Below, in pieces: positions 1 to 64,000 of a stretch of DNA of 64,000 nucleotides. Source of the DNA: Ceratodon purpureus (lineage: Eukaryota; Streptophyta; Bryopsida; Pseudoditrichales; Ditrichaceae); assembly GCA_014871385.1 (NCBI GenBank), contig CM026426.1, positions 21,194,573 to 21,258,572 on the forward strand, read 5' to 3'. Numbering within the stretch: the first letter of the stretch is position 1; the number at the start of each line of letters is the position of its first letter. A program made the translations under genes and the position numbers. Below the pieces are notes generated by a model. The model did no database searches. It saw only the letters and a list, made by a program, of their open reading frames with translations, and was not told the origin of the DNA.

Positions 1-993
1 CTTCAAGTCTCAAAAGAACCCAGCTGTCGGGCCGAATATCACGCCAGGGATTGAAAGGACTCTCCGGAGCTTCGTTTGCTGGGCCACAATACGCCTCTGG
101 TTCCTCATCCTTAGGAGTCACATCCTCAAGTAAAAAGGGTAAAAATCTTGGGCGCGGTACTCCGTTGGATACGGCTCTCCAGTCATGGTTTGGCCAGAAA
201 CCCTCTAACAATTCACGATTTGTCACTGGCAGAGGCTTATCAAGCTCAGACAACAAACGAGTCCAGTAGTCAACATAAGGCCCAAAAGCTGCTGCAAATC
301 CCTCGCATTTTGCCATTCCATTTTTCCAATACTCAATGTACTTCTAGAGTCCGCACTTCATGAATTTCTTGTTTTCAGTAGCTTTGGCTGCGGTCTCTCT
401 CGCCTTCACTTGATTCCCAGTAGATTTAGGAACCTCACTTCCCCCCATAGGTTTGAACGGAAACGACTTTGGTGAGCCGTGAGGAAGTTTTGGGCCGCCA
501 TCCATGTTTGCATTCCACAATCAAATAGAGGGTCTGTTGAGGGGTAGCCGTTGTGTGTCGAGGGCTGATTTCTTGTACCTCATAACCGGCCAACCATCAT
601 CGTCCACATAGAATTTGAAAAGGTGCATCTCTCCAAGTCCAATAAGGCGTGCTGCACCACTACTTTGATAGCCTTTGATGAAAGACTTGAAGTCTGCAAC
701 CTCTTGAATGAACTCCGGCATGAATGACAACTCCTAGGACTGCATGAAGGCCTTCAATAGATCCGCAAGAACAAACGTATTCTTGCTTTTTAATGCCTTC
801 GACAAATGGCTAAAATAAGCGTCAATATCTTCGTGCGTATGACCCACTAGTAGAAATCCAGCCTGAATTTCCTTGAAAACACCCCGTGCAGTCAGCAGGG
901 AGAGAAACGCCATGAGATATTGGTTCTTGTTATCTTTGGCGAAGTTATCCAGTTGAAGGTATAACTTCCTCGGTGAAGGTATATACCCTTGGA

Positions 994-1015
994 CATCGGG
1001 GGATCCCTCGATACG
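994..1015. repeat. 20-bp palindrome copy inside DUF7869 exon 2
   Basis: This is one copy of the dispersed palindrome with consensus CATCGRGGGATCYCYCGATG. It lies within the open frame and adds residues close to EGSPDV between two conserved family segments. Confidence 0.75.
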
Positions 1016-1822
1016 CAGTAAAATGTCAAGGCACCTAGACTTCCCCCTCAACAATGTCTCGAACAGTGAGTTTTGCGGGGGGTACTCAAATAGTTTCCTA
1101 GACTCCCGAAATGAGGGGCCTTCTAGTCTACAGAACAGCCTTGCCAATGACGATATTGTGGCGTTAGAATCTCCTGGCCAACACTGAGGACAGTAATGTG
1201 CATAGGCGCCATCCCCGTGCCCATGTGAAACCATACCAGTGACATTCATAGGAAGTTGGCCCAAACCTTGAGTAGCCTTTGTTGTAACCCGCATCCGGGG
1301 AAGGGCAATTTTTGCAGTATCCATCTTGAAATGAATAATGCACAGAATCTCACTGGGATTGCGCTTTGATTCTTCACACCATGCACCATACAGACGACGA
1401 CAAGAGGCTTGGTGAGCAAGATGCTCCTCCCGTTGCTTCACGAAGTCAACATATTCTGGACTTCCGTTAGTTGACTTTAGAATGAATTCTTGAAGTTGGT
1501 CACATGTCGAGCATTTTGCAAAAGAACTTCCAACCGGTTTGATTGCAATATTGTTGAAGAGTGAACTTCTAATTCTACTAATTGTAGACTGGCTCACTGT
1601 AGGCAGACCCAATGAAACATTTGTCTGCAAAGCACCGGAACGTCCAAATGGCTTGTGAGGCAAAGAAAGAGACGCACACAAGCGAAGAAGCTCCAAGTAT
1701 TACACGACAAATTATGACAAATCCCTTAAGAGGGGAAAAAAGGGTTATATATTGCACATGACGTAGGTAGAGTGCAACGATACTATAAGACAGAGAACTG
1801 ACTGTCAATACAAAAGTAACCT

Positions 1823-1845
1823 CTATCGGAAGATCTCCCGATGCA
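1823..1845. repeat. 20-bp palindrome copy in intron 1 of the DUF7869 gene
   Basis: The variant TATCGGAAGATCTCCCGATG sits within the 257-bp intron 1881-1625. Confidence 0.7.
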
Positions 1846-3173
1846 ATGACACTAGAAGACACGCGAAGCAAAGACTCGTACCTCATTGGCGTCAGCCATC
1901 ACTCGCTTCCAGTTGTTGCCTGCTGGAAGATATTTCAGAGTGTCCACTCGTCCATTTCCGATTCCTTGCATTTGATGGGGCATCTGATCGGCATTCTTGT
2001 CTACAATAGCAGCAATAGTACCAATGAATTGAACTATTCTGATCCTCGGTCGCTTGTAGCCCTTGTTTCCATGCGCTATTGAGAAAAAACCTTCGTTGTA
2101 TCTTTGGACATAGCTATGAAAAGTTGACTTGGGAACTTCGTGAATAAGATACCACGCAGTTGCGCAAACTTCCAAATCATGCAGCATCAAGTACTTCCTC
2201 CTACGGTCACCGTCGACTGAATGCATCTGTCCACCCGCCGCAATCCCGTATTCCCGTCTTCCTTGAAAGGATTTCGAATAGAATTTCTTACGCACTATTA
2301 GTATGAGCTCCTAGTGAAATGTCTGGCAGCAATGCTTCGAGTAGCATCGTTCGGAGCTAACCTTCATCACTTCAGCATCGGCTGTCTTTGTATTGTACAA
2401 CAAACGTTTTTTATGCGTTTTAGGTTTCCGCACTATAAACCGGTAAGGTGCCTTCCGTATGCCTCCAAGGTGCTCTTGCGGATCTACCTCCATGAAGATT
2501 CGCGAGAAGTGCTCGATTGTTGACCGAAGAGAAGGGCTGTTGGGGAATTTGCATTCAGATATCAACCAACGCTCATTACTCATTATGGCATCAGTGTCCC
2601 CGACAAAGACGTCGAGGATTGTCATTCCAATGTATCCCTCGCCCAATCTTCCGTCTCAAAAATACTCCTCCGATTCTAAGCAGAACACTCTACCGAAGGC
2701 TAAAACCGCACCCGCAAGGTCCAACCTCTGAACTTCCAGACCAATCCAGGATTGTTGACGAACGTATTCAACATCGTTCATGGGAGGATCCTGCAACAAT
2801 GCAATCGCATCATCAGCTCTCCAGAGGGTTGTTTGATTCAAAGCATCCCTCAAAACGCTGCAGCCTCTCTGGCGAGGTTTGAGGAAGAGGTCCTCTGCGT
2901 CCGACACGATGCTTGATGGTCGCACAAGAATAAATTCCGACGAGCCAGGTGGAATGCAAACTCCAAGCCACTGCCCAGAAGGATTAACGTCGACAACAGA
3001 TCTGATTCCAACATCTCCGAAACGGGGGACGACACGCTTCACAGACTGCCCGGGTCGAAGCTCATCACTACGAGCAGTTGATTCCTTAGAGAAGTCGTAA
3101 CCGGAAGGTCCCACAGACGGCATCAGGGGACCGTCACTGTCACTGCCAGAGTCCATTCTGAAGAGAGCCAAAG

Positions 3174-3326
3174 AAGTATCGGGGGATCTCTCGATGAGGG
3201 TCTCCAAAGAAGTATTGGGGGATCTCTCGATGAGGGTCTAAATCCTATAGGATCGGGGGATCTCCCGATGAGGGTCTCTCGATGAGGATCTCCAAAGCAG
3301 CATCGAGGGATCTCTCGATGAGGGTA
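3174..3326. repeat. Cluster of four palindrome copies upstream of the DUF7869 gene
   Basis: Four copies of the ATCGGGGGATCTCTCGATG palindrome stand within about 150 bp, each followed by AGGGTCT. They lie immediately 5' of the presumed start codon at 3156, so in the 5' leader or promoter of the minus-strand gene. A weaker relative is at about 3547-3562. Confidence 0.75.
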
Positions 3327-4480
3327 GTTGGATCCACTAAGAAGCAGCCTCCACCTCGCCACCCCTGTCCGTACAGTAAATTTACTGTCCGTACAGCAAA
3401 ATTTCCACAAGAACACGGAAATCACATAAGTGCAGTTCATTCCACCAACATGCAACATGCAAGGGGTAATCTTAACTAAAAATTCCCCGATTACTTTGCA
3501 AATTCTACATAACCCGCGGAGAACTACATGAACAATTCTACTTACAATAGGGGATCCCGCGATGGATCACATGATCAGCACATGTAACATGTACAGGAGA
3601 TAGAACACACCATTCAAGAGCAATAAAATAAACCCGGTTGACAAAAGATCTTCCAAGGAAAGACCGAAATACCTGCACTCCCTGCGAATGTAATCGGCCG
3701 CTCTAAACACCCCAGCCGGTGCTTCCTCCGCCTCCTCAAATGCTTCTCCGGCACCTCAATCCCATCCTCGGTCCCCCGCAACCCTTCAATCTCAAGTTCT
3801 ACCACCTGTCTACGACATGCAATGTTGCAGGAAACTTGTACTCTCAAACGCGCTAATGAAACAACTCTGAGGAGACTGCTCTGAATTCATGTGAATGAAT
3901 CAGGAGATGGCGGTCCAGCAGAGAATTCAAACGGAGAATCCCCGCCAATTCAGAAGGGGGAAACAAGATCAAGCCCTTCAGGTTTGAATTCGAAGGGAAC
4001 ATACATGTCATGATGCATAAACCATCCAGCAGTACTTTCGTGAGGGTGGTTTCCATTTCATGATGCAGCGCCACTCGATCTGTCCTCCCTACTTCTGTAG
4101 GAGTGTCCATGTCATCACCTCGTCCACCATTGTACGATAGTCGCTCTCTGCGAAGGACCAAGATGTATTTATATGTCAAGATCTGTTACATAAATAGCCA
4201 CTCTAGGGCATGATTTATTAGACTCACGTACCACGTCCTTTAAGCAACATATACAATATTTACATAGAGTAATTTCCATAGGAACACTAAATTTGTACTG
4301 AATACCATTCAGTTGTACCTAATATGCTTCCAATGCGTACACGTTTATGTTCCCACACTTTTTCATGGGAGTGCTGGGGTAATAGGTGCTTTTCTGAGTT
4401 CGAGCTTGAAGGTTCAGGATTCAGAGTTTCAGGGTTCAGGGTTTAAGGGTTAGGGTTTAGAGTTTAGAGTTTATCTATTT
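3327..4480. other. No gene recognised
   Basis: Moderate-GC noncoding sequence with scattered short open frames that lack recognisable motifs. Around 4,420-4,470 there is a run of degenerate plant telomere-like units (GGGTTCAGGGTTTAAGGG and GGGTTAGGGTTTAGAG). Two CTGTCCGTACAG palindromes lie near 3,367 and 3,388. Confidence 0.5.
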
Positions 4481-4489
4481 TTGATTTTC

Positions 4490-5100
4490 CGAGGTCACAT
4501 AAATCTTTGGAGGGTCTATCCAATTTACACACCAGTAAAATGTTTTTTACTTTTTTTTTTTGAAGCAACATAAATCTCGTGAGGGTCAATTTAATTTATG
4601 GTGTCTTGAAGTAAATGACAAGCAACACCAAATGCCCCCATTTTGCATTTACACACCATTCAAATGTTTTTTTATTTTTTATTTTTTTAAGGCACATAAA
4701 TCTCGTGAGGGTCAATTTAATTTATGGTGTCTTGAAGTGAATGATAAGCAACACCAAATTCCCCCATTTTGCATTTACACACCATTCGAATGTTAATGTT
4801 TTTTTTTTTTTTTTTTGAAGTCACCTAAATCTCGTAAGGGTCAATTTAATTTATAGTGTCTTGAAGTGAATGACAAGCACTACCAAATGCCCCCATTTGG
4901 CATTTACACACCTTTCTTTTTTTCTTAAGGCACATAAATCTTGTGAGGGTCAATTTTATTTATGGTGTCTTGAAGTAAATGACAAGGAACACCAAATGCC
5001 CCCATTTGGCATTTACACACCATTCAAATGTTTTTTTTTCTCTTTTTTAAAGGCACATAAATCTCGTAAGGGTCACTTTAATTTATGGTGTCCCGAATTT
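4490..5100. repeat. Tandem satellite, about 110-125-bp unit, 4-5 copies
   Basis: The unit begins CACATAAATCTCGTGAGGG, continues through TTTATGGTGTCTTGAAGT and CAAATGCCCCCATTT, and ends ACACACCATTCAAATG plus a T-run. Good copies start near 4,567, 4,690, 4,815, 4,928 and 5,053 (partial), with a weaker leading copy near 4,493. A diverged fragment occurs near 5,950. Open frames across it are translations of the repeat. Confidence 0.85.
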
Positions 5101-6127
5101 AACGTGCTACATAGTTGTTTGGTAACAGATGTATTTTTACGGCAGTATCAGATCTAAAACACCTTTCATATTTTATTTGGATGATGGTAGTACATCGCAT
5201 TGTTACTTTTTTATATTCATTCATGTGACCTTTCACGTTTTGAAAATGAGTCATACGTTATGAAAGTTCGTTGCAACTTTTCAAACTCAGTCGTAACTCT
5301 TCAAAACGTGAATTTTTAATTGTGCCTCTTTGTAATTTTCTAGGGATTTAATGAACTTCCATTTAAAATATGGTGCATCACAAAGTAAAAATTGAATTCA
5401 ATCTGAATTATGATGTGAATGGTTTATGTATTTAAGTCACACATGTAAGTAATTTCTTTAAAAAGCGTCGAAGTAACGTTGTATAAAAATGCTAAATATT
5501 AATTAAGGTATTTTTATATCACCTAACCTTTGTTATCAATGATTTTCATTTATAACGGGATATTTTAAGAAGACAATATAAGGGTAAAATGAATGACTTA
5601 ACAGTTCGCGTGAAACTAATTTCAAAGAAAAATGACTTGCACCATTTTCTTTTTAAAAATAATGATTTCATAATGAATCTTGTTGGATCGACTATGAGTC
5701 TGAATTTATCAAGTATGAAAATGCGAGGGTGATTTATAACTTACAATATATCAATAGTGCTGCCAATTTATTAGGTATTCAAATGAAATTATATATAAAA
5801 AAAAAGTTAATGGTGGTTTTTTGAGAATGGTAGAGTTATAATCCATGCGCGGTACCATGTGGATGACGGTAGGACAACGTATAAGGGGAACTCCATATTA
5901 GTTCTTCGAGCTCTAGGTTTATTACCAGGGAGTATCTATTATTGCATCTTCTATGTGACATAAATCTCTTGAAGATCTATCTAATTCATGAAATCATGAA
6001 AGGCGTACTCCATATTAGTTGTTTTTAATTTCATTTTTCTTTTATATTTCATTCCCGTCTCCTTTAACATGCCATTCTCTTTTCCACCATATTGCATTCC
6101 CTTCTCTTTAATTTTTCATTCGCTTCT
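5101..6127. other. AT-rich intergenic DNA with pyrimidine-rich CATTCCCTTCTCTTTTA repeats
   Basis: No coding region is recognisable. The last 100 bases are short T/C-rich units (CATTCCCGTCTCCTTTAA, CATTCGCTTCTCTTTTAT). The same sequence family resumes at 17,983, showing that the hAT element split it. Confidence 0.6.
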
Positions 6128-6135
6128 CTTTTATC
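6128..6135. repeat. Target-site duplication, left copy (CTTTTATC)
   Basis: The 8-bp CTTTTATC immediately precedes the terminal CAGGGTTGT. An identical 8-mer follows the other terminus at 17,975-17,982. Eight bases is the hAT superfamily length. Confidence 0.9.
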
Positions 6136-6236
6136 CAGGGTTGTCTATTCGGACGGACATGGGCAAAATTTCCAAACATAGACGGACGGACGGACGGACG
6201 GACCGGTCGGTCCCCAGACATAATCGGACATTGAGG
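6136..6236 (+). repeat. hAT left terminal inverted repeat and GGAC subterminal repeats
   Basis: Nine terminal bases CAGGGTTGT match the right end. They are followed by GGACGGACATGGG, then five tandem GGAC/ACGG units ending GGACCGGTCGGTCC. The right end has CATGGGAC followed by GGACCGGTCCGTCC in the same inward order. Confidence 0.85.
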
Positions 6237-6363
6237 GGAGGAGGAAAATTACTAAGTTAGTTTTTTTTTTTTACAACTTACCTATAGGGGAAACATATTG
6301 ATGACATGGACAATGAACGATGACGGGGAATTCCACATATGCAAAAGGGGTGCCAGCATGTGT

Positions 6364-6490
6364 AGGGGGCGAGAGCGGGTACAGGGGGGGCGCGAGCGGG
6401 TTCAGGGGGGGCGCGAGCGGGTTCAGGGGGGGGCGCGAGCGGGTTCAGGGGGGGAGCGCGAGCGGGTTCAGGGGGGGGCGCGAGCGGGTT
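6364..6490 (+). repeat. GC-rich array 1 (left subterminal), core GGGGGGCGCGAGC
   Basis: About five to six units of roughly 21 bp (GGGGGGGCGCGAGCGGGTTC type) run G-rich on the plus strand. They lie 3' of the RING gene and about 230 bp from the left terminus. Array 5 at the right end is C-rich on the same strand, so the two form an inverted subterminal pair. Confidence 0.85.
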
Positions 6491-6746
6491 TTTCGTGCGG
6501 CCCATTTTGTAGATAGTAAATTTTTGACAATGCAAAAAAACCTAACATTTTCATCAGAATAATATATTGAAGCTAAGCGCAATGACAAATGTGTAAATTC
6601 AGATACTCGTGAGCCAAAATACATGGACTTTGCAATGTTGTATACATTTATGAAAGTAAAAGCATTTCATTACCAATTCAAACCAAAACATTACAAAAAC
6701 TGTAGTATATGAAAACTAGTCACTTAGTACTAAGTTGTAACTATTC

Positions 6747-9128
6747 CTATTCATCTGCATCTACTCCCGCTGTGCCACTTGGTCCCGCTCCATCGTCCAG
6801 CGTCAAGCTGCGCCTCGCTCTCGTCCGTGTCCGCCGGAATGGGCCATCACTTTCACTGAGAGAACGCAGAATTTGCGAGTTCCTCAATTCTCTCAATGTA
6901 CGCAATGTCTGTGGAGAGTGTTCCTCCAGAAGAAAGTCAACAGCCTCATGTTTGAAAATTAACTTCCACTCCGAAAGAGACATTTGGACTGCATCTCGGG
7001 CGGTCAAAGACATGAACTGACCTTCGAGGTCTGTAACCAATTCCCCGTCCTTGTTCCATATGAGGACTTTTGGGTGATTACCAAGTTGGAACTTCCTATT
7101 CTTCGTATCCCAGTATCCATTCAAAGTCTGATAGAAGAAATTTCGTTTCCCTTGGTCCTCCTTCTTTGATCCAATTATCTTCTTTGCCACCCTCACAATC
7201 TGATTGGGGTCATCCTCCCACCCCAACTCGTCACTTACATTGCTCTTGAAGACTGAGTGAGTCTGGGCCCGCCAACTCCAAATCAAATCTTCCCCCCACA
7301 TGTTGCGGTACTCTTCACCTGGTGTGTTTTCGGGATTTCTCTCATGGCTTGGTGGCATGTATGGAGTGAGTCCAAAAACCTCGTACAAGCGTTCATGGAA
7401 CGGGGATTTGCACACCGGGCAAAATCTCCTTACCAAAAAAATGTTAATTAAACACATTGGATGGAACATGTGGGTACATGATCCAACTGCCCATCCACCC
7501 TCAGGACCAAATGTATTTAGACACACACTACATTCTTTTGAACCATCCATCACCCACGGTTGAGGATTTGGCCAAAGCTTTCTGCTATTAACTCCTTCCT
7601 TCATTTGAAGATCATGGCACAAAGTTGCGTTCTCCACATCGAAATTCAACTCGGCCCAATCTATGAGTTTAGGATTCGATTCTTGCATTGGCATGTTATC
7701 TGGATACATATCATCTGCGTTAATCCATGAAGTGAGGCCAAAATTCCTTCGTCTGTTGTGTTGCAAGTACGATTCGTCGATCTTCTTGAACTCTAATGCA
7801 ATTTGGCGACCGCGATCAACGCTGAGAATGGTTGCCACTTTCCACTCGTAGTATGCTTTAGCAAACTTAGAAACAAGGAGCCGCAAATCATTATTGGCTC
7901 TCATCAATGTCTCCACTTCTCCCGTTAGAGCATTGGGTGGAAATGACAAGGAATCTTGACTTAATGGTCCATCGATGTCCACATAGGATTGCGGGTATGG
8001 GGCTGGTGGAGGCAATATCACTCCAACTCGTCGTCGTTTTGCTGGTGTGGAAATATTCTCCAACACACCGGCCGTCGCAACATCAACCGTGTTGTTGATG
8101 TAAGATTCATCTACCAACATTGGATCCTGAACTACAGGTATATCATTGGCTTGAGAAGACTGAGGTCTTTCTCGTTCTTGCAATTGATTGCGCAAATCTG
8201 ATATTACTGCATCTTTTGCTGCTGATTCCAATCGTAGTTTTCGGATGGTCTCTCGTAACTCTGCAATGAAGCCATCCTTTTCTATAACCTGTAATTGCAA
8301 CTCCCCGACCTCCTCGGTTTGGTTAGACTGGTCATTTCTAACTACAACCGGCATGCCAAGAACCATCGTAGGTTCAGTTCCGACCACCTCCAAATTAGCT
8401 GCTGTATTTGGATCGTTTTCCACAAAGATGGTGTTCGCATCGTCGTGAGGTTCTATGACGTCCGCTGCATGGTTCATTGGAGGCTCTACAGCCATATTTG
8501 CTGGTGCTGCAATTCTACGTGGCACTCTTTCTCCACGACGACCATCGGAATCAGAATCTGGTTCAGACTCTGCTGTATCAGGCTCCCGCACTTGTGTTTT
8601 TTCCTTCATTTTTTTCCCCAGGCCACCATCTGCGTATTTCCTTTGTTTGGGAATGTCACGCTCTGTCGGCGCCCTAACACTCGGCGTGGATTTGATGGTG
8701 GACCAATCCACCACTTTGTGAAGCACCACCTCAGCATACACCATTCTGCAAATGAACAATGGTACTTCATTGCGTTCGACACAAGATTGCTTGTATAGAT
8801 GCTGGTAAACTTGTATAGAACGTTCAACAAACTCCGCATTCAAGCAATAATAGAGGTTAGCCTTGTCTGAGATCCTGTGTTTTCTGTGCCGATCATGTGG
8901 AAATATTTTTGTGATGTGGCACCATTCAATGAATTCCTCGCATGTGGAATATTTCCACGATTCCGGCTCATCTTGCCAACCTCTAAATGCCAACTTTGTC
9001 GGGTTGTTCAGCACATGAAGCCGCTTCTTCATCTTCTTACCACCACGCTTCCGTTCACGATCTCTGATTTTTTTCTTTTCGGCCTTGGTGAGTGGCCTTT
9101 CCGCCGCCGGATCTGGGTTTCCCTCCAT
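6747..9128 (-). CDS. RING-H2 coiled-coil protein, intact cargo gene of the hAT element
   Basis: An uninterrupted 793-residue protein starting MEGNPDPAAE and ending in TAG. Residues 8-37 are strongly basic, a likely nuclear localisation segment (KKKIRDRERKRGGKKMKKR). Residues about 100-145 hold a conserved-looking helix region with YAEVVLHKVVDW, related to the other two RING genes here. Residues about 270-320 are a heptad-rich coiled coil. The RING-H2 finger uses C533, C536, C551, H553, H556, C559, C570 and C573. It is followed by SPFHERLYEVFGL and a long C-terminal region. The protein probably acts as a ubiquitin ligase; substrate and role in transposition are unknown. Intactness inside a mobile element suggests selection or a recent arrival. 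The TATA-like box for this gene lies at 9,464-9,476. Confidence 0.85.
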   Translation of the reverse strand: MEGNPDPAAERPLTKAEKKKIRDRERKRGGKKMKKRLHVLNNPTKLAFRGWQDEPESWKYSTCEEFIEWCHITKIFPHDRHRKHRISDKANLYYCLNAEFVERSIQVYQHLYKQSCVERNEVPLFICRMVYAEVVLHKVVDWSTIKSTPSVRAPTERDIPKQRKYADGGLGKKMKEKTQVREPDTAESEPDSDSDGRRGERVPRRIAAPANMAVEPPMNHAADVIEPHDDANTIFVENDPNTAANLEVVGTEPTMVLGMPVVVRNDQSNQTEEVGELQLQVIEKDGFIAELRETIRKLRLESAAKDAVISDLRNQLQERERPQSSQANDIPVVQDPMLVDESYINNTVDVATAGVLENISTPAKRRRVGVILPPPAPYPQSYVDIDGPLSQDSLSFPPNALTGEVETLMRANNDLRLLVSKFAKAYYEWKVATILSVDRGRQIALEFKKIDESYLQHNRRRNFGLTSWINADDMYPDNMPMQESNPKLIDWAELNFDVENATLCHDLQMKEGVNSRKLWPNPQPWVMDGSKECSVCLNTFGPEGGWAVGSCTHMFHPMCLINIFLVRRFCPVCKSPFHERLYEVFGLTPYMPPSHERNPENTPGEEYRNMWGEDLIWSWRAQTHSVFKSNVSDELGWEDDPNQIVRVAKKIIGSKKEDQGKRNFFYQTLNGYWDTKNRKFQLGNHPKVLIWNKDGELVTDLEGQFMSLTARDAVQMSLSEWKLIFKHEAVDFLLEEHSPQTLRTLRELRNSQILRSLSESDGPFRRTRTRARRSLTLDDGAGPSGTAGVDADE

Positions 9129-9421
9129 CGTGGTGTAGTGGTAAAGTTTTGTGTGTTAAAAAACACACCAACTCCTCAAAACTTCCCCCAATTGATTTTA
9201 CAATTTTCCTACGTGGTTGATTATGGTATTCTAACTATACTTTGTGGCCCACCCAAGTATTCAGCAATAAGCCACCGTGAGGTAGTTTAGGGCCCGAATT
9301 CCCGGATGAGCGTACAAAATACGGTTGAACGAGGTACGTGGCGTTGTCAAAATGCTGTAGACCCCACCCAAGTACTCAGCAATAAGCCACCGCGAGGTAG
9401 TTCAAGGCCTGAGTGCCAAGG

Positions 9422-9590
9422 TGGAGCTTAAAAAGTGGGGGGGGGGGGGGAGGGCGCCCCCTTCACTTATATAGTCGGGGGGGGGGGGGGGGGGGGGGGG
9501 GGGCGCGAGCGGGTTCAGGGGGAGGTGCGCGAGCGGGTATGGGGGGGGCGCGAGCAGGTCCAGGGGTGGGCGCGAGAGGGTCCCCCCCTT
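9422..9590 (-). promoter_or_regulatory. GC-rich array 2 plus TATA box upstream of the RING gene
   Basis: Read on the minus strand, array units with core GCTCGCGCCCCCC (about 9,500-9,590) and a long C-run lead directly into GACTATATAAGTG at 9,476-9,464, about 335 bp before the RING start codon. The same arrangement, with GACTATATAAGG, precedes the kinase-like gene. Promoter function is inferred from position and the repeated design. Confidence 0.6.
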
Positions 9591-9599
9591 AAAAAAATC

Positions 9600-10010
9600 T
9601 CTCTTTTTTCTTAGGAGTAGCATTGAAGAAGGTTGGAAGACAATAATAAAAACAAATGCAATGGATTTTTTCACCATTTCTCTCAAAAATAAAATAAAAA
9701 ATAAAAAATTACAAAGAGATATTAAAATAAGGAATACTGATTTGAATAATTTGGGGATGAGATATCAAATTATAGAAAAACAATCATGACTATAATAAGA
9801 GACTCGGGATAAAAAGGGATGAATAACATGGGATGAAAGAAGTTATCAACATGAATAAATCTCATGATGATTAGAAACTGAGTTATGCCATAACGGAATA
9901 CTGATCTAATGCACCATGAATAATATAATGTTGACTACAAAAAAATTAGTGCATTAATATTAGAAGAGATGTGGAAATCTAAAAAAGATAAAACATTGGA
10001 AGAGACGAAG
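9600..10010. other. A-rich noncoding spacer inside the hAT element
   Basis: Purine- and A-rich sequence without open frames of note. It leads into the tandem repeat that follows. Confidence 0.5.
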
Positions 10011-11115
10011 GGAATAAAATAAAATCAATATCATGGAGAGGAAGAGATAAAAGGAATAAAATAAAATCAATAGCATGGTGTGGAAGACAGTTGAATTAGA
10101 GTTTAAAAAAATAATCTATATATTTCATTGTACATACGGATCCTACAATGCTCTAACATATAATTAAAAATATAAAGAATCATAAAGAAGGGCTCGATGC
10201 AATTGGTTTGGCAGATAAACGGAATAAAATTAAATCAATAGCATGGAGTGGAAGAGATAAAGGAAATAAAATTAAAAGAATAGCATGGTGTGGAAGAGAG
10301 TTGGATTAGAGTTTAAAAAAATAAAAAATATAATGCATTGTACATACGGATCTTACAATGCTTTAACATATAATTAAACAAAAAAAAGAACCGTTAGGAA
10401 GGGGCTTGATGCAATTGGTTTGGCAGATAGACGGTTTAAAATTAAATCAATAGCATGGAGTGGAAGAGAGAAAGGGAATAAAATTAAAAGAATAGCATGG
10501 TGTGGAAGAGAGTTGGATTAGAGTTTAAAAAAATAAAAAATATAATGCATTGTACATACGGATCCTACAATGCTTTAACATATAATTAAATATATAAAGA
10601 ATCATAAAGAAGGGCTCGATGCAATTGGTTTGGCAGATAAACGGAATAAAATTAAATCAATAGCATGGAGTGGAAGAGATAAAGGGAATAAAATAAAAAG
10701 AATAGCATGGTGTGGAAGAGAGTTGGATTAGAGTTTAAAAAAATAAAAAATATAATGCATTGTACATACGGATCCTACAATGCTCTAACATATAATTAAA
10801 AAAAAAAAGAACCGTTAGGAAGGGGCTTGATGCAATTGGATTGGGAGGTAAACGGAATGAAATTAAATCAAAATCATTGAGTGGAAGAGATGAAGCGATT
10901 AAAATTAAAAGAATAGCATGCTTTGGAAGACAATTGGATTAGAGTTTAAAAAAATAATCTATATATTTCATTGTACATACGGATCCTACAATGCTCTAAC
11001 ATATAATTAAAAATATAAAGAATCATTAAGAAGGGGCTCGATGCAATTGGTTTGGCAGATAGACGTTTTAAAATTAAATCAATAGCATGGAGTGGAAGAG
11101 AGCTGAATGAGAGGT
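10010..11115. repeat. Tandem repeat, unit about 210 bp, five copies
   Basis: Landmarks recur at about 210-base spacing. TTGTACATACGGATC occurs near 10,129, 10,349, 10,551, 10,764 and 10,973, and GATGCAATTGG follows each. Each unit also carries AATAGCATGGTGTGGAAG. The array lies between the RING promoter array and the kinase-gene promoter array. Confidence 0.85.
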
Positions 11116-11256
11116 TGTGCATGTATAAAATCCCTATGGTTTCTATTTTTTAATTTGTTTTTTTAAGTTTTTATTTTATTTTTTTCTCTTAGAAAGTAGT
11201 GTAGAGATTTCCAAAAGAAAAATATAAAATAAAAAAATAAGTTGGAAAACAAAAGG

Positions 11257-11509
11257 TGGGGGGGGGGGGGGGGGGGGGGGGGCGCGAGCGTGTCCGATGG
11301 GGCGCGAACGGGTGAAGGGGGCGCGGACAGGTACGGGCGCGAGCGGGTACAGGGGCGCGAGCGGGTCGGGGGGCGCGAGCGGGTACAGGGGCGCGAGCGG
11401 GTCGGGGGGCGCGAACGGGTATAGGGGGGCGGCGCGAGCGGGTACAGGGGGGCGCGAGCGGGTTAAGGGGGGGGGGCGCGAGCGGGTCCGTGGGGGACTA
11501 TATAAGGTG
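11257..11509 (+). promoter_or_regulatory. GC-rich array 3 plus TATA box upstream of the kinase-like gene
   Basis: About ten units with GGGGCGCGAGCGGGT run from a long G-tract to 11,490 and are followed at once by GGGGGACTATATAAGG (TATA at about 11,498-11,507). A T-run and CAG, a probable splice acceptor, occur at 11,641-11,649 just before the ATG at 11,664, suggesting a leader intron. Confidence 0.6.
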
Positions 11510-11663
11510 GAAAGAAGCTCTCGCCCCCCCCACTCCTTCCCACTGCGGCTCCTCGTCCTGACGTGTGAAAACACGCCTTGCTTGGAACTGCTTATGTGGG
11601 AAGTCTTCATTGGGGCGGGGGGGGGAAGTTGTTGAATTTTTTTTTTCAGGGATTTACTTTGCG

Positions 11664-13244
11664 ATGTCTTCTAGACAAGGCTCCGGCAAGCGGCCTATCT
11701 ATGAAGACTTGGATGCTCCAGATGCGGTGGACCCTATGAGTTGCGTAAGACCTCATGGTTCTACTGGTTCTACTCCTTCATCTAGCTCGAAGGGTAAAAA
11801 GAAGAAGAGTATTCCAGCGCACGAGAAGGATGACGGTTATCCACCATTGGAGTATACGCATTTCATCAGGAAGGTGACCGTCGAGTACTACAAGGCCCGT
11901 ACCATACGAATGTTGAAGGCAATGTACCTTGATCACGGAGAGAATGGTATCTACAACCTCCAATGTGATTTGGAAAGGGAATTTTGGAGCGCATTGGAAG
12001 GATCAGAGTTGTACATGGATTGCAAGACGAAGTATTTTCACAGCTCGAAGTGGTTGACACAACAAGTGAGTAGTGCTACGACAAATGTCATTCATGTGTT
12101 TGAATCACATGTCAAGAAACCACAAGGCGAAGAATGGAGCAACCAAGACAAAGTGTTTATTCAAAAACTGACAACGGTTCAGGAGGCATGTCAGAGATGT
12201 TCTAAGGGGAAAACAAAGATTATGCCTTAGAATGAGCAAGCATTGATCTCAGCACTGGAAGCACACATGTATGGTGCATTGATATGGATTCCGGTTACGG
12301 CCAAAGTTGTGCTATTATCTGGCTTCAATGCCGAGGGGGGGTATGGCAAAGTGCGAAAAGTGCGAATAGTCAATATGAAGAAAATTCCAATTCACATAGA
12401 ATTTGCGGGAAAACTTTCCAAGGCTAAAACCGAAGTGAAGAAGCGAGAGGAACGGGCGATTGAGGCCACAGTTAACCCCGTAGAGCATCCGGGTGTGATA
12501 AAATTTTGGGCCATTCACTCGAAGACCATGGAAGCTTACACCATGTGGTGGAATGGAGATTGCCTCCGCAACTTCCTCAAATTAAATGAGAAGGCGACCG
12601 AGGCAACAGATTACAAAGAAATTTTGAAGTCGAGGGATATGCCCATGGAAGAGTGCCAAAGAATTGTTGCCTATCGAAAGAACCGGGGAATGTTGGCGTG
12701 GAGTCTCATCTACGTTATGGACATAGTCCATAAGGCTGAAATCCTCCACAACGACTTAACGCAATCCAACATTCTACTCCACTTTCCACCTCATGACAAG
12801 GATAAAGTATATATTGGTGTGTGCGATTGGGGTGTGGCAAGCAGAGTCATTGAGAAGAAGGCCTCCCCTTATGGTGTGATGGACCCCGATGATCTTGTAC
12901 GAGTAAAGGAGAGGAGGGTAGGAGTTGCACCGGAGTTGTTCTTTTTATATGGCAAGAAAGATGATGAGGAACGGAATTTGGAGCGCATGAAGAGGATGCA
13001 TCCATGTACAACGCTATCTGATGCATTTTCGGTAGGCCATTTGGCAAAGATGATATGGAGAGAAGAAGATTGCCCAGAACTCTTCAAGGATTCAATCTCA
13101 AAGATTGTATTCTTATCAAAGTTGGATGGCTTGCTTAACGAAGATCCTACAAAGAGGCTTTCACTTGCAAAAGTTGTGAATGATTTGATGAGCCCCCCTT
13201 ACAACTTCCAAGCTCCCAATGGTTGTTTTAGATACACATTGTAG
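11664..13244 (+). pseudogene. Protein-kinase-like cargo gene with one in-frame TAG
   Basis: The frame starts at ATG 11,664 (MSSRQGSGKRPIYEDL) and is continuous to TAG at 13,242 except for a single TAG at 12,228-12,230. The C-terminal half is a divergent kinase fold. It has a glycine loop (EGGYGKVRKV, about 12,331), the VAIK-like FAGK lysine (about 12,400), a catalytic loop HNDLTQSN (about 12,747) in place of HRDxxxxN, CDWG in place of DFG (about 12,822), and VAPELFF in place of APE (about 12,925). Key Lys, Asp, Asn and Asp residues are present, so catalysis is possible for an intact copy. The N-terminal half is unrecognised, with a basic Lys-rich stretch near residue 45. Substrate and role are unknown. 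Whether the TAG kills the gene or the downstream half is expressed separately cannot be told here. Confidence 0.7.
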
Positions 13245-13454
13245 TTCCATAGTGAATTACGTTTCGAACATTTTGATTGCCTATGTGGCCTTGTTTGCAC
13301 ATTTCTAATATTTTAATAAATCGTTTTTTCGGCGTATACATGCCTTGGTGGAACATGAAATGGTATTGTTGGTTTTGTAATGGAATGAAAAATTGTTTTT
13401 AAAAAAAAAATTAAAAAACTGTATGGCCCATTCACCGGGACTGCCCCTCGTACA

Positions 13455-13713
13455 AGGGTGCCTCCCCCCCTCTGGAAGCTCGTGCCCCCCCCCTCTGGAA
13501 GCTCGCGCCCCCCCCCCTTTCCAGAAGCTTGCGCCCCCCCTCTAAGAAGCTCGCGCCCCCCCGTGGAAAAGCTCGCGCCCCCCCCTGGAAAAGCTCGCGC
13601 CCCCCCCCTATGGAGAAGCTCGCGCCCCCCCACCTGGAGAAACTCGCGCCCCCTGCACACGCTCGCGCCCCCCCGCCTGGAGAAACTCGCGCCCCCCCTC
13701 ACGAGTATAAATG
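13455..13713 (+). promoter_or_regulatory. GC-rich array 4 plus TATA box upstream of the hAT transposase
   Basis: About ten units with core GCTCGCGCCCCCC and spacers such as TGGAAAA or TGGAGAA are followed by CACGAGTATAAATGCC at about 13,700-13,713. A probable leader-intron acceptor (AACACTTGCAG) is at about 13,864-13,874, before the ATG at 13,910. Promoter role is inferred. Confidence 0.6.
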
Positions 13714-13909
13714 CCACCAACTTAGCCCAAGCCCAATATCATTTGAAATCATGGCCTCTAGTCCCGGAACTCCTTGTGGGCTCCTTGCTTGAGACTATGT
13801 GCATCACATTGGCCTGTGGTTGATGTCTACACATACCATTTTTTTCTCACATGTGTCATACTAACACTTGCAGACAGGAGATCATTGTACTTTTTCAGAG
13901 ACACGGAGA

Positions 13910-16900
13910 ATGGCAGGTCAACAGCGTCAGTCGACGGCTGAGTGGGCTCCGTGGTGGACGTTCATTGATAAGGACCATGTGAAATGTGTGTGGTGCAATT
14001 TCACCTTTCGTTATAAACGACAAAGAGCTTTCAAGCACTATGGATGGGGTGAAGGTTCAAGCAAGAGTCATTGTACCAAGGCCCCCGCCGCCGTATTTAG
14101 GCGCTTTGCCAATTGTGGTAATGTAATACCAAAAAGAATGACACATGCGGAGATATACGGCACTGATGGTGGTGATGGCGAGGCACACTTGGCACACTTG
14201 GCACCATGTTCTAGCCAGTCTATGCCTGCTGAGCAATCTACGGAAGTGCCTCAGAGAACGGAGGAGGTCCAAGAGGAGAGGATTTCCCAAGTTCAACCGT
14301 CTCAGTCAACTCCGCCTATAAGCAGAGGCGATTCATGTACACCAAGATCTATGCGGCAACAAAGTTTTACCGAGGCCTATCAGATTGGGATGCGCAATGA
14401 ATTGGATGAGAAATGGGCGTCCTTTTTTTACGAAGCGAATGTGCCTTTCAATGTGGTTAGACATCCATCTTTTATCGCTCTTGTGGAGGCAACATCGAAA
14501 GCGGGTTTTGTCTACCGTCCACCAGCATACAACGCAATGCGAACCAAGCACATCCAGCCAACAAAGCAGCTTCTCAAGATGAAAATAGAGGAGAAAACGA
14601 AGCAGTGTATTAGCTTGTACGGGGCAACTATTTGCTCGGATGGATGGGACAACGTTGTTCATCGGCCGTTGATGAATGTCATGCTTGTGTGTCCAGCAGG
14701 AGATATATTCCTAGGTTCCATTGATACAACGGGGTACAAGAAATCAAAGGCATACATAGCTGGGAAATTGAAAGAGTACATCAAAGAAGTTGGACCGCAG
14801 AATGTGGTACAGATTTGCTCCGACAATGCTAGTGCGATGTTGGGAGCCATGGACCAGGTGGTTGAAGCTTATCCTCACATTTACAAGCAAGGTTGTGCAG
14901 CTCACATCATGGACCTCTTACTAGAAGATTGGGGGAAGGAAGCAACCTTCAAAGAGCTGATTGCCTTGGCAAAACGCATACCAAATTTTATACGTCGCCG
15001 TCATGTCACCATGGCTTTGTTTCGCCAATTCAGCCCGAAGTTGTCTCTGTTGTTACCAGCGGAGACAAGATTTGGATGCCAGTACTTGATGATTGTTCGA
15101 TTGCTTCAACTGAGGGAGGCACTAATCCAGGTGGTAGCCAGTCCGAAATGGGACGAATATGTGGGTACTTTATTCAATCGGTCAAACGGGTATCGAGCTC
15201 ACGCCTTAGCATGTCAAGTACGGAGTACCATTCTCGATGAGACATTTTGGTTACGTTGTGAGGATCTTGTGCATGTTATGAAGCCGGCTATTGTGACCTT
15301 GAAGACATTTGATGGACAAACACCGGCAATGGGGAGGGCATGGTTGGCCATGAATAATTTGAAGAAGTATGTGTTCCGTCTACGGGGTGATCCTTTTTTC
15401 CTAGACCCCGCTATAGCAGATCGCTTTGAGAAACATTTTACGAAGAGATGGAAGATGATGTTGACAGATCTTCATTACGCAGGCGCCATTTTGAATCCCT
15501 ACATTTTCCCGGAGAGCCACGAGCTATTGACTAACAGTGCTGCGAAGCGTGCACTCCTGCAAGTGCTAATTCATTTGAGTGAGTCCCTTAAACTGGACCA
15601 CGATACTGTGTTGTTCGAGCTAACACAGTTTGAGGAACGCACCGGTCCATTCAGCCCTTTGGAGGCCCCAAACATTCGACAGACTAAGATGCTACCTCAT
15701 CAATGGTGGCAGCGGGTTGGGGGCGATGCGTTACCGTTGATAGCAAAGCGCATCCTTTCGTTAACATGCTCGGCATCATCATGTGAGCGAAATTGGAGCA
15801 TGTATTCCTTTGTTCACAGTAAGGTTCGCAACCGATTGGCCGTGAAGAAGGCAGAGGACTTGGTGTACATTTACACGAACAGTAAGCTCCTTCGAGAACG
15901 ACGTGGAGCAGATCCTGTTCTTTGGTACGAGAACCAACCGTTCTCCGAAGACTCGGATGAAGAAGTGCCAGCCATGTACGATGAAGACGTATGTGATGAT
16001 GATGGAGATGAAGGATTCCACGACGGACTTGAAGATAATGAAGGCGATGGTGACGACGGTGGACTTCATTATACTCCTGCTACTATGGATGATGAGTATC
16101 AGGAGTTACCCGTGGACAATGGTGATGGTGACATGCCACGCACTGAACCCGTTAACCAGCCGAATGGAGTTTTTGACTGGGCAGGATTTGATGAAGAGGC
16201 AGCTACTTCGCCTCACCACGTTGTCAATGAAATACAAACTAGAGGCGAGGTCGCATACGATCGGGCAGACGATGATATTGACGATGAATTTGAAGTCGAA
16301 ATGACTCAGCATCAAAGCGACGATGGTGGCGTTAATGATGACATTCACCCCGTTCGTGGCGTTTCCAACAATGACAATGAAGGAGGGGGTAACAACATGG
16401 GAGAGCAAATTCCAATTCCAGAAGACGTTGAGGGAGGAGAAGAAGTTGAACAACTCCAGGGCACTCTGCCAGTAAATGTTGAGGAAACAATCAGGTCCGG
16501 AGGTTTGGATGAAAGCCCTCCAAGAAATGAACAATCAGAGTCAGTCAGAAATGGACACGAAGATGAAATTCCTATTGGCCGATTGTTTCAAACACCCCTG
16601 CCCCAGAGTACACCTTCAATCGGAGCAGTACTTGCAGGGTTGGGTCGACCTCCCCCACCTCGTTCAAGCACTTCTACTGGGCATGGTTCATTAACTCCAA
16701 CACCGAATACAAGCATTCCACTCACTTCTTCTGGACGAAGTCTACCAGCTGGACCTTCTACGACGCGTCATGGAGTGATACGGTCACGGAAAGGTCCAAC
16801 AAACGTTCGCCTTTTTTTTTCAGGATATACTGTTGGAACTACCGCGTCTTTACCTGTGGCTGTGGGTAAACGTAGATTACCCGTAATGAATGTGGACGGA

Positions 16901-17194
16901 ATCACCGATAAGACCAAAAGACGGAAGATCAAAAGAATTGTGACCACAGTGGTGGATGGTACAATTGACCACGAATTGCGCAACATTCATTCCACGGTGG
17001 AGGAGTATGTGCCTAATCAGGGGGGAGATGGAGATGACGAGGGGTCGAAATCCTCAGAAGGATATTACTCATCAGAAGATAGCCGTGAAGAAGCACCTGA
17101 TGATGAAGACATTGTTGTAAGAGTACCATTGGGTATGCCCGGTACTCGAAGGAATCCAGAGCGGCGCACCGCCAAAAAAAACAAAAAAAAATGA
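13910..17194 (+). CDS. hAT transposase with BED finger, DUF659 core and acidic C-terminal extension
   Basis: An intact 1,094-residue protein. I chose ATG 13,910 (MAGQQRQSTAEWAPWW) because the BED-like zinc finger begins at once: C26-x2-C29, then H43 and HC at 54-55. The RNase-H-like core shows CSDGW with D244, QICSDNASAM with D305, GCAAHIMDLLLEDW, and the C-terminal hAT dimerisation segment SASSCERNWSMYS with E626, giving a complete D-D-E set. After about residue 680 comes a long Asp/Glu-rich, low-complexity tail not typical of short hAT transposases. The protein cuts and pastes the element by binding terminal and subterminal repeats. It lies between arrays 4 and 5. A T-run plus CAG near 16,810-16,822 could mark a retained intron end, but the frame stays open. 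Confidence 0.92.
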   Translation: MAGQQRQSTAEWAPWWTFIDKDHVKCVWCNFTFRYKRQRAFKHYGWGEGSSKSHCTKAPAAVFRRFANCGNVIPKRMTHAEIYGTDGGDGEAHLAHLAPCSSQSMPAEQSTEVPQRTEEVQEERISQVQPSQSTPPISRGDSCTPRSMRQQSFTEAYQIGMRNELDEKWASFFYEANVPFNVVRHPSFIALVEATSKAGFVYRPPAYNAMRTKHIQPTKQLLKMKIEEKTKQCISLYGATICSDGWDNVVHRPLMNVMLVCPAGDIFLGSIDTTGYKKSKAYIAGKLKEYIKEVGPQNVVQICSDNASAMLGAMDQVVEAYPHIYKQGCAAHIMDLLLEDWGKEATFKELIALAKRIPNFIRRRHVTMALFRQFSPKLSLLLPAETRFGCQYLMIVRLLQLREALIQVVASPKWDEYVGTLFNRSNGYRAHALACQVRSTILDETFWLRCEDLVHVMKPAIVTLKTFDGQTPAMGRAWLAMNNLKKYVFRLRGDPFFLDPAIADRFEKHFTKRWKMMLTDLHYAGAILNPYIFPESHELLTNSAAKRALLQVLIHLSESLKLDHDTVLFELTQFEERTGPFSPLEAPNIRQTKMLPHQWWQRVGGDALPLIAKRILSLTCSASSCERNWSMYSFVHSKVRNRLAVKKAEDLVYIYTNSKLLRERRGADPVLWYENQPFSEDSDEEVPAMYDEDVCDDDGDEGFHDGLEDNEGDGDDGGLHYTPATMDDEYQELPVDNGDGDMPRTEPVNQPNGVFDWAGFDEEAATSPHHVVNEIQTRGEVAYDRADDDIDDEFEVEMTQHQSDDGGVNDDIHPVRGVSNNDNEGGGNNMGEQIPIPEDVEGGEEVEQLQGTLPVNVEETIRSGGLDESPPRNEQSESVRNGHEDEIPIGRLFQTPLPQSTPSIGAVLAGLGRPPPPRSSTSTGHGSLTPTPNTSIPLTSSGRSLPAGPSTTRHGVIRSRKGPTNVRLFFSGYTVGTTASLPVAVGKRRLPVMNVDGITDKTKRRKIKRIVTTVVDGTIDHELRNIHSTVEEYVPNQGGDGDDEGSKSSEGYYSSEDSREEAPDDEDIVVRVPLGMPGTRRNPERRTAKKNKKK

Positions 17195-17282
17195 TACATC
17201 TATTAGCATATTATATATAGAAGTTAGATAGAGAAAGTATAATATATATGTCTCCAAAATAATTTTAAAAAAACACAAAAAA

Positions 17283-17331
<49 letters not shown>

Positions 17332-17499
17332 AAATTTTATACGTAGATACTTATATGTTAACCTTAGTCAATGTCCATAAAACATTAGCTAAGGCTATTG
17401 AATCTAATTTTGTTTCGACATGAATTGAAACTTCTCTCATTTATGTCACTATGAAAAATTCAGTCATGCCTTAATTTCCTTCAATGGTTGATTCTTGTT
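17195..17499. repeat. 3' flank of the transposase with a (TA)n microsatellite
   Basis: AT-rich noncoding sequence containing a TA dinucleotide run at about 17,287-17,329. Nothing else recognised. Confidence 0.7.
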
Positions 17500-17760
17500 C
17501 CCCGCTCGCGCCCCCCCTTCGCAGGCGCTCGCCCCCCCACCGTAAACCCCTTGCTCGCGCCCCCCTGCCATCGCCGGCGCTCGCGCCCCCCCCCCCCCGC
17601 CATCAAAGGCGCTCGCGCCCCCCCCCCCCCCGCCATCAAAGGCGCTCGCGCCCCCCCCCCCTCGCAGGCGCCCGCGCCCCTCCCAGTCGCTCGCGCCCCC
17701 TCGCTCGCGCCCCCCCTCTCAGCCGCTCGTGCCCCCCTCACTCAAAGCGTTGGCGCCCTT
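17500..17760 (-). repeat. GC-rich array 5 (right subterminal), core GCTCGCGCCCCCC
   Basis: About ten units (GCGCTCGCGCCCCCCCC with CCATCAAAG spacers) run C-rich on the plus strand and end about 210 bp from the right terminus. They mirror array 1. Confidence 0.85.
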
Positions 17761-17889
17761 CCTCTTAGCCACGTCATCCCCCGAGTCAACAATATATGTG
17801 GAATATTTGGTAACATGTCAGACGCGTGGCATCCTAGGTGGCCAAGGTAACTCCTATTTCACCATTTGGGTGGTCAACCGTAAGTCCTG

Positions 17890-17974
17890 GTCAAACGGAC
17901 CTCCCCTGACCCCTAACGGACGGACGAGCGGACCGGACGGACGGACCGGTCCTTTTGTCCCATGAACAACCCTG
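17890..17974 (-). repeat. hAT right terminal inverted repeat and GGAC subterminal repeats
   Basis: GGACGGACGAGCGGACCGG and GGACGGACCGGTCC are followed by TTTTGTCCCATGAAC and the terminal ACAACCCTG. The target duplication CTTTTATC follows at 17,975-17,982. Confidence 0.87.
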
Positions 17975-17982
17975 CTTTTATC

Positions 17983-18440
17983 TATCATTCCCTTATCTTT
18001 TATTTTTAAATGTGCGTTTTCTTTTATGCCCGTGATATTATTATTTCCTATTATGAGTTTTGTTTTAATTCTTATTCAATGTAATTCCCCTCTCTTTTAT
18101 ATTTCATTCGGTTCTCTTTTATATTTGATTTTTTATTTTTTATTTTTAGTTTTTTTAATTTTTAATTCTCATTTACTTTTAAAAGTAATCCCATTAAACT
18201 CTTTTGATTCACTTCATTCTATTTTATATTTTTTTTTTCGTTATTCTGAATATCCAATTTAGTTTTCTATTTTCTTTGTTCATTTCTCATCGTTCATTAA
18301 TTTCCAATTAATATCAAGGGGTCACTTCAATTGACTGCATGCACTCATGAGCTAGAGATTGGTGCCCCTTAATGTACGTTGTTCTCCTCCAAGAACGTGC
18401 TAACCCGTTTTCTTTTTTATTATGGTACTAAGTTTCCACT
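17983..18440. other. Pyrimidine-rich noncoding sequence, continuation of the hAT insertion target
   Basis: T/C-rich units (TTTATATTTCATTCGGTTC, CATTCCCTTATCTTTTAT) of the same family as 6,030-6,127. No gene seen. Confidence 0.6.
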
Positions 18441-19154
18441 GTACACTGCAAAGACGGCTCCCCATCATCATCGTGAGGGTCGCTCAATTGCTCCTTCGCT
18501 GTACCTCGCTTTCGCGCCACCTTGCTCTAGGTCGCTCCTCTCCCGCGTCTCTCCGCTAGCCGTGACTCTTCCCTATCGAGGGGCTTAGGTCGTCGTGGGA
18601 ATTTGCTTCCGTGTGTCGATTTGCGAGGGAGGTTTAGGGCAATTGAGAGCTGGTTGGCAGGTTTAGGGCGAATAATTCGTTTCCTCTCGATTTAGGGCGA
18701 TTGAGAGGTGTTTGGGAGGCGAGTGAGAGGTGTTTTTTTCGGCATTTGAGAGGTGTTTGAGAGTGGCATTCTCTCTTGATCGAGGCGGAGCTTTTGGATC
18801 AGGGGACAAACAAGGAAATCGGATCGTCGGAGCGGGATTTGAGAAGGAAGACGAAGTAGCGGATCGGGGTTTTTCCACCTGCGACTACACTCGCAGGTAC
18901 TTCTTGCGCACATTCTTTGGTCAATTGGGTCTGTGTCTCCTCTTTTGTGTTTGCAGTTGCCAATCTCTTGCATAATTGCTCGAGTCTTATGCGTTGGTAT
19001 GGTTACTTGCATTGTCGGAACGAGTAGACGGAGCTGAACTTAAAATTCGTCACAGTGTTTGCTCCTCTAAAGTGTTCTTTTATTTCTCATTCTCATTTTT
19101 TGTTTCCAATTTCTCGTGCATCGTACCATCGCGGTGCAGAGTTTGCAGGCAGCT
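18441..19154 (+). promoter_or_regulatory. Probable promoter and 5' leader of the 19.2-26.8 kb gene
   Basis: Higher-GC sequence with repeated TTTAGGGCGA and GAGAGGTGTTT motifs and short open frames lacking motifs. It ends in a splice acceptor (GTTTGCAG, about 19,148) just before the likely start codon at 19,155. Assignment as leader is inferred. Confidence 0.4.
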
Positions 19155-19547
19155 ATGGCAGGCAGTTCATCCAGAGGGCCAGGGACTGCAAGAATCTGGG
19201 AGGATCCGTAAGTTTTTTTCATAATCTCAAATTCTATGCTTAGTGACATTTTTCCTTTATCACATTTGGAAATGCCTACGTCCCAGTCCGTCTTATAATG
19301 AAGAGCAACATTAAGAGAGGTGCTGTGAGGAGCATTCTCTTGGTATTGTAATTAGTTTCCGTAGTGCGACGTGACCTTGTAGTGTAATAGAGTAGGACTA
19401 TCCACATCCAATTCCTGATCTTATTCAATTGAAACCCTAAGCTTTAAACATAAACTGTACGGAACAGAGAACCTCCCCCTACACAATACACTGTACGGAC
19501 AGTGTAACAAACTTCAGTGATCCCTTGATGCATGAATAAAATGTCCT

Positions 19548-20072
19548 TGGTCCATCGGGGGATCTCTCGATGCGTCAGTATCTCCTTCCCATTCTGTGGG
19601 AACGGCAAGTCATCGGGGGATCTCTCGATGACCACTCTGCACATGTCCTGGGTCCATCGGGGGATCCCTCGATGTGTTGGTATCCCCTTCCCATCCTGTG
19701 GGTATGGCATAATATCGGGGGATCTCTCGATGACCCACTCACGAGAAACCATATTTATAAAACATAAACTAATAACCAGGTAACCTCACCCTCCACAATA
19801 CACTGTATGGATAGTGCTAATTGCATTTGGGATCTTTTAATGCTTAGGTATCATATCCTTGGTCCATCGGGGGATCCCTCGATGTGTTGGTATCCCCTTC
19901 CTATCCTGTGGGTATGGCAGAACATCGGGGGATCTCTCGATGACCTCAGTGTCCCTTTCGTTCCTCTGCTTTTTTCTATGGTCCTCCAAGATAGTTGTTG
20001 TCCTGTAAGTAATGCGCATAGCCCCTCATGCGTGTGTATAAATCAAAGTCGTCGAGAGATCCCTCGATGATC
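19548..20072. repeat. Intron 1 palindrome cluster: three units of about 105 bp with paired palindromes
   Basis: The unit reads GGTCCATCGGGGGATC(T/C)CTCGATG, then about 35 bp containing CCTTCCCAT-CTGTGGG, then TATCGGGGGATCTCTCGATGA. Copies start near 19,550, 19,650 and 19,860. A single inverted-type copy stands at about 20,049-20,070. Confidence 0.85.
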
Positions 20073-21475
20073 CAATTTGTATAACTGTTAATTGATTTGG
20101 AGGAGGAATTTGACCAACAGTGGTGTATGTCTGTTCTGCAGGGAACAACAAATAATGGAACCACCAAGTGACCACAGACCCGTGAAGCTGTTCCCCTTTG
20201 TCGATTTTTGGATCCATGGCTACAATTTCGAGGGTGAATCAAATCGCTACGCAATCTACCGCTGCAATAAGAACGTCACCGCATGGGCCATGTTGTGGAA
20301 GGATACGGCAGGAGGCATGGCCGTCATTGTTCCCCATCTCACCTGTGAAGGGCAGATCCATTCCCCGATTGGATTGAACGTTCTCGAACTGAAAGGCCTT
20401 GACGTGGAGACAGCTATCATGGTGGTGGAGGAGAAGATGCCGAATCCGATCGGGCTGTAACTTATGGATTGATCCTCGACCTCTGCAAGCTCAGCCTGAT
20501 TCAGTGTGCATCCCTCACTGCCAAGGGGTTCATGTACCTGCCGGAGGATAAGGCGACGTGGGATCCGGCACATATTGAAAATCAGAAGAACCTAATCGAC
20601 GAGGCGCAAAGTGAGGCTGCAGCTGCTGCTCTTGGTCAATCGCAAGCTCCGACTGCGTCTACTCCTACCATGATGCGGGGCACAAAACAGAAATCATCCT
20701 TGATCAATGACGGGGAAACTGCGGTGCCTGACACAAGGAAGGGCAAGAAGGGAAAGGGTGATGACAAGCTCACTCTTCAGCAGTGTGTAACAATGTTAGC
20801 TTCGGATATTGAGAAGCTGGACAAGACCAAGCAGAAAAAGATGAAGACCTTGTACAGCGAGGCTTTTGAACCCCTGTACAAGTGGGGCCACGAGAGGCTG
20901 AAGGATGAGAAGGAGGCGCCAAGAACTGTGCATTTCTCAAAGCTGCACTGGGCCCCTCCAGGTTCAATTTTCTACCAAGGACTTATTCCGGACAGGTTAA
21001 AAGCTTCGACGAACCAGACGCGCATTGCTCCGAGGTACAGTGGAACGGATAGAGAAATCACTGTACTTCCACTGAAAAAGGGAGGGTATGGAGAAAAAGA
21101 TCTCGTAGAGTTTTTCAATAAACCTTTGGAAAAGAATCAGATAAAGAGCGCCACAAACTTCTACATCATTGGGGGCCAGCATACGGTTCAGTGTTACCAA
21201 AATCTCGTCGAGAGTGGGGAAATTGATGAGGCTGACAAAGACAAGGCGTCGAAGTTCTCTATTATCCCAGTGTGGGCGCCCAAGCCTGAGCACATCAAGC
21301 TCATGCTCCTCTCACGTGTCCTAAACCAGGATATGGCCGGCCCACAGAAGAAGCACACATTCATGATGCAGGTGCTCAATGCCAGAATCAAGTGGAAAGA
21401 GATGAAGAAGCCGATGCCTGCTTTACAGGGACGGCAGCACCCTAAAGAATTCGTGGTAAGTTTGTATTCCCTCCG

Positions 21476-21498
21476 TCATCGAGAGATCCCCCGATGAT
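21476..21498. repeat. Palindrome copy at the start of intron 2
   Basis: CATCGAGAGATCCCCCGATG, 20 bp after the donor site. A partner copy (CATCGGGGGATCCCCCAATG) stands near the intron end at 21,941-21,960. Confidence 0.75.
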
Positions 21499-21559
21499 CC
21501 GAGTTGTAGAAATGTATATGGCCTCTTAGACATTACGTGCAAAAATAGGTCTAGAAAAG

Positions 21560-21722
21560 GCTGTGTAAGTGGCACGTGAGAGAAAGAAATGGCCCCTGTC
21601 CGCGTACTTTTTGACATGGCACTGGCTGTGCCACCGTGGTGCCGGCAACCGCCACGGGGACTCGAACCAATGACCTTCTCGCGAGGCGTGTGGAGGGCAT
21701 TGCTACAGTGGTGGATTGACAG
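21560..21722 (-). mobile_element. tRNA-derived SINE inside intron 2
   Basis: On the minus strand, a B-box-like GGTTCGAGTCCCC (21,671-21,659) follows an A-box-like GTAGCAATGCCC (about 21,706-21,695). The body then runs through CCACGGTGGCACAG and AAAGTACGCGGACAG to TTTCTCTCACGTGCC. The body recurs near 48,330-48,405. This is a SINE, not a tRNA gene: the tRNA fold is not preserved and a long non-tRNA body follows. Confidence 0.55.
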
Positions 21723-21837
21723 CATCTGCCCACTTTGGACCAAACTCCGAGCCGACCCGATCATGTCAGCTTGCATATTCCGAGGACCTTTGTTCAAGAC
21801 GCGCCACCGAGGGGCGTGCGAGCAGCAATTCTCGCAT

Positions 21838-21935
21838 CTGCTGCCAGCGGGGGGCAGGGGGTTCACCTACAAAGGGCAGGCTTACACGGCCTATTCCAGA
21901 CCCCATTTTGCACGTAATGGTATTCCTCATACTAC
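21838..21935. repeat. Dispersed repeat shared with 50,338-50,442
   Basis: Both copies share CTGCCAGC, GGTTCACC, a GGC-rich middle and the exact block AGACCCCATTTTGCACG followed by a GGTATT. They may be the 5' part of the neighbouring SINE or a separate family. Confidence 0.6.
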
Positions 21936-23606
21936 CCATCATCGGGGGATCCCCCAATGGCAACTTCCTTATCGAAGAGCGCTACTAACCTCTCCCCCGA
22001 CGTCTGTAGGAATTCGTTCCAGCTCTCGCATCAATCTTCACAAACGTGAAGGAATCAGAGCTAAGGGACTGCAAGATACTTCTACTGTTTATTAAAGACG
22101 ACACGGCCGTTGACCGATGGGTGGAGATTGAGAAACAGTACATGGAGGGGAAGCTGCCAGATGTGCAAGGGAATGTGCAGACGAACTATGACCTCAAGCG
22201 TAAGCCTTTTGTCCTGAATGACTTAAAACCGTTATACGGCCTGCGCTCATTGGATATCCACTACCTTGCTGACCTTGTGGAGAGAAAAGAAATCTCTGTG
22301 AAGGGATCGAAGGCCACCAAAGGTGATAAAATGGCAAGATTTCAAACAGCAGGGATCAAGGAACGACTGGTCAGGCTGATGAAGAACGAGTTGATGAGCA
22401 CCTATTGTGGGTGGGAGCTTCCAAGCCGTAAGAGCTCATACGTAATGTATCAAGCACATGAATGGGACGAGTTTGCCGATAAGAAGTCCATCACTCGCGC
22501 GGAGCTGGAGAGCTGGCTCGATAAGGCGTATGCATCGGCTGCGGGGAAGAAGTGGTTGGACGAACAAAACAAGAACCTCAACAAGACGTCTGATCCTGCG
22601 GACGTGCCTGACTTTGTTAAGGTGATGTGGGACGCACTCAACATGGTACAACAGCAAGCAAGTGTGGCATCGCACATCCAGAGGGGGTTTGAAACGAAGT
22701 ACAAGTGCATGGTTACGGAGAGGATTAGGCCCGACATTTCTGGCCTTCTTGGAAGTGAAGAAGTGTATCATTGGAGAGGAAGGGAAAAAATACACATATT
22801 CATGTACTTCCTGTTTGATGCGATCGCTGACATGCTAGTGAAAGCTCACGTGTTGGCCGAAAATAGGCTGACTCGGATATTTGATCCTCTAGAAGGCGAG
22901 GAACGAAACAGTACGCAGGTCCTTGAACGCTCAGGAGCAGTTCTATTCATAGATGCGGCGGGATTCCATGCCACACTTACGCACATTGAAACGCGCACGA
23001 GGACAGCGAAGAGGAAGTTGTGGAATTGGCATGTGATCCACTACGTCCCTTCCCGCGAGGACGGATTTCCCGATCCGGAGGTGGGTTCTTCGTATGTTGT
23101 GTACATGACTTTCTGCTTCGCTTATTTGCTAATGCAGTTGACGAAGGAATGCTTCGGGGATTTTCATTGCGGAGAAGAGGGCATTTGACGCAGTGTACCT
23201 GGCGAAGGACATTACGGAAACCATCGAGCAATGGAAACGACCTGGTCGACCAACGATTAAGCTGGCCGCGCTTTCTACTCTCTTTCAGCAGCACATCAAA
23301 GATAACATGGTACTCGTAAATGTCAACGCCGGGCTCACTTCACCCTTCTTGGACTTGTAAGTACTCTGTCTGCACCCTTCGAATGCTGAAGTCATATTAT
23401 AAATTTCTCTTTAAGTGACTCGAACGCTTCCACTTTATTTCGCATTTGTGCGAATAGGCTCTTGTTCTTGAGGCTTATTATGCAGATGTCCTCCATTTAT
23501 AGTACTCGCGATATATGCATTTGTTCACTCACGTATATAGAATCTAAGTCAAAGGTCCTTTTTTGTTCAGAGCCTCAGTGTTTCCTGATATGTCTTCACG
23601 GATGCA

Positions 23607-23698
23607 AGATTTATTGGGGGATCCCTCGATGGACGGTTAACGTCTAGAATGACGGTATAGGGATTCTCAAATCATCGAGGGATCCCCCAATAAATCAT
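23607..23698. repeat. Two oppositely oriented palindrome copies in one intron
   Basis: TATTGGGGGATCCCTCGATG at about 23,611 and its near-complement CATCGAGGGATCCCCCAATA at about 23,672 bracket about 40 bp. Together they make a larger inverted repeat within the intron between 23,356 and 23,819. Confidence 0.75.
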
Positions 23699-25979
23699 GC
23701 ACTTCGCACCACATTTCCCGACACTTCTGAACCCTTACGCAATGAAATTGAACGTGACATTTGGTTAGAGTGTGCTGTTCGCATTTCATACATGTTCTTA
23801 TCGCCTGCATGTCTACAGGAAAACGAAGCCATAGTCCTCAAAGTTGTCTTCTCTGACGATGATAAAGAACACGCTCAGAAGACGTCGAAGCAGATATGGG
23901 ACATACTTTACAAGGATATAGTTGACCCAGATGCCTTGGTAACCAATGATGGTGGTGATGATGGTGATGATGGTGATGATGAGGCAGCCGGTGGAGAGAG
24001 TGATGATGAAGATGGTGTGGCTGATGATGAAGATGGCCGCGGACAAGCTCCGCCTGATGATTCCGAATCCAACTCTGAGGACGAGGAGACGGCTTGCACC
24101 TCGGTAGGTTTTGAACCGTAGGCAGGCCTACCCAATTTGGGATACCATGTTGTTTTCTAGAGTGGCAAAATCTAGCATGATCACTATCCTTATATAAGGG
24201 TTCTGTAAAAAAATGTACCATTATGTAAGTATCATAAATTGCATACCATAATGGAAAATGAAGTATTTTATTTTTTGAATCACGCTATTCATCTCCTAAC
24301 CAATTATTTCTTTCCCAAGGATTGTTTCAAGCTTCCTTAACTTAGCTATTCCATGTAACATCCCCCTCACGACTAAATTCCCTATTCTTGTGAGCAAGGC
24401 ACCTCTTTTTTGTTTGCTTAGCACTGCACCTCTGGTTAACTTCCAAGGCATTGTAGTATTCATGTACCATATACTCAAACCCAATTCCAACTCTACTGCA
24501 GCTTTTCTTACCGCTAATGGTATCCTCCGCTCATATTGCAGGGACTGCTGAACTCCGCGCGAGTTTACGGTGGAGCTGCGTCGAGGAATCACACCGTTGA
24601 CGATTCTCACGTGGGGGAGTCCTTGACGCCATGAAGCGATCTTGCCACCGTGTTAAGCAACACGAAGGACGTAGCTTGGTCGCTGCTAGATATGAGGACA
24701 TCACCGGTGGATCACCAGACTCAAACTATGGATCCTGAAGGTGGCGCAGGAGACGTGGGAGAGGGTGCTGAGGGGCTGGAGGACTTGGACTTTAATGTCT
24801 TGAACTTTGCTACGGTTTCGTGAAATATTTATTTCGCACCAGTAGCAGAGGAGGACGCCGGAGTTGTCAGGGATAGGGAGGGGACGAACAGGGATGCTGC
24901 GGACCCGGAAGGGATTTCTCCTCTTGAAGAGCAGGAGACTGAGGGAGGAGTAGCTGATATTCAGCATGCACCGAGCATCCCACCATTGGGAGATATCGTG
25001 ATGATAGAAGGCACTGCACCCGATCCAAGCCATCACCCCCGAGTAGCTGAGGAGTGCAGTCCTCAGAGTTTGCGGTCGCTCGCTCCTCCCGTGATCCCAT
25101 CCAGCCCCCCGCCTCCTCTCCCACGGAGTACATCTCCCGAGGAGACCCATCAGTCTCCAACCGTGGCTCTTGACATGAACGAAGATGTTGTTGACGACAC
25201 TCTGAAGGATTTAGACGCGTTCAGCCCGGAGAAGAAGAGATGCCACGCGGAAGCCCTGGTGTGCGACAATGTGAAGGCATGTGACGATGTCAAAGACAAA
25301 AACCTAAGGGAGGAGGAGAAAGACCCGGATTTATATGAAGGGCTCCCAGACAAGGCACTGACGGAGGTATCCACTGAGCGAGATCTAGTCGTGGTGGAGA
25401 AATCTAAGGACACAGATCGTGAATGTCGCTCACTTGTGCTGCAGAAGGGGTTAAAGCATTTGCAACAATCCCTTCCGCCGGACCTTCCATTGGGAACAAC
25501 ATCGGGCCCCCCGGCCACACGAGGCAAGGGTAAGACCGGGCCTAGCAAGGGAATGGGAGTCAAGGGGAAGGGAAAAGGCAGCGGCGCTGAGAGAGAGGCT
25601 AAGGGTAAAAGCACTCTAGCAGGAATTCGTGCTAGTCTGGACGAACATGTAAGGCAGTACATATCCCAGCGAGGGAATTACACCCCACCCTCTTGCAGCG
25701 CTAAGTATATTGAAGCAGTTAGATAGGCTCACGAGTTCGTTTACAAGGACTATAATGATACAATCCCATTTACTAATAACTTTGAAAAAAATCCTTTACC
25801 GGATGCCGACGTCAGCCGGTGGGCATTTCATCGGAGTCCAAGATCCAAATTCGGACGACAGTGCGAAAGGTATCTAGTCGGACTCTAATTGTAGGACTGA
25901 TATTTTTCATGTCCTCAGATTGGACATGTGTAGATCGTGTGGTGGCTCCCGCACATGCTTGAGGAATTTAGTGAACATC

Positions 25980-26118
25980 TGTATCGAGGGATCTCCCGAT
26001 GCTGAATTCTGATGAGACATATTTTCAGTGGACATCTATATCGAGGGATCTCCTGATGCGAATGTTCATCAGACCTCTTTATAGTGGACATCTGTATCGA
26101 GGGATCTCCCGATGCTGA
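25980..26118. repeat. Three tandem palindrome units in the intron before the FCP1-like exon
   Basis: Units of about 56 bp (ACATCTGTATCGAGGGATCTCCCGATG plus a GAATTCTGATGAGAC spacer) start near 25,976, 26,032 and 26,088. Confidence 0.8.
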
Positions 26119-26799
26119 ATTCTGATGAGACCTTTTTTTGTTGAATTTTCGAGGGCCCCCTCTCCCATCCTCCGTTCGAGCAAAGGTGATCGGAAAGGTA
26201 CCCGGTCAAAGGTATTCGGTTGTACTAGACTTAAACGGGGTTCTCGTTCACCGTAGGAATTTTGTCAAGGGAAAAAAGCGCCCTATAATGATCAGACTTG
26301 GCTGCCAGGAATTCCTAAACTGGCTTTCTAATCATGCAATGGTAGCCTTTTGGACCAGCATTGCGGCTAGGAATATACCTCAAACTCTTCATGTTGTTCT
26401 TCAGGGCACCTCCTTCAAGCTGCTAGATGTGCGGGTTCTTAGCCAGAACAATTGCATACATTCGTCGTACGTGGAGTCGTCAAAACCAGACAAGCCGTTC
26501 TTTCTAAAGGATCTCCGTGTCTTTGCTAAGTTGCTGGTATTGGAGTCCGTTGAGGAAGTCCTACTAGTGGATGATAGTCCACAGAAGAACCTTCTCAACG
26601 ACCCTCATAACGCTGTCCACCCCCCAACCTGGTCCGGGGATGGTGGTGATAGGTTTCTTACGATGACACTGAAACCGTGGCTAGAGGGTCTATTCAGCTC
26701 AGGGGAAGCGGTCCCAGAGTATGTGAAACGGGCCCCGCTTCTGTTTGGTCAGTTACCCATGGACCGGTCGTCGGACTTGGCACTGAAGATATTGAGAGG

Positions 26800-27012
26800 C
26801 GCTGTAGTTTAGTACAAATGACTCTGGATTTTGGAACACTCATTTTATTCACAATTCTTTATTGTCAATACATACATTCTCTCACATGACCATGTAATGA
26901 AGCGAAGATTGTAGTTTAGTGCAAATGACTTTGGATTATGGAACACTCATTTTATTCAGAGTTCTTCATTGTCAACACATACATTCTCTCACATGACCAT
27001 GTAATGAAGCTG
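26800..27012. repeat. Tandem duplication of about 106 bp in the 3' flank of the FCP1-like gene
   Basis: TGTAGTTTAGT(A/G)CAAATGACT through CTCACATGACCATGTAATGAAGC occurs twice in direct order (about 26,802-26,904 and 26,909-27,011) with few differences. The copy includes the stop codon of the gene. Confidence 0.85.
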
Positions 27013-27189
27013 TAGCTCTCTCATCTTTGATAGCAAAATGAAACTAACCAAGTTCCTTAAAATTTTCATTTGTCTTCCTGAATGCAATGGAGTTTTGGAA
27101 CTTTGAATTTGTTTTGTTTTAAAATCGCTTTGCTGTGGTAATACTCTTTCAAGACATGGTCTGACCACCTCTGTGTGCCATGGCGTTGG

Positions 27190-27268
27190 GAGGCACCATC
27201 GAGATATCCTCCGATGAACTATGTTAGCGAATTCGTCATTTACAAACATCGGAAGATCCCCCGATGTT
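27190..27268. repeat. Two diverged palindrome copies before the second FCP1-like segment
   Basis: CATCGAGATATCCTCCGATG (about 27,197) and CATCGGAAGATCCCCCGATG (about 27,248). Confidence 0.7.
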
Positions 27269-27316
27269 TAGTCTCAAATGTAGAAATGTCCTGATATTTT
27301 TATTTCAACTGTGCAG

Positions 27317-27919
27317 AAGGCGATAGTTCTCTCGGTTAATGGCGTCCTGTGCTTCGAGGGTTATAAAGGATTCAGCCCGCCGTTGCTGGACTTAGGAAAT
27401 GTCATTTGCCGTCCTGGAATTCGACCGTTCTTTCGAAAGCTTCTTGAAGATTTCCATGTCGGAATATGGTCATGTATGCCCCCATCCCGCTTGGACCTTG
27501 TCTTAGCGCATCTGCTTCCACTGGAGCTTAGATCGCAGTTAATTTTTGTGTATGGTCAGGACAAGTGTGTTCAACAGAAGCCTTATCCATTCTTCTAGAA
27601 GTTCCTGCAACGACTTCGTATGGATAAAAAAACTCGCAGGTTTTGCAAACTGGGTAAGGTTCTCATGGTAGATGATTGTGAATGGAAGAATGTAATGAAT
27701 GGAAATCATTCCTGCTATTTCCCAACTCCTTGGAAGGGTGAAATGCACCTGCCTAATCCGCGAAACGTCATACCAGACGTCGGCACAGCCTTACTTCCAT
27801 TCATTATGGATTTGGTTCATTATGACTCCGTTACTGAGTTCCTTCAGAAAACTCCCATGGATGGGGAATTATGTAGGAGATCACTTAGGCAATGGTACAC
27901 CAATAGAGTAGAACAGTAG
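27317..27919 (+). pseudogene. Second FCP1-like (HAD) segment, catalytically degenerate
   Basis: After a good acceptor (CAACTGTGCAG, ending 27,316) the frame reads KAIVLSVNGVLC. This is the FCP1 motif-I position with both catalytic aspartates replaced (Ser and Asn). It continues through a VCRPGIRPFF-like helix, IWSCMPP at the WTSA position and VLMVDDCEWKN at motif III. One in-frame TAG lies at 27,596-27,598; the frame then runs to TAG at 27,917. No upstream exon with a start is evident between 26,812 and 27,316, so this is probably a duplicated last exon of the preceding gene, either an alternative terminal exon or a pseudogene fragment. The adjacent 3'-flank duplication fits local duplication. 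Confidence 0.6.
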
Positions 27920-28138
27920 ACAATACATTCAGTGAGTTGCTTACAATCCCGTGTCCCTATGTACCACAATGTATTAGTGGTAATAATATGGCACTGTTCA
28001 TTCGAATGACTTTCATGACAATACCTCATATTTATGTAACCCGTTTTTGTAATGTAAATGACTATTTCACCATCGTCGGTCTATGTGTATTATTTGTAAT
28101 GTTATATTACTTAGTTTGTCCATACCATTTCACTCATG

Positions 28139-28395
28139 CAATTGTGAGATGGCTGTTGTTCTTCCGGAAGACACCTATAACAGGAAATCTCCTGATCCAT
28201 GGTTTTGCAAAACACACATTATTCATTACATTACTTTTTCCATACATTTGTTCTTCCGGAACGACACTATATCGGAAGATCTCCTGATCCATGGACTTGC
28301 AAATCATACAATGTTTATACATTACTTAGTCCACACATTTCCTCCGTCTTGGATCAACTCTATATCGGAAGATCTCCTGATCCAATCATTCAAAT
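28139..28395. repeat. Three units of about 95 bp ending in palindrome variants
   Basis: TGTTCTTCCGGAA, then ATATCGGAAGATCTCCTGATCCATGG and TTGCAAA..ACACA, repeat near 28,150, 28,245 and 28,340. The palindrome is the ATCGGAAGATCTCCTGAT variant. Confidence 0.75.
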
Positions 28396-28399
28396 AATA

Positions 28400-29180
28400 C
28401 ACTATTCATAACAGTGGGGCATGGTTTTACTAAGCCCCTTTCATTTTCCTTTGCTTTTTTTGGACGATCCATAGTCCATAATTCAATGAATAGTCTAGAA
28501 ATAGTTAAATATGGCCTAAAAGAAATAATTAAAAAAAAATGAACATTCCTTCAAGGAGAATATGAGAAGGTATTGAAGTGTGGCGTAATTGTGAAATCAA
28601 ATTGAAAGTAAAAGAATTTTAGTTGGTTTTCATTTACGGCTACTTCAAGTGATTTTAATTAAAAAGCAGTACGCACCAAAATAACAATTTAGATACCTCA
28701 ATCTTATTTTCTCAAAAAAAAAGAGAAATAAAAGATTGAAAGGATGAATGAACAAATTCAATTGAAATTGTTTTCTTTAAGTTATTAGACAAATTTAATT
28801 CTTAGATGAGACAATTCTTAGAGATATTTTTTCATGCATTCTAGTAGCGATATACTTATGAAATTGAAAATAAAGTGTAGTAAATATTTTGTTATTTTTG
28901 GACAACAAAACCATAGTGTATAATGTCATTGCGAAAACAAAGAATATTTTTTTAAACATTCGCATGTACGTTTAACCAAACAACAATTTCTAAGAGCATG
29001 TTTTTTAATTCTTAGGGATTTTTTGGAAAATGGTGAGGTTTTAAACTAGTGAGGTTTAGGATAGGAGAGAATTATGTGTGGGAGTATAGTAGCAAAATGT
29101 CAATTAATGTTGACATGCAGGCTGGAGGCTAGAAAAGTTAGAGGTGACGGCTTAGAAACGGTGGGAATTCATTACTCAGA
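28400..29180. other. AT-rich intergenic sequence, no gene recognised
   Basis: A/T-rich, with short homopolymer runs and no motif-bearing open frames. Confidence 0.5.
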
Positions 29181-29191
29181 TTGGTGACCGG

Positions 29192-29312
29192 CGGTCACCA
29201 GTTACCGCAGGGGGAGAGTGTACTGATGACCGGTGACCGGCGGTGTGAAGTGCTGGGTGACAAGTGGTCACCGGTCATCACTACACTCTCTAACTGCGGT
29301 AACTGGTGACCG
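29192..29312. repeat. Foldback (hairpin) repeat with arms of about 47 bp
   Basis: Arm 29,192-29,238 (CGGTCACCAGTTACCGCAG through TGATGACCGGTGACC) is nearly the exact reverse complement of 29,266-29,312, separated by a 27-base loop. Extra GGTGACCGGCGGT half-palindromes flank it on both sides to about 29,345. It looks like a foldback element or a terminus of a larger unit, and lies about 270 bp before the RING-B start. Confidence 0.8.
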
Positions 29313-29581
29313 ACGGTACGGAGTGCTGGGTGACCGGTGGTCGGGGGTGACCTTCGTCTCTCACCTTTGGAGCTGGGGTCGGGACTGATGTTCTTGTGGA
29401 GGGGGAAGAAGCTGCGAGCTCCGCCTGTGGAGGATGCTGGGTCGGGAATTGCAATGCTGAGAGGGTAGGTTGGTTGAGGGAGATTGTGAGGATCTTAGGG
29501 TTTAGGGTCTTAGGGTTTTGTGAGAAGAAGGGGTTTAGGGGGTGGCAGTGGGGTTTAGAAGAAGGGGTTTGTGGGGTAGTG

Positions 29582-31477
29582 ATGGAGCGCAGCGGGAGTG
29601 CACGCTCCGGAGATAGGGACAGTGCGCGGAGGGGGCGGAGTGTTGGAGCGCGAGAGAGGAGGGGTCGAGAGGCAGAACCCAATGAAGACGACGCTGGGAG
29701 GGAGGGTCCGCGGAAGAAGGCACGCGGGTCATCTGCGCAGGAGCCTGAGGCCAAGGAGATCCGGAAGAAGTCAGCTGCCAACCGAGGAGACAAACGAGGC
29801 TGGGACGAGGTGGAAGAAGGAGCTGCAACGCCGGCGCAGAAGAAGATGGGAAGAGCGACACGAGGTCCAGCACCAAGCCGCGAGTTGGAAGAAGGGGCTC
29901 CAACACCGGCATTGAAGAAGACAGGAGGAGCGACACGAGGTCGAGCATGAAGCCGCGACGAGGACGATGGAGAAGAGCAGGCAGTGTGGAAGTCCACCGC
30001 AAAGAAGAAGGGGAAGGGGAATGTACGCTCCGAGAAGGCCTTCAATTGCGTTGAGGACGTCGACGAAGAGATTGAGAGGCTGAAGAAGCCCCCGCGGGAG
30101 TTGAAGAAGGCGGATTTCGCAGGAGAGTATGGACTCTCCAACGAGGGAGACAATCCCCACCACTTCCGTCGAGGCACAGTTTCAGGTGACACGGTGCGCA
30201 GGTTATTTGGAAAGCCATACGGAGATGGAGGCCGCAGTGGATTTTATTGGCAGGGCTGCGAAGTTCAGGAGGTGGTGGACAAGGTGAAATACTTGCACCC
30301 GATTCTGTACCAGCATGAAGAGGAGGAGAATCCGAACCTGATTACAATCAGGTTTGCCGAAGAAATTGCTCTAGAGTACGAGGAAGGAGGGGGTCCAGTG
30401 AATTGGTGTGCATTTGGGGAGGAGACCAACAAGCGCCAGAGGAGTAGATACAAGCTGGATAAAGGAAAGCTAGAGGAGCTGCGCAAGAGTATCGCGGAGT
30501 CCACGGCTCAGGAGGGGAAGAAGAAGGTGGACGTGAGAGGGAAGGAATGGCGCGGCATCAAGGTGGAGCCCGGATCGGAAGGGAAGGTGGAGCAAGGGGA
30601 CTCGATGAGGGTGAGGGGTCGTGGGGCACCGGGTGAGTCAAGGGGAGGACTTGAATCCGCCATGGCCTCGGGAGTCTGCTTGCAGTAGGATGCGGCGGCG
30701 CGTGCTCCAAGTGGGAGGTTGGGGAAGGAGGCAGTGGAAGAGCGGCTGCAAGACGTGGAGGGGTTAATGTAGGCTATCTTCTTGGAGCAAAAGATTAAGC
30801 GGGAGCTGAAGAAGGAGGCAACAGAACGACTTGACCAAGCCATTTGGAAGAGCAAGTAGTCCGAATGGGGCATGGGACAACAGAGGAAACAGGAGGAGCA
30901 GAAGACGACGCTAATCCAAGCACTTGAAGAGGAAGAGGCTGATGTATACGAAGAGAAGATCAAGATGGAGGGAATTCAGGAGCAGCTGGATGAGGAGGAG
31001 AAGATGGTCGCGGCCGCAAAGAAGGAGCTTGAGGCTGCCGAGGCTGAGATCCAGGTGTTAACAAGAGAATTGGAGTCGAGTCAGCTTCAGTTTGATGCCC
31101 TTGTAGCCGAGAAGTTTCAGTTGAAGCAAGGGAGGAGTAGTCTAAACTTTACGCCAAGTCCAATGGCGTATGCGGCTAGGGAATCAATTTTGCCCGGGTT
31201 TGATTCTTCTGATGAGGCCTCGTTGATCAAGATTACAGCTTGTTGCTTATGTTCCTTCCCATTCCCGCAGAATGACATGGTTGTTACCTCTTGTAGACAT
31301 TTGTATCATCCGTTCTGTGCTTCAGTTGTCTTCATTTGAAGCTGTAAGTGCGTGGCCACAGGGTGTGGGGAGATGTGTCACCAAGATTGGCACCGAAGTT
31401 TTGGTTGGGGAGAGCAACCTGTGGATTTGGTGGTTAGGCCCGAATGCTTGGACTGGCCGAAGAAAGGAGGAGACTGA
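29582..31477 (+). pseudogene. RING coiled-coil gene (copy B) with five in-frame stops
   Basis: One continuous frame from ATG 29,582 (MERSGSARSGDRDSARRG) to TGA 31,475, interrupted only by stops at 29,948, 30,686, 30,770, 30,857 and 31,337; no frameshift was found. N-terminal residues are Arg/Lys/Glu-rich with two copies of a GAxTPAxKK..GxATRG motif. Next is a globular part with PHHFRRGTVSGDTVRRLF and PVNWCAFG, matching the VNW region of the other RING genes. A strong coiled coil follows (about 30,880-31,110), then the RING: CCLCSFPFPQNDMVVTSC, RHLYHPFC, then CKC...GCGEMCHQDWH. Upstream at about 29,485-29,515 are telo-box-like TTAGGGTTTAGGG repeats, common in plant promoters. It is probably a dead copy of a ubiquitin-ligase-like gene. 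Confidence 0.7.
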
Positions 31478-32400
31478 TGGAAGATAGAACAAACTAGGCT
31501 ATGGCAAAGGTGCCTTCGGATGATAAGTTTAAGAGCTCATAATTTTCAGACTCTTATTATGTGCTTTGCAATGAATAGTATTTGTTGTGCTCTGTAGGGA
31601 TTCGAGTGCTTATGTACTTCGAAGCTCACAGTGTAGTATGCCTTCGTTCCACTTCTGCTGAGTTCTAGAAGTTTGTTATAGTAAGGATAACCAGTTTAGT
31701 GTTGGCAGGTAAGGTTGTACACGGTATACTTGTTTAGGTTGCAGTCACTCATGTGATCGTGATCTTAGTTTCATTTAAGCTTGCACACTGTATAAGGAGT
31801 CCAATTTCACTAACGGCATGAGACTGAACGTGTATCTTAGTGTCGCAATCTAAATGCAATATGTATACAAGAAGTTGCTTTGATGAATTCCATAGATTAT
31901 TCTGTAATGCATAGTACTTGGTGATTTTTGTTAGGCGCTAGAAATGTCATGTTTGTATATTAGTGTCAAGTTCAGTAAATGCAACATGTGTACAAGAAGT
32001 TGCTTCGCAGAATGTGGAGGACTATTGTGTATTGCATAGTACTTGGTGACTTTGGTTAGGCTCTGGAAATGTCATATTTGTATAGTAGGCCTAATCTTCA
32101 GGTACATGCGGCTACTTAGAGCAAGTATCTTTTGTACTCCATGTGGTTGAAATGTACTTACGGTGCTGTACACAGACGACATTGTACTTGACGAAGCTAC
32201 AACAAGTATTTCTGGTCTTTATTTAACTTGGCACTAGAAGTCCTACGTGGTAAACATAGATTGAGTCCTAGTCCTACAATACTTTCAGAATTGCGGACCT
32301 GTACAAATGGTCCAGCAGTTCAAATCCAATACATAGTGATAGTACTGCTTCATTTGTGCGGGTCGACTGAAATTACATTATGTACTATTTGTATAGACTC
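31478..32400. other. Noncoding, GTAC-rich interval
   Basis: No gene seen. GTAC occurs about 13 times in roughly 900 bases (about 3-4 expected at even composition), mostly as TGTACA/AGTACT contexts. Partly duplicated stretches begin ACTTGGTGA(T/C)TTT near 31,917 and 32,042. Confidence 0.5.
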
Positions 32401-34981
32401 TAATCTAGTGTGTCGTGGCAGGTTCTAGCCTCCGATTTGCATCACCAAAGAAGGCCTTCAACAGCGCGGGACTAACATTCGAAGGGGAGACAAGTCAGGC
32501 AACATGCTCTGGAGGCGTGCCTCAGGAGTCTGGTGGTGTGCCGCACCGGATTTTGAGAGGATGATGTAGAAGTCATGAGTCCCCAGGAAGAAGGAAGGGG
32601 TCAGGGTGATCGGGCTGTTGCTGTTGGTGTTCGTGTCAATGGGAGCGGGAAGAAGGCGGATCAAGGTGCCAGCGTCGTGAAGAAGGGGCCGCAAGCAGTC
32701 AAGAAGGGATTGCAGCCGCTGGAGAAGGGACCCCACACAGTGGAGAAGGGACCGCAGGGGGTGGAGAAGGGACCGTAGGCAGAGGAGAAGGGACCGCAGG
32801 TAGAAGAGAAGGGACCGCGGGCAGTGGAGAAGGGACCGCAGGCACAGAAGGAACCGCATGTAAAAGAAAAGGGACCGCAGGGGGTGAAGGGGAAGGACAC
32901 GCCGGAGAAGCCTGAGAGGAAGGAAATATCGCCCCCTAAGTCGGGGTCACAGTGCCTGCCGAGGCGCAAGGGAAGAGGGCTTTGGGGAGAACTTCCTCGA
33001 GAGGATGGAGGAGTCACGGTTGGGGGATTTGTGGAGACTTTGGTGTCGGTGAAGGCTGCTGCAAAGTTTATGGCGAAACCAAGAAGGAAGGCCGAGGGTG
33101 CATCAACGGAAAGGAATCGGCAGCAAAGGAGAAGGGCGGTGCAAGGTTGCTTGTAGAGGAGGGAGGCAGCCGCGGTGGATGAAGCGGATCTTGTGGAGGA
33201 CTTGTTGTTGGGAGTACCGGAGGAAGAAGGAGCCTAGGTGTCGAAGTCAGTATCGCCCCAGTCTCCTTTCAAGCTCAGAACAAAGAGGATGAAGGGGCCG
33301 AATGTGGAGGATGATGTTGGGCCGAGACATCAGACTGCGCCTGAGAATCTGTACTCAGCTGACAAGACCACATACAAGGAGCTGGCCGAGATTGTCGAAG
33401 TGAGTGGGAGTCCCGCTGCTGTCCCCGAAGTCAATGTGCGGACCAGGGCACGCACCGCCAAGGAGGCAGAGCAAGCGGTAGAGGAGTCTGCTGAGAAGAC
33501 CAGGGCAAAGGGGAGAAAGAATGAGAAGGTTAAGGGCGGCAAGGTAGGTGGCGCAGCCTCACAGAAACGGCGGAGAGGTGTTGCCACATAGAACACAGGC
33601 TTCACCAATTTGTAGGATTGCTTGTAGTGTTTAATTTTTTTTGTTTTTTGATCTATTCAGCTGCGGTAGAATGCTTGCATAGAATGGATTTGCAGGTATA
33701 TTAATGTATCTTACCTCATCACCGAGGTCTTCCTAACAGAGAAGGTTCAAGGCTTGTCCATTTTTTTCCCCATGCGGTTGTGCTACTAGCGGCCCATTTT
33801 TTTATTTCTTTGCATTTGTACTTTTCATAGTTTTCCCGTGCAGTCCTAGAACCTATCTTTTCTGTTTTTAATAGAATGACGAGGGGAAGGTGGTCTGTTG
33901 GGATGTGATTCATCCAGGCTAAAGCTTGGTATGATGCAGCAGACCTGTCTAAGGGGCTCGAGAGGATTCCTGTCCTTGTCGGTCAGTCTGAAATTGCTAT
34001 GACATACTTTCCATATATGAATACGAGTGTGGTCTTTGACCAAGCAGTCGTGCCTACCACCCTTCAAAGCCTCCGCCCCGGGGACTTCTGTATATGTTCC
34101 CCGGAATGCTTGGGGGCGAATGGTACCTGTGCATGCCAATCTAGTCCACGGGGAGGCGTTGCATATAGTGAAGGAGGCCAAGTGGAGGATGCGTATCTGG
34201 AGCCACGCAATGAAGAAGATGCACATTACTGTAAGAAGGGTGCACGCTGTTTTAATGGAGATTCAATGTGCCGGGGTCATGTAGGTCGTCTTTTCGTTAA
34301 GGAGTGCAATGTCAAGTGTAGGTGTCATCGTGATTGTGGCAATCGTGTTGTCCAGCAGGGGATGAAGTATCAAGCAGAGGTTTTTCCTACAGCCCGTACG
34401 GGGTGGGGGATTCGGACGACTGAGCTAATTCCTAGAGGTGCGTTTGTTTTTGAGTTGACAAGAGAGATTTTAACAAATGCTGAGCAAATGGTTAGGAACT
34501 TGGAGGTAGTTGGGGGTCAGTCCTATAGCTTGCAACTTGATGCTGACTGGGCCACTGAGCGGAAACTGGACGACCACAGTGCACTATGCTTGGACTCTTC
34601 TCGGTTTGGAAATGTGGCCAGGTTTTTGAACCACAGGTTAGAACTTGCGACCATATTCTATAACATTTGCGGTCTTTCTTCTCACGATTTCAGTCTAGCC
34701 TGATGGTGGGCCTTTGTCAATACAGGTGTGAAGATTCTAACCTAGTGGATGTACCTGTCTCGATAGAGAGTGTGGATCGCCGCTTCTATCATGTAGCATT
34801 TTTTGCAAATCGTATCATACGGCCTGGAGAGGAACTAACTTGGGACTATGGCACTAATTTTAACAATGATGATCCGGACCTACCGCGGTTTTCTTGTAAG
34901 TGTAAGAGTAAAATGTGTAGAGACAATGCCTTACCACTTGCCATCCGAAGGTCAACCAGGAAAGCACCTAGGAGAAGATGA
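32401..34981 (+). pseudogene. SUVR1/2/4-like SET-domain histone methyltransferase gene with a decayed N-terminal region
   Basis: The C-terminal part is a SUVR-type pre-SET/SET/post-SET module (SUV39/KMT1 group, H3K9 methylation in plants). It has DLSKGLERIPVLVG and MNTSVVFDQAVV, Cys-rich pre-SET (CICSPECL, ECNVKCRCHRDCGNRVVQ), SET GWGIRTTELIPRGAFVFEL, RFGNVARFLNHR joined across an intron to CEDSNLVDVPV, ELTWDYGTNFN, and post-SET CKCKSKMC. The intron is 34,637-34,725 (CACAG|GTTAGA ... TACAG|GTGTG). Splicing restores the NHRCEDSNL substrate-site motif, as in Arabidopsis SUVR proteins. Upstream, 32,575-33,591 is a disordered Lys/Glu/Pro-rich frame with about ten EKGPQ-type repeats and in-frame stops at 32,473, 32,554, 32,776, 33,154 and 33,235. 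A TGA at 33,906 precedes the SET part. The SET exons themselves are open. Joining the repeat part to the SET part is inferred. Confidence 0.7.
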
Positions 34982-35919
34982 CTTCACATCTGTGTTGTGC
35001 TATTCTGAACAATATTTCAGCCCATGTACTGTTTGTACTACCGTATATAAATCTACAACATACTATTTGTACATTTTTCATATACCACATGTACAAATAA
35101 GCGAAATGCAAAGATTTTGAAGAATGGTTCAGCCCATGTACTGTTTATAGTCCCGTATCTATTCAAAACATACTCTTTGTACATTTTTGGGACCTCGAGG
35201 CATGTACAAGTTGGCCATAGGCAAGGATTTTTTTGACTCTTGGAACTTCAACTATTGTGTAGCAAACATAGAACAACTCGGATAAATATACAACTATTCA
35301 AACTCTGGACCTGGAAGCTTGAAGTTGAGTTTATAAACTCACTTGTAAATTCTTAGAATGAATGTTTCGATGGCACTGTTTGAGTAGTCTTAGTTCTATG
35401 TTTCAATGCTACTATTTGAGTAGTCTAAGTAGCTATCCTCAGATATGAGCTCTTGAGATACCGCTATCCAGTGCTCCCTGTAGAAGGCCCAAAACAAAAA
35501 GGAAAAAAACTACAGTACCTAATATCCAGCAAAATGTAGAACCATGATCGTCCAGCCTGACTCCAAAATGAAAAAAGAAATATGGATGGGTGATACTAAA
35601 GAAAAGAGGCACAGACGCAAAAGAGAGTGACATTAGAAGGTACAAAATGAAATTATAAAAAGAAGGTTATAAAGAATAAAAAAAAGAAAGGGATTGCAGG
35701 TTCTCTTAATCATAGACTATTATGCTAGACAAATAAAGATGACTGAAGGAAAAAAAAGGGGGAGCACTCGGATAGCGGGATATCTCTGGAGCTCACTTTC
35801 AGTCAAACAAATACCCAAGCATTTGTTTGACTTGTATCATCATGGGACCAATACTTCTAAATCCAACGTCGAATGAGAAACAATCCTGAAATCAGTGTAC
35901 AGAGTGGGCCAACTTGTAC
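34982..35919. other. Intergenic, GTAC-rich then A-rich; no gene seen
   Basis: The first 250 bases contain about seven GTAC sites, with a duplicated segment (CAGCCCATGTACTGTTT, about 35,020 and 35,130). The rest is A-rich with no motif-bearing frames. Confidence 0.5.
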
Positions 35920-38900
35920 TTAATCTTCATTGAACGCCCACCACTCTCGCAAGGCATCTTCACATATCCTCTGCGTTTCACTGGACATCGTGTATACAGG
36001 AGTACCTTTAACCCTGTGAGGAGCTAGAACCATAGGGAATTTACAAGCTCTAACCAGATGGGCATCAACATGTGCATCAACTGCTTTGTCACAGAGTACA
36101 TATGTCTTCTCACCACGTCCATACTTCTTGTAATACTTTGCTCTGATCACAACGTCTCCAGCCCTAAATACCCCCCCCCCAAGGGCAAGTCATGGGCTCT
36201 GCTAACACAAACTTCTTTGCTTCACATAGGAGAATGTAGAATTCCACCCCGTCTTCGTTCTCTTCTTCTGCTGGAATCATGAAATTGTCGCCGATGTCCA
36301 CCAAATCACCGACCTCCTCTGAAATGCCGTCATACACCCAGTTAGCCTCGTCGTCAACTTCTTCAATTTGCTGTGCTAGCGCCCCTGCACTCATCGGACA
36401 GAGCCTCTGTACAATCCACTCCTGCACCTGCGATAGGTTCTCACACTCAGTCCAATCACCATCAATACATGGGACACAGAAGCATGACAACTCTCGAGTT
36501 CTAAGCATAGTAGGATCAGACATAGAAAAGCCCATAATAGAATATAGACTCTTTGAGCCCGGCAAAGTGTTACACTTGATACTCTTATCAGTATGATCCA
36601 CCTCTGTATTTCCTATCAACCAAAATACTTGTGAAAGAGGGGAAGTTTTAGCATGAGCATATGAGCTGGCAACACGCTCTGTGTATTTTTCCTCTAGGAA
36701 CGCCACTACTTGAGCAGCATTCTGTAAGGGCCTGAGTGGATTCTGGATCTGCTCAGCTACAAGCGCCCTCTTCACCACGGCACCAGCCCCATCCCATTCT
36801 CCTTTTCCATGAGCCGACTCGAAGTAGTTCCACCGCATCTTGCAGCCCCCAGTGAGCGCAGGGTAGCGTGCAACAAAGTACATCGCTGTTGCGCACTTAA
36901 ACTGGGAACTGCACCCGTCACTGTAGACCCAATGTTCCTCCGGTGTCAAGCTTGAATCACCCAGCCAATCCCAATGCAACGTCAAATAGTGTTGAACAAA
37001 AGCTGAATCGTGAGCCTTATCATCAGATATGTAGAAGTGAGTCTGCTTCATGGTCTGCTCTCCTTCTTTCCACATCGTAATGTGCACCAGGATGGTCACA
37101 CTAGTACTGAAGTAGTACAAGCTCTGGACCTCGTTTTGGATGGCAAAAGTGTAGTTCTCTGCATAGTCAATATGTGACACAACCACTCCCTCCGGAACGT
37201 TCTTCATCATCAATTGGCATTGCTCATCTTGCCATCGCGCCTTGAAGTTGTGCGTGATAAAGGTGGTCACTTTTTTCTCCATATAAGATAGGAATTCGTG
37301 AGCAGCTGTTTCTCTGAAAGCCTCCCGAAGCCGTTTCTTCACTTTTCCAGAGTGAGCATCCACTCCCACCTGGTAGTACTCGAAACATTTCCATCTAACA
37401 AGAAAGGTGTTAGAACCAGACATCTCATTTGGACAAATAGGAAAGAGCTGGAAACCACAATTAGAACAGTTGCCCATGAGACATTCAAGTCTGTGCCACA
37501 CATCAAATTCTCCTTTTGCACAAACACATGATTCCCACATCAGAGTTATTCGTTTGAAAGTATTCTCATGTGCACAACAAGTCCCTTCCTTACTGCCTGT
37601 GCACACTATACACGCACAATCACAGGTTGTATGCACATGGAGCCCCCTGACTTTGTCTCTGAGGTTGGACAATCCAACCTTCATCATGTCCATCTCCACG
37701 TGGTATATGCAACAACAGGTATTCCTCTCCTTCAGTTTTCGCACCCACCACGGCTTCAACCTCTCAAAAGCCCTCTGCCGCACAGTTTGTTCTAGGTGGA
37801 CCTCTTCGAAGCGCAAGAAGAACGAGGTCTGCCAATCACGCACAAGTATACATCAGGTACAATTTAGGACCCTCATTGTACAAAACATACAACAATATGT
37901 ACTAATTGTAGAAAACTGACCTCCTTACTCTACAAAAATCACAGAAAATAGAGTGGGTACTCCTCAGTACTTCTGACAATTACGCAAGTATAAATTGTAT
38001 ACTAAGAATGTACAATACATCGCAACGCAACGTAGCAACATGACTCCAAGTATTGAATTGTACTGAGTTATTGATAAGTGTTCAAAAGTAGATGAAAAAA
38101 TAGAAACAAGTAAACTGTGTACCAAAGGGAAATTCTCCTTGTACAATAAGTACAATGAAGAACCATCTTATGGACATTTATACCGCTACATCGCAACTAG
38201 TGGAAGTCCCAAGTCAAAAAGTACATCACAACGCACGTCTAAGACTTACTATGAATGTAAAGTACGCATGGTACCACTTCTCCACTTTTAATCTGTAGTC
38301 CTCAGAAGTACTATATCATCTATTGACTCCAAATCACACAACCAGTATAGTTTATACTTCACTCCAACAGGACCCTGCTAAAAGTTTACATTACAAAGAG
38401 TACACACCCAAAATTGACTATGTATAGTAATAATTCTTGCAATGTTTTGATGCAAATTATGTACCATGGAATGCAACCTAGGCAAGACAAGCTGTACAAA
38501 AACAACAAAGTAACTATTGTTGAGTTCTCCAGAACCTTTAGATATCTTTTTTGTCCTATGAGATACCGAAAGTGTGAAGACTAAGTATTTGGACTCATCA
38601 TATTACACAAACTCATATCAATAAGTTACAACTCACCTGAGGCTTGCACAAGTAATGTGTTGGATGAGGCTCGGCCCAGTCTTTTCGACCTACTCTGTGC
38701 TTGACAATGTCCTTCTTGTTCGGTGACACTTTTGTTTGACCATTCCACCATGCATGAATGCACTGTTTGACATACTCAGATAGCCCTGCTCTCTTCTTCC
38801 GATTTAAGCAAAGACTGCAAACCGTGTCTTGACTATCGGCGGCGTAAACCCTTCTGTTCAACGCAATATTGATGCTCTTCTGTGTCGTAACCAAAACACG

Positions 38901-39434
38901 TGACAACGGCCTCACTCCTTCGATCCCCTGGCTAACTGCGGCATCTAACAAGGCACTCTTCCTTGCCAACAACTTGTTAGAGTTAGCTTGCTTCACTAAC
39001 TGTAACTCGTTCTTGAAGTTCTCAATGAAAGAATGAATAACCTTTGCTTCATGTGGCCGAGCATAGTAAATAGGTAGCAAAGGGGAAATAGTGTTATGAC
39101 GCATGACCCTCTCCATAACATCTCTCCTACTAGATGGACCGGGACAACTTCTCAACTCTTCGACTATGTACTGTGCTATGCGAAGGGAGATTCAGTTCAA
39201 CTCCCGCGCAGTTAGAGCATCTTCAACTTCATGATCCGGCGGCACATAAGCTAACACCAATGTTTCCTCGTGTCTTTGTCTATCTCGTGCTCTCTGAAGG
39301 GCCTTCTGTTCTCTTGCCCTCTCTGTAACTACTGCCCGTAACTCCTCCTGCAAGCGAGCTTCAGCAAGCCTCGCTGCTGGACCTGGGCGACTGATACCCT
39401 GTCGCAAGCGTTGCCTCTTAGCAGTGGTACCCAT
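35920..39434 (-). pseudogene. Transposase-like gene of the AENY / SDG..SQFK / HGKG family
   Basis: Exons on the minus strand: about 39,446-38,637 (first ATG 39,434, MGTTAKRQRLRQG, coiled Arg/Glu-rich start) and 37,828-35,920, joined by CCTCAG|GTGAGT and TTGGCAG|ACC in phase 0. The large exon has a Cys-rich block (CDCACIVC, CSNCGFQLFPIC) and then the RNase-H-like series HIDYAENY, HFYISDDKAHDS, YSDGCSSQFK and FESAHGKGEWDGAG. Proteins with this series are widespread in animals and algae and look like a domesticated or mobile DDE-type family; biochemistry is unknown. Breaks: an in-frame TGA at 39,192 and a frame change at the C-run near 36,170, after which the last about 75 residues (IRAKYYKKYGRGEKT...) follow in another frame. 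A possible extra 5' exon lies at 39,599-39,961. Confidence 0.65.
37829..38636 (-). other. Intron of the HGKG gene, strongly enriched in GTAC
   Basis: An 808-bp intron with GT-AG ends. I count close to 20 GTAC tetranucleotides in its first about 640 bases, several times the random expectation, often as TGTACAA or GTACTT. Confidence 0.6.
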
Positions 39435-39961
39435 CCCTGGAAACCTAGGAAAATAATAGACGTAGAAAACAAGAAACACACATTAGTTATCAAAAAGTGA
39501 ATGAGAGTTCATGGTCGACGAGTTCAGGAAGCACGACAAGCTTATAGAAGAAAAAGACAGAGTTACTCTTTCATGAGACTGCAACCAAAACTCACCGTAG
39601 AATATCAATCTTCTCACTTCTTGAACGCAAGAGAATCGGAAGAAGCGGTAGGAGACCCTACTGAAAGCCTTTCCTCAGATCGAGAAGGTGTGTTGTCAAA
39701 GCTACTTCCAGAATAACATAACGAAACTGGACTCATGAATAAAGACCGCCTAGGAGACTCATCTACGTTGTTGCACTTGCCTAGATAGAAGTCACGATTC
39801 CCTTGCTTTGACACTGGTGTTTCTTCAACATAACCCGAATCAGAAACCTCACAAAATGAATGGCAGCAAGAAGAACCGAACTCAGTGATCACATCTGCAG
39901 TAAAGTATGATGTTATTAGTTTTTGAACAAGAACAACTTGCCACTGCGTGGACTTTGACAT

Positions 39962-41017
39962 TATTCACAAAGGAAACCCTAAACCGCCCTTGAATTCATG
40001 AACAAGAGTTATCCTACAGCATACAAGCTAAACTACAGCACCAAGCATAATCTTCAATTTGAAGCAACAGCATGCTACAGCAAAGACGCAACAGTGTGCT
40101 GCATGGGCGATGAGAGGAACCAACGAGAGAGACGATGACGTGGACAAATCAAGAGGTGGCAGTGCCTTCATGGCATGGCGGCCCGGGAAAACAGGATCTG
40201 TTGAAAACAACGAGGCAGTAGTTATGACAGATACCATGTACATCATATACTCATGCGTACATTTTGTACAAGTAGCACGCAGGAACACGTCGAGGGTCAA
40301 GTAACGGAAAAATGACAATTCTCTTTATTTGAGAGAAGGCCATTGTAAAAACGTGTGCCGCCGTCGGAAATCATGCCTCCGATTACAAAAAATCTTAATT
40401 TTCTACTTTGTATTCCGTTGCAACTGAAACCAGCACTTACTTCCATGTACAGACCAAATTAACTATGTACTTGTAAAATCAGGGATAGATTCCAATAGGC
40501 TATTCCTTCTTATCTCCTTTGCAAAAAACGAAAATAGAATTAGAGCCTTTGATGATGAAGAATTTTGTACTTTTCTCATATACAAGTACTGTGTGACTTT
40601 TTTGTACTAGTGCACAATAGTACAAATTGAACACACTTAACTTGCTTTTCTAATTGATTCAATAATGCAAAGGAAGTCTCTACATATGTAGTATTTGGAA
40701 AAACAAAATAAAAACCAAGGAAAAAGCTTCTGAGTACAGGTAACTGCAAGTACAAATTCATGCCTTCAATGTATATTGTACTGTGAGTCAAAAAGTACAT
40801 TCGTCTAGCATACTTCCACCCCTAGGTCCATAACTTAATTTGTGGAATGGGCTTTGCAGTAGGATGATAAGAAGTGCCCTCTGCACACTTACGAAGAACA
40901 GTAGGATGATAAGAAGAATCTTTCCATTCTGTGATCCAATTAGTTAGAATGGGAGTTACTCATCAAAAGTCATTGGATTGTGTGCAAAGTGAACTAACCT
41001 TCCTATATGTCCGGGAA
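39962..41017. other. Intergenic, no gene recognised
   Basis: AT-rich, with GTAC sites clustered at 40,240-40,280 and 40,560-40,800. Two copies of AGTAGGATGATAAGAAG stand near 40,857 and 40,910. No supported coding region. Confidence 0.45.
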
Positions 41018-41865
41018 AAGTTAGCATGCGTGCGGCGAGCGGCGAGCGCAGAGCGGAGAGCGGAGATTTGAGAGCAGAGATTTGACATTTGAACACCCAT
41101 ATGATACAATAAAACACCCCATAGTCGTGGGAATTTATTAAATTTAGGGTTTTATTTTTGGAATTATTTTTAGTAATTGTGTGTAATTCCGTGGAATTAT
41201 TATCCCAATTCTAATTTTACCTAGGTTTAGGGTGATTCAGTAAAATTAGGACTGATGTCATGATGATGTCATGCCATGAGTACAGAACTCTAGAGCTTTT
41301 TAAAATCCTATGTCTTCTTATGTTTCATATACCATTCTGATTGACTATAGGAATTCATCTTTCTGATATGTTCTATGATACGATAGAAACAGTGAATAAT
41401 CGGCACTGAATTCTTTAGGAAAAAAAAATTTAAAACATAAATTTGAAAGGTAGTCGTGCTTCATTGCATCTGCCACTATATGACTAAAAAAGCAAAGTTG
41501 AAAGTATTTCACCAGGGAATGTAAAGCATGCCTTTGAAATGTTCTTGGGATTTCTTAAAAACCGTGTACAATAATTGTGATGCTAAGTCCAAAATTTATC
41601 CTTCCCAAATGTGCTTGTCCTCACCGATAATTTCATCGTCTATATAGATAAGATCTATTCTAGCTTTTTATGTCAATCACAATTCCATATAAACCATAAA
41701 AGGTTTCGTTTCTACTTGGATAGGGTCATCAATTGAAACACATAATCTTGCAATTGATAGACATTGTTTGAGAGAATGAGTAATTCTTTTGGAGTCGTTG
41801 CTTGTCAAACAATTCTTCAGGATTCGCTTCGGCGGATGGTAAATGGACCTGACCTCTAGGAATCA

Positions 41866-42288
41866 GTGTGTGTTAGTACAACACAAAGTTGGACTCCTCC
41901 ACCAGTAATCACGTTTCAAGATGTTGAGAATGCTCGTGTCGTGTCAAAGCTTTGGAGACGTGAGATTGACAGTAGTCCTGAGTACGGTTGCCTCCGACTT
42001 GCAAAATGGGATTATGATTCATACTTGGGGGGGTATTGGACTCCCAAGGACGAGTATGAAGCATTTCGCTTTAACGTGAACTGGAATATTTTTAAGAGTT
42101 CTTGGTCATTAGCACATCCAAGTAGTAATGACAGGTTAGAGACATCGTCACTTGGTGAACTTATTTGCATTGAGTTAGATCAGATGAGGTCATTCCTCAT
42201 TGACAATAAAAATCAACTAATGTGGGTGGAACTGGGAGAGAAACTCATTCCTCGTGATGGTATTTGGGTCTCTCCTAAGCATAGATGA
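41866..42288 (+). CDS. Hypothetical protein, about 140 aa or part of a larger gene
   Basis: An open frame with ordinary amino-acid composition, rich in Trp and acidic residues (KLWRREIDSSPEYGCLRLAK, GGYWTPKDEYEAFRFNVNW), ending TGA after SPKHR. I do not recognise the family. The apparent start follows a splice-acceptor-like CTCTAG at about 41,859, so it may be a terminal exon. It lies just inside the left inverted end of the 41.0-53.7 kb block. Expression is unproven. Confidence 0.35.
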   Translation: MCVSTTQSWTPPPVITFQDVENARVVSKLWRREIDSSPEYGCLRLAKWDYDSYLGGYWTPKDEYEAFRFNVNWNIFKSSWSLAHPSSNDRLETSSLGELICIELDQMRSFLIDNKNQLMWVELGEKLIPRDGIWVSPKHR

Positions 42289-42485
42289 GATTGGTGTGAT
42301 TAAGAAATCCAGAAAGCAACATATCTGTATATGAGTAGAAAAGTATGTTTATTATGAAACTATCAATTATTGGTGCATTAAGGCTAATTCATGAGTTGCA
42401 CTTTGATTTTATTGTTCCATATGAATGACCATATAATTTCAACGAATATTCTAGAGAGCTTTTTACAATTCACTATAGTCACAAT

Positions 42486-43480
42486 TCAGTGGTCAATTTT
42501 TGGACGTTTGCTTGGATTTTCAATCTCGGCCTCCACTGATGAACTACCACCGTCCACTTCCACGAGTGTTTTTGTTTCGTCCACTTCCACAGGTGGCTCA
42601 CGAGATCTAGACCAATCAAATTGTTTCACCCATACATGACTGTCCTTGTTACAGCCTCTGGTATTGAGGAAAATACCACTTTCACAAGCGCAATCAATAC
42701 ACATCATGCGATCAGTGAGATCATGAGGTGGTATCCAAATAAATACATCCTTGCGGATTTGCCTTGTTCCTACGGGAATGAACTTGCATATCCATTTTGT
42801 AATAAAATGCAGATGCAAATTCCTTCTCAAGATAACTCTTGTGGTACATTCATTCTCAGCTAGTCTGTAAAGACGGGATGGAAGTGTTCTGACTGTCTTG
42901 TCACCATTTATTGGTCCGTAAACCAGCATCAATTCATGGTCAAGGTCATTAGGAATTGTAACCTAGTACTTGCCTGGTTTATCAATCAATCCCTATATGC
43001 ATGATTTCAGCGTGAACTGGCACTTTTTAAGAAAATGCTTGCAACCTCGTGGTAGATTGAACTGAGACACATAGACTCCATCCGCCTGAATCTTCCAGCG
43101 ACACTGAGGTTCCCCGGTATGCGGCCATTCATCACATATTGGACAGTCGTCTTCTAAGTATCCTGCTAACTTGTTTCGCTTGTTTAGCACTTGTGGATTC
43201 TCATAAACGCACAGCGATTCAACAATATAAGATTCCACGCAATTCCAACTCCGGGTCTGATACATAAATTCACAGAATAGATTGTTTTTGAACATTTCCA
43301 AATTCATACTTTGTCAAAGCGGAGAACCAAGTAGGGCTCCCGTATTGGGACTAACATTTTTGGAAAAAATATATTCCATTCTCACCACTCCATACATGGC
43401 TTTTTTTTCCGGCGCAATCAACTGTAAGCGGATAGGGAGAGGCATCGAAAATCTCAAAGGGACTATGTCTAATTGATCTG
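42486..43480 (-). pseudogene. Zinc-finger-like gene of unknown function
   Basis: Two minus-strand segments in conserved-looking frames. The upper segment (about 43,480-42,993) contains CPICDEWPHTGEPQCRW and LPRGCKHFLKKC, a Cys/His pattern that could bind zinc. The lower segment (about 42,963-42,486) begins after GTACTAG with VTIPNDLDHELM and includes FIWIPPHDL, CIDCACESG and NTRGCNKDSHVW, ending in a Ser/Glu-rich tail with the basic SKRPKIDH. One in-frame TGA is at 43,314-43,316. The splice donor between the segments is unclear. I do not recognise the family; a role in DNA or RNA binding is only suggested by the Cys pairs. Confidence 0.4.
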
Positions 43481-44108
43481 GAAGCATTTACGCAATAAAA
43501 ATTTTAAAATATTACCAACATTATAGAAGAAAGATGATTTGTAAACACTTGGTTTTGCATATTGACAAAAGGACGTCCAATACAATAATGTGCAATACAA
43601 TGATTATTTGGAAGCTAGGAGTGATGAATTACAAGATGTCAAATCATAAGCTCAACAATTAAGGATACTAGATAAAACCAGTATGGCTCGTTTGCAATGT
43701 AAATTTTTCAAGAATTTATAGTGAGTGATTCATAGATTCAGAATGAACTTAGACTCTGGATCGTTGTGGCATGGTAAGAGGTATTGTTCAAACAAAGCAT
43801 CAGATGAAAGGATGCGGACTAGTATTGTTTTAGTTGAGGTTTTAGGGGGATTATGAGTGCAGTCCAATATATAATGGTGATGCCGACGTCTTAAGGCGCT
43901 TGTATGATGAGTTATTAATGTAGCCACACATAACATGTGAACTCATGATTATCATGTAATGATTCTATTCCTAACTACAGTCTTAAAATGGTTTCCCTAA
44001 GCTCCTTCAGTTGCGTATTTGTGGAAGGTAGTGCTCGGTTGAAGGAGAAGAGAAGCAAAGAATAGGAATCAACGTAATTTTGGGTGTGATTTTTGAAGGT
44101 TTTTAAGC

Positions 44109-45595
44109 ATGACGGGCAAGAGAAGGAGAGGAGGTAGGCCGCATAGAGCTAGTAATGTTAGTCCTTCTACAGGTGGTGTGGATGCTCCCGATAGTGGCAG
44201 TGGTGAAGACAATGCACAAAACCAGGGTGATGTGGGGCAAAGTGAAACATTGTAGTGTGCAGAAGAGTTTGATCAACCATTTATCTTGGATGGTATAGAG
44301 GAAACTCTGTGTCAGCGGATGGTGGTGGCTTCTCCCATGCTGATGGGTCGCTTTGCTGTATATGGTCGTGAGTTCTTTACAATTGTCGTGGGGCTCTGTG
44401 ATCAGGGTCCTCTAATAAGAGACATCTCTAAAGTCTACGGCTTCATCAAGGACGAAGACATAACTGCAGTTTGGAAAGAAGGAGCTTTGAAGGATTGCTA
44501 CGAGTTGGGGCGGTGCGAGGATTTGGAGCAGCTGAAGCTGTTTCGCTCGCACTTCTTTAAGGTATACGGTAACAAGCTTGATAACAACAAATTCCCTTTG
44601 CAATTCTTGAAGGCCTGGTATGCAACATTTGTTTATAACAAGCCTGTGAATTGGTGCGAGGAAGCACTAGACCAATAGAAGGCTTGGCTGAAGAATGCAA
44701 AGCGCAATTCAGCGAAGTTGGCACCCATCACAACCCGTTGCCAAGTGGAAGGCCTGTGCAAGGTAATTGAGGACCTGTCATCGCGAAATGGAGGTTCAAG
44801 TAGAGAAGTTTTAGGTCTCGGCTGTTTGTTAGCAGCGTAGGAAGAAGAGCAGGCCCGCAATGAAGATGTCAGACAAGCTGTTCTGGCATTAAAAGTGTCT
44901 CGCGAGAGACAGGCTACGGAAGTGCAGAAGATGGAAGATATGGATGCGGTCCCACGGATGCGACGGAAGAGGCACTGAATGCCAAATTCAGTGCACTGCA
45001 GAAGGAGAAACGGCAGGCCCTCTTAGAGTGAGGTGCTGCGGAGGGGTACAAGGACCTGTCATTGGAGATGGAGGCAATATCATCTCAACTGGCAAGCATA
45101 AGGGAAGCTGACGCCGAGATACAAAGTCAGATTGTCAAACTGAATGCTAAGGTACATATGAACTCTGCTGCTCAGGATTTGGCGATGGCAGTGTTAGAGA
45201 TGGCCAAGGAATCATTCGAGAAGGCGAGGAGGAGCATGCTTGCGTTAAAGACACCACGAGTTTCCACATACCCAGAGGCTTCCTCAATTCCCCCTTTGGG
45301 CTTCGCAAGTAAGGATACTTGTGCTCACTGTGGTTTAGGATTTGTCTGGAAAGCCATAGTACTGTCCTCTTGTGGTTGTTTCTTGCATTCTTGTTGTGCA
45401 GCAGAATTAATTGCACGAGGGAATTACAGATGTAGGATGTGTAAGGATGAGCTTCTTGCGTCGTCTCTAGTACATCTTACTGGTGAATGGGTTGCTCAAT
45501 TCGGAGGAGGGTTGAACAGGCATCAAAAGAACAAGTGTTGTGGTTTTTTGAATGTACTTAAATTAGCTCGTGGTAAAGAGAAGCAGATGGGATAG
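44109..45595 (+). pseudogene. RING coiled-coil gene (copy C), decayed
   Basis: The frame starts MTGKRRRGGRPHRASN at 44,109. It has in-frame stops at 44,253, 44,676 and 44,838, a frame change between about 44,945 and 44,975, and a TGA at 45,029. The N-terminal region contains LKAWYATFVYNKPVNWCEEAL, matching the VNW/VDW region of the other RING genes in this window. Then come long Glu/Gln/Ala-rich heptads (about 44,840-45,230) and a RING-like finger: CAHCGLGFVWKAIVLSSCGC, FLHSCC, YRCRMC. TAG ends the frame after EKQMG. It sits inside the 41.0-53.7 kb block, opposite in strand to the methyltransferase-like gene. Probably a dead relative of ubiquitin-ligase-like proteins. Confidence 0.65.
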
Positions 45596-45599
45596 TGGA

Positions 45600-46012
45600 G
45601 TAGATTGACAAGTTTCTAGTTCCTTTGACAAGAAAAAAGACCAGAAGAGGATGACGTATCTCCTCATTTTGATGACATTAAATTACTGAATCTGCTATAT
45701 TCAGACGTTAATTTTGTTTTGAAATACAGAGTAAATATAAGTGTTGTTATTATAATGAGATCTTTGTCAAACATAAGATAATTTTGCTGTGCATTTGGGC
45801 CGGGACTCTTTGTTCAGTAATACAACTGAATGATTTAATACAAGCTAGAAGTTAAAAGAAGGATGTTTGAAAATCAATGAAAGAGAGAATGACATTTAGA
45901 ATTTAAGTCCTTCACTTGGATATTCACGCAGGCCTAACAGTTCAAACAAAGATGAAGAGCAAGAGGAAAGAAGTCAATGTTCTCAAAATTACAATTCTGA
46001 TGTCAAAATTGC
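45600..46012. other. Intergenic AT-rich DNA
   Basis: This is the gap between the convergent 3' ends of RING copy C and the methyltransferase-like gene. Nothing further seen. Confidence 0.5.
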
Positions 46013-46989
46013 TCAAGGAATAAACTCATCTTCAATTTCCACCGCACTTTGATCAATGAAACGACATCGTCTAGGATGGTATTTCGAACACGGATTAGAA
46101 GAGGCACTAGAACTATGAGATGAGTATTCCGCTAAGGCTTGAGCTTGGTCCTCGATGTAGCATTGAACTCGCATGTCAGATAAGCTAGGGGACCGATAGT
46201 GTCTCTACCTTCGTGCATGAGTCAAACGTCGACTGCAGGTAGAAAAAAAAAAATGATCAACATGTCAAAGATTGTATGATCTGAAAAAGCATAAACTAGA
46301 AATACATATGATGAAAAAAAACTTACTCACATAGACTAACAATTTCTTGATCACGTGGGATGTCTTTGTCGTCTGAGAGCTCCTGTGTCTGGGTCAATAC
46401 ACGTCCTACTGGTTTTAATGATGAGGCCTGAAGCGGTTGCAGCACCTCTTTGAAAATCTCCTTGTCACCTTCCAAGGCTATAATTGCTTGGTTGTATGCC
46501 TGGGCAATCACAATAGAAGCTCATGGATAGAGGTATAGTAAGATGTTAGATTAGATAATGCAAGTGTAGATATAAGAAAAAAACAAGGAGAATCAAAATG
46601 TACTACTAAACTGTTCCAGCCGTAAGATCACACACGATACCATCTTCAAGGCATAGGTCACCTATGAAGAGTTTCATAAACGACACAGCTTTCTCCATTG
46701 GGCCCTTCCAATAGATGTCACCCTGTCGCTTTAGTGCTGTGTCTTCTTTAAGAATGTTTGGAATCACATCGTCTCTAGCAAGGTTTATTCTCTTAAACTC
46801 TGGCGGAGTAGTGACGACGAGGTCCTTTGGCTATCGGTCCACTAATGTAAAAAATGAGTGCACAAGGAGAACACCCTTGGATTTGAGAGACTGCACAAAA
46901 AAGAAGATAAATAATAATAAAAATAAATCTAGCATGTGGATGGTGGCTGTATGGAGAGCCTTGGTCAGTTAGAGTCGAGAGATAGAAGG

Positions 46990-47765
46990 CGCCTCGTAGG
47001 TACCGCCGGTACCGGCGGTGCCTTTGAAGCACCTTCCTCCATGGCGATGGCTGCATACAGCCAAACTGCCTTGAGCCAGAAGGTGCCTCAAAGGCACCGC
47101 CGGTATCAACGATGCAATTGGGGCGCCCTTCAACTCATGACAGTGGCTTTGGGGAGAGCCCCGGTCAGTGACAAATGTGAGCGGGAGGGCGCTCCAAAAG
47201 TGTCGCCGGTACCGGCGGTGCTTTTGACGTGCCTCCTTACTTTTACTTATGGCCGCTTAGGCCACCGCCTACAGATTTTAGTCGTGTAGAGAAGGGAGGC
47301 CTCTAAAACGCTCCGCCGGTACCGGCGATGGATTTAAAGTGCCCTTAATCTCACAATGATAGCTGTGTAGGCCACTCCGTACAATCAACTATCTAAGCGA
47401 GAGGGCCCTCCAAAAGCGTTGCCGCTACCGGCTTTGCTTTTGACGTGCCTCCTTGATCTCACTTATGGCTGCTTAGGCCACCGCCTACAGCCATTGCTTA
47501 GAGAAGGGAGGCCTTTAAAAAGCATCGCCGGTACCGGCAATGGTTTTGAAGGGCCCTCACTCTCACAGTGGTGGCTGAGTACGTCACTTCCAACCGCCAC
47601 CAAAGTGAGTGGAAGGGCGCTCCAAAAGCAGTGCCGGTACCGACAATGCTTTTGAGGTGCCTCCCTACTTCCACTCATGGCCATCTACGCCACCATTGAC
47701 AGCCATCACGTAGATAGCGTGGCCTCTCAAAAGCAGCGCCTGAATTGGCGCTGATTTTATAGAGC
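46990..47765. repeat. Tandem array of about 110-bp units centred on GCCGGTACCGGC palindromes
   Basis: Cores such as CGCCGGTACCGGCGGTGC stand near 47,001, 47,206, 47,312 and 47,523, with diverged cores near 47,100, 47,422, 47,630 and 47,735. Each is followed by TTTTGA-GTGCCTC or TTTGAAG-GCCC and an alternating ATGGC-GCTTAGGCCACCGCCTACAG-type segment. Diverged single units recur near 50,435 and 51,690. Confidence 0.8.
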
Positions 47766-47877
47766 CCTCAATCTCATAGAATTAGCTAAGTGGAAAACTT
47801 ACCACAACCACCAATATAAGTCACAAAGGATTCCAATTTAAGCACGGCAAAGCATCCTTCTGCAGGACCCCAAAACC

Positions 47878-48292
47878 GCACATGGAGCGGTTTTCGTGAG
47901 TAAAATAAGTAATGAGGGGAGGGTCCAAAAGGGGTGCTGGTGCCGGCAATGCTTTTTTGGCCTCTCAAACTGCGTTTCAAGTGTTTAAATCCATACTCTT
48001 ATCCGGCCTTGTCGACACAAAACCAACCGCAAAGCATTGTTCCGTAGGATGCGAAAACCGCACATGGAGCAGTTTTTGTGAAACCAATAAGTGATGAGGG
48101 GAGGGTCCAAAAGGGGTGCCGATGCCGGCAATGCTTTTTTGGCCTCGCAAAGTGTGTTTGAAGTGTTCAAATCCATACCCTTATCCGGCCTTGTCGATAC
48201 AAAACCAATTGCAAAGCATTGTTCCGCAGGACACGAATACCGCACATGGAGCGGTTTTTGTGAGGAAAATAATTGATGAGGGGAGGGTCCAA
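47878..48292. repeat. Tandem repeat of about 180 bp, two and a third copies
   Basis: Each unit starts CCGCACATGGAGC(G/A)GTTTT, passes GAGGGGAGGGTCCAAAAGG, a GCCGGCAATGCTTTTTTGGCC segment and CTTATCCGGCCTTGTCGA, and ends GCAAAGCATTGTTCCG. Starts are near 47,876, 48,057 and 48,238. Confidence 0.85.
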
Positions 48293-48324
48293 AAGCCTTA
48301 GGTGGAAATTCAAGTCACAAAAAG

Positions 48325-48410
48325 GCCCTTTGCAATGGCACGTGAGAGAAAAAAACAGGGTGCCCGCACACTTTTTACCGGGCACTAGACGTGCCACCGT
48401 GACTACCTCC
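48325..48410 (-). mobile_element. SINE fragment (3' body), same family as 21.56-21.72 kb
   Basis: GGCACGTGAGAGAAA, GCACACTTTTTACCGGGC and GTGCCACCGTGA align with 21,566-21,640 in the same order and orientation. The tRNA-like head is missing. Confidence 0.6.
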
Positions 48411-49500
48411 TTTCAGTGCTCCTCGGATTTCTTGGTTTTCTTTGACACTGTTGGCAGCTCCATCCTTCCCTCAGCGTGGTAGTACTGGCCAATAAAGAGT
48501 GGCAAGTTTGCATTCAGCTCCTGCCAAAACCTTCTCACGTAATAGAGGCTTCGTAGTACGTTGGATTTTATATCCTTGGTCAAAGCCCGAACTGGATCCT
48601 TCACGGCTTGGTAAATAGCACCATAGCCTCGATGGGTCACCCCTGCTTGGTCGTAGGCAGCAAGAATTTTACCCGGCCCTACACTTTTTCCAATTGACTT
48701 GAGAGCGTTGCTGGCAATCTTTGTCTTAACATGCTCCATAGATGGTTAAGTTGCGAGGGTTAGACCTTCATGCCTAGATAGTATCTTTGCTTATGCTACA
48801 ACAGTTCCTATTTGGACGCTTTATCCCCATAAAGTCGCTGCTTCTTATGGTTGACCCGGTTGTTGTCGTTGACAACATCCACAAGATGCGGTTGCAACAC
48901 TCTTCTAACGAGCTTCAGTCTGCGTTTTGCACATCCCGTACCAGGATTCAACTCATGAATCCCCTTGAGCAAGCGAGCCCTACATTGCATCTCCATAGGC
49001 GTGTCCTTTAAAGGGTTGGCCCTCTGCTGTAGGCGCTCACTCTCTTCCTGTGGGCGCTCACTTTCTCGCTGCCAGCAACGCACCTCGGTCTCCAAGCCCT
49101 GGATAGTCATGCCATAGTTTCTCTCCATGCTGCTCATCTCGCCACGAGTAGTCTCTAATTCATTCCGCAATTGCATGCATGTATCCTCAATGTCCATGTA
49201 ATGGTCGAGCCTCACTCTGCTGCCAGCCACGTTGTCTCTCACCTTCCACAGTTCTTCTTCAAAATGTCGGCATTACATTTCCATCTCACTTCGTGTACGT
49301 CCCCCTTCATCACCAACCTCCAATCTGCGGAAATATCCGTACAGACCTCGCTCTCCATGGCATATGAATTCTAGGCAATCCCTAAGAGTTTTAATGGAGG
49401 TGGCCTCCCTGTTCCTGGATCAACCGGGTAAATCCTGCCATTGGTCCACAAGTCGATGTTTATATTCCCGGCTGCCCTCCGTGCTAGAAAAGTTGATGGA

Positions 49501-50337
49501 CATGGTTGCTTTGATTGCAACAAACCTTGCCTAACAAGTGATGCATAGTGTGCATTAAGCAAAAGTCCAACACGATAGCTTGAAGGCTCGGCCACGCTTG
49601 CTGCCATCAAGAGTCCAGAAATCCAAAGTAGTGCTTGAAGCTCTCAATGGCTCGGAACGAACTGCAAGTATGAAGAAAAATGTTCTTATGATTGCCAAGT
49701 ACCCAAAACTCGAGAGTTGTCAACAACCAAACCCTATACTATAGCCACTCAAGGAAATTGCAAAATGAAGTGAAGAGCATCATCTACCCTAGTACTGTGG
49801 ATCACAACCAGAACTTATTATAGAGAAAACGTCACCCACAGTATAATTTCAGTCCACCGCATTAGGAGTTACAAGAACACCCTTCCAGTGCTTCCTGCTT
49901 TAATTCGTAATTGCTGCCAGCGGACATCTGTAAAAAACGGCTCACAATTTTAGTTGTCACTCTCAACCTCAAATTCCTTGAATTCTACCTTAGAATGGGT
50001 TCTTCGGTTCTGTAACATTCAAATTCTACGCACCCAACTTCGCTTGACGTTTTCGCAGGTGAGGAGATCAACCTAGTCGCGGCCAAGCGTCACGGCTTCT
50101 TACCGTTGTGGCAACAAACTTTAAATCTTGAAACCGTTGGCACCAATCACCCGTCATTTGATGAATCATGTGATTGCTTTCCTTTGACTCGAGCTTCAAG
50201 GTCAGTAAATGCAGGGAGTCGTGGTTCACCAAACATCGGAGCCACCTCGGCGCCACTAGGCACACCTCGACGCCACGCAACCCCATCCCGATACCATAAA
50301 GAGGCCATCTTAACTCTACAGGCAACACTTCTGGCAT
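49501..50337. other. No supported gene
   Basis: Mixed-composition noncoding DNA; open frames here lack recognisable motifs. Confidence 0.4.
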
Positions 50338-50442
50338 CCGCTGCCAGCAGCAGAGGGGCTTTTGGGCAGCCGGTTCACCAAACCCGGGCTGCCTTAGGGG
50401 GCCTTTTGGAGACCCCATTTTGCACGACCCGGGGTGCCGGTA
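50338..50442. repeat. Dispersed repeat shared with 21,838-21,935
   Basis: It shares CTGCCAGC, GGTTCACC and AGACCCCATTTTGCACG in order with the copy inside intron 2 of the large gene. Confidence 0.6.
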
Positions 50443-50449
50443 TTGGCTA

Positions 50450-52540
50450 TGCTTTATTGACCTCATGGACGTCTCCTAAGTGCTTAGATGACCTTCCTCG
50501 ATGACCTCCTTGGATGTCTAGCTCCCTTGATGTCAATAGCAACCCAATAGCAACAATCCATTGCTGAGGATGCAACATTTAGATATTGAATAGCTTTCTT
50601 AGGAAATTCAATTGATGAGGGAAGGCGGGGGGGGAAAAGAAGAGGTTATCGTCAATGTCACCTAGTTTTTTTGCACCCTAGATGTCTAGTTTGGAATTTT
50701 GTTTTTTAGTTTACTTAACCTTATCAAGAGCATTCAAAGAGCAATCTGAGAGGATTTAATAACTTAATCTAGAGCAGCTTACTGGAGAGATTAAATATAC
50801 GAGGGAAGGATAAAAAGGGATGTCGTCAATGGCACCATCTTATCTAGCTCCAAAGGTGTCTTACGAGTGTTAAATGTTTTAGCATAGAGGCCTCTATGAA
50901 GAGCAGCCAAAGAGCTAGGGACCAGTGAAGAAGATGCTCTCACTAGACTAGCATCAAATTCTTGAGAAAGGAAGTAATTCAGGGTAGGTTGATAAGTGGT
51001 TGCCGCCGCGCATAGAACAATGAATAGCCTCTACTGTGTTTTAGTAAGCACATGATCAAACATCAGTTCCTAAATTCATGGCTTAGTATATTGTTAAAAT
51101 TGAATAAGAGGTCTAGGAATAGTTTGCAGATAACTAAAAATCACTAATGACCTAAGAATATGTAGAGTTAAGAAGTTCATTACTTCAACAGAATTCCAAT
51201 CATAAATGCAAACGCCATGATACTCTTTTGTATTCAAGTAGCGAAAGCAATTGATGTATACTTCAATCCCATTAGATAGCACTTGAAAGAGGTATATCCT
51301 ACAATCAATTTAGCGATTGATGATAACAAGTTCTTCAAAACATGATTGATGAAGATGAGCATATATTTCAATGGGATGATTAACTTCAAATCACATGCAA
51401 TGAAATTGGACATGACTTACATCTTTGTGGACTCAAGAAATGATGGAACTAAATCTCTAATCCAATGAATCCACTAACCAAGAGCATATCCATACCTTCC
51501 CAAGTCAATGGCCTCTCCGGAGTTTCCTGCATTACAGTTACGGTTGCAACTGTAATCAGCAGGAGAATCAAGCTATCAATCTTGAGTTTAGTAAGGCCAA
51601 GCCATTTGCAAACTCTTGCAATTCTACTGTTGTCTTGCTGTTGCAAATACTCAGAATTCCACTTAGTAGGGATAGGGAAACTAGTGCCGTTAATGGCTCT
51701 GCTTTTCAGGTGTCCTATTTCCACTGATCTATTACTCATGAGAGACCTGAAAAGCAGTGCTGAACATTGACTGCACTACTTTTTAGGCGTCTTTAAAACT
51801 TGATTAATTTTTTTAAGAAAGGGCTTGGATGCTGTTGGGTGCGCCTCATCAATCTCACTTTCTAGTTTGTTTGCAACGAGCTGGCTATCGCTTTCCTTTG
51901 TTGATTTCCTATGTTATAAAGAAAATTTTGATGGATATGTGTTGAAAAGTAGTTTTTGCAAAATATAGGGATGTTTGCGGCAGTCTCAAATGACATTCAT
52001 CATGATTGATATTTGAATCTGTAAGATTTTCTCAATGTTTCATAAATGTCCCAATGGCACACCAGTAGTATTAAAGTTTTTAAGCCCAAATTTTTAGTGT
52101 TGGGCGGCATAGCTCCGATTAGTAGTGTTGAGACAAGCTGCATACAGATGTTAGACATGGCATATTTTCATGCAGTTTTGATGCTTGAGTTATCATGAAA
52201 TTCTGACAAAGGGGGAGCTTTCTGAATACAATTAGAGGCGGTTCACAAATTCATATGAGCTTTTGACAAAGTCTTTTGAGGCAGCATGCCACTAATACAT
52301 GGCTGCCTACGCAGCCATGTTTTATTGGCTTGACTTGAGAAATTTTTCAACCAAGGTATTTATCAGAATTCCAATTTTGATGATAATAGTCTTGAGTACA
52401 TAATATCTTTGTTGTTATTCATGTCAAGCATGCCATTCCGCAGAACTAGGTTTCTTTTTAATTTGCTCGGACATTTTTTATAAACAAATGTCATCCTACC
52501 CATTGGAAGACTAAGACTGTTAACACTGCTTTCATTGAAT
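50450..52540. other. Intergenic DNA; one doubtful 96-codon frame
   Basis: No convincing gene. A minus-strand frame at 51,449-51,739 has a hydrophobic stretch (SLILLLITVATVTVM) but no family signature. It overlaps a diverged palindrome unit whose arms CTGCTTTTCAGGT and ACCTGAAAAGCAG lie near 51,701-51,757. Confidence 0.35.
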
Positions 52541-53420
52541 TATAGAGTAAGATAAAAAGGTAAAGAGGAGCGTGGGGCAGATGATTGTTAAGTTCTTTGA
52601 AAAAAAAAATAAAAAATAAAAAAAAATAAAAAAAATCAATAACTAATAAGATAAAGGTTATAAATATAAATGAGAACATGCAAATAGAAATACGGAGTAG
52701 GGAAGGATGCGAAAACCATAAACCAAACTAAATAAAAGAAATTGTCAAACAAATTATAAGGTAAAAATAAAGAAATATAATATAAGAGAAATGAAGAAAT
52801 GAAATATAAGAAAAATGAAGAAATAAATTAAAAGATAAAATGGAAAAAAAAAGGAAAAAAAAGAAAAAAAAAAAAATGATGAAAAAAAATTATATGGTGG
52901 AGATAATCCAAATTAAGAAGAATGATAGATCGGGGGTAATTTGGAAATAAAGTACAATAAAGGAAAAACAATAAAACAAGAAAATGAAATTCAAAAATAA
53001 TGTAGAAGTGATCCGGACACAAACAAATCTTAAAAAACAAATGGATGAATGGCATAAAGACGAGAATGGAAGAAGTGTATCAATGCCTAAATAAAAAAAA
53101 ACTTGAAATTGAACAAATTTAATATTAAATTAAATTTGAAAAAAGAAATTAGAAGATGAAATGAAAATAGAAATATTCATGAAAACAAGATTTAAATGAA
53201 AGGATATTATCAAAATTAAGAAGGTAGATATTTCGAGAAAAGGAAAGGTAAAAATAAATAAAATATCAGAAATTAGAAAATGGAAAAAATGATGAATCTC
53301 CTATAGACGAGATTGAAAGATATTTACTAATGTGAAGATTATGTTACGATATTAGAGATGAGTTTATCAATCTTAAAAGCTTGAAAGGAAGGAATTAATT
53401 TACGTAGGAATAAGTTAAAG
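52540..53420. repeat. Purine-rich (A/G) low-complexity tract
   Basis: Long A/G-rich runs such as AAATATAAGAAAAATGAAG on the plus strand, with very few C or T clusters. No coding potential. Confidence 0.6.
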
Positions 53421-53769
53421 GGAAGAGGCGCAAAGTTATTGGTGCGCAGCTAAAAAATTTCTCAGCTAGAGATGAGAGGGCGTACAAAACTATTAAAAGA
53501 ACTGTAAATAAGTCCACGGTTATAGGGTCAACAAAATTACTAAAAAAAGAATTATCCTCAAAATATTCTGAAATTTTTTATTTTCTTAAATTTAGATTAT
53601 ATTTTTAGAAAAAATAGTACTATTTTTAGGTTTACAACCCGATTATCTGCTCTCAGCCCTTCAAATCTCCGCTCGCCGCTCGCCGCATGCATACAAGCTA
53701 CCCCTCTGTAGGTCCTCCAAGAGAAATGGCTCTCTAAGAGGATGGATGGGAAGGTAGGTAATCACTACC

Positions 53770-55001
53770 ATCATCCAACTCTCTCATGAACTTGAGGTGG
53801 ATGAGTTTGGGTTTGCCCTTGATTACTTTGTGGCTATCTATTTTGAACTTGGTGAAAATCTATGTTCGTTGCAAGATTAAAACACATGCATATTGAAGTG
53901 GGGGATTTACTTGGTGAACCCATTGCAATAATGTGTTACCATGGATCAAAAAAGTGGAGTGGGTCGGCTAAAATACGCCTTAAGGACCCGAAGATGGATG
54001 GATGTGGCCTTCTCTAACGTCTTCGTTTGTTTATCCTTAAATTGGATGAATACCATATCCGGAGGGAAAAGGTGTGTAAAACCTTTGACTCTATTGTCCT
54101 TGCTAGTTTACTCTCAATTAGAGTAAACAGCGACCAACTAAAGGGAAAGAAATGGTATGACATGTATGATGAAGTTGTGAGTGATAGCTTTCAAAGATGC
54201 CATGATTTTGAAATAACCAATATCCAAAAAAATGGAGCGATGGATTTTGCTTGGATTAAAGCATCGTCACCGAATGAGGCCAAACGGATAAGGTTGTATA
54301 AAATCTCTGTTTCCAATGAGTTTATGTATGCAAAATTTGCAAGCAAGGAAATGATGTTGGATGATGACAAGGCTAGAAAGAATGCGGTAGTTCTCATAGC
54401 ACAAAACCTCAACAAATCCAAATCTACCATTGTTCTTGAGGAAGGAATCAAGGCACATATGGGTGAGAAAAATGTGATTTGAGTGTTTTTTTGCCTTGAG
54501 AATAATAATTATGTTGGATTCTGTAACATCCAATGTGCAAGTGCAGCAGTCTATAAAACATATGTCAAACAAAATGCAAAAATCTTAAGCAAGTATGTAG
54601 AGTATTGTCTTTATCCAAAGAGTGTGGACGTAGTTAATGCACCAACATCCGAGGAATTGACAAGACTAAGATTCAGCGATGTCAACACTGCCTTGGCTAA
54701 TATGGTTCAAGCCTTAGAGAATGCACCTTCCAACAACCTCTCCAAATCTGCGCTTAACCGTAGTGTAGAAGATGCAGTAGTTAAAAGAGCAGTAGAAATA
54801 AGGAAAGAAATGAGTTTGCATAACAATGAGATTGTTGAAGAAGCCAAAGTTTATGCCGACAAAGTCAAAGCAGAAGCAAACAAGAATTTAAGAGTTCAAA
54901 TGGCACTTCTTCAAAGACAATTGAAGATGACTCTTGAATCCATCCAAGCCGACCACCCTGAGACCTTTGAAATAGAAGGTCCAATGGATATATCAAACTA
55001 G
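53770..55001 (+). pseudogene. LINE ORF1-like gene, decayed
   Basis: A mostly continuous frame with a frame change near 53,870 and in-frame stops near 54,016 (TAA) and at 54,480 (TGA), ending TAG at 54,999. Segments: FALDYFVAIYFELGE, GEPIAIMCYHGSKKWSGSAK, KWYDMYDEVV, then FFCLENNNYVGFCNIQCASA, which has the look of an RRM-type beta-alpha-beta, and a charged helical C-terminus (VEEAKVYADKVKAEANKNL). This matches the general plan of plant LINE ORF1 proteins (RRM-like plus coiled coil), and a LINE ORF2 follows 0.8 kb downstream. Base composition differs from that ORF2, which is G-poor, so they may not belong to the same element. The RNA-binding role is inferred. Confidence 0.45.
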
Positions 55002-55036
55002 TTTTGACAAATGTAGCCACAAATATCTCTACTTCT

Positions 55037-55039
55037 ATA

Positions 55040-55073
<34 letters not shown>

Positions 55074-55074
55074 T
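55037..55074. repeat. (TA)n microsatellite
   Basis: A pure TA dinucleotide run directly after the ORF1-like gene. Confidence 0.9.
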
Positions 55075-55144
55075 AAAAACCAAAAAATAATAAAATATTG
55101 TAATAAAGTATCTCTAGATACTACCTTTTTAGAAGAATACATAT

Positions 55145-55435
55145 CATCTCCAATTCAAACAAAAATTCATCCAAAATCAAAAATTCATCCTAAATCAAAA
55201 ACTCATCCTAAACTAAAAAACCATCCAAAATAAAAAAAATCATCCAAAATTCCAAATTCATCCAAAATCCAAAATACATCTAAACCTCATATTTCATCCA
55301 AAATTTATATTACATACAGAATTTAAATTACGTCTGAAACATAGTACTCATCCAAACCATAAAATCCACCAAAAGGTCAAATCCCGTTTAAAAAACAGAA
55401 CTTATCCCAAACAAAGAATTCACTCACGATATCAA
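55145..55435 (-). repeat. Left array of an 18-bp motif (TTCATCCAAAATC type)
   Basis: About 14 degenerate units of ATTCATCCAAAATCAAAA. The reverse-complement array (TTTTGGATGAAATTTGA) lies at 63,420-63,705, so the LINE between them is bracketed by inverted arrays. Confidence 0.75.
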
Positions 55436-55775
55436 TCTTACATAATACTTGATACTATACAAAAACGTAATATTATTAACAAACACTCTACAACCAGGGT
55501 CTACCAACCCCACGTGAAATTAGAAAAAAACTTATCAATATCATGAGAAAATAAAATACAAAAAGAATACAAATCAACACATATACAATTGGTTTACTAA
55601 CACAATTACAAACCATTCCTCTGAATCCACTACAACCTTGCACTACCTACCTCTAAGTCTAGAACAAACAATACATGCATTACCTAATCTATTCAACACA
55701 ACAAAATTCATAACAACAAAGTATTATTAGCTAAATTATAAAAACCCTAAAACTAGTACTTACCAAGGATACTAC

Positions 55776-55832
55776 TTTATAAACAAATTAGCCCTACTTC
55801 AATGCGGGGACATTGAATCAAATCCAGGGCCA
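55776..55832 (+). promoter_or_regulatory. 2A ribosome-skipping peptide coding sequence
   Basis: It encodes FINKLALLQCGDIESNPGP, followed by an in-frame ATG codon. It matches the 2A consensus D-(V/I)-E-x-N-P-G-P and the hydrophobic LL..-G leader of known 2A peptides. Such motifs release the upstream product co-translationally and are known at the N-terminus of some LINEs, such as trypanosome L1Tc. The residue match is direct; activity is inferred. Confidence 0.88.
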
Positions 55833-58800
55833 ATGTCCAACATACTTAGAACTCATCCAGCCAAACATAAGAAAAGAGCTAAAAGATACTTCATCTCTAG
55901 CACAATTAAATTCTGCCCAGAATACCAACATATTGCAAACTCATTTGTTCCAATTTTAAAAACTAACGACCATCATATACCATCAAGCAATTATTGAATT
56001 TCCACATCTACATCAATATATACAAACACAAATACAATCTCCACTACCTCACATACTATATGCATTAGTCGTTACTATACACTCATTAGTAAATAAATGT
56101 AATGATATATTAGCTCAGCCCCACATTTACTACTTCAATGATATTTGGACTAATACAATAATAATTAGACTAGCCAACCTAAATAACCCCCCGGAAAGAC
56201 ACATCCTCAATCAATATCCTTGAACCAAGTTCATTGAAATGAACCAAGACCTAATATCCCCAAAAAACTCAATTTATAATGATCTATACAAATTTATCTA
56301 TAACCAAGATACACCACCAACACTTATCATACTCCAAAGAAAATTTCATTTTTTACCAAATAAACTAATCACTGAAGCTTTACGCTGTTTTGAAAGTCTA
56401 AATGAATACTCACTTCCACCACCCCTTCCAAACATTCCAACACCTCCCCCGAGAATAAACATCAACACTAATGACAAAACAAAAGTAATAACTTGGAATG
56501 CATCTTCGCTTAATACAGCTCTACCAAACCTACAAAACCTCGTATACAACTCTTCAAGGAATACGGCAATTATAAACATCTAAGAAACAAAACTCACAGC
56601 AACCAAATCCACTAAATGGATACAAAATCTATTTACTGAATATAAACTCATTTTTAATAATACGCATGCCCTCATAAGATGTATGCAACAAAGAATGTCT
56701 TACACCCCCGGAAGAGGAGGCCTACTCATACTTATACACAATAAATATGCTTTCCCTGGAAATATTACCAAAATCCCTACACCAGCAAACATTTCTCCAT
56801 ATCTACAAATAATAAAAATAAACAACCATCCGTTACTACCATGGTTAATCATACACTTATATATGCCCACACACCTAGAAGACATCCGCCTCATCTCCCA
56901 CATTCAAACTACAATCACAAACCAAATAATTGCACATCCTAATCATACATACATCTTGTGTGGAGACTTCAATCGTGATATAGCACTAAACAGAAGACAA
57001 AATGACAACACCAACACTCCACCACAAGAAGAAGATACTCAATGGAAAAACTTTACCTACTCACTAAATCTAGAATACATTCCAACAAACACAACATTTT
57101 CTAGATAAGGTGGCTACAACTACACATCAACTAGCCTTATAGATGGTTATTACATAAATTCCCTAGACAATACTATATTCACCTCCACGACAAACATAAA
57201 TCTCAATCTAAACTCAGATCATTATCCAGTCACTTTACACATTCCACAAAATCTATTGATAGCCAGACCACCGGCATACATCATTACTCCAACAATTAGA
57301 ATCTAAAATCCAATACCTCCAGAAAACTTAGAAAAATTTAATATTGAATTTTTTGAAAAAAAATCTATACAAATAAATGAACTAACCAGACTATTAGAAA
57401 TTAATGACCATCTCACCCCTGCTTTATGGCAAGAAGCTTGCGCATTGTTAAACAAAATCGTAGAAAAAATCTCGGAAACCATTGAAAAAACATGTTACGC
57501 ACCCCCACTACCACAACTCACAAATAGAACAAGGCAACAAGGCAGCTTTTTACCTCGAAAACTAGCCAAAGAATGGAAAAAACATCTTACCACATATCAT
57601 CTTATCAGAAAAACTATATACATTGCAAAAAACAACCCACAATGGCAAACACATCCCATACTGAACGAAATACGTAACCACCAATACGTACAAATCCCAC
57701 ATCCACCAGTAACGGACTCTATACTGAATGAATGGATTGATGTCATAGTTAATATCGCAAAAACTGTTAACAAAGAAGCCAGGAAAATAACCACAAAATA
57801 CACTAAAGATTGCATCCGCAAAGCCGTATCAAAATATCGACAACTGTATGAAAAAAGCCCCAAAAAAGTAAATAGAAAAGTCTTCAAAAACTCTGAAACT
57901 TCACCTCTTGACTCTATAATGGATAGACAAAATAACATCTTAACTAGCCCGGAAGATTTTGCTCAAGAAATATACATCCAACAGTCTATTAGCAACCAAC
58001 CAACAGTCCCCACATGTCACTATCAAACTACACACCCTCCACAATGCACATGCACCGTTAGACAATACCCATGGCATGACTTGGAAGGATTCGCAATTAA
58101 TCAACGCGGAGAACCACAAATCCCCCTACACACATATTTTGACCAAAAAACTTACGATTTATGCCTCAAAACCTAGGAAATAACAAAGCCCTAGGCCCAG
58201 ACAAAACACCTAACTCTATTCTAAAAAATATGCCTCCACGATTCCACAAATTACTATTTCTATTTTTTTAACACTACTACAAACAAAGACAAATACCTGC
58301 AACATGGAAAACTAGTCTAACTGTCTTACTATATAAAAAAAGTGATCCATCACAACTTACAAACCATAGGCCTATCGCTTTAGCGAACACCATATAAAAA
58401 CTCTATACTAGCACGTTAACCTCTATCCTCTCTACTTACTGTGAAACACATCAAATTCTGCATGACAGCCAAGAAGGATTCCGAGCAGAAAGAGGAACAT
58501 CCAGTCTACTTCAACTACTCATTGCAGCCTTAGACGATGCAAGATTTACAAATCAAGATATATATATTCTCCACATTGACTTCAAAAATGCTTTTGGCTC
58601 CATTGACCATGCGAGACTCTTAGCCATAATGAAAGATCTTGGATACCCAACCGATGCCATAAACCTGGTAGGAAATATATACTCACAATCCTCTACTATA
58701 TTTTCTAGAGAACACTTTGGTAAAACCCTACCTATTCCCATCCAAAGAGGAACAATACAAGGAGATACTCTTAGTACATACTTATTTATAATACTCTTAG

Positions 58801-61800
58801 AACCACTTCTTAGATGGTTACAACAAGGTCACAAGGGATACACCTTTGGTACATCCAAAGTTACAATCTCATCTGCAGCATATGCTGATGGTTTAGCAGC
58901 TATTGCGAACAAATTAGCATCACTACAAATACAACTAAATAAATTAGACAAATTCTGCGAATGGGCTGGAATGGATCTTGGTATACCTAAATGTGCAGTG
59001 AACGGATGCCCAAATAAATCAAAAATGAACCCCATAGCATTCAAAGCACAGATCCAAGCCACCAATGTAAACTACAGAAACCAACCAATACCAGTTTTGG
59101 ACCAACATGACCCTTATACATACCTTGGAATAAACCTTGCAGCATCACTTAAATGGAAAACACAAATAAACACCACCACGGCTAAAGTCATCAAACAATG
59201 CCAAGCCTTAGTGGCTTGCCCAACCACTATGAAACAAAAAATCAATATGGCCGATACAGTCATACGTGCCGGTATCGCATACAAGTTCTACGCAGTACCA
59301 TACTTTATGCCAGCCATTAGAAAACTTGACAAAAAGATCATAGCACTCCACAAAACTATATGTGGACTACCAAAAAGTACATCTAATATTGCTACACAAC
59401 TCCCACACGATCTGTCTGGAATGGAAGCCTTTTCGTTAAAAAATGCCTATCTACGATGTATTGGAGAACAATTTCAAAATGCTCTCAATGACAAAGGCAG
59501 ACTCGGTAAAATATACTTTGGCTTGATACAGTTTGTACTTGCAAAATTTGGAGGCTCCGAAGAAATAGATCGCATCAAATATCAAGATTGTGTGAGATCC
59601 CCTATCACTAGAACATTGTTTTTACTTAAACATGAAGCTGGAGTCTACCTTAAAAGCACAATAGAAAATTTCCTATTAAACCCATCCCCACTCGAAACCA
59701 CCTGGATGCAAGAAGCACAATATCTACATGGCCTAAACCCCAAAACTTCTCTCAAACTACTACAAAAACTACTATTACATAATATAATAAAATTAGAACA
59801 AATAACCATGCCTAATGGTACCACCCTAATGAATTCAGACGATTTTAAAATATACCACTCCAACCCCACAAAACTCATAAAAAGTGCGCTAAACATTGCT
59901 AGTCAATTATTCTGTCAACCCACTTGCCATCAAAGATGCCAAATACCATAGCAATTCCGATTCCACTTCCCCCCAAGAACTCTAAAAAATGATTACATAT
60001 TATTAAACCACAACATCCTACCACAACAACTGATCCTCCCAAAACACCCTCCCAACCCTCCTATTCCCGAACTTCCTCCTCCTCCCAACAATATGCTTAA
60101 ATATCCAAGACAATTCCCCATACACACAATACTAAACCACAAACAACGCAAAATCAAAGATCCAAATGGGATATACTATAAAGATACAACATACTTATGC
60201 CAATGGACCACGCCAAATAATAACACATACAACAAATGGCATAGTCAAAGTGAACTTTTTCCTTGGAGTGATACTAACACTTGTCTCCAGAATACTGAAT
60301 TACTTACCCAATACTACACCAAACAACAACATAAACACTTTTTAAACATCATCGAAAAACACCTCTCCATAAAACAACAAAAAGATACAAGATACGTTAC
60401 TCCGACCACAATTATTCCACTAGCGCATGTCTCTATTAATGAATGCAATCCAGAAAATGACATCGAAACGGACTCGAACATTATCCAAACACAACATGAC
60501 GTCGCACATATATACAAAGATAATGGTCGGCACCTCATCACCATCCCGAAAACTAGACTACTATGGCTATGGATACAATATCAACATGCAAAAAATACCC
60601 CACACGGCCTTGAGCCATCCACCCAATCATTTGAAACTGAAATTGTGTGGCTATATCAAAGATATAAATATCGTATTCCAATAAATGTGCTCAGTATACA
60701 ATACCAACTGAAATACTAGACTTACTAATAGCAACATTCAACATCCACCAATCTTACTTTTCATCATCAACTACATGCCCTACACAATTTACCCAATTTT
60801 ACTCACCATTTTCACGAGATATAATATTTGGCTCCCTAGGGAAAGCATTTGATCACAAATGGAAAGGAATTGGCTACGCTCACCCCCACAATGAAACCGA
60901 CTTACAACAAGCCATTCACTGGGCGCGCCTTGCGGCAAAAAATGACCCAAACACTATCACCATACTCATCTCTCCCGACACTAACTGGTACCAAAACTTT
61001 AACCCTTACATAGGCCCATTCCCGCACTCACACATTATTGCCCATTTTGCTGCAGACACCATTATATATGAAGAGCCAACAATTCCTCCAAACTTAAACT
61101 TGAAAGAAAAGAACTTTCTACGCTCAGAATACTTTGTGTCCACCACCAAAACAACAATATAGGTACTCACGAGGAAATGAATCAACTCGGTCACACAATT
61201 AACAATCTCCAAATAATACAAATTCGCTCACAAATTGCATCCCCGACTCCCTTAAACACCCATGTCAATCCCAGTAAAAAATGGTCCAAGTTAAACTATC
61301 CAAACACCCCCGCAAATAACTCAACACCTATCCCACAACTACCAAATTACCAAACAAATCTACCACTAAAATTCCACCGCCAATTCAGTTATTACACAGA
61401 TGGATCATTTAAACCCCCAAAAGAAATTGGCGACGGTAAATGGCGGAGAGAAAGAGCTGGATACGGTATTTACAGCCCCAAAGGTCTCAATATCCCCAAA
61501 AGACTCCACGGACACCAAAATATACTACGTGCAGAAATGATGGCAATTCACAAAACTCTAAGAATTATCAACACATAATTTCCCAACGAACCAGCATATA
61601 TATTTATTGATTGTCTAAATGTACTATACTTACTTAATACACAAATAAAACATCCCACACTACACAATAGTCACCATGATCAAACCACACTTGCCTCCAT
61701 GGTAAAACTACTCCAACAAAGAACACAACCAATCTCACTGTACAAAGTTAGAGCACACATCAACATTGACGGCAATGAAGAAGCAAATTACTTAGCAAAA

Positions 61801-62850
61801 CAAGGCCTCAAGCTAGGACATAGAAAAGCTCTACACTCATACGAATATGCCCATGCCACTCCGTTCTACTTCCATAAAGATAACTGGCCTTTAAGAATAG
61901 ATGTTCCAGACAAAGGACCAATTAGAACTCTAGAAAAACAAATCAAAAAATATGACAGAGAAAACAATCTAGAAATCATGGCCATACAAACCCCCAACAT
62001 TTGCAAATGGACGGGAAATGCAGACATAGACAATGAACTTTCTAACGAATTTTGGGAAAATCCAGCCATCACATACAAACAAAAATCATGCCTCATAAAA
62101 TTCCGTACGGGAACTTACATAGGCCAAACTAGAAAACAAATGTTTTTTAGAAGAGAAAGATTTCCATCTATCACATGTCCCATTTGCAATTCACGTGAAC
62201 CGGATACATGGCTACATGTATTACTCACATGCCAACAACAACATATACACTCCCTCCGAGTAAAAAGACACAACAAAGCAGTATGGGAAATTAGAAAACT
62301 ACTAGTTTCATCCGAAAAATCTCGTTGTTTTATTTTAATGAATGCAGGCACCTTCAATGATAGACCCTCAGAAAATACCGTTCCCAATTGGCTATTTCCA
62401 TGCGCATGTGGCACACAAAGATGTCATTATAACTCTAGATTTAGACCAGACATTCTTTGCGTTAAAGGTTTACTATACCAAAGCGATCCCCCTACAGAAA
62501 TAGACCCCAATCTTACCATACAATTCATTGAATTCACATACTGCAATGACAAATTCTCAACAGAAACACTTGAAGCTAAAACCAACAAATACAATCCATT
62601 AATTGCCAGTATTACCGCTAGAGGATGGAAAGTTGACCCCATTATTGTCATCACAGCAGGCGCTAGAGCTACCACACACATTCCATCAATGAAACTACTT
62701 GTAGACAATTCCAAAATACCTATGCCTACCGTCAAAAACACCTTTAAAAACATAAACACTATTGCCATACAATATGCCATGTCTATTCTTCTCCACAAAA
62801 GAAGAATAGAAAACCACCAACCATTACCCGAAACATTAGATCCCCCATAG
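55833..62850 (+). pseudogene. LINE ORF2: AP endonuclease, RT, RNase H, CCHC, restriction-like endonuclease
   Basis: Endonuclease motifs: KVITWNASSL, an ETKL preceded by TAA where families have Gln, GRGGLLILI, LCGDFNRD and LNSDHYPV. Reverse transcriptase: NNKALGPDKTPNSIL, NHRPIALANTI, EGFRAERGTSS, HIDFKNAFGSIDHARL, IQRGTIQGDTLS, and YADG at 58,881 where YADD is expected, so the third catalytic Asp is lost. RNase H: YTDGS, LRAEMMAI, FIDCLN and RAHINIDGNEEAN, all four acidic residues kept. CCHC: CPICNSREPDTWLHVLLTC. Restriction-like endonuclease: RPDIL, IEFTYC and EAKTNKYNPL. In-frame stops lie near 56,218, 56,581, 57,106, 57,304, 58,267, 58,396, 59,949 and 61,576. Frame changes are near 55,990, 58,163, 60,700 and 61,160. 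Confidence 0.8.
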
Positions 62851-62892
62851 TCAAAACCCAAAATTATAATAAAAATACAAATAATTTTTTTA

Positions 62893-63140
62893 GTAGCTAG
62901 AGCTACTTTATTTAAATTGTTAGCATACGGGTGTCAAGTCTCTTGTCAACTTCTCGCAAAGGGGGCTGTTGGTTGGCACAACTCATCTACTGCCTGCGAT
63001 CGTTCACTCAACAGTACCAAGCCACTTCATCCCCCACATCCACTCAAACGAGTCCATCAGGGTTTGAACCCGGACCAGATAAATGAGACAAATGCTCACC
63101 TCCAACCAACAATGAGCTCGTGGCTTGGTGTCCAAAGTCA
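62893..63140 (-). mobile_element. tRNA-derived SINE at the LINE 3' end
   Basis: On the minus strand the head reads GAGCTCATTGTTGGTTGG (A-box-like), then GTCTCATTTATCTGG and CCGGGTTCAAACCCTG (B box). A non-tRNA body follows, and the end is TAAAGTAGCTCTAGCTACTA plus an A-run. Length is about 245 bases. The acceptor stem is not conserved, so it is not a functional tRNA gene. Confidence 0.65.
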
Positions 63141-63320
63141 CATTTAAATGAATCTTGAGAACATAACCACTACTATTTCTTGTTATTTGTTAATTGTTAC
63201 TTGTTACTAGTTACTTTGTGACTAAAGTGTCTACTCTCGAAAGGGGGGAATAGATCTTTACTTCCATACTTTTGTCCTCTGGGCATTGGATTGGGGGTGA
63301 ATCGAATAGACACTTAATTC

Positions 63321-63347
63321 ACTACGGTCTCCTCCGGAGACCGTAGT
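63321..63347. repeat. Perfect 12-bp hairpin
   Basis: ACTACGGTCTCC and GGAGACCGTAGT are separated by TCC and followed by a TTTCTCTCTCTC tract. No gene end was identified nearby, so terminator function is not claimed. Confidence 0.8.
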
Positions 63348-63419
63348 TTCTCTCTCTCTAATAATTGAAGATGATGTTTTGTACTAAGTTGTATCCGTAT
63401 TGTGTATGAAATCTTAGTG

Positions 63420-63705
63420 TAGTTTGTGGATTAAACTTGGTTTTTGAATGAAGTTTAAATTTTGGATGAGATTTGGATTTTAAATGGGCCTTAAGTTTTG
63501 GATGAAATCAGAAATTTGGATGAAATCTGAAATTTGAGTGAACTCTGATTTGAAGATGAAATTTGATTTTTGGATGAAGTATGAAATTTGGATGAAATCT
63601 AATTTTTGAATGAAATTTGAGATTTGGATGAAATTTGAATTTTGGATGAAGTCCAAGTTTTGGATGAAAGTAGGTTTTTGGATGAAGGTAGTATTTTGGT
63701 TGTGT
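63420..63705 (+). repeat. Right array of the 18-bp motif (TTTTGGATGAAAT type)
   Basis: About 16 degenerate units of TTTGGATGAAATTTGAA, the inverted counterpart of 55,145-55,435. Open frames reading HPK/FHPN repeats across it are translations of the repeat. Confidence 0.8.
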
Positions 63706-64000
63706 ATTGTACTTGTACAAATATGGAGTATAGTAATTGTATTTGTATTTCAAAGAATATTCAAAATATTGGAAAATACTATAATATTTTGTATTTTTCC
63801 TAGTATATTCTAAATATATAATACTATTTCTAAATACAACTACGTATACGGAGTAGTATTGCAGTAAATACTTTTTACTTGGCGGTTGGTGGTCACTCCC
63901 CATTTGGCTTATCCTTGAGTAAAAGGTTGGGACTTAGTAAGCGGGTAATTTGTTGCATTCTATTGAGTGCCAAAGCCAAAGTACTTCAGCTGTCACGCAT
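63706..64000. other. AT-rich end of window, no gene recognised
   Basis: Contains ATATTGG/AATATTC near-palindromes and GTATACGGAGTAGTATTGC. No coding motifs. Confidence 0.4.

Follow-up and report, generated by a model that had tools for sequence, protein, structure and literature searches.

Regulatory genes within transposons

Autonomous hAT transposons are usually one-gene units, and the maize element Ac, in the sections cited here, is 4.6 kb long with a single transcript and no accessory genes (PMC3260210). Ac/Ds elements have 11-bp inverted ends and an 8-bp duplication, and the Ac transposase binds short subterminal repeats, AAACGG (PMC3260210, same sections). Bounded hAT7 elements of rust fungi contain TET/JBP dioxygenase genes, and IS3EU elements, which belong to another superfamily and make a 6-bp duplication, carry a transposase, an alpha-kinase gene and a third gene (PMC12730594, in the part cited). 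A RING zinc-finger motif is found among the extra motifs of Burro, a group of giant Gypsy-like retrotransposons of planarians, although these are LTR retrotransposons without a hAT transposase (PMC6431247, in the part cited).

The locus described here lies in Ceratodon purpureus (assembly GCA_014871385.1, contig CM026426.1, positions 21,194,573 to 21,258,572, forward strand), and this whole stretch of 64,000 nucleotides is referred to as the window. It holds a bounded unit with a hAT transposase gene, a RING-H2 gene and a protein kinase gene, which is probably a three-gene hAT-superfamily DNA transposon of moss, with RING and kinase as native accessory genes that share a promoter repeat with the transposase and act in trans on transposition or silencing. 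Puccinia hAT7 elements are similar in joining a hAT transposase and a regulatory enzyme gene in one bounded element, but they are fungal, make a 7-bp duplication and carry a DNA dioxygenase as the extra gene; the cited part of the source mentions neither a RING nor a kinase in these elements (PMC12730594). The duplication here is instead 8 bp, and no TET/JBP family match was found among the four ORFs scanned. IS3EU matches the three-gene plan of transposase, kinase and third gene, while its alpha-kinase differs from the PF00069 kinase found here (PMC12730594, in the part cited). An earlier note on this DNA had considered regulatory cargo in a bounded hAT undescribed, which is too strong in view of the TET/JBP hAT7 elements (PMC12730594, in the part cited). 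The combination of RING and kinase in a hAT was not found among the matches listed from the open PubMed Central literature.

Boundaries of the element

The unit spans positions 6136-17974 (11,839 bp) and is bounded by exact 9-bp inverted copies of CAGGGTTGT at 6136-6144 (+) and 17966-17974 (-), with 8-bp copies of CTTTTATC directly outside each end at 6128-6135 and 17975-17982 (both +). Short terminal inverted repeats of hAT elements begin CAGGG-like. CAGGGTTGT has only these two matches in the whole window, but since at least two matches were also obtained in 12 of 100 shuffles, the ends by themselves are no proof. A scan for 9-bp inverted pairs 0.2-20 kb apart with identical flanking 8-mers returned a single case in the window, the ends of the unit, and none in each of five block shuffles. 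CTTTTATC has two further matches in the window, and CTTTTAT recurs in the 150-bp flanks, once more on the left and four more times on the right, so that the 8-bp duplication carries less weight than a match of random 8-mers would. Requiring ends of at least 11 bp with duplications of at least 4 bp gave three weak pairs, none convincing.

CGGAC occurs 39 times in the window with overlaps counted, of which eight lie in the first 200 bp of the unit (6150-6229, +) and seven in the last 200 bp (17896-17946, +). By analogy with the subterminal repeats of Ac, these are likely candidate transposase-binding sites. The inverted ends, the identical 8 bp on either side and the GGAC-rich subterminal repeats had all been recognized in the earlier note, and our positions agree with it, as they do with its description of one bounded hAT unit combining RING and kinase genes with an intact transposase.

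The 300-bp flanks resemble each other, with a local alignment score of 93 compared to a median of 29 and a maximum of 77 for up to 200 random pairs drawn from the whole window, which were not A+T-matched. Copies of a further repeat, which does not occur within the unit, lie on either side of it. An Rfam scan of 6000-18100 at gathering scores gave no match.

The transposase

The transposase frame is open across 13868-17194 (+), and the ATG at 13910 gives an intact protein of 1094 amino acids (13910-17194). Two Pfam domains were identified above their cut-offs: DUF659 (PF04937; 114.2 bits, cut-off 34.7) and the C-terminal dimerization domain Dimer_Tnp_hAT (PF05699; 28.5 bits, cut-off 21.4). Residues D244, D305 and E626 fall in the columns of the catalytic triad of the Hermes transposase (structures 8edg and 6dww), and the triad is conserved in relatives, which bears out the intact D244-D305-E626 enzyme first read from the sequence. 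The similarity to Hermes is otherwise weak (E 0.0004 with a single sequence, 0.006 with a profile), and its chain has 612 residues compared to 1094 here. Following residue 670, the protein ends in an acidic tail (10.6% Asp, 9.9% Glu). The NCBIfam scan of the transposase gave no match.

Two relatives are named as Ceratodon purpureus proteins, P0029 and P0032, both of them transposases annotated as single proteins. P0029 is 93% identical to the transposase here over the residues aligned, or 82% over 69% of the transposase with gaps included. No RING or kinase match is named Ceratodon purpureus, with only about a quarter of the proteins named.

The RING-H2 protein and the kinase

The RING-H2 gene (6747-9128, -) encodes a coiled-coil protein of 793 amino acids, intact as in the earlier note. 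The zinc ligand pattern C-x2-C...C-x-H-x2-H-x2-C...C-x2-C is present at residues 533-573, and zf-RING_2 is matched at 27.4 bits, just above its cut-off of 27.3, with other RING models under cut-off. Profile searches matched RNF24, RNF38 and Arkadia, and the protein is putatively ubiquitin-ligase-like. The NCBIfam scan of this protein gave no match, and a structure model was set aside as too weak (pLDDT 53.4).

The kinase gene (11664-13244, +; 526 codons) matches Pkinase (PF00069), and a kinase fold was recognized via its relative P0071; in a viral fold library, the matches are kinases wherever named among the 50 listed. An NCBIfam scan of P0071 gave three matches, all below cut-off. In the 20 relatives aligned of the 97 hits, the catalytic Lys, Glu, HxD Asp, Asn and DxG Asp are present without exception, while HND and DWG (DFG in one) replace HRD and DFG. 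Other positions are less constant: of the 20 relatives, 16 keep G228, and 17, 19 and 16 keep the APE-like A422, P423 and E424, respectively. The reading frame is not intact in the copy here: one in-frame stop, the single stop that had already been noticed, lies at codon 189 (12228-12230). A second change, P367Q, affects a conserved position of the catalytic loop. With its kinase interrupted, this copy probably lacks full autonomy unless it obtains the kinase from relatives.

A shared promoter repeat

The motif GCGCGAG forms five arrays, all within the element, which hold 32 of the 35 sites in the window, with one array near each end and one upstream of each of the three genes. Spacing is mostly 18-25 bp and wider in the right-end array. 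Array 1, at the left end (6364-6494, +), has five sites every 21-23 bp, and array 5, at the right end (17500-17740, -), has seven in the opposite orientation. Array 2, in the RING promoter (9477-9581, +), consists of a G run and four sites upstream of the TATA box CTATATAAG (9467-9473, -); array 3, in the kinase promoter (11258-11497, +), consists of a G run and eight sites upstream of the TATA box CTATATAAG (11499-11505, +). Array 4 (13450-13700, -) places eight sites upstream of the transposase TATA box GTATAAATG (13706-13712, +). In each of the three genes, the promoter array stands 14-30 bp upstream of a sense-strand TATA box. TATA-like matches are common, with TATAWAW occurring 28 times on the plus and 26 times on the minus strand of the element, although 20 and 22 of these, respectively, fall in a TA repeat at 17.2-17.34 kb. 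The RING and kinase promoters are divergent and separated by an A+T-rich spacer of about five 210-bp tandem repeats (9974-11157).

It can be proposed that a DNA-binding protein encoded by the element, the transposase being the likeliest candidate, binds these common arrays and would thereby couple recognition of the ends to transcription of all three genes. Acting in trans, the kinase and RING protein may in turn target the transposase or silencing factors of the host, and this action could time or license transposition.

Relatives of the three genes

At least 25 relatives were found for the RING protein and 97 for the kinase, with identities of 26-96% and conserved zinc-binding or catalytic residues. 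Since the relative counts differ among transposase, RING and kinase, and the searches scored the best 7990 candidates for the RING and the best 7996 for the transposase, some RINGs or kinases may live alone. One contig of 15,563 bp probably holds both a distant transposase and a distant kinase, as suggested by the equal size of their source contigs; no relative showed a RING gene linked to the other two. Another pairing, of P0006 with P0118 on a 2719-bp contig, was rejected because both genes do not fit. Compared with the closest relatives, changes in conserved columns number 2 in the RING (5.6 expected), 2 in the kinase (3.8 expected) and, against P0029, 7 in the transposase (9.7 expected), a weak indication that the differences spare conserved columns.

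Clusters P0010 (47 members), P0077 (47) and P0030 (43) are of similar size and divergence and might be one subfamily, which we do not count as evidence; two further kinase clusters, with 79 and 56 members, lack comparable partners among the matches listed. Within the window, no further genes of the three families were detected at E 1 or better, save a weak RING match at 30860-31336 (E 0.044). Viral contigs searched with kinase P0071 and with kinase, transposase and RING alignments yielded no relatives, in scans that possibly left out the genome studied here, and prokaryote genomes yielded three weak local kinase matches.

Origin and role of the accessory genes

We infer that the transposon lineage has the RING and kinase as native accessory genes, not as passengers. 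More tentatively, and a little short of an even chance, an old moss hAT lineage may have become a self-regulating three-gene unit in which one repeat serves all promoters as well as the ends, and in which the kinase and ubiquitin ligase encoded by the element control the transposase or disarm host silencing.

The strongest alternative keeps the genes native but directs their action mainly at the host (counter-silencing or stress signalling) rather than at transposition. Other transposons bear epigenetic regulators such as TET/JBP, SET and the Vandal anti-silencing proteins (PMC12730594, in the part cited), and the array motif contains two CpG; against this, no host target is named by the sequence, and self-regulation accounts no less well for the common promoter arrays. 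This variant, whose odds overlap with those of the three-gene transposon acting on transposition or silencing, is possible but rather unlikely.

The next alternative is that an ordinary one-gene hAT recently took up two neighbouring host genes that have no role in it, close to the recent capture considered in the earlier note. DNA transposons such as Pack-MULEs and Helitrons are known to capture genes, although full-length host genes within them are called exceptionally rare (PMC6431247, in the part cited), and the kinase copy is already broken. Recent capture does not sit well with diverged RING and kinase families that retain their zinc-binding and active-site residues, with a promoter repeat common to both genes, the transposase promoter and both ends, or with the probable linkage of kinase and distant transposase on one 15.6-kb contig; moreover, no match is a named plant host gene, with few matches named. 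We regard this origin as improbable.

The unit could also be two elements, one a transposon to which the RING and kinase belong and the other the hAT, either of them inserted into the other. Nesting seems to occur here, given the position of the unit between copies of another repeat, but no other 9-bp ends flanked by an 8-bp duplication turned up in the window, and GCGCGAG arrays accompany the ends and each of the three genes, which leaves this composite with slim odds. An assembly artefact, in which unrelated sequences were joined at G- or C-homopolymer runs, is very hard to credit, for although assembly is difficult across the G runs of 27 bases (9477-9503) and 25 bases (11258-11282), the two 300-bp flanks resemble each other, the ends and duplication are consistent, and the arrays unify the parts.

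If the three-gene reading is true, a regulatory circuit built into a eukaryotic transposon could be tested here, in a hAT that encodes a kinase and a RING protein of its own and places all its genes under a promoter repeat also present at the ends, and similar elements could be sought by looking for a single repeat at both ends and promoters. A second repeat-bearing, multi-gene element is present around 1-27 kb of the same window, and hints that this layout may be a general design in the genome.

Boundaries and insertion site

The hAT unit extends over 6136-17974 (11,839 bp), with CAGGGTTGT in inverted orientation as its two ends and CTTTTATC flanking it on both sides, which is the only 9-bp inverted pair with identical flanking 8-mers in the 64 kb (five shuffles contained none). 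CGGAC repeats lie just inside the ends: of 39 copies in the window, the outermost 200 bp contain 8 on the left and 7 on the right. Maize Ac has its transposase-binding hexamers, AAACGG, in the corresponding place, as described in an excerpt of PMC3260210. The bounded hAT with inverted ends and GGAC-rich subterminal repeats that had been proposed from the sequence therefore stands.

The 300-bp flanks of the unit look like one A+T-rich tract and align with one another at a score of 93; up to 200 random whole-window pairs (those <1 kb apart dropped, A+T content unmatched) scored 29 at the median and 77 at most. Since CTTTTAT recurs within this tract, the 8-bp duplication alone is weaker evidence. 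Independent support for the boundaries comes from the CATCGGGGGATCTCTCGATG motif (≤4 mismatches), which has 22 copies in the window, 6 to the left of the unit, 16 to the right and none inside, so that the hAT seems to have inserted into a different element that carries this repeat.

A repeat shared by promoters and ends

All 29 copies of GCGCGAGC in the window fall inside the element, as do 32 of the 35 copies of GCGCGAG, the other three being single copies; 20 order-2 Markov sequences had 0-8. The GCGCGAG copies inside form five arrays of 5, 4, 8, 8 and 7 motifs: at the left end (6390-6484, 0.25-0.35 kb inside it), upstream of RING (9503-9576), of the kinase (11282-11482) and of the transposase (13502-13692), and at the right end (17505-17710, 0.26-0.47 kb inside it). 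The two end arrays are in opposite orientation, and each gene has a sense-strand TATA box 14-30 bp downstream of its internal array (RING, 9473 minus; kinase, 11499 plus; transposase, 13706 plus). The element has 28 plus-strand and 26 minus-strand TATAWAW matches, 20 and 22 of them within the TA repeat at 17.2-17.34 kb; as such matches are not rare, the weight rests on the arrays and their places. The core GACTATATAAG is common to RING and kinase. Because the element's own repeat would not be expected in the promoter of a recently captured passenger, we read the RING and kinase genes as native to the element, and the recent capture considered in the earlier note is not borne out.

The shared arrays may be bound by the transposase or another protein of the element, which would tie recognition of the ends to the transcription of RING, kinase and transposase alike. 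Possible substrates of the kinase are the transposase or a host silencing factor, and the RING protein could act either by limiting the transposase or by removing a host factor.

The RING and kinase promoters are divergent and separated by about five A+T-rich tandem repeats of 210 bp (9974-11157). A 55-bp direct repeat, 87% alike (9248-9302 and 9363-9417), lies between the RING TATA box and ATG.

The three genes

All three genes described earlier were recovered. The transposase (13910-17194, 1094 aa) matches DUF659 and Dimer_Tnp_hAT, and its D244, D305 and E626 align with the D, D and E columns of Hermes, a hAT transposase of solved structure. Both aspartates are conserved in 17/17 sequences (the element's protein plus 16 of the 45 relatives) and E626 in 16/17, the exception being a Chara protein (P0066). 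Beyond residue 670, Asp makes up 10.6% and Glu 9.9% of the transposase tail. The RING protein (6747-9128, minus, 793 aa) carries a RING-H2 finger at residues 533-573 and predicted long helices; its structure model is poor (pLDDT 53.4).

The kinase gene (11664-13244, 526 codons) matches Pkinase and carries the single stop noted before, at codon 189; the 96% identical relative P0071 has an uninterrupted reading frame. Because of this stop, the present hAT copy is likely a dependent one. The family has HND in place of HRD and DWG in place of DFG (DFG in 1/20), and the catalytic Lys, Glu, Asp, Asn and Asp are kept in 20/20 aligned relatives chosen from 97, while the second loop glycine and the APE-like motif are less constant (16-19 of 20). 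The kinase fold is clear in the predicted structure of P0071.

Relatives and linkage

The searches found 25 RING, 45 transposase and 97 kinase relatives, the first two from the best 7990 and 7996 scored candidates, respectively. The nearest named relative among scored candidates is a Ceratodon purpureus transposase (P0029), 93% identical over aligned residues. No Ceratodon-named protein occurs among the 25 RING relatives (best 7990 candidates scored) or the 97 kinase relatives, which speaks either against constant linkage or for missing names or masked gene models.

Many relatives sit on contigs of a few kb, and linkage was judged only by equal contig sizes. A transposase (P0057) and a kinase (P0124), which share about one third of their residues with their respective counterparts in the element, are both listed on a contig of 15,563 bases, where 0.0007 chance coincidences are expected (2 long transposase × 10 long kinase contigs, 8-35 kb). 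An old transposase-kinase link, based on this equal size, is therefore likely, though not certain; evidence of this kind was not found for RING. In conserved columns, RING differs from its closest relative at 2 positions where 5.6 are expected, the kinase at 2 where 3.8 are expected, and the transposase, compared with P0029, at 7 where 9.7 are expected, a deviation in the right direction that hints weakly at constraint on all three genes.

Comparison with known elements

The earlier note held regulatory cargo in a bounded hAT to be undescribed, a claim that is too strong in view of hAT7 of Puccinia, which is likewise a bounded hAT with a regulatory enzyme, there a TET/JBP dioxygenase; IS3EU elements carry an alpha-kinase (both from an excerpt of PMC12730594). 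A word search of the main text of a review of giant eukaryotic transposons gave no occurrence of the whole words hAT, kinase or ubiquitin, and an excerpt mentions a RING motif for a planarian Gypsy-like element (PMC6431247). Given these precedents, what is new here is confined to the RING and kinase pair in a hAT, the moss host, and the repeat at promoters and ends.

Other features of the window

The 22 CATCGGGGGATCTCTCGATG-like copies span 994-3311 and 19553-27256, amid ORFs encoding a DUF7869 domain (minus strand, 734-1696) and, at 26138-26812, an NLI-interacting-factor-like phosphatase; TATAAA at 20037 lies just ahead of the copy at 20050. The region resembles a second multi-gene element, one that has a repeat of its own and is interrupted by the hAT. 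An ORF with Pre-SET and SET (histone-methyltransferase-like; 33999-34703) has as a neighbour a coiled-coil ORF (30872-31339) whose RING is weak and partial, and the two are possibly one more cargo element. The coiled-coil, cysteine-rich ORF at 45062-45595 is RING-like by eye, without a Pfam RING match, and a palindromic GCCGGTACCGGC repeat array (47005-47528) follows ∼1.4 kb past it. At 57445-62850, where GC skew is strong, a run of ORFs resembles by eye a non-LTR retrotransposon reverse transcriptase and its neighbouring domains.
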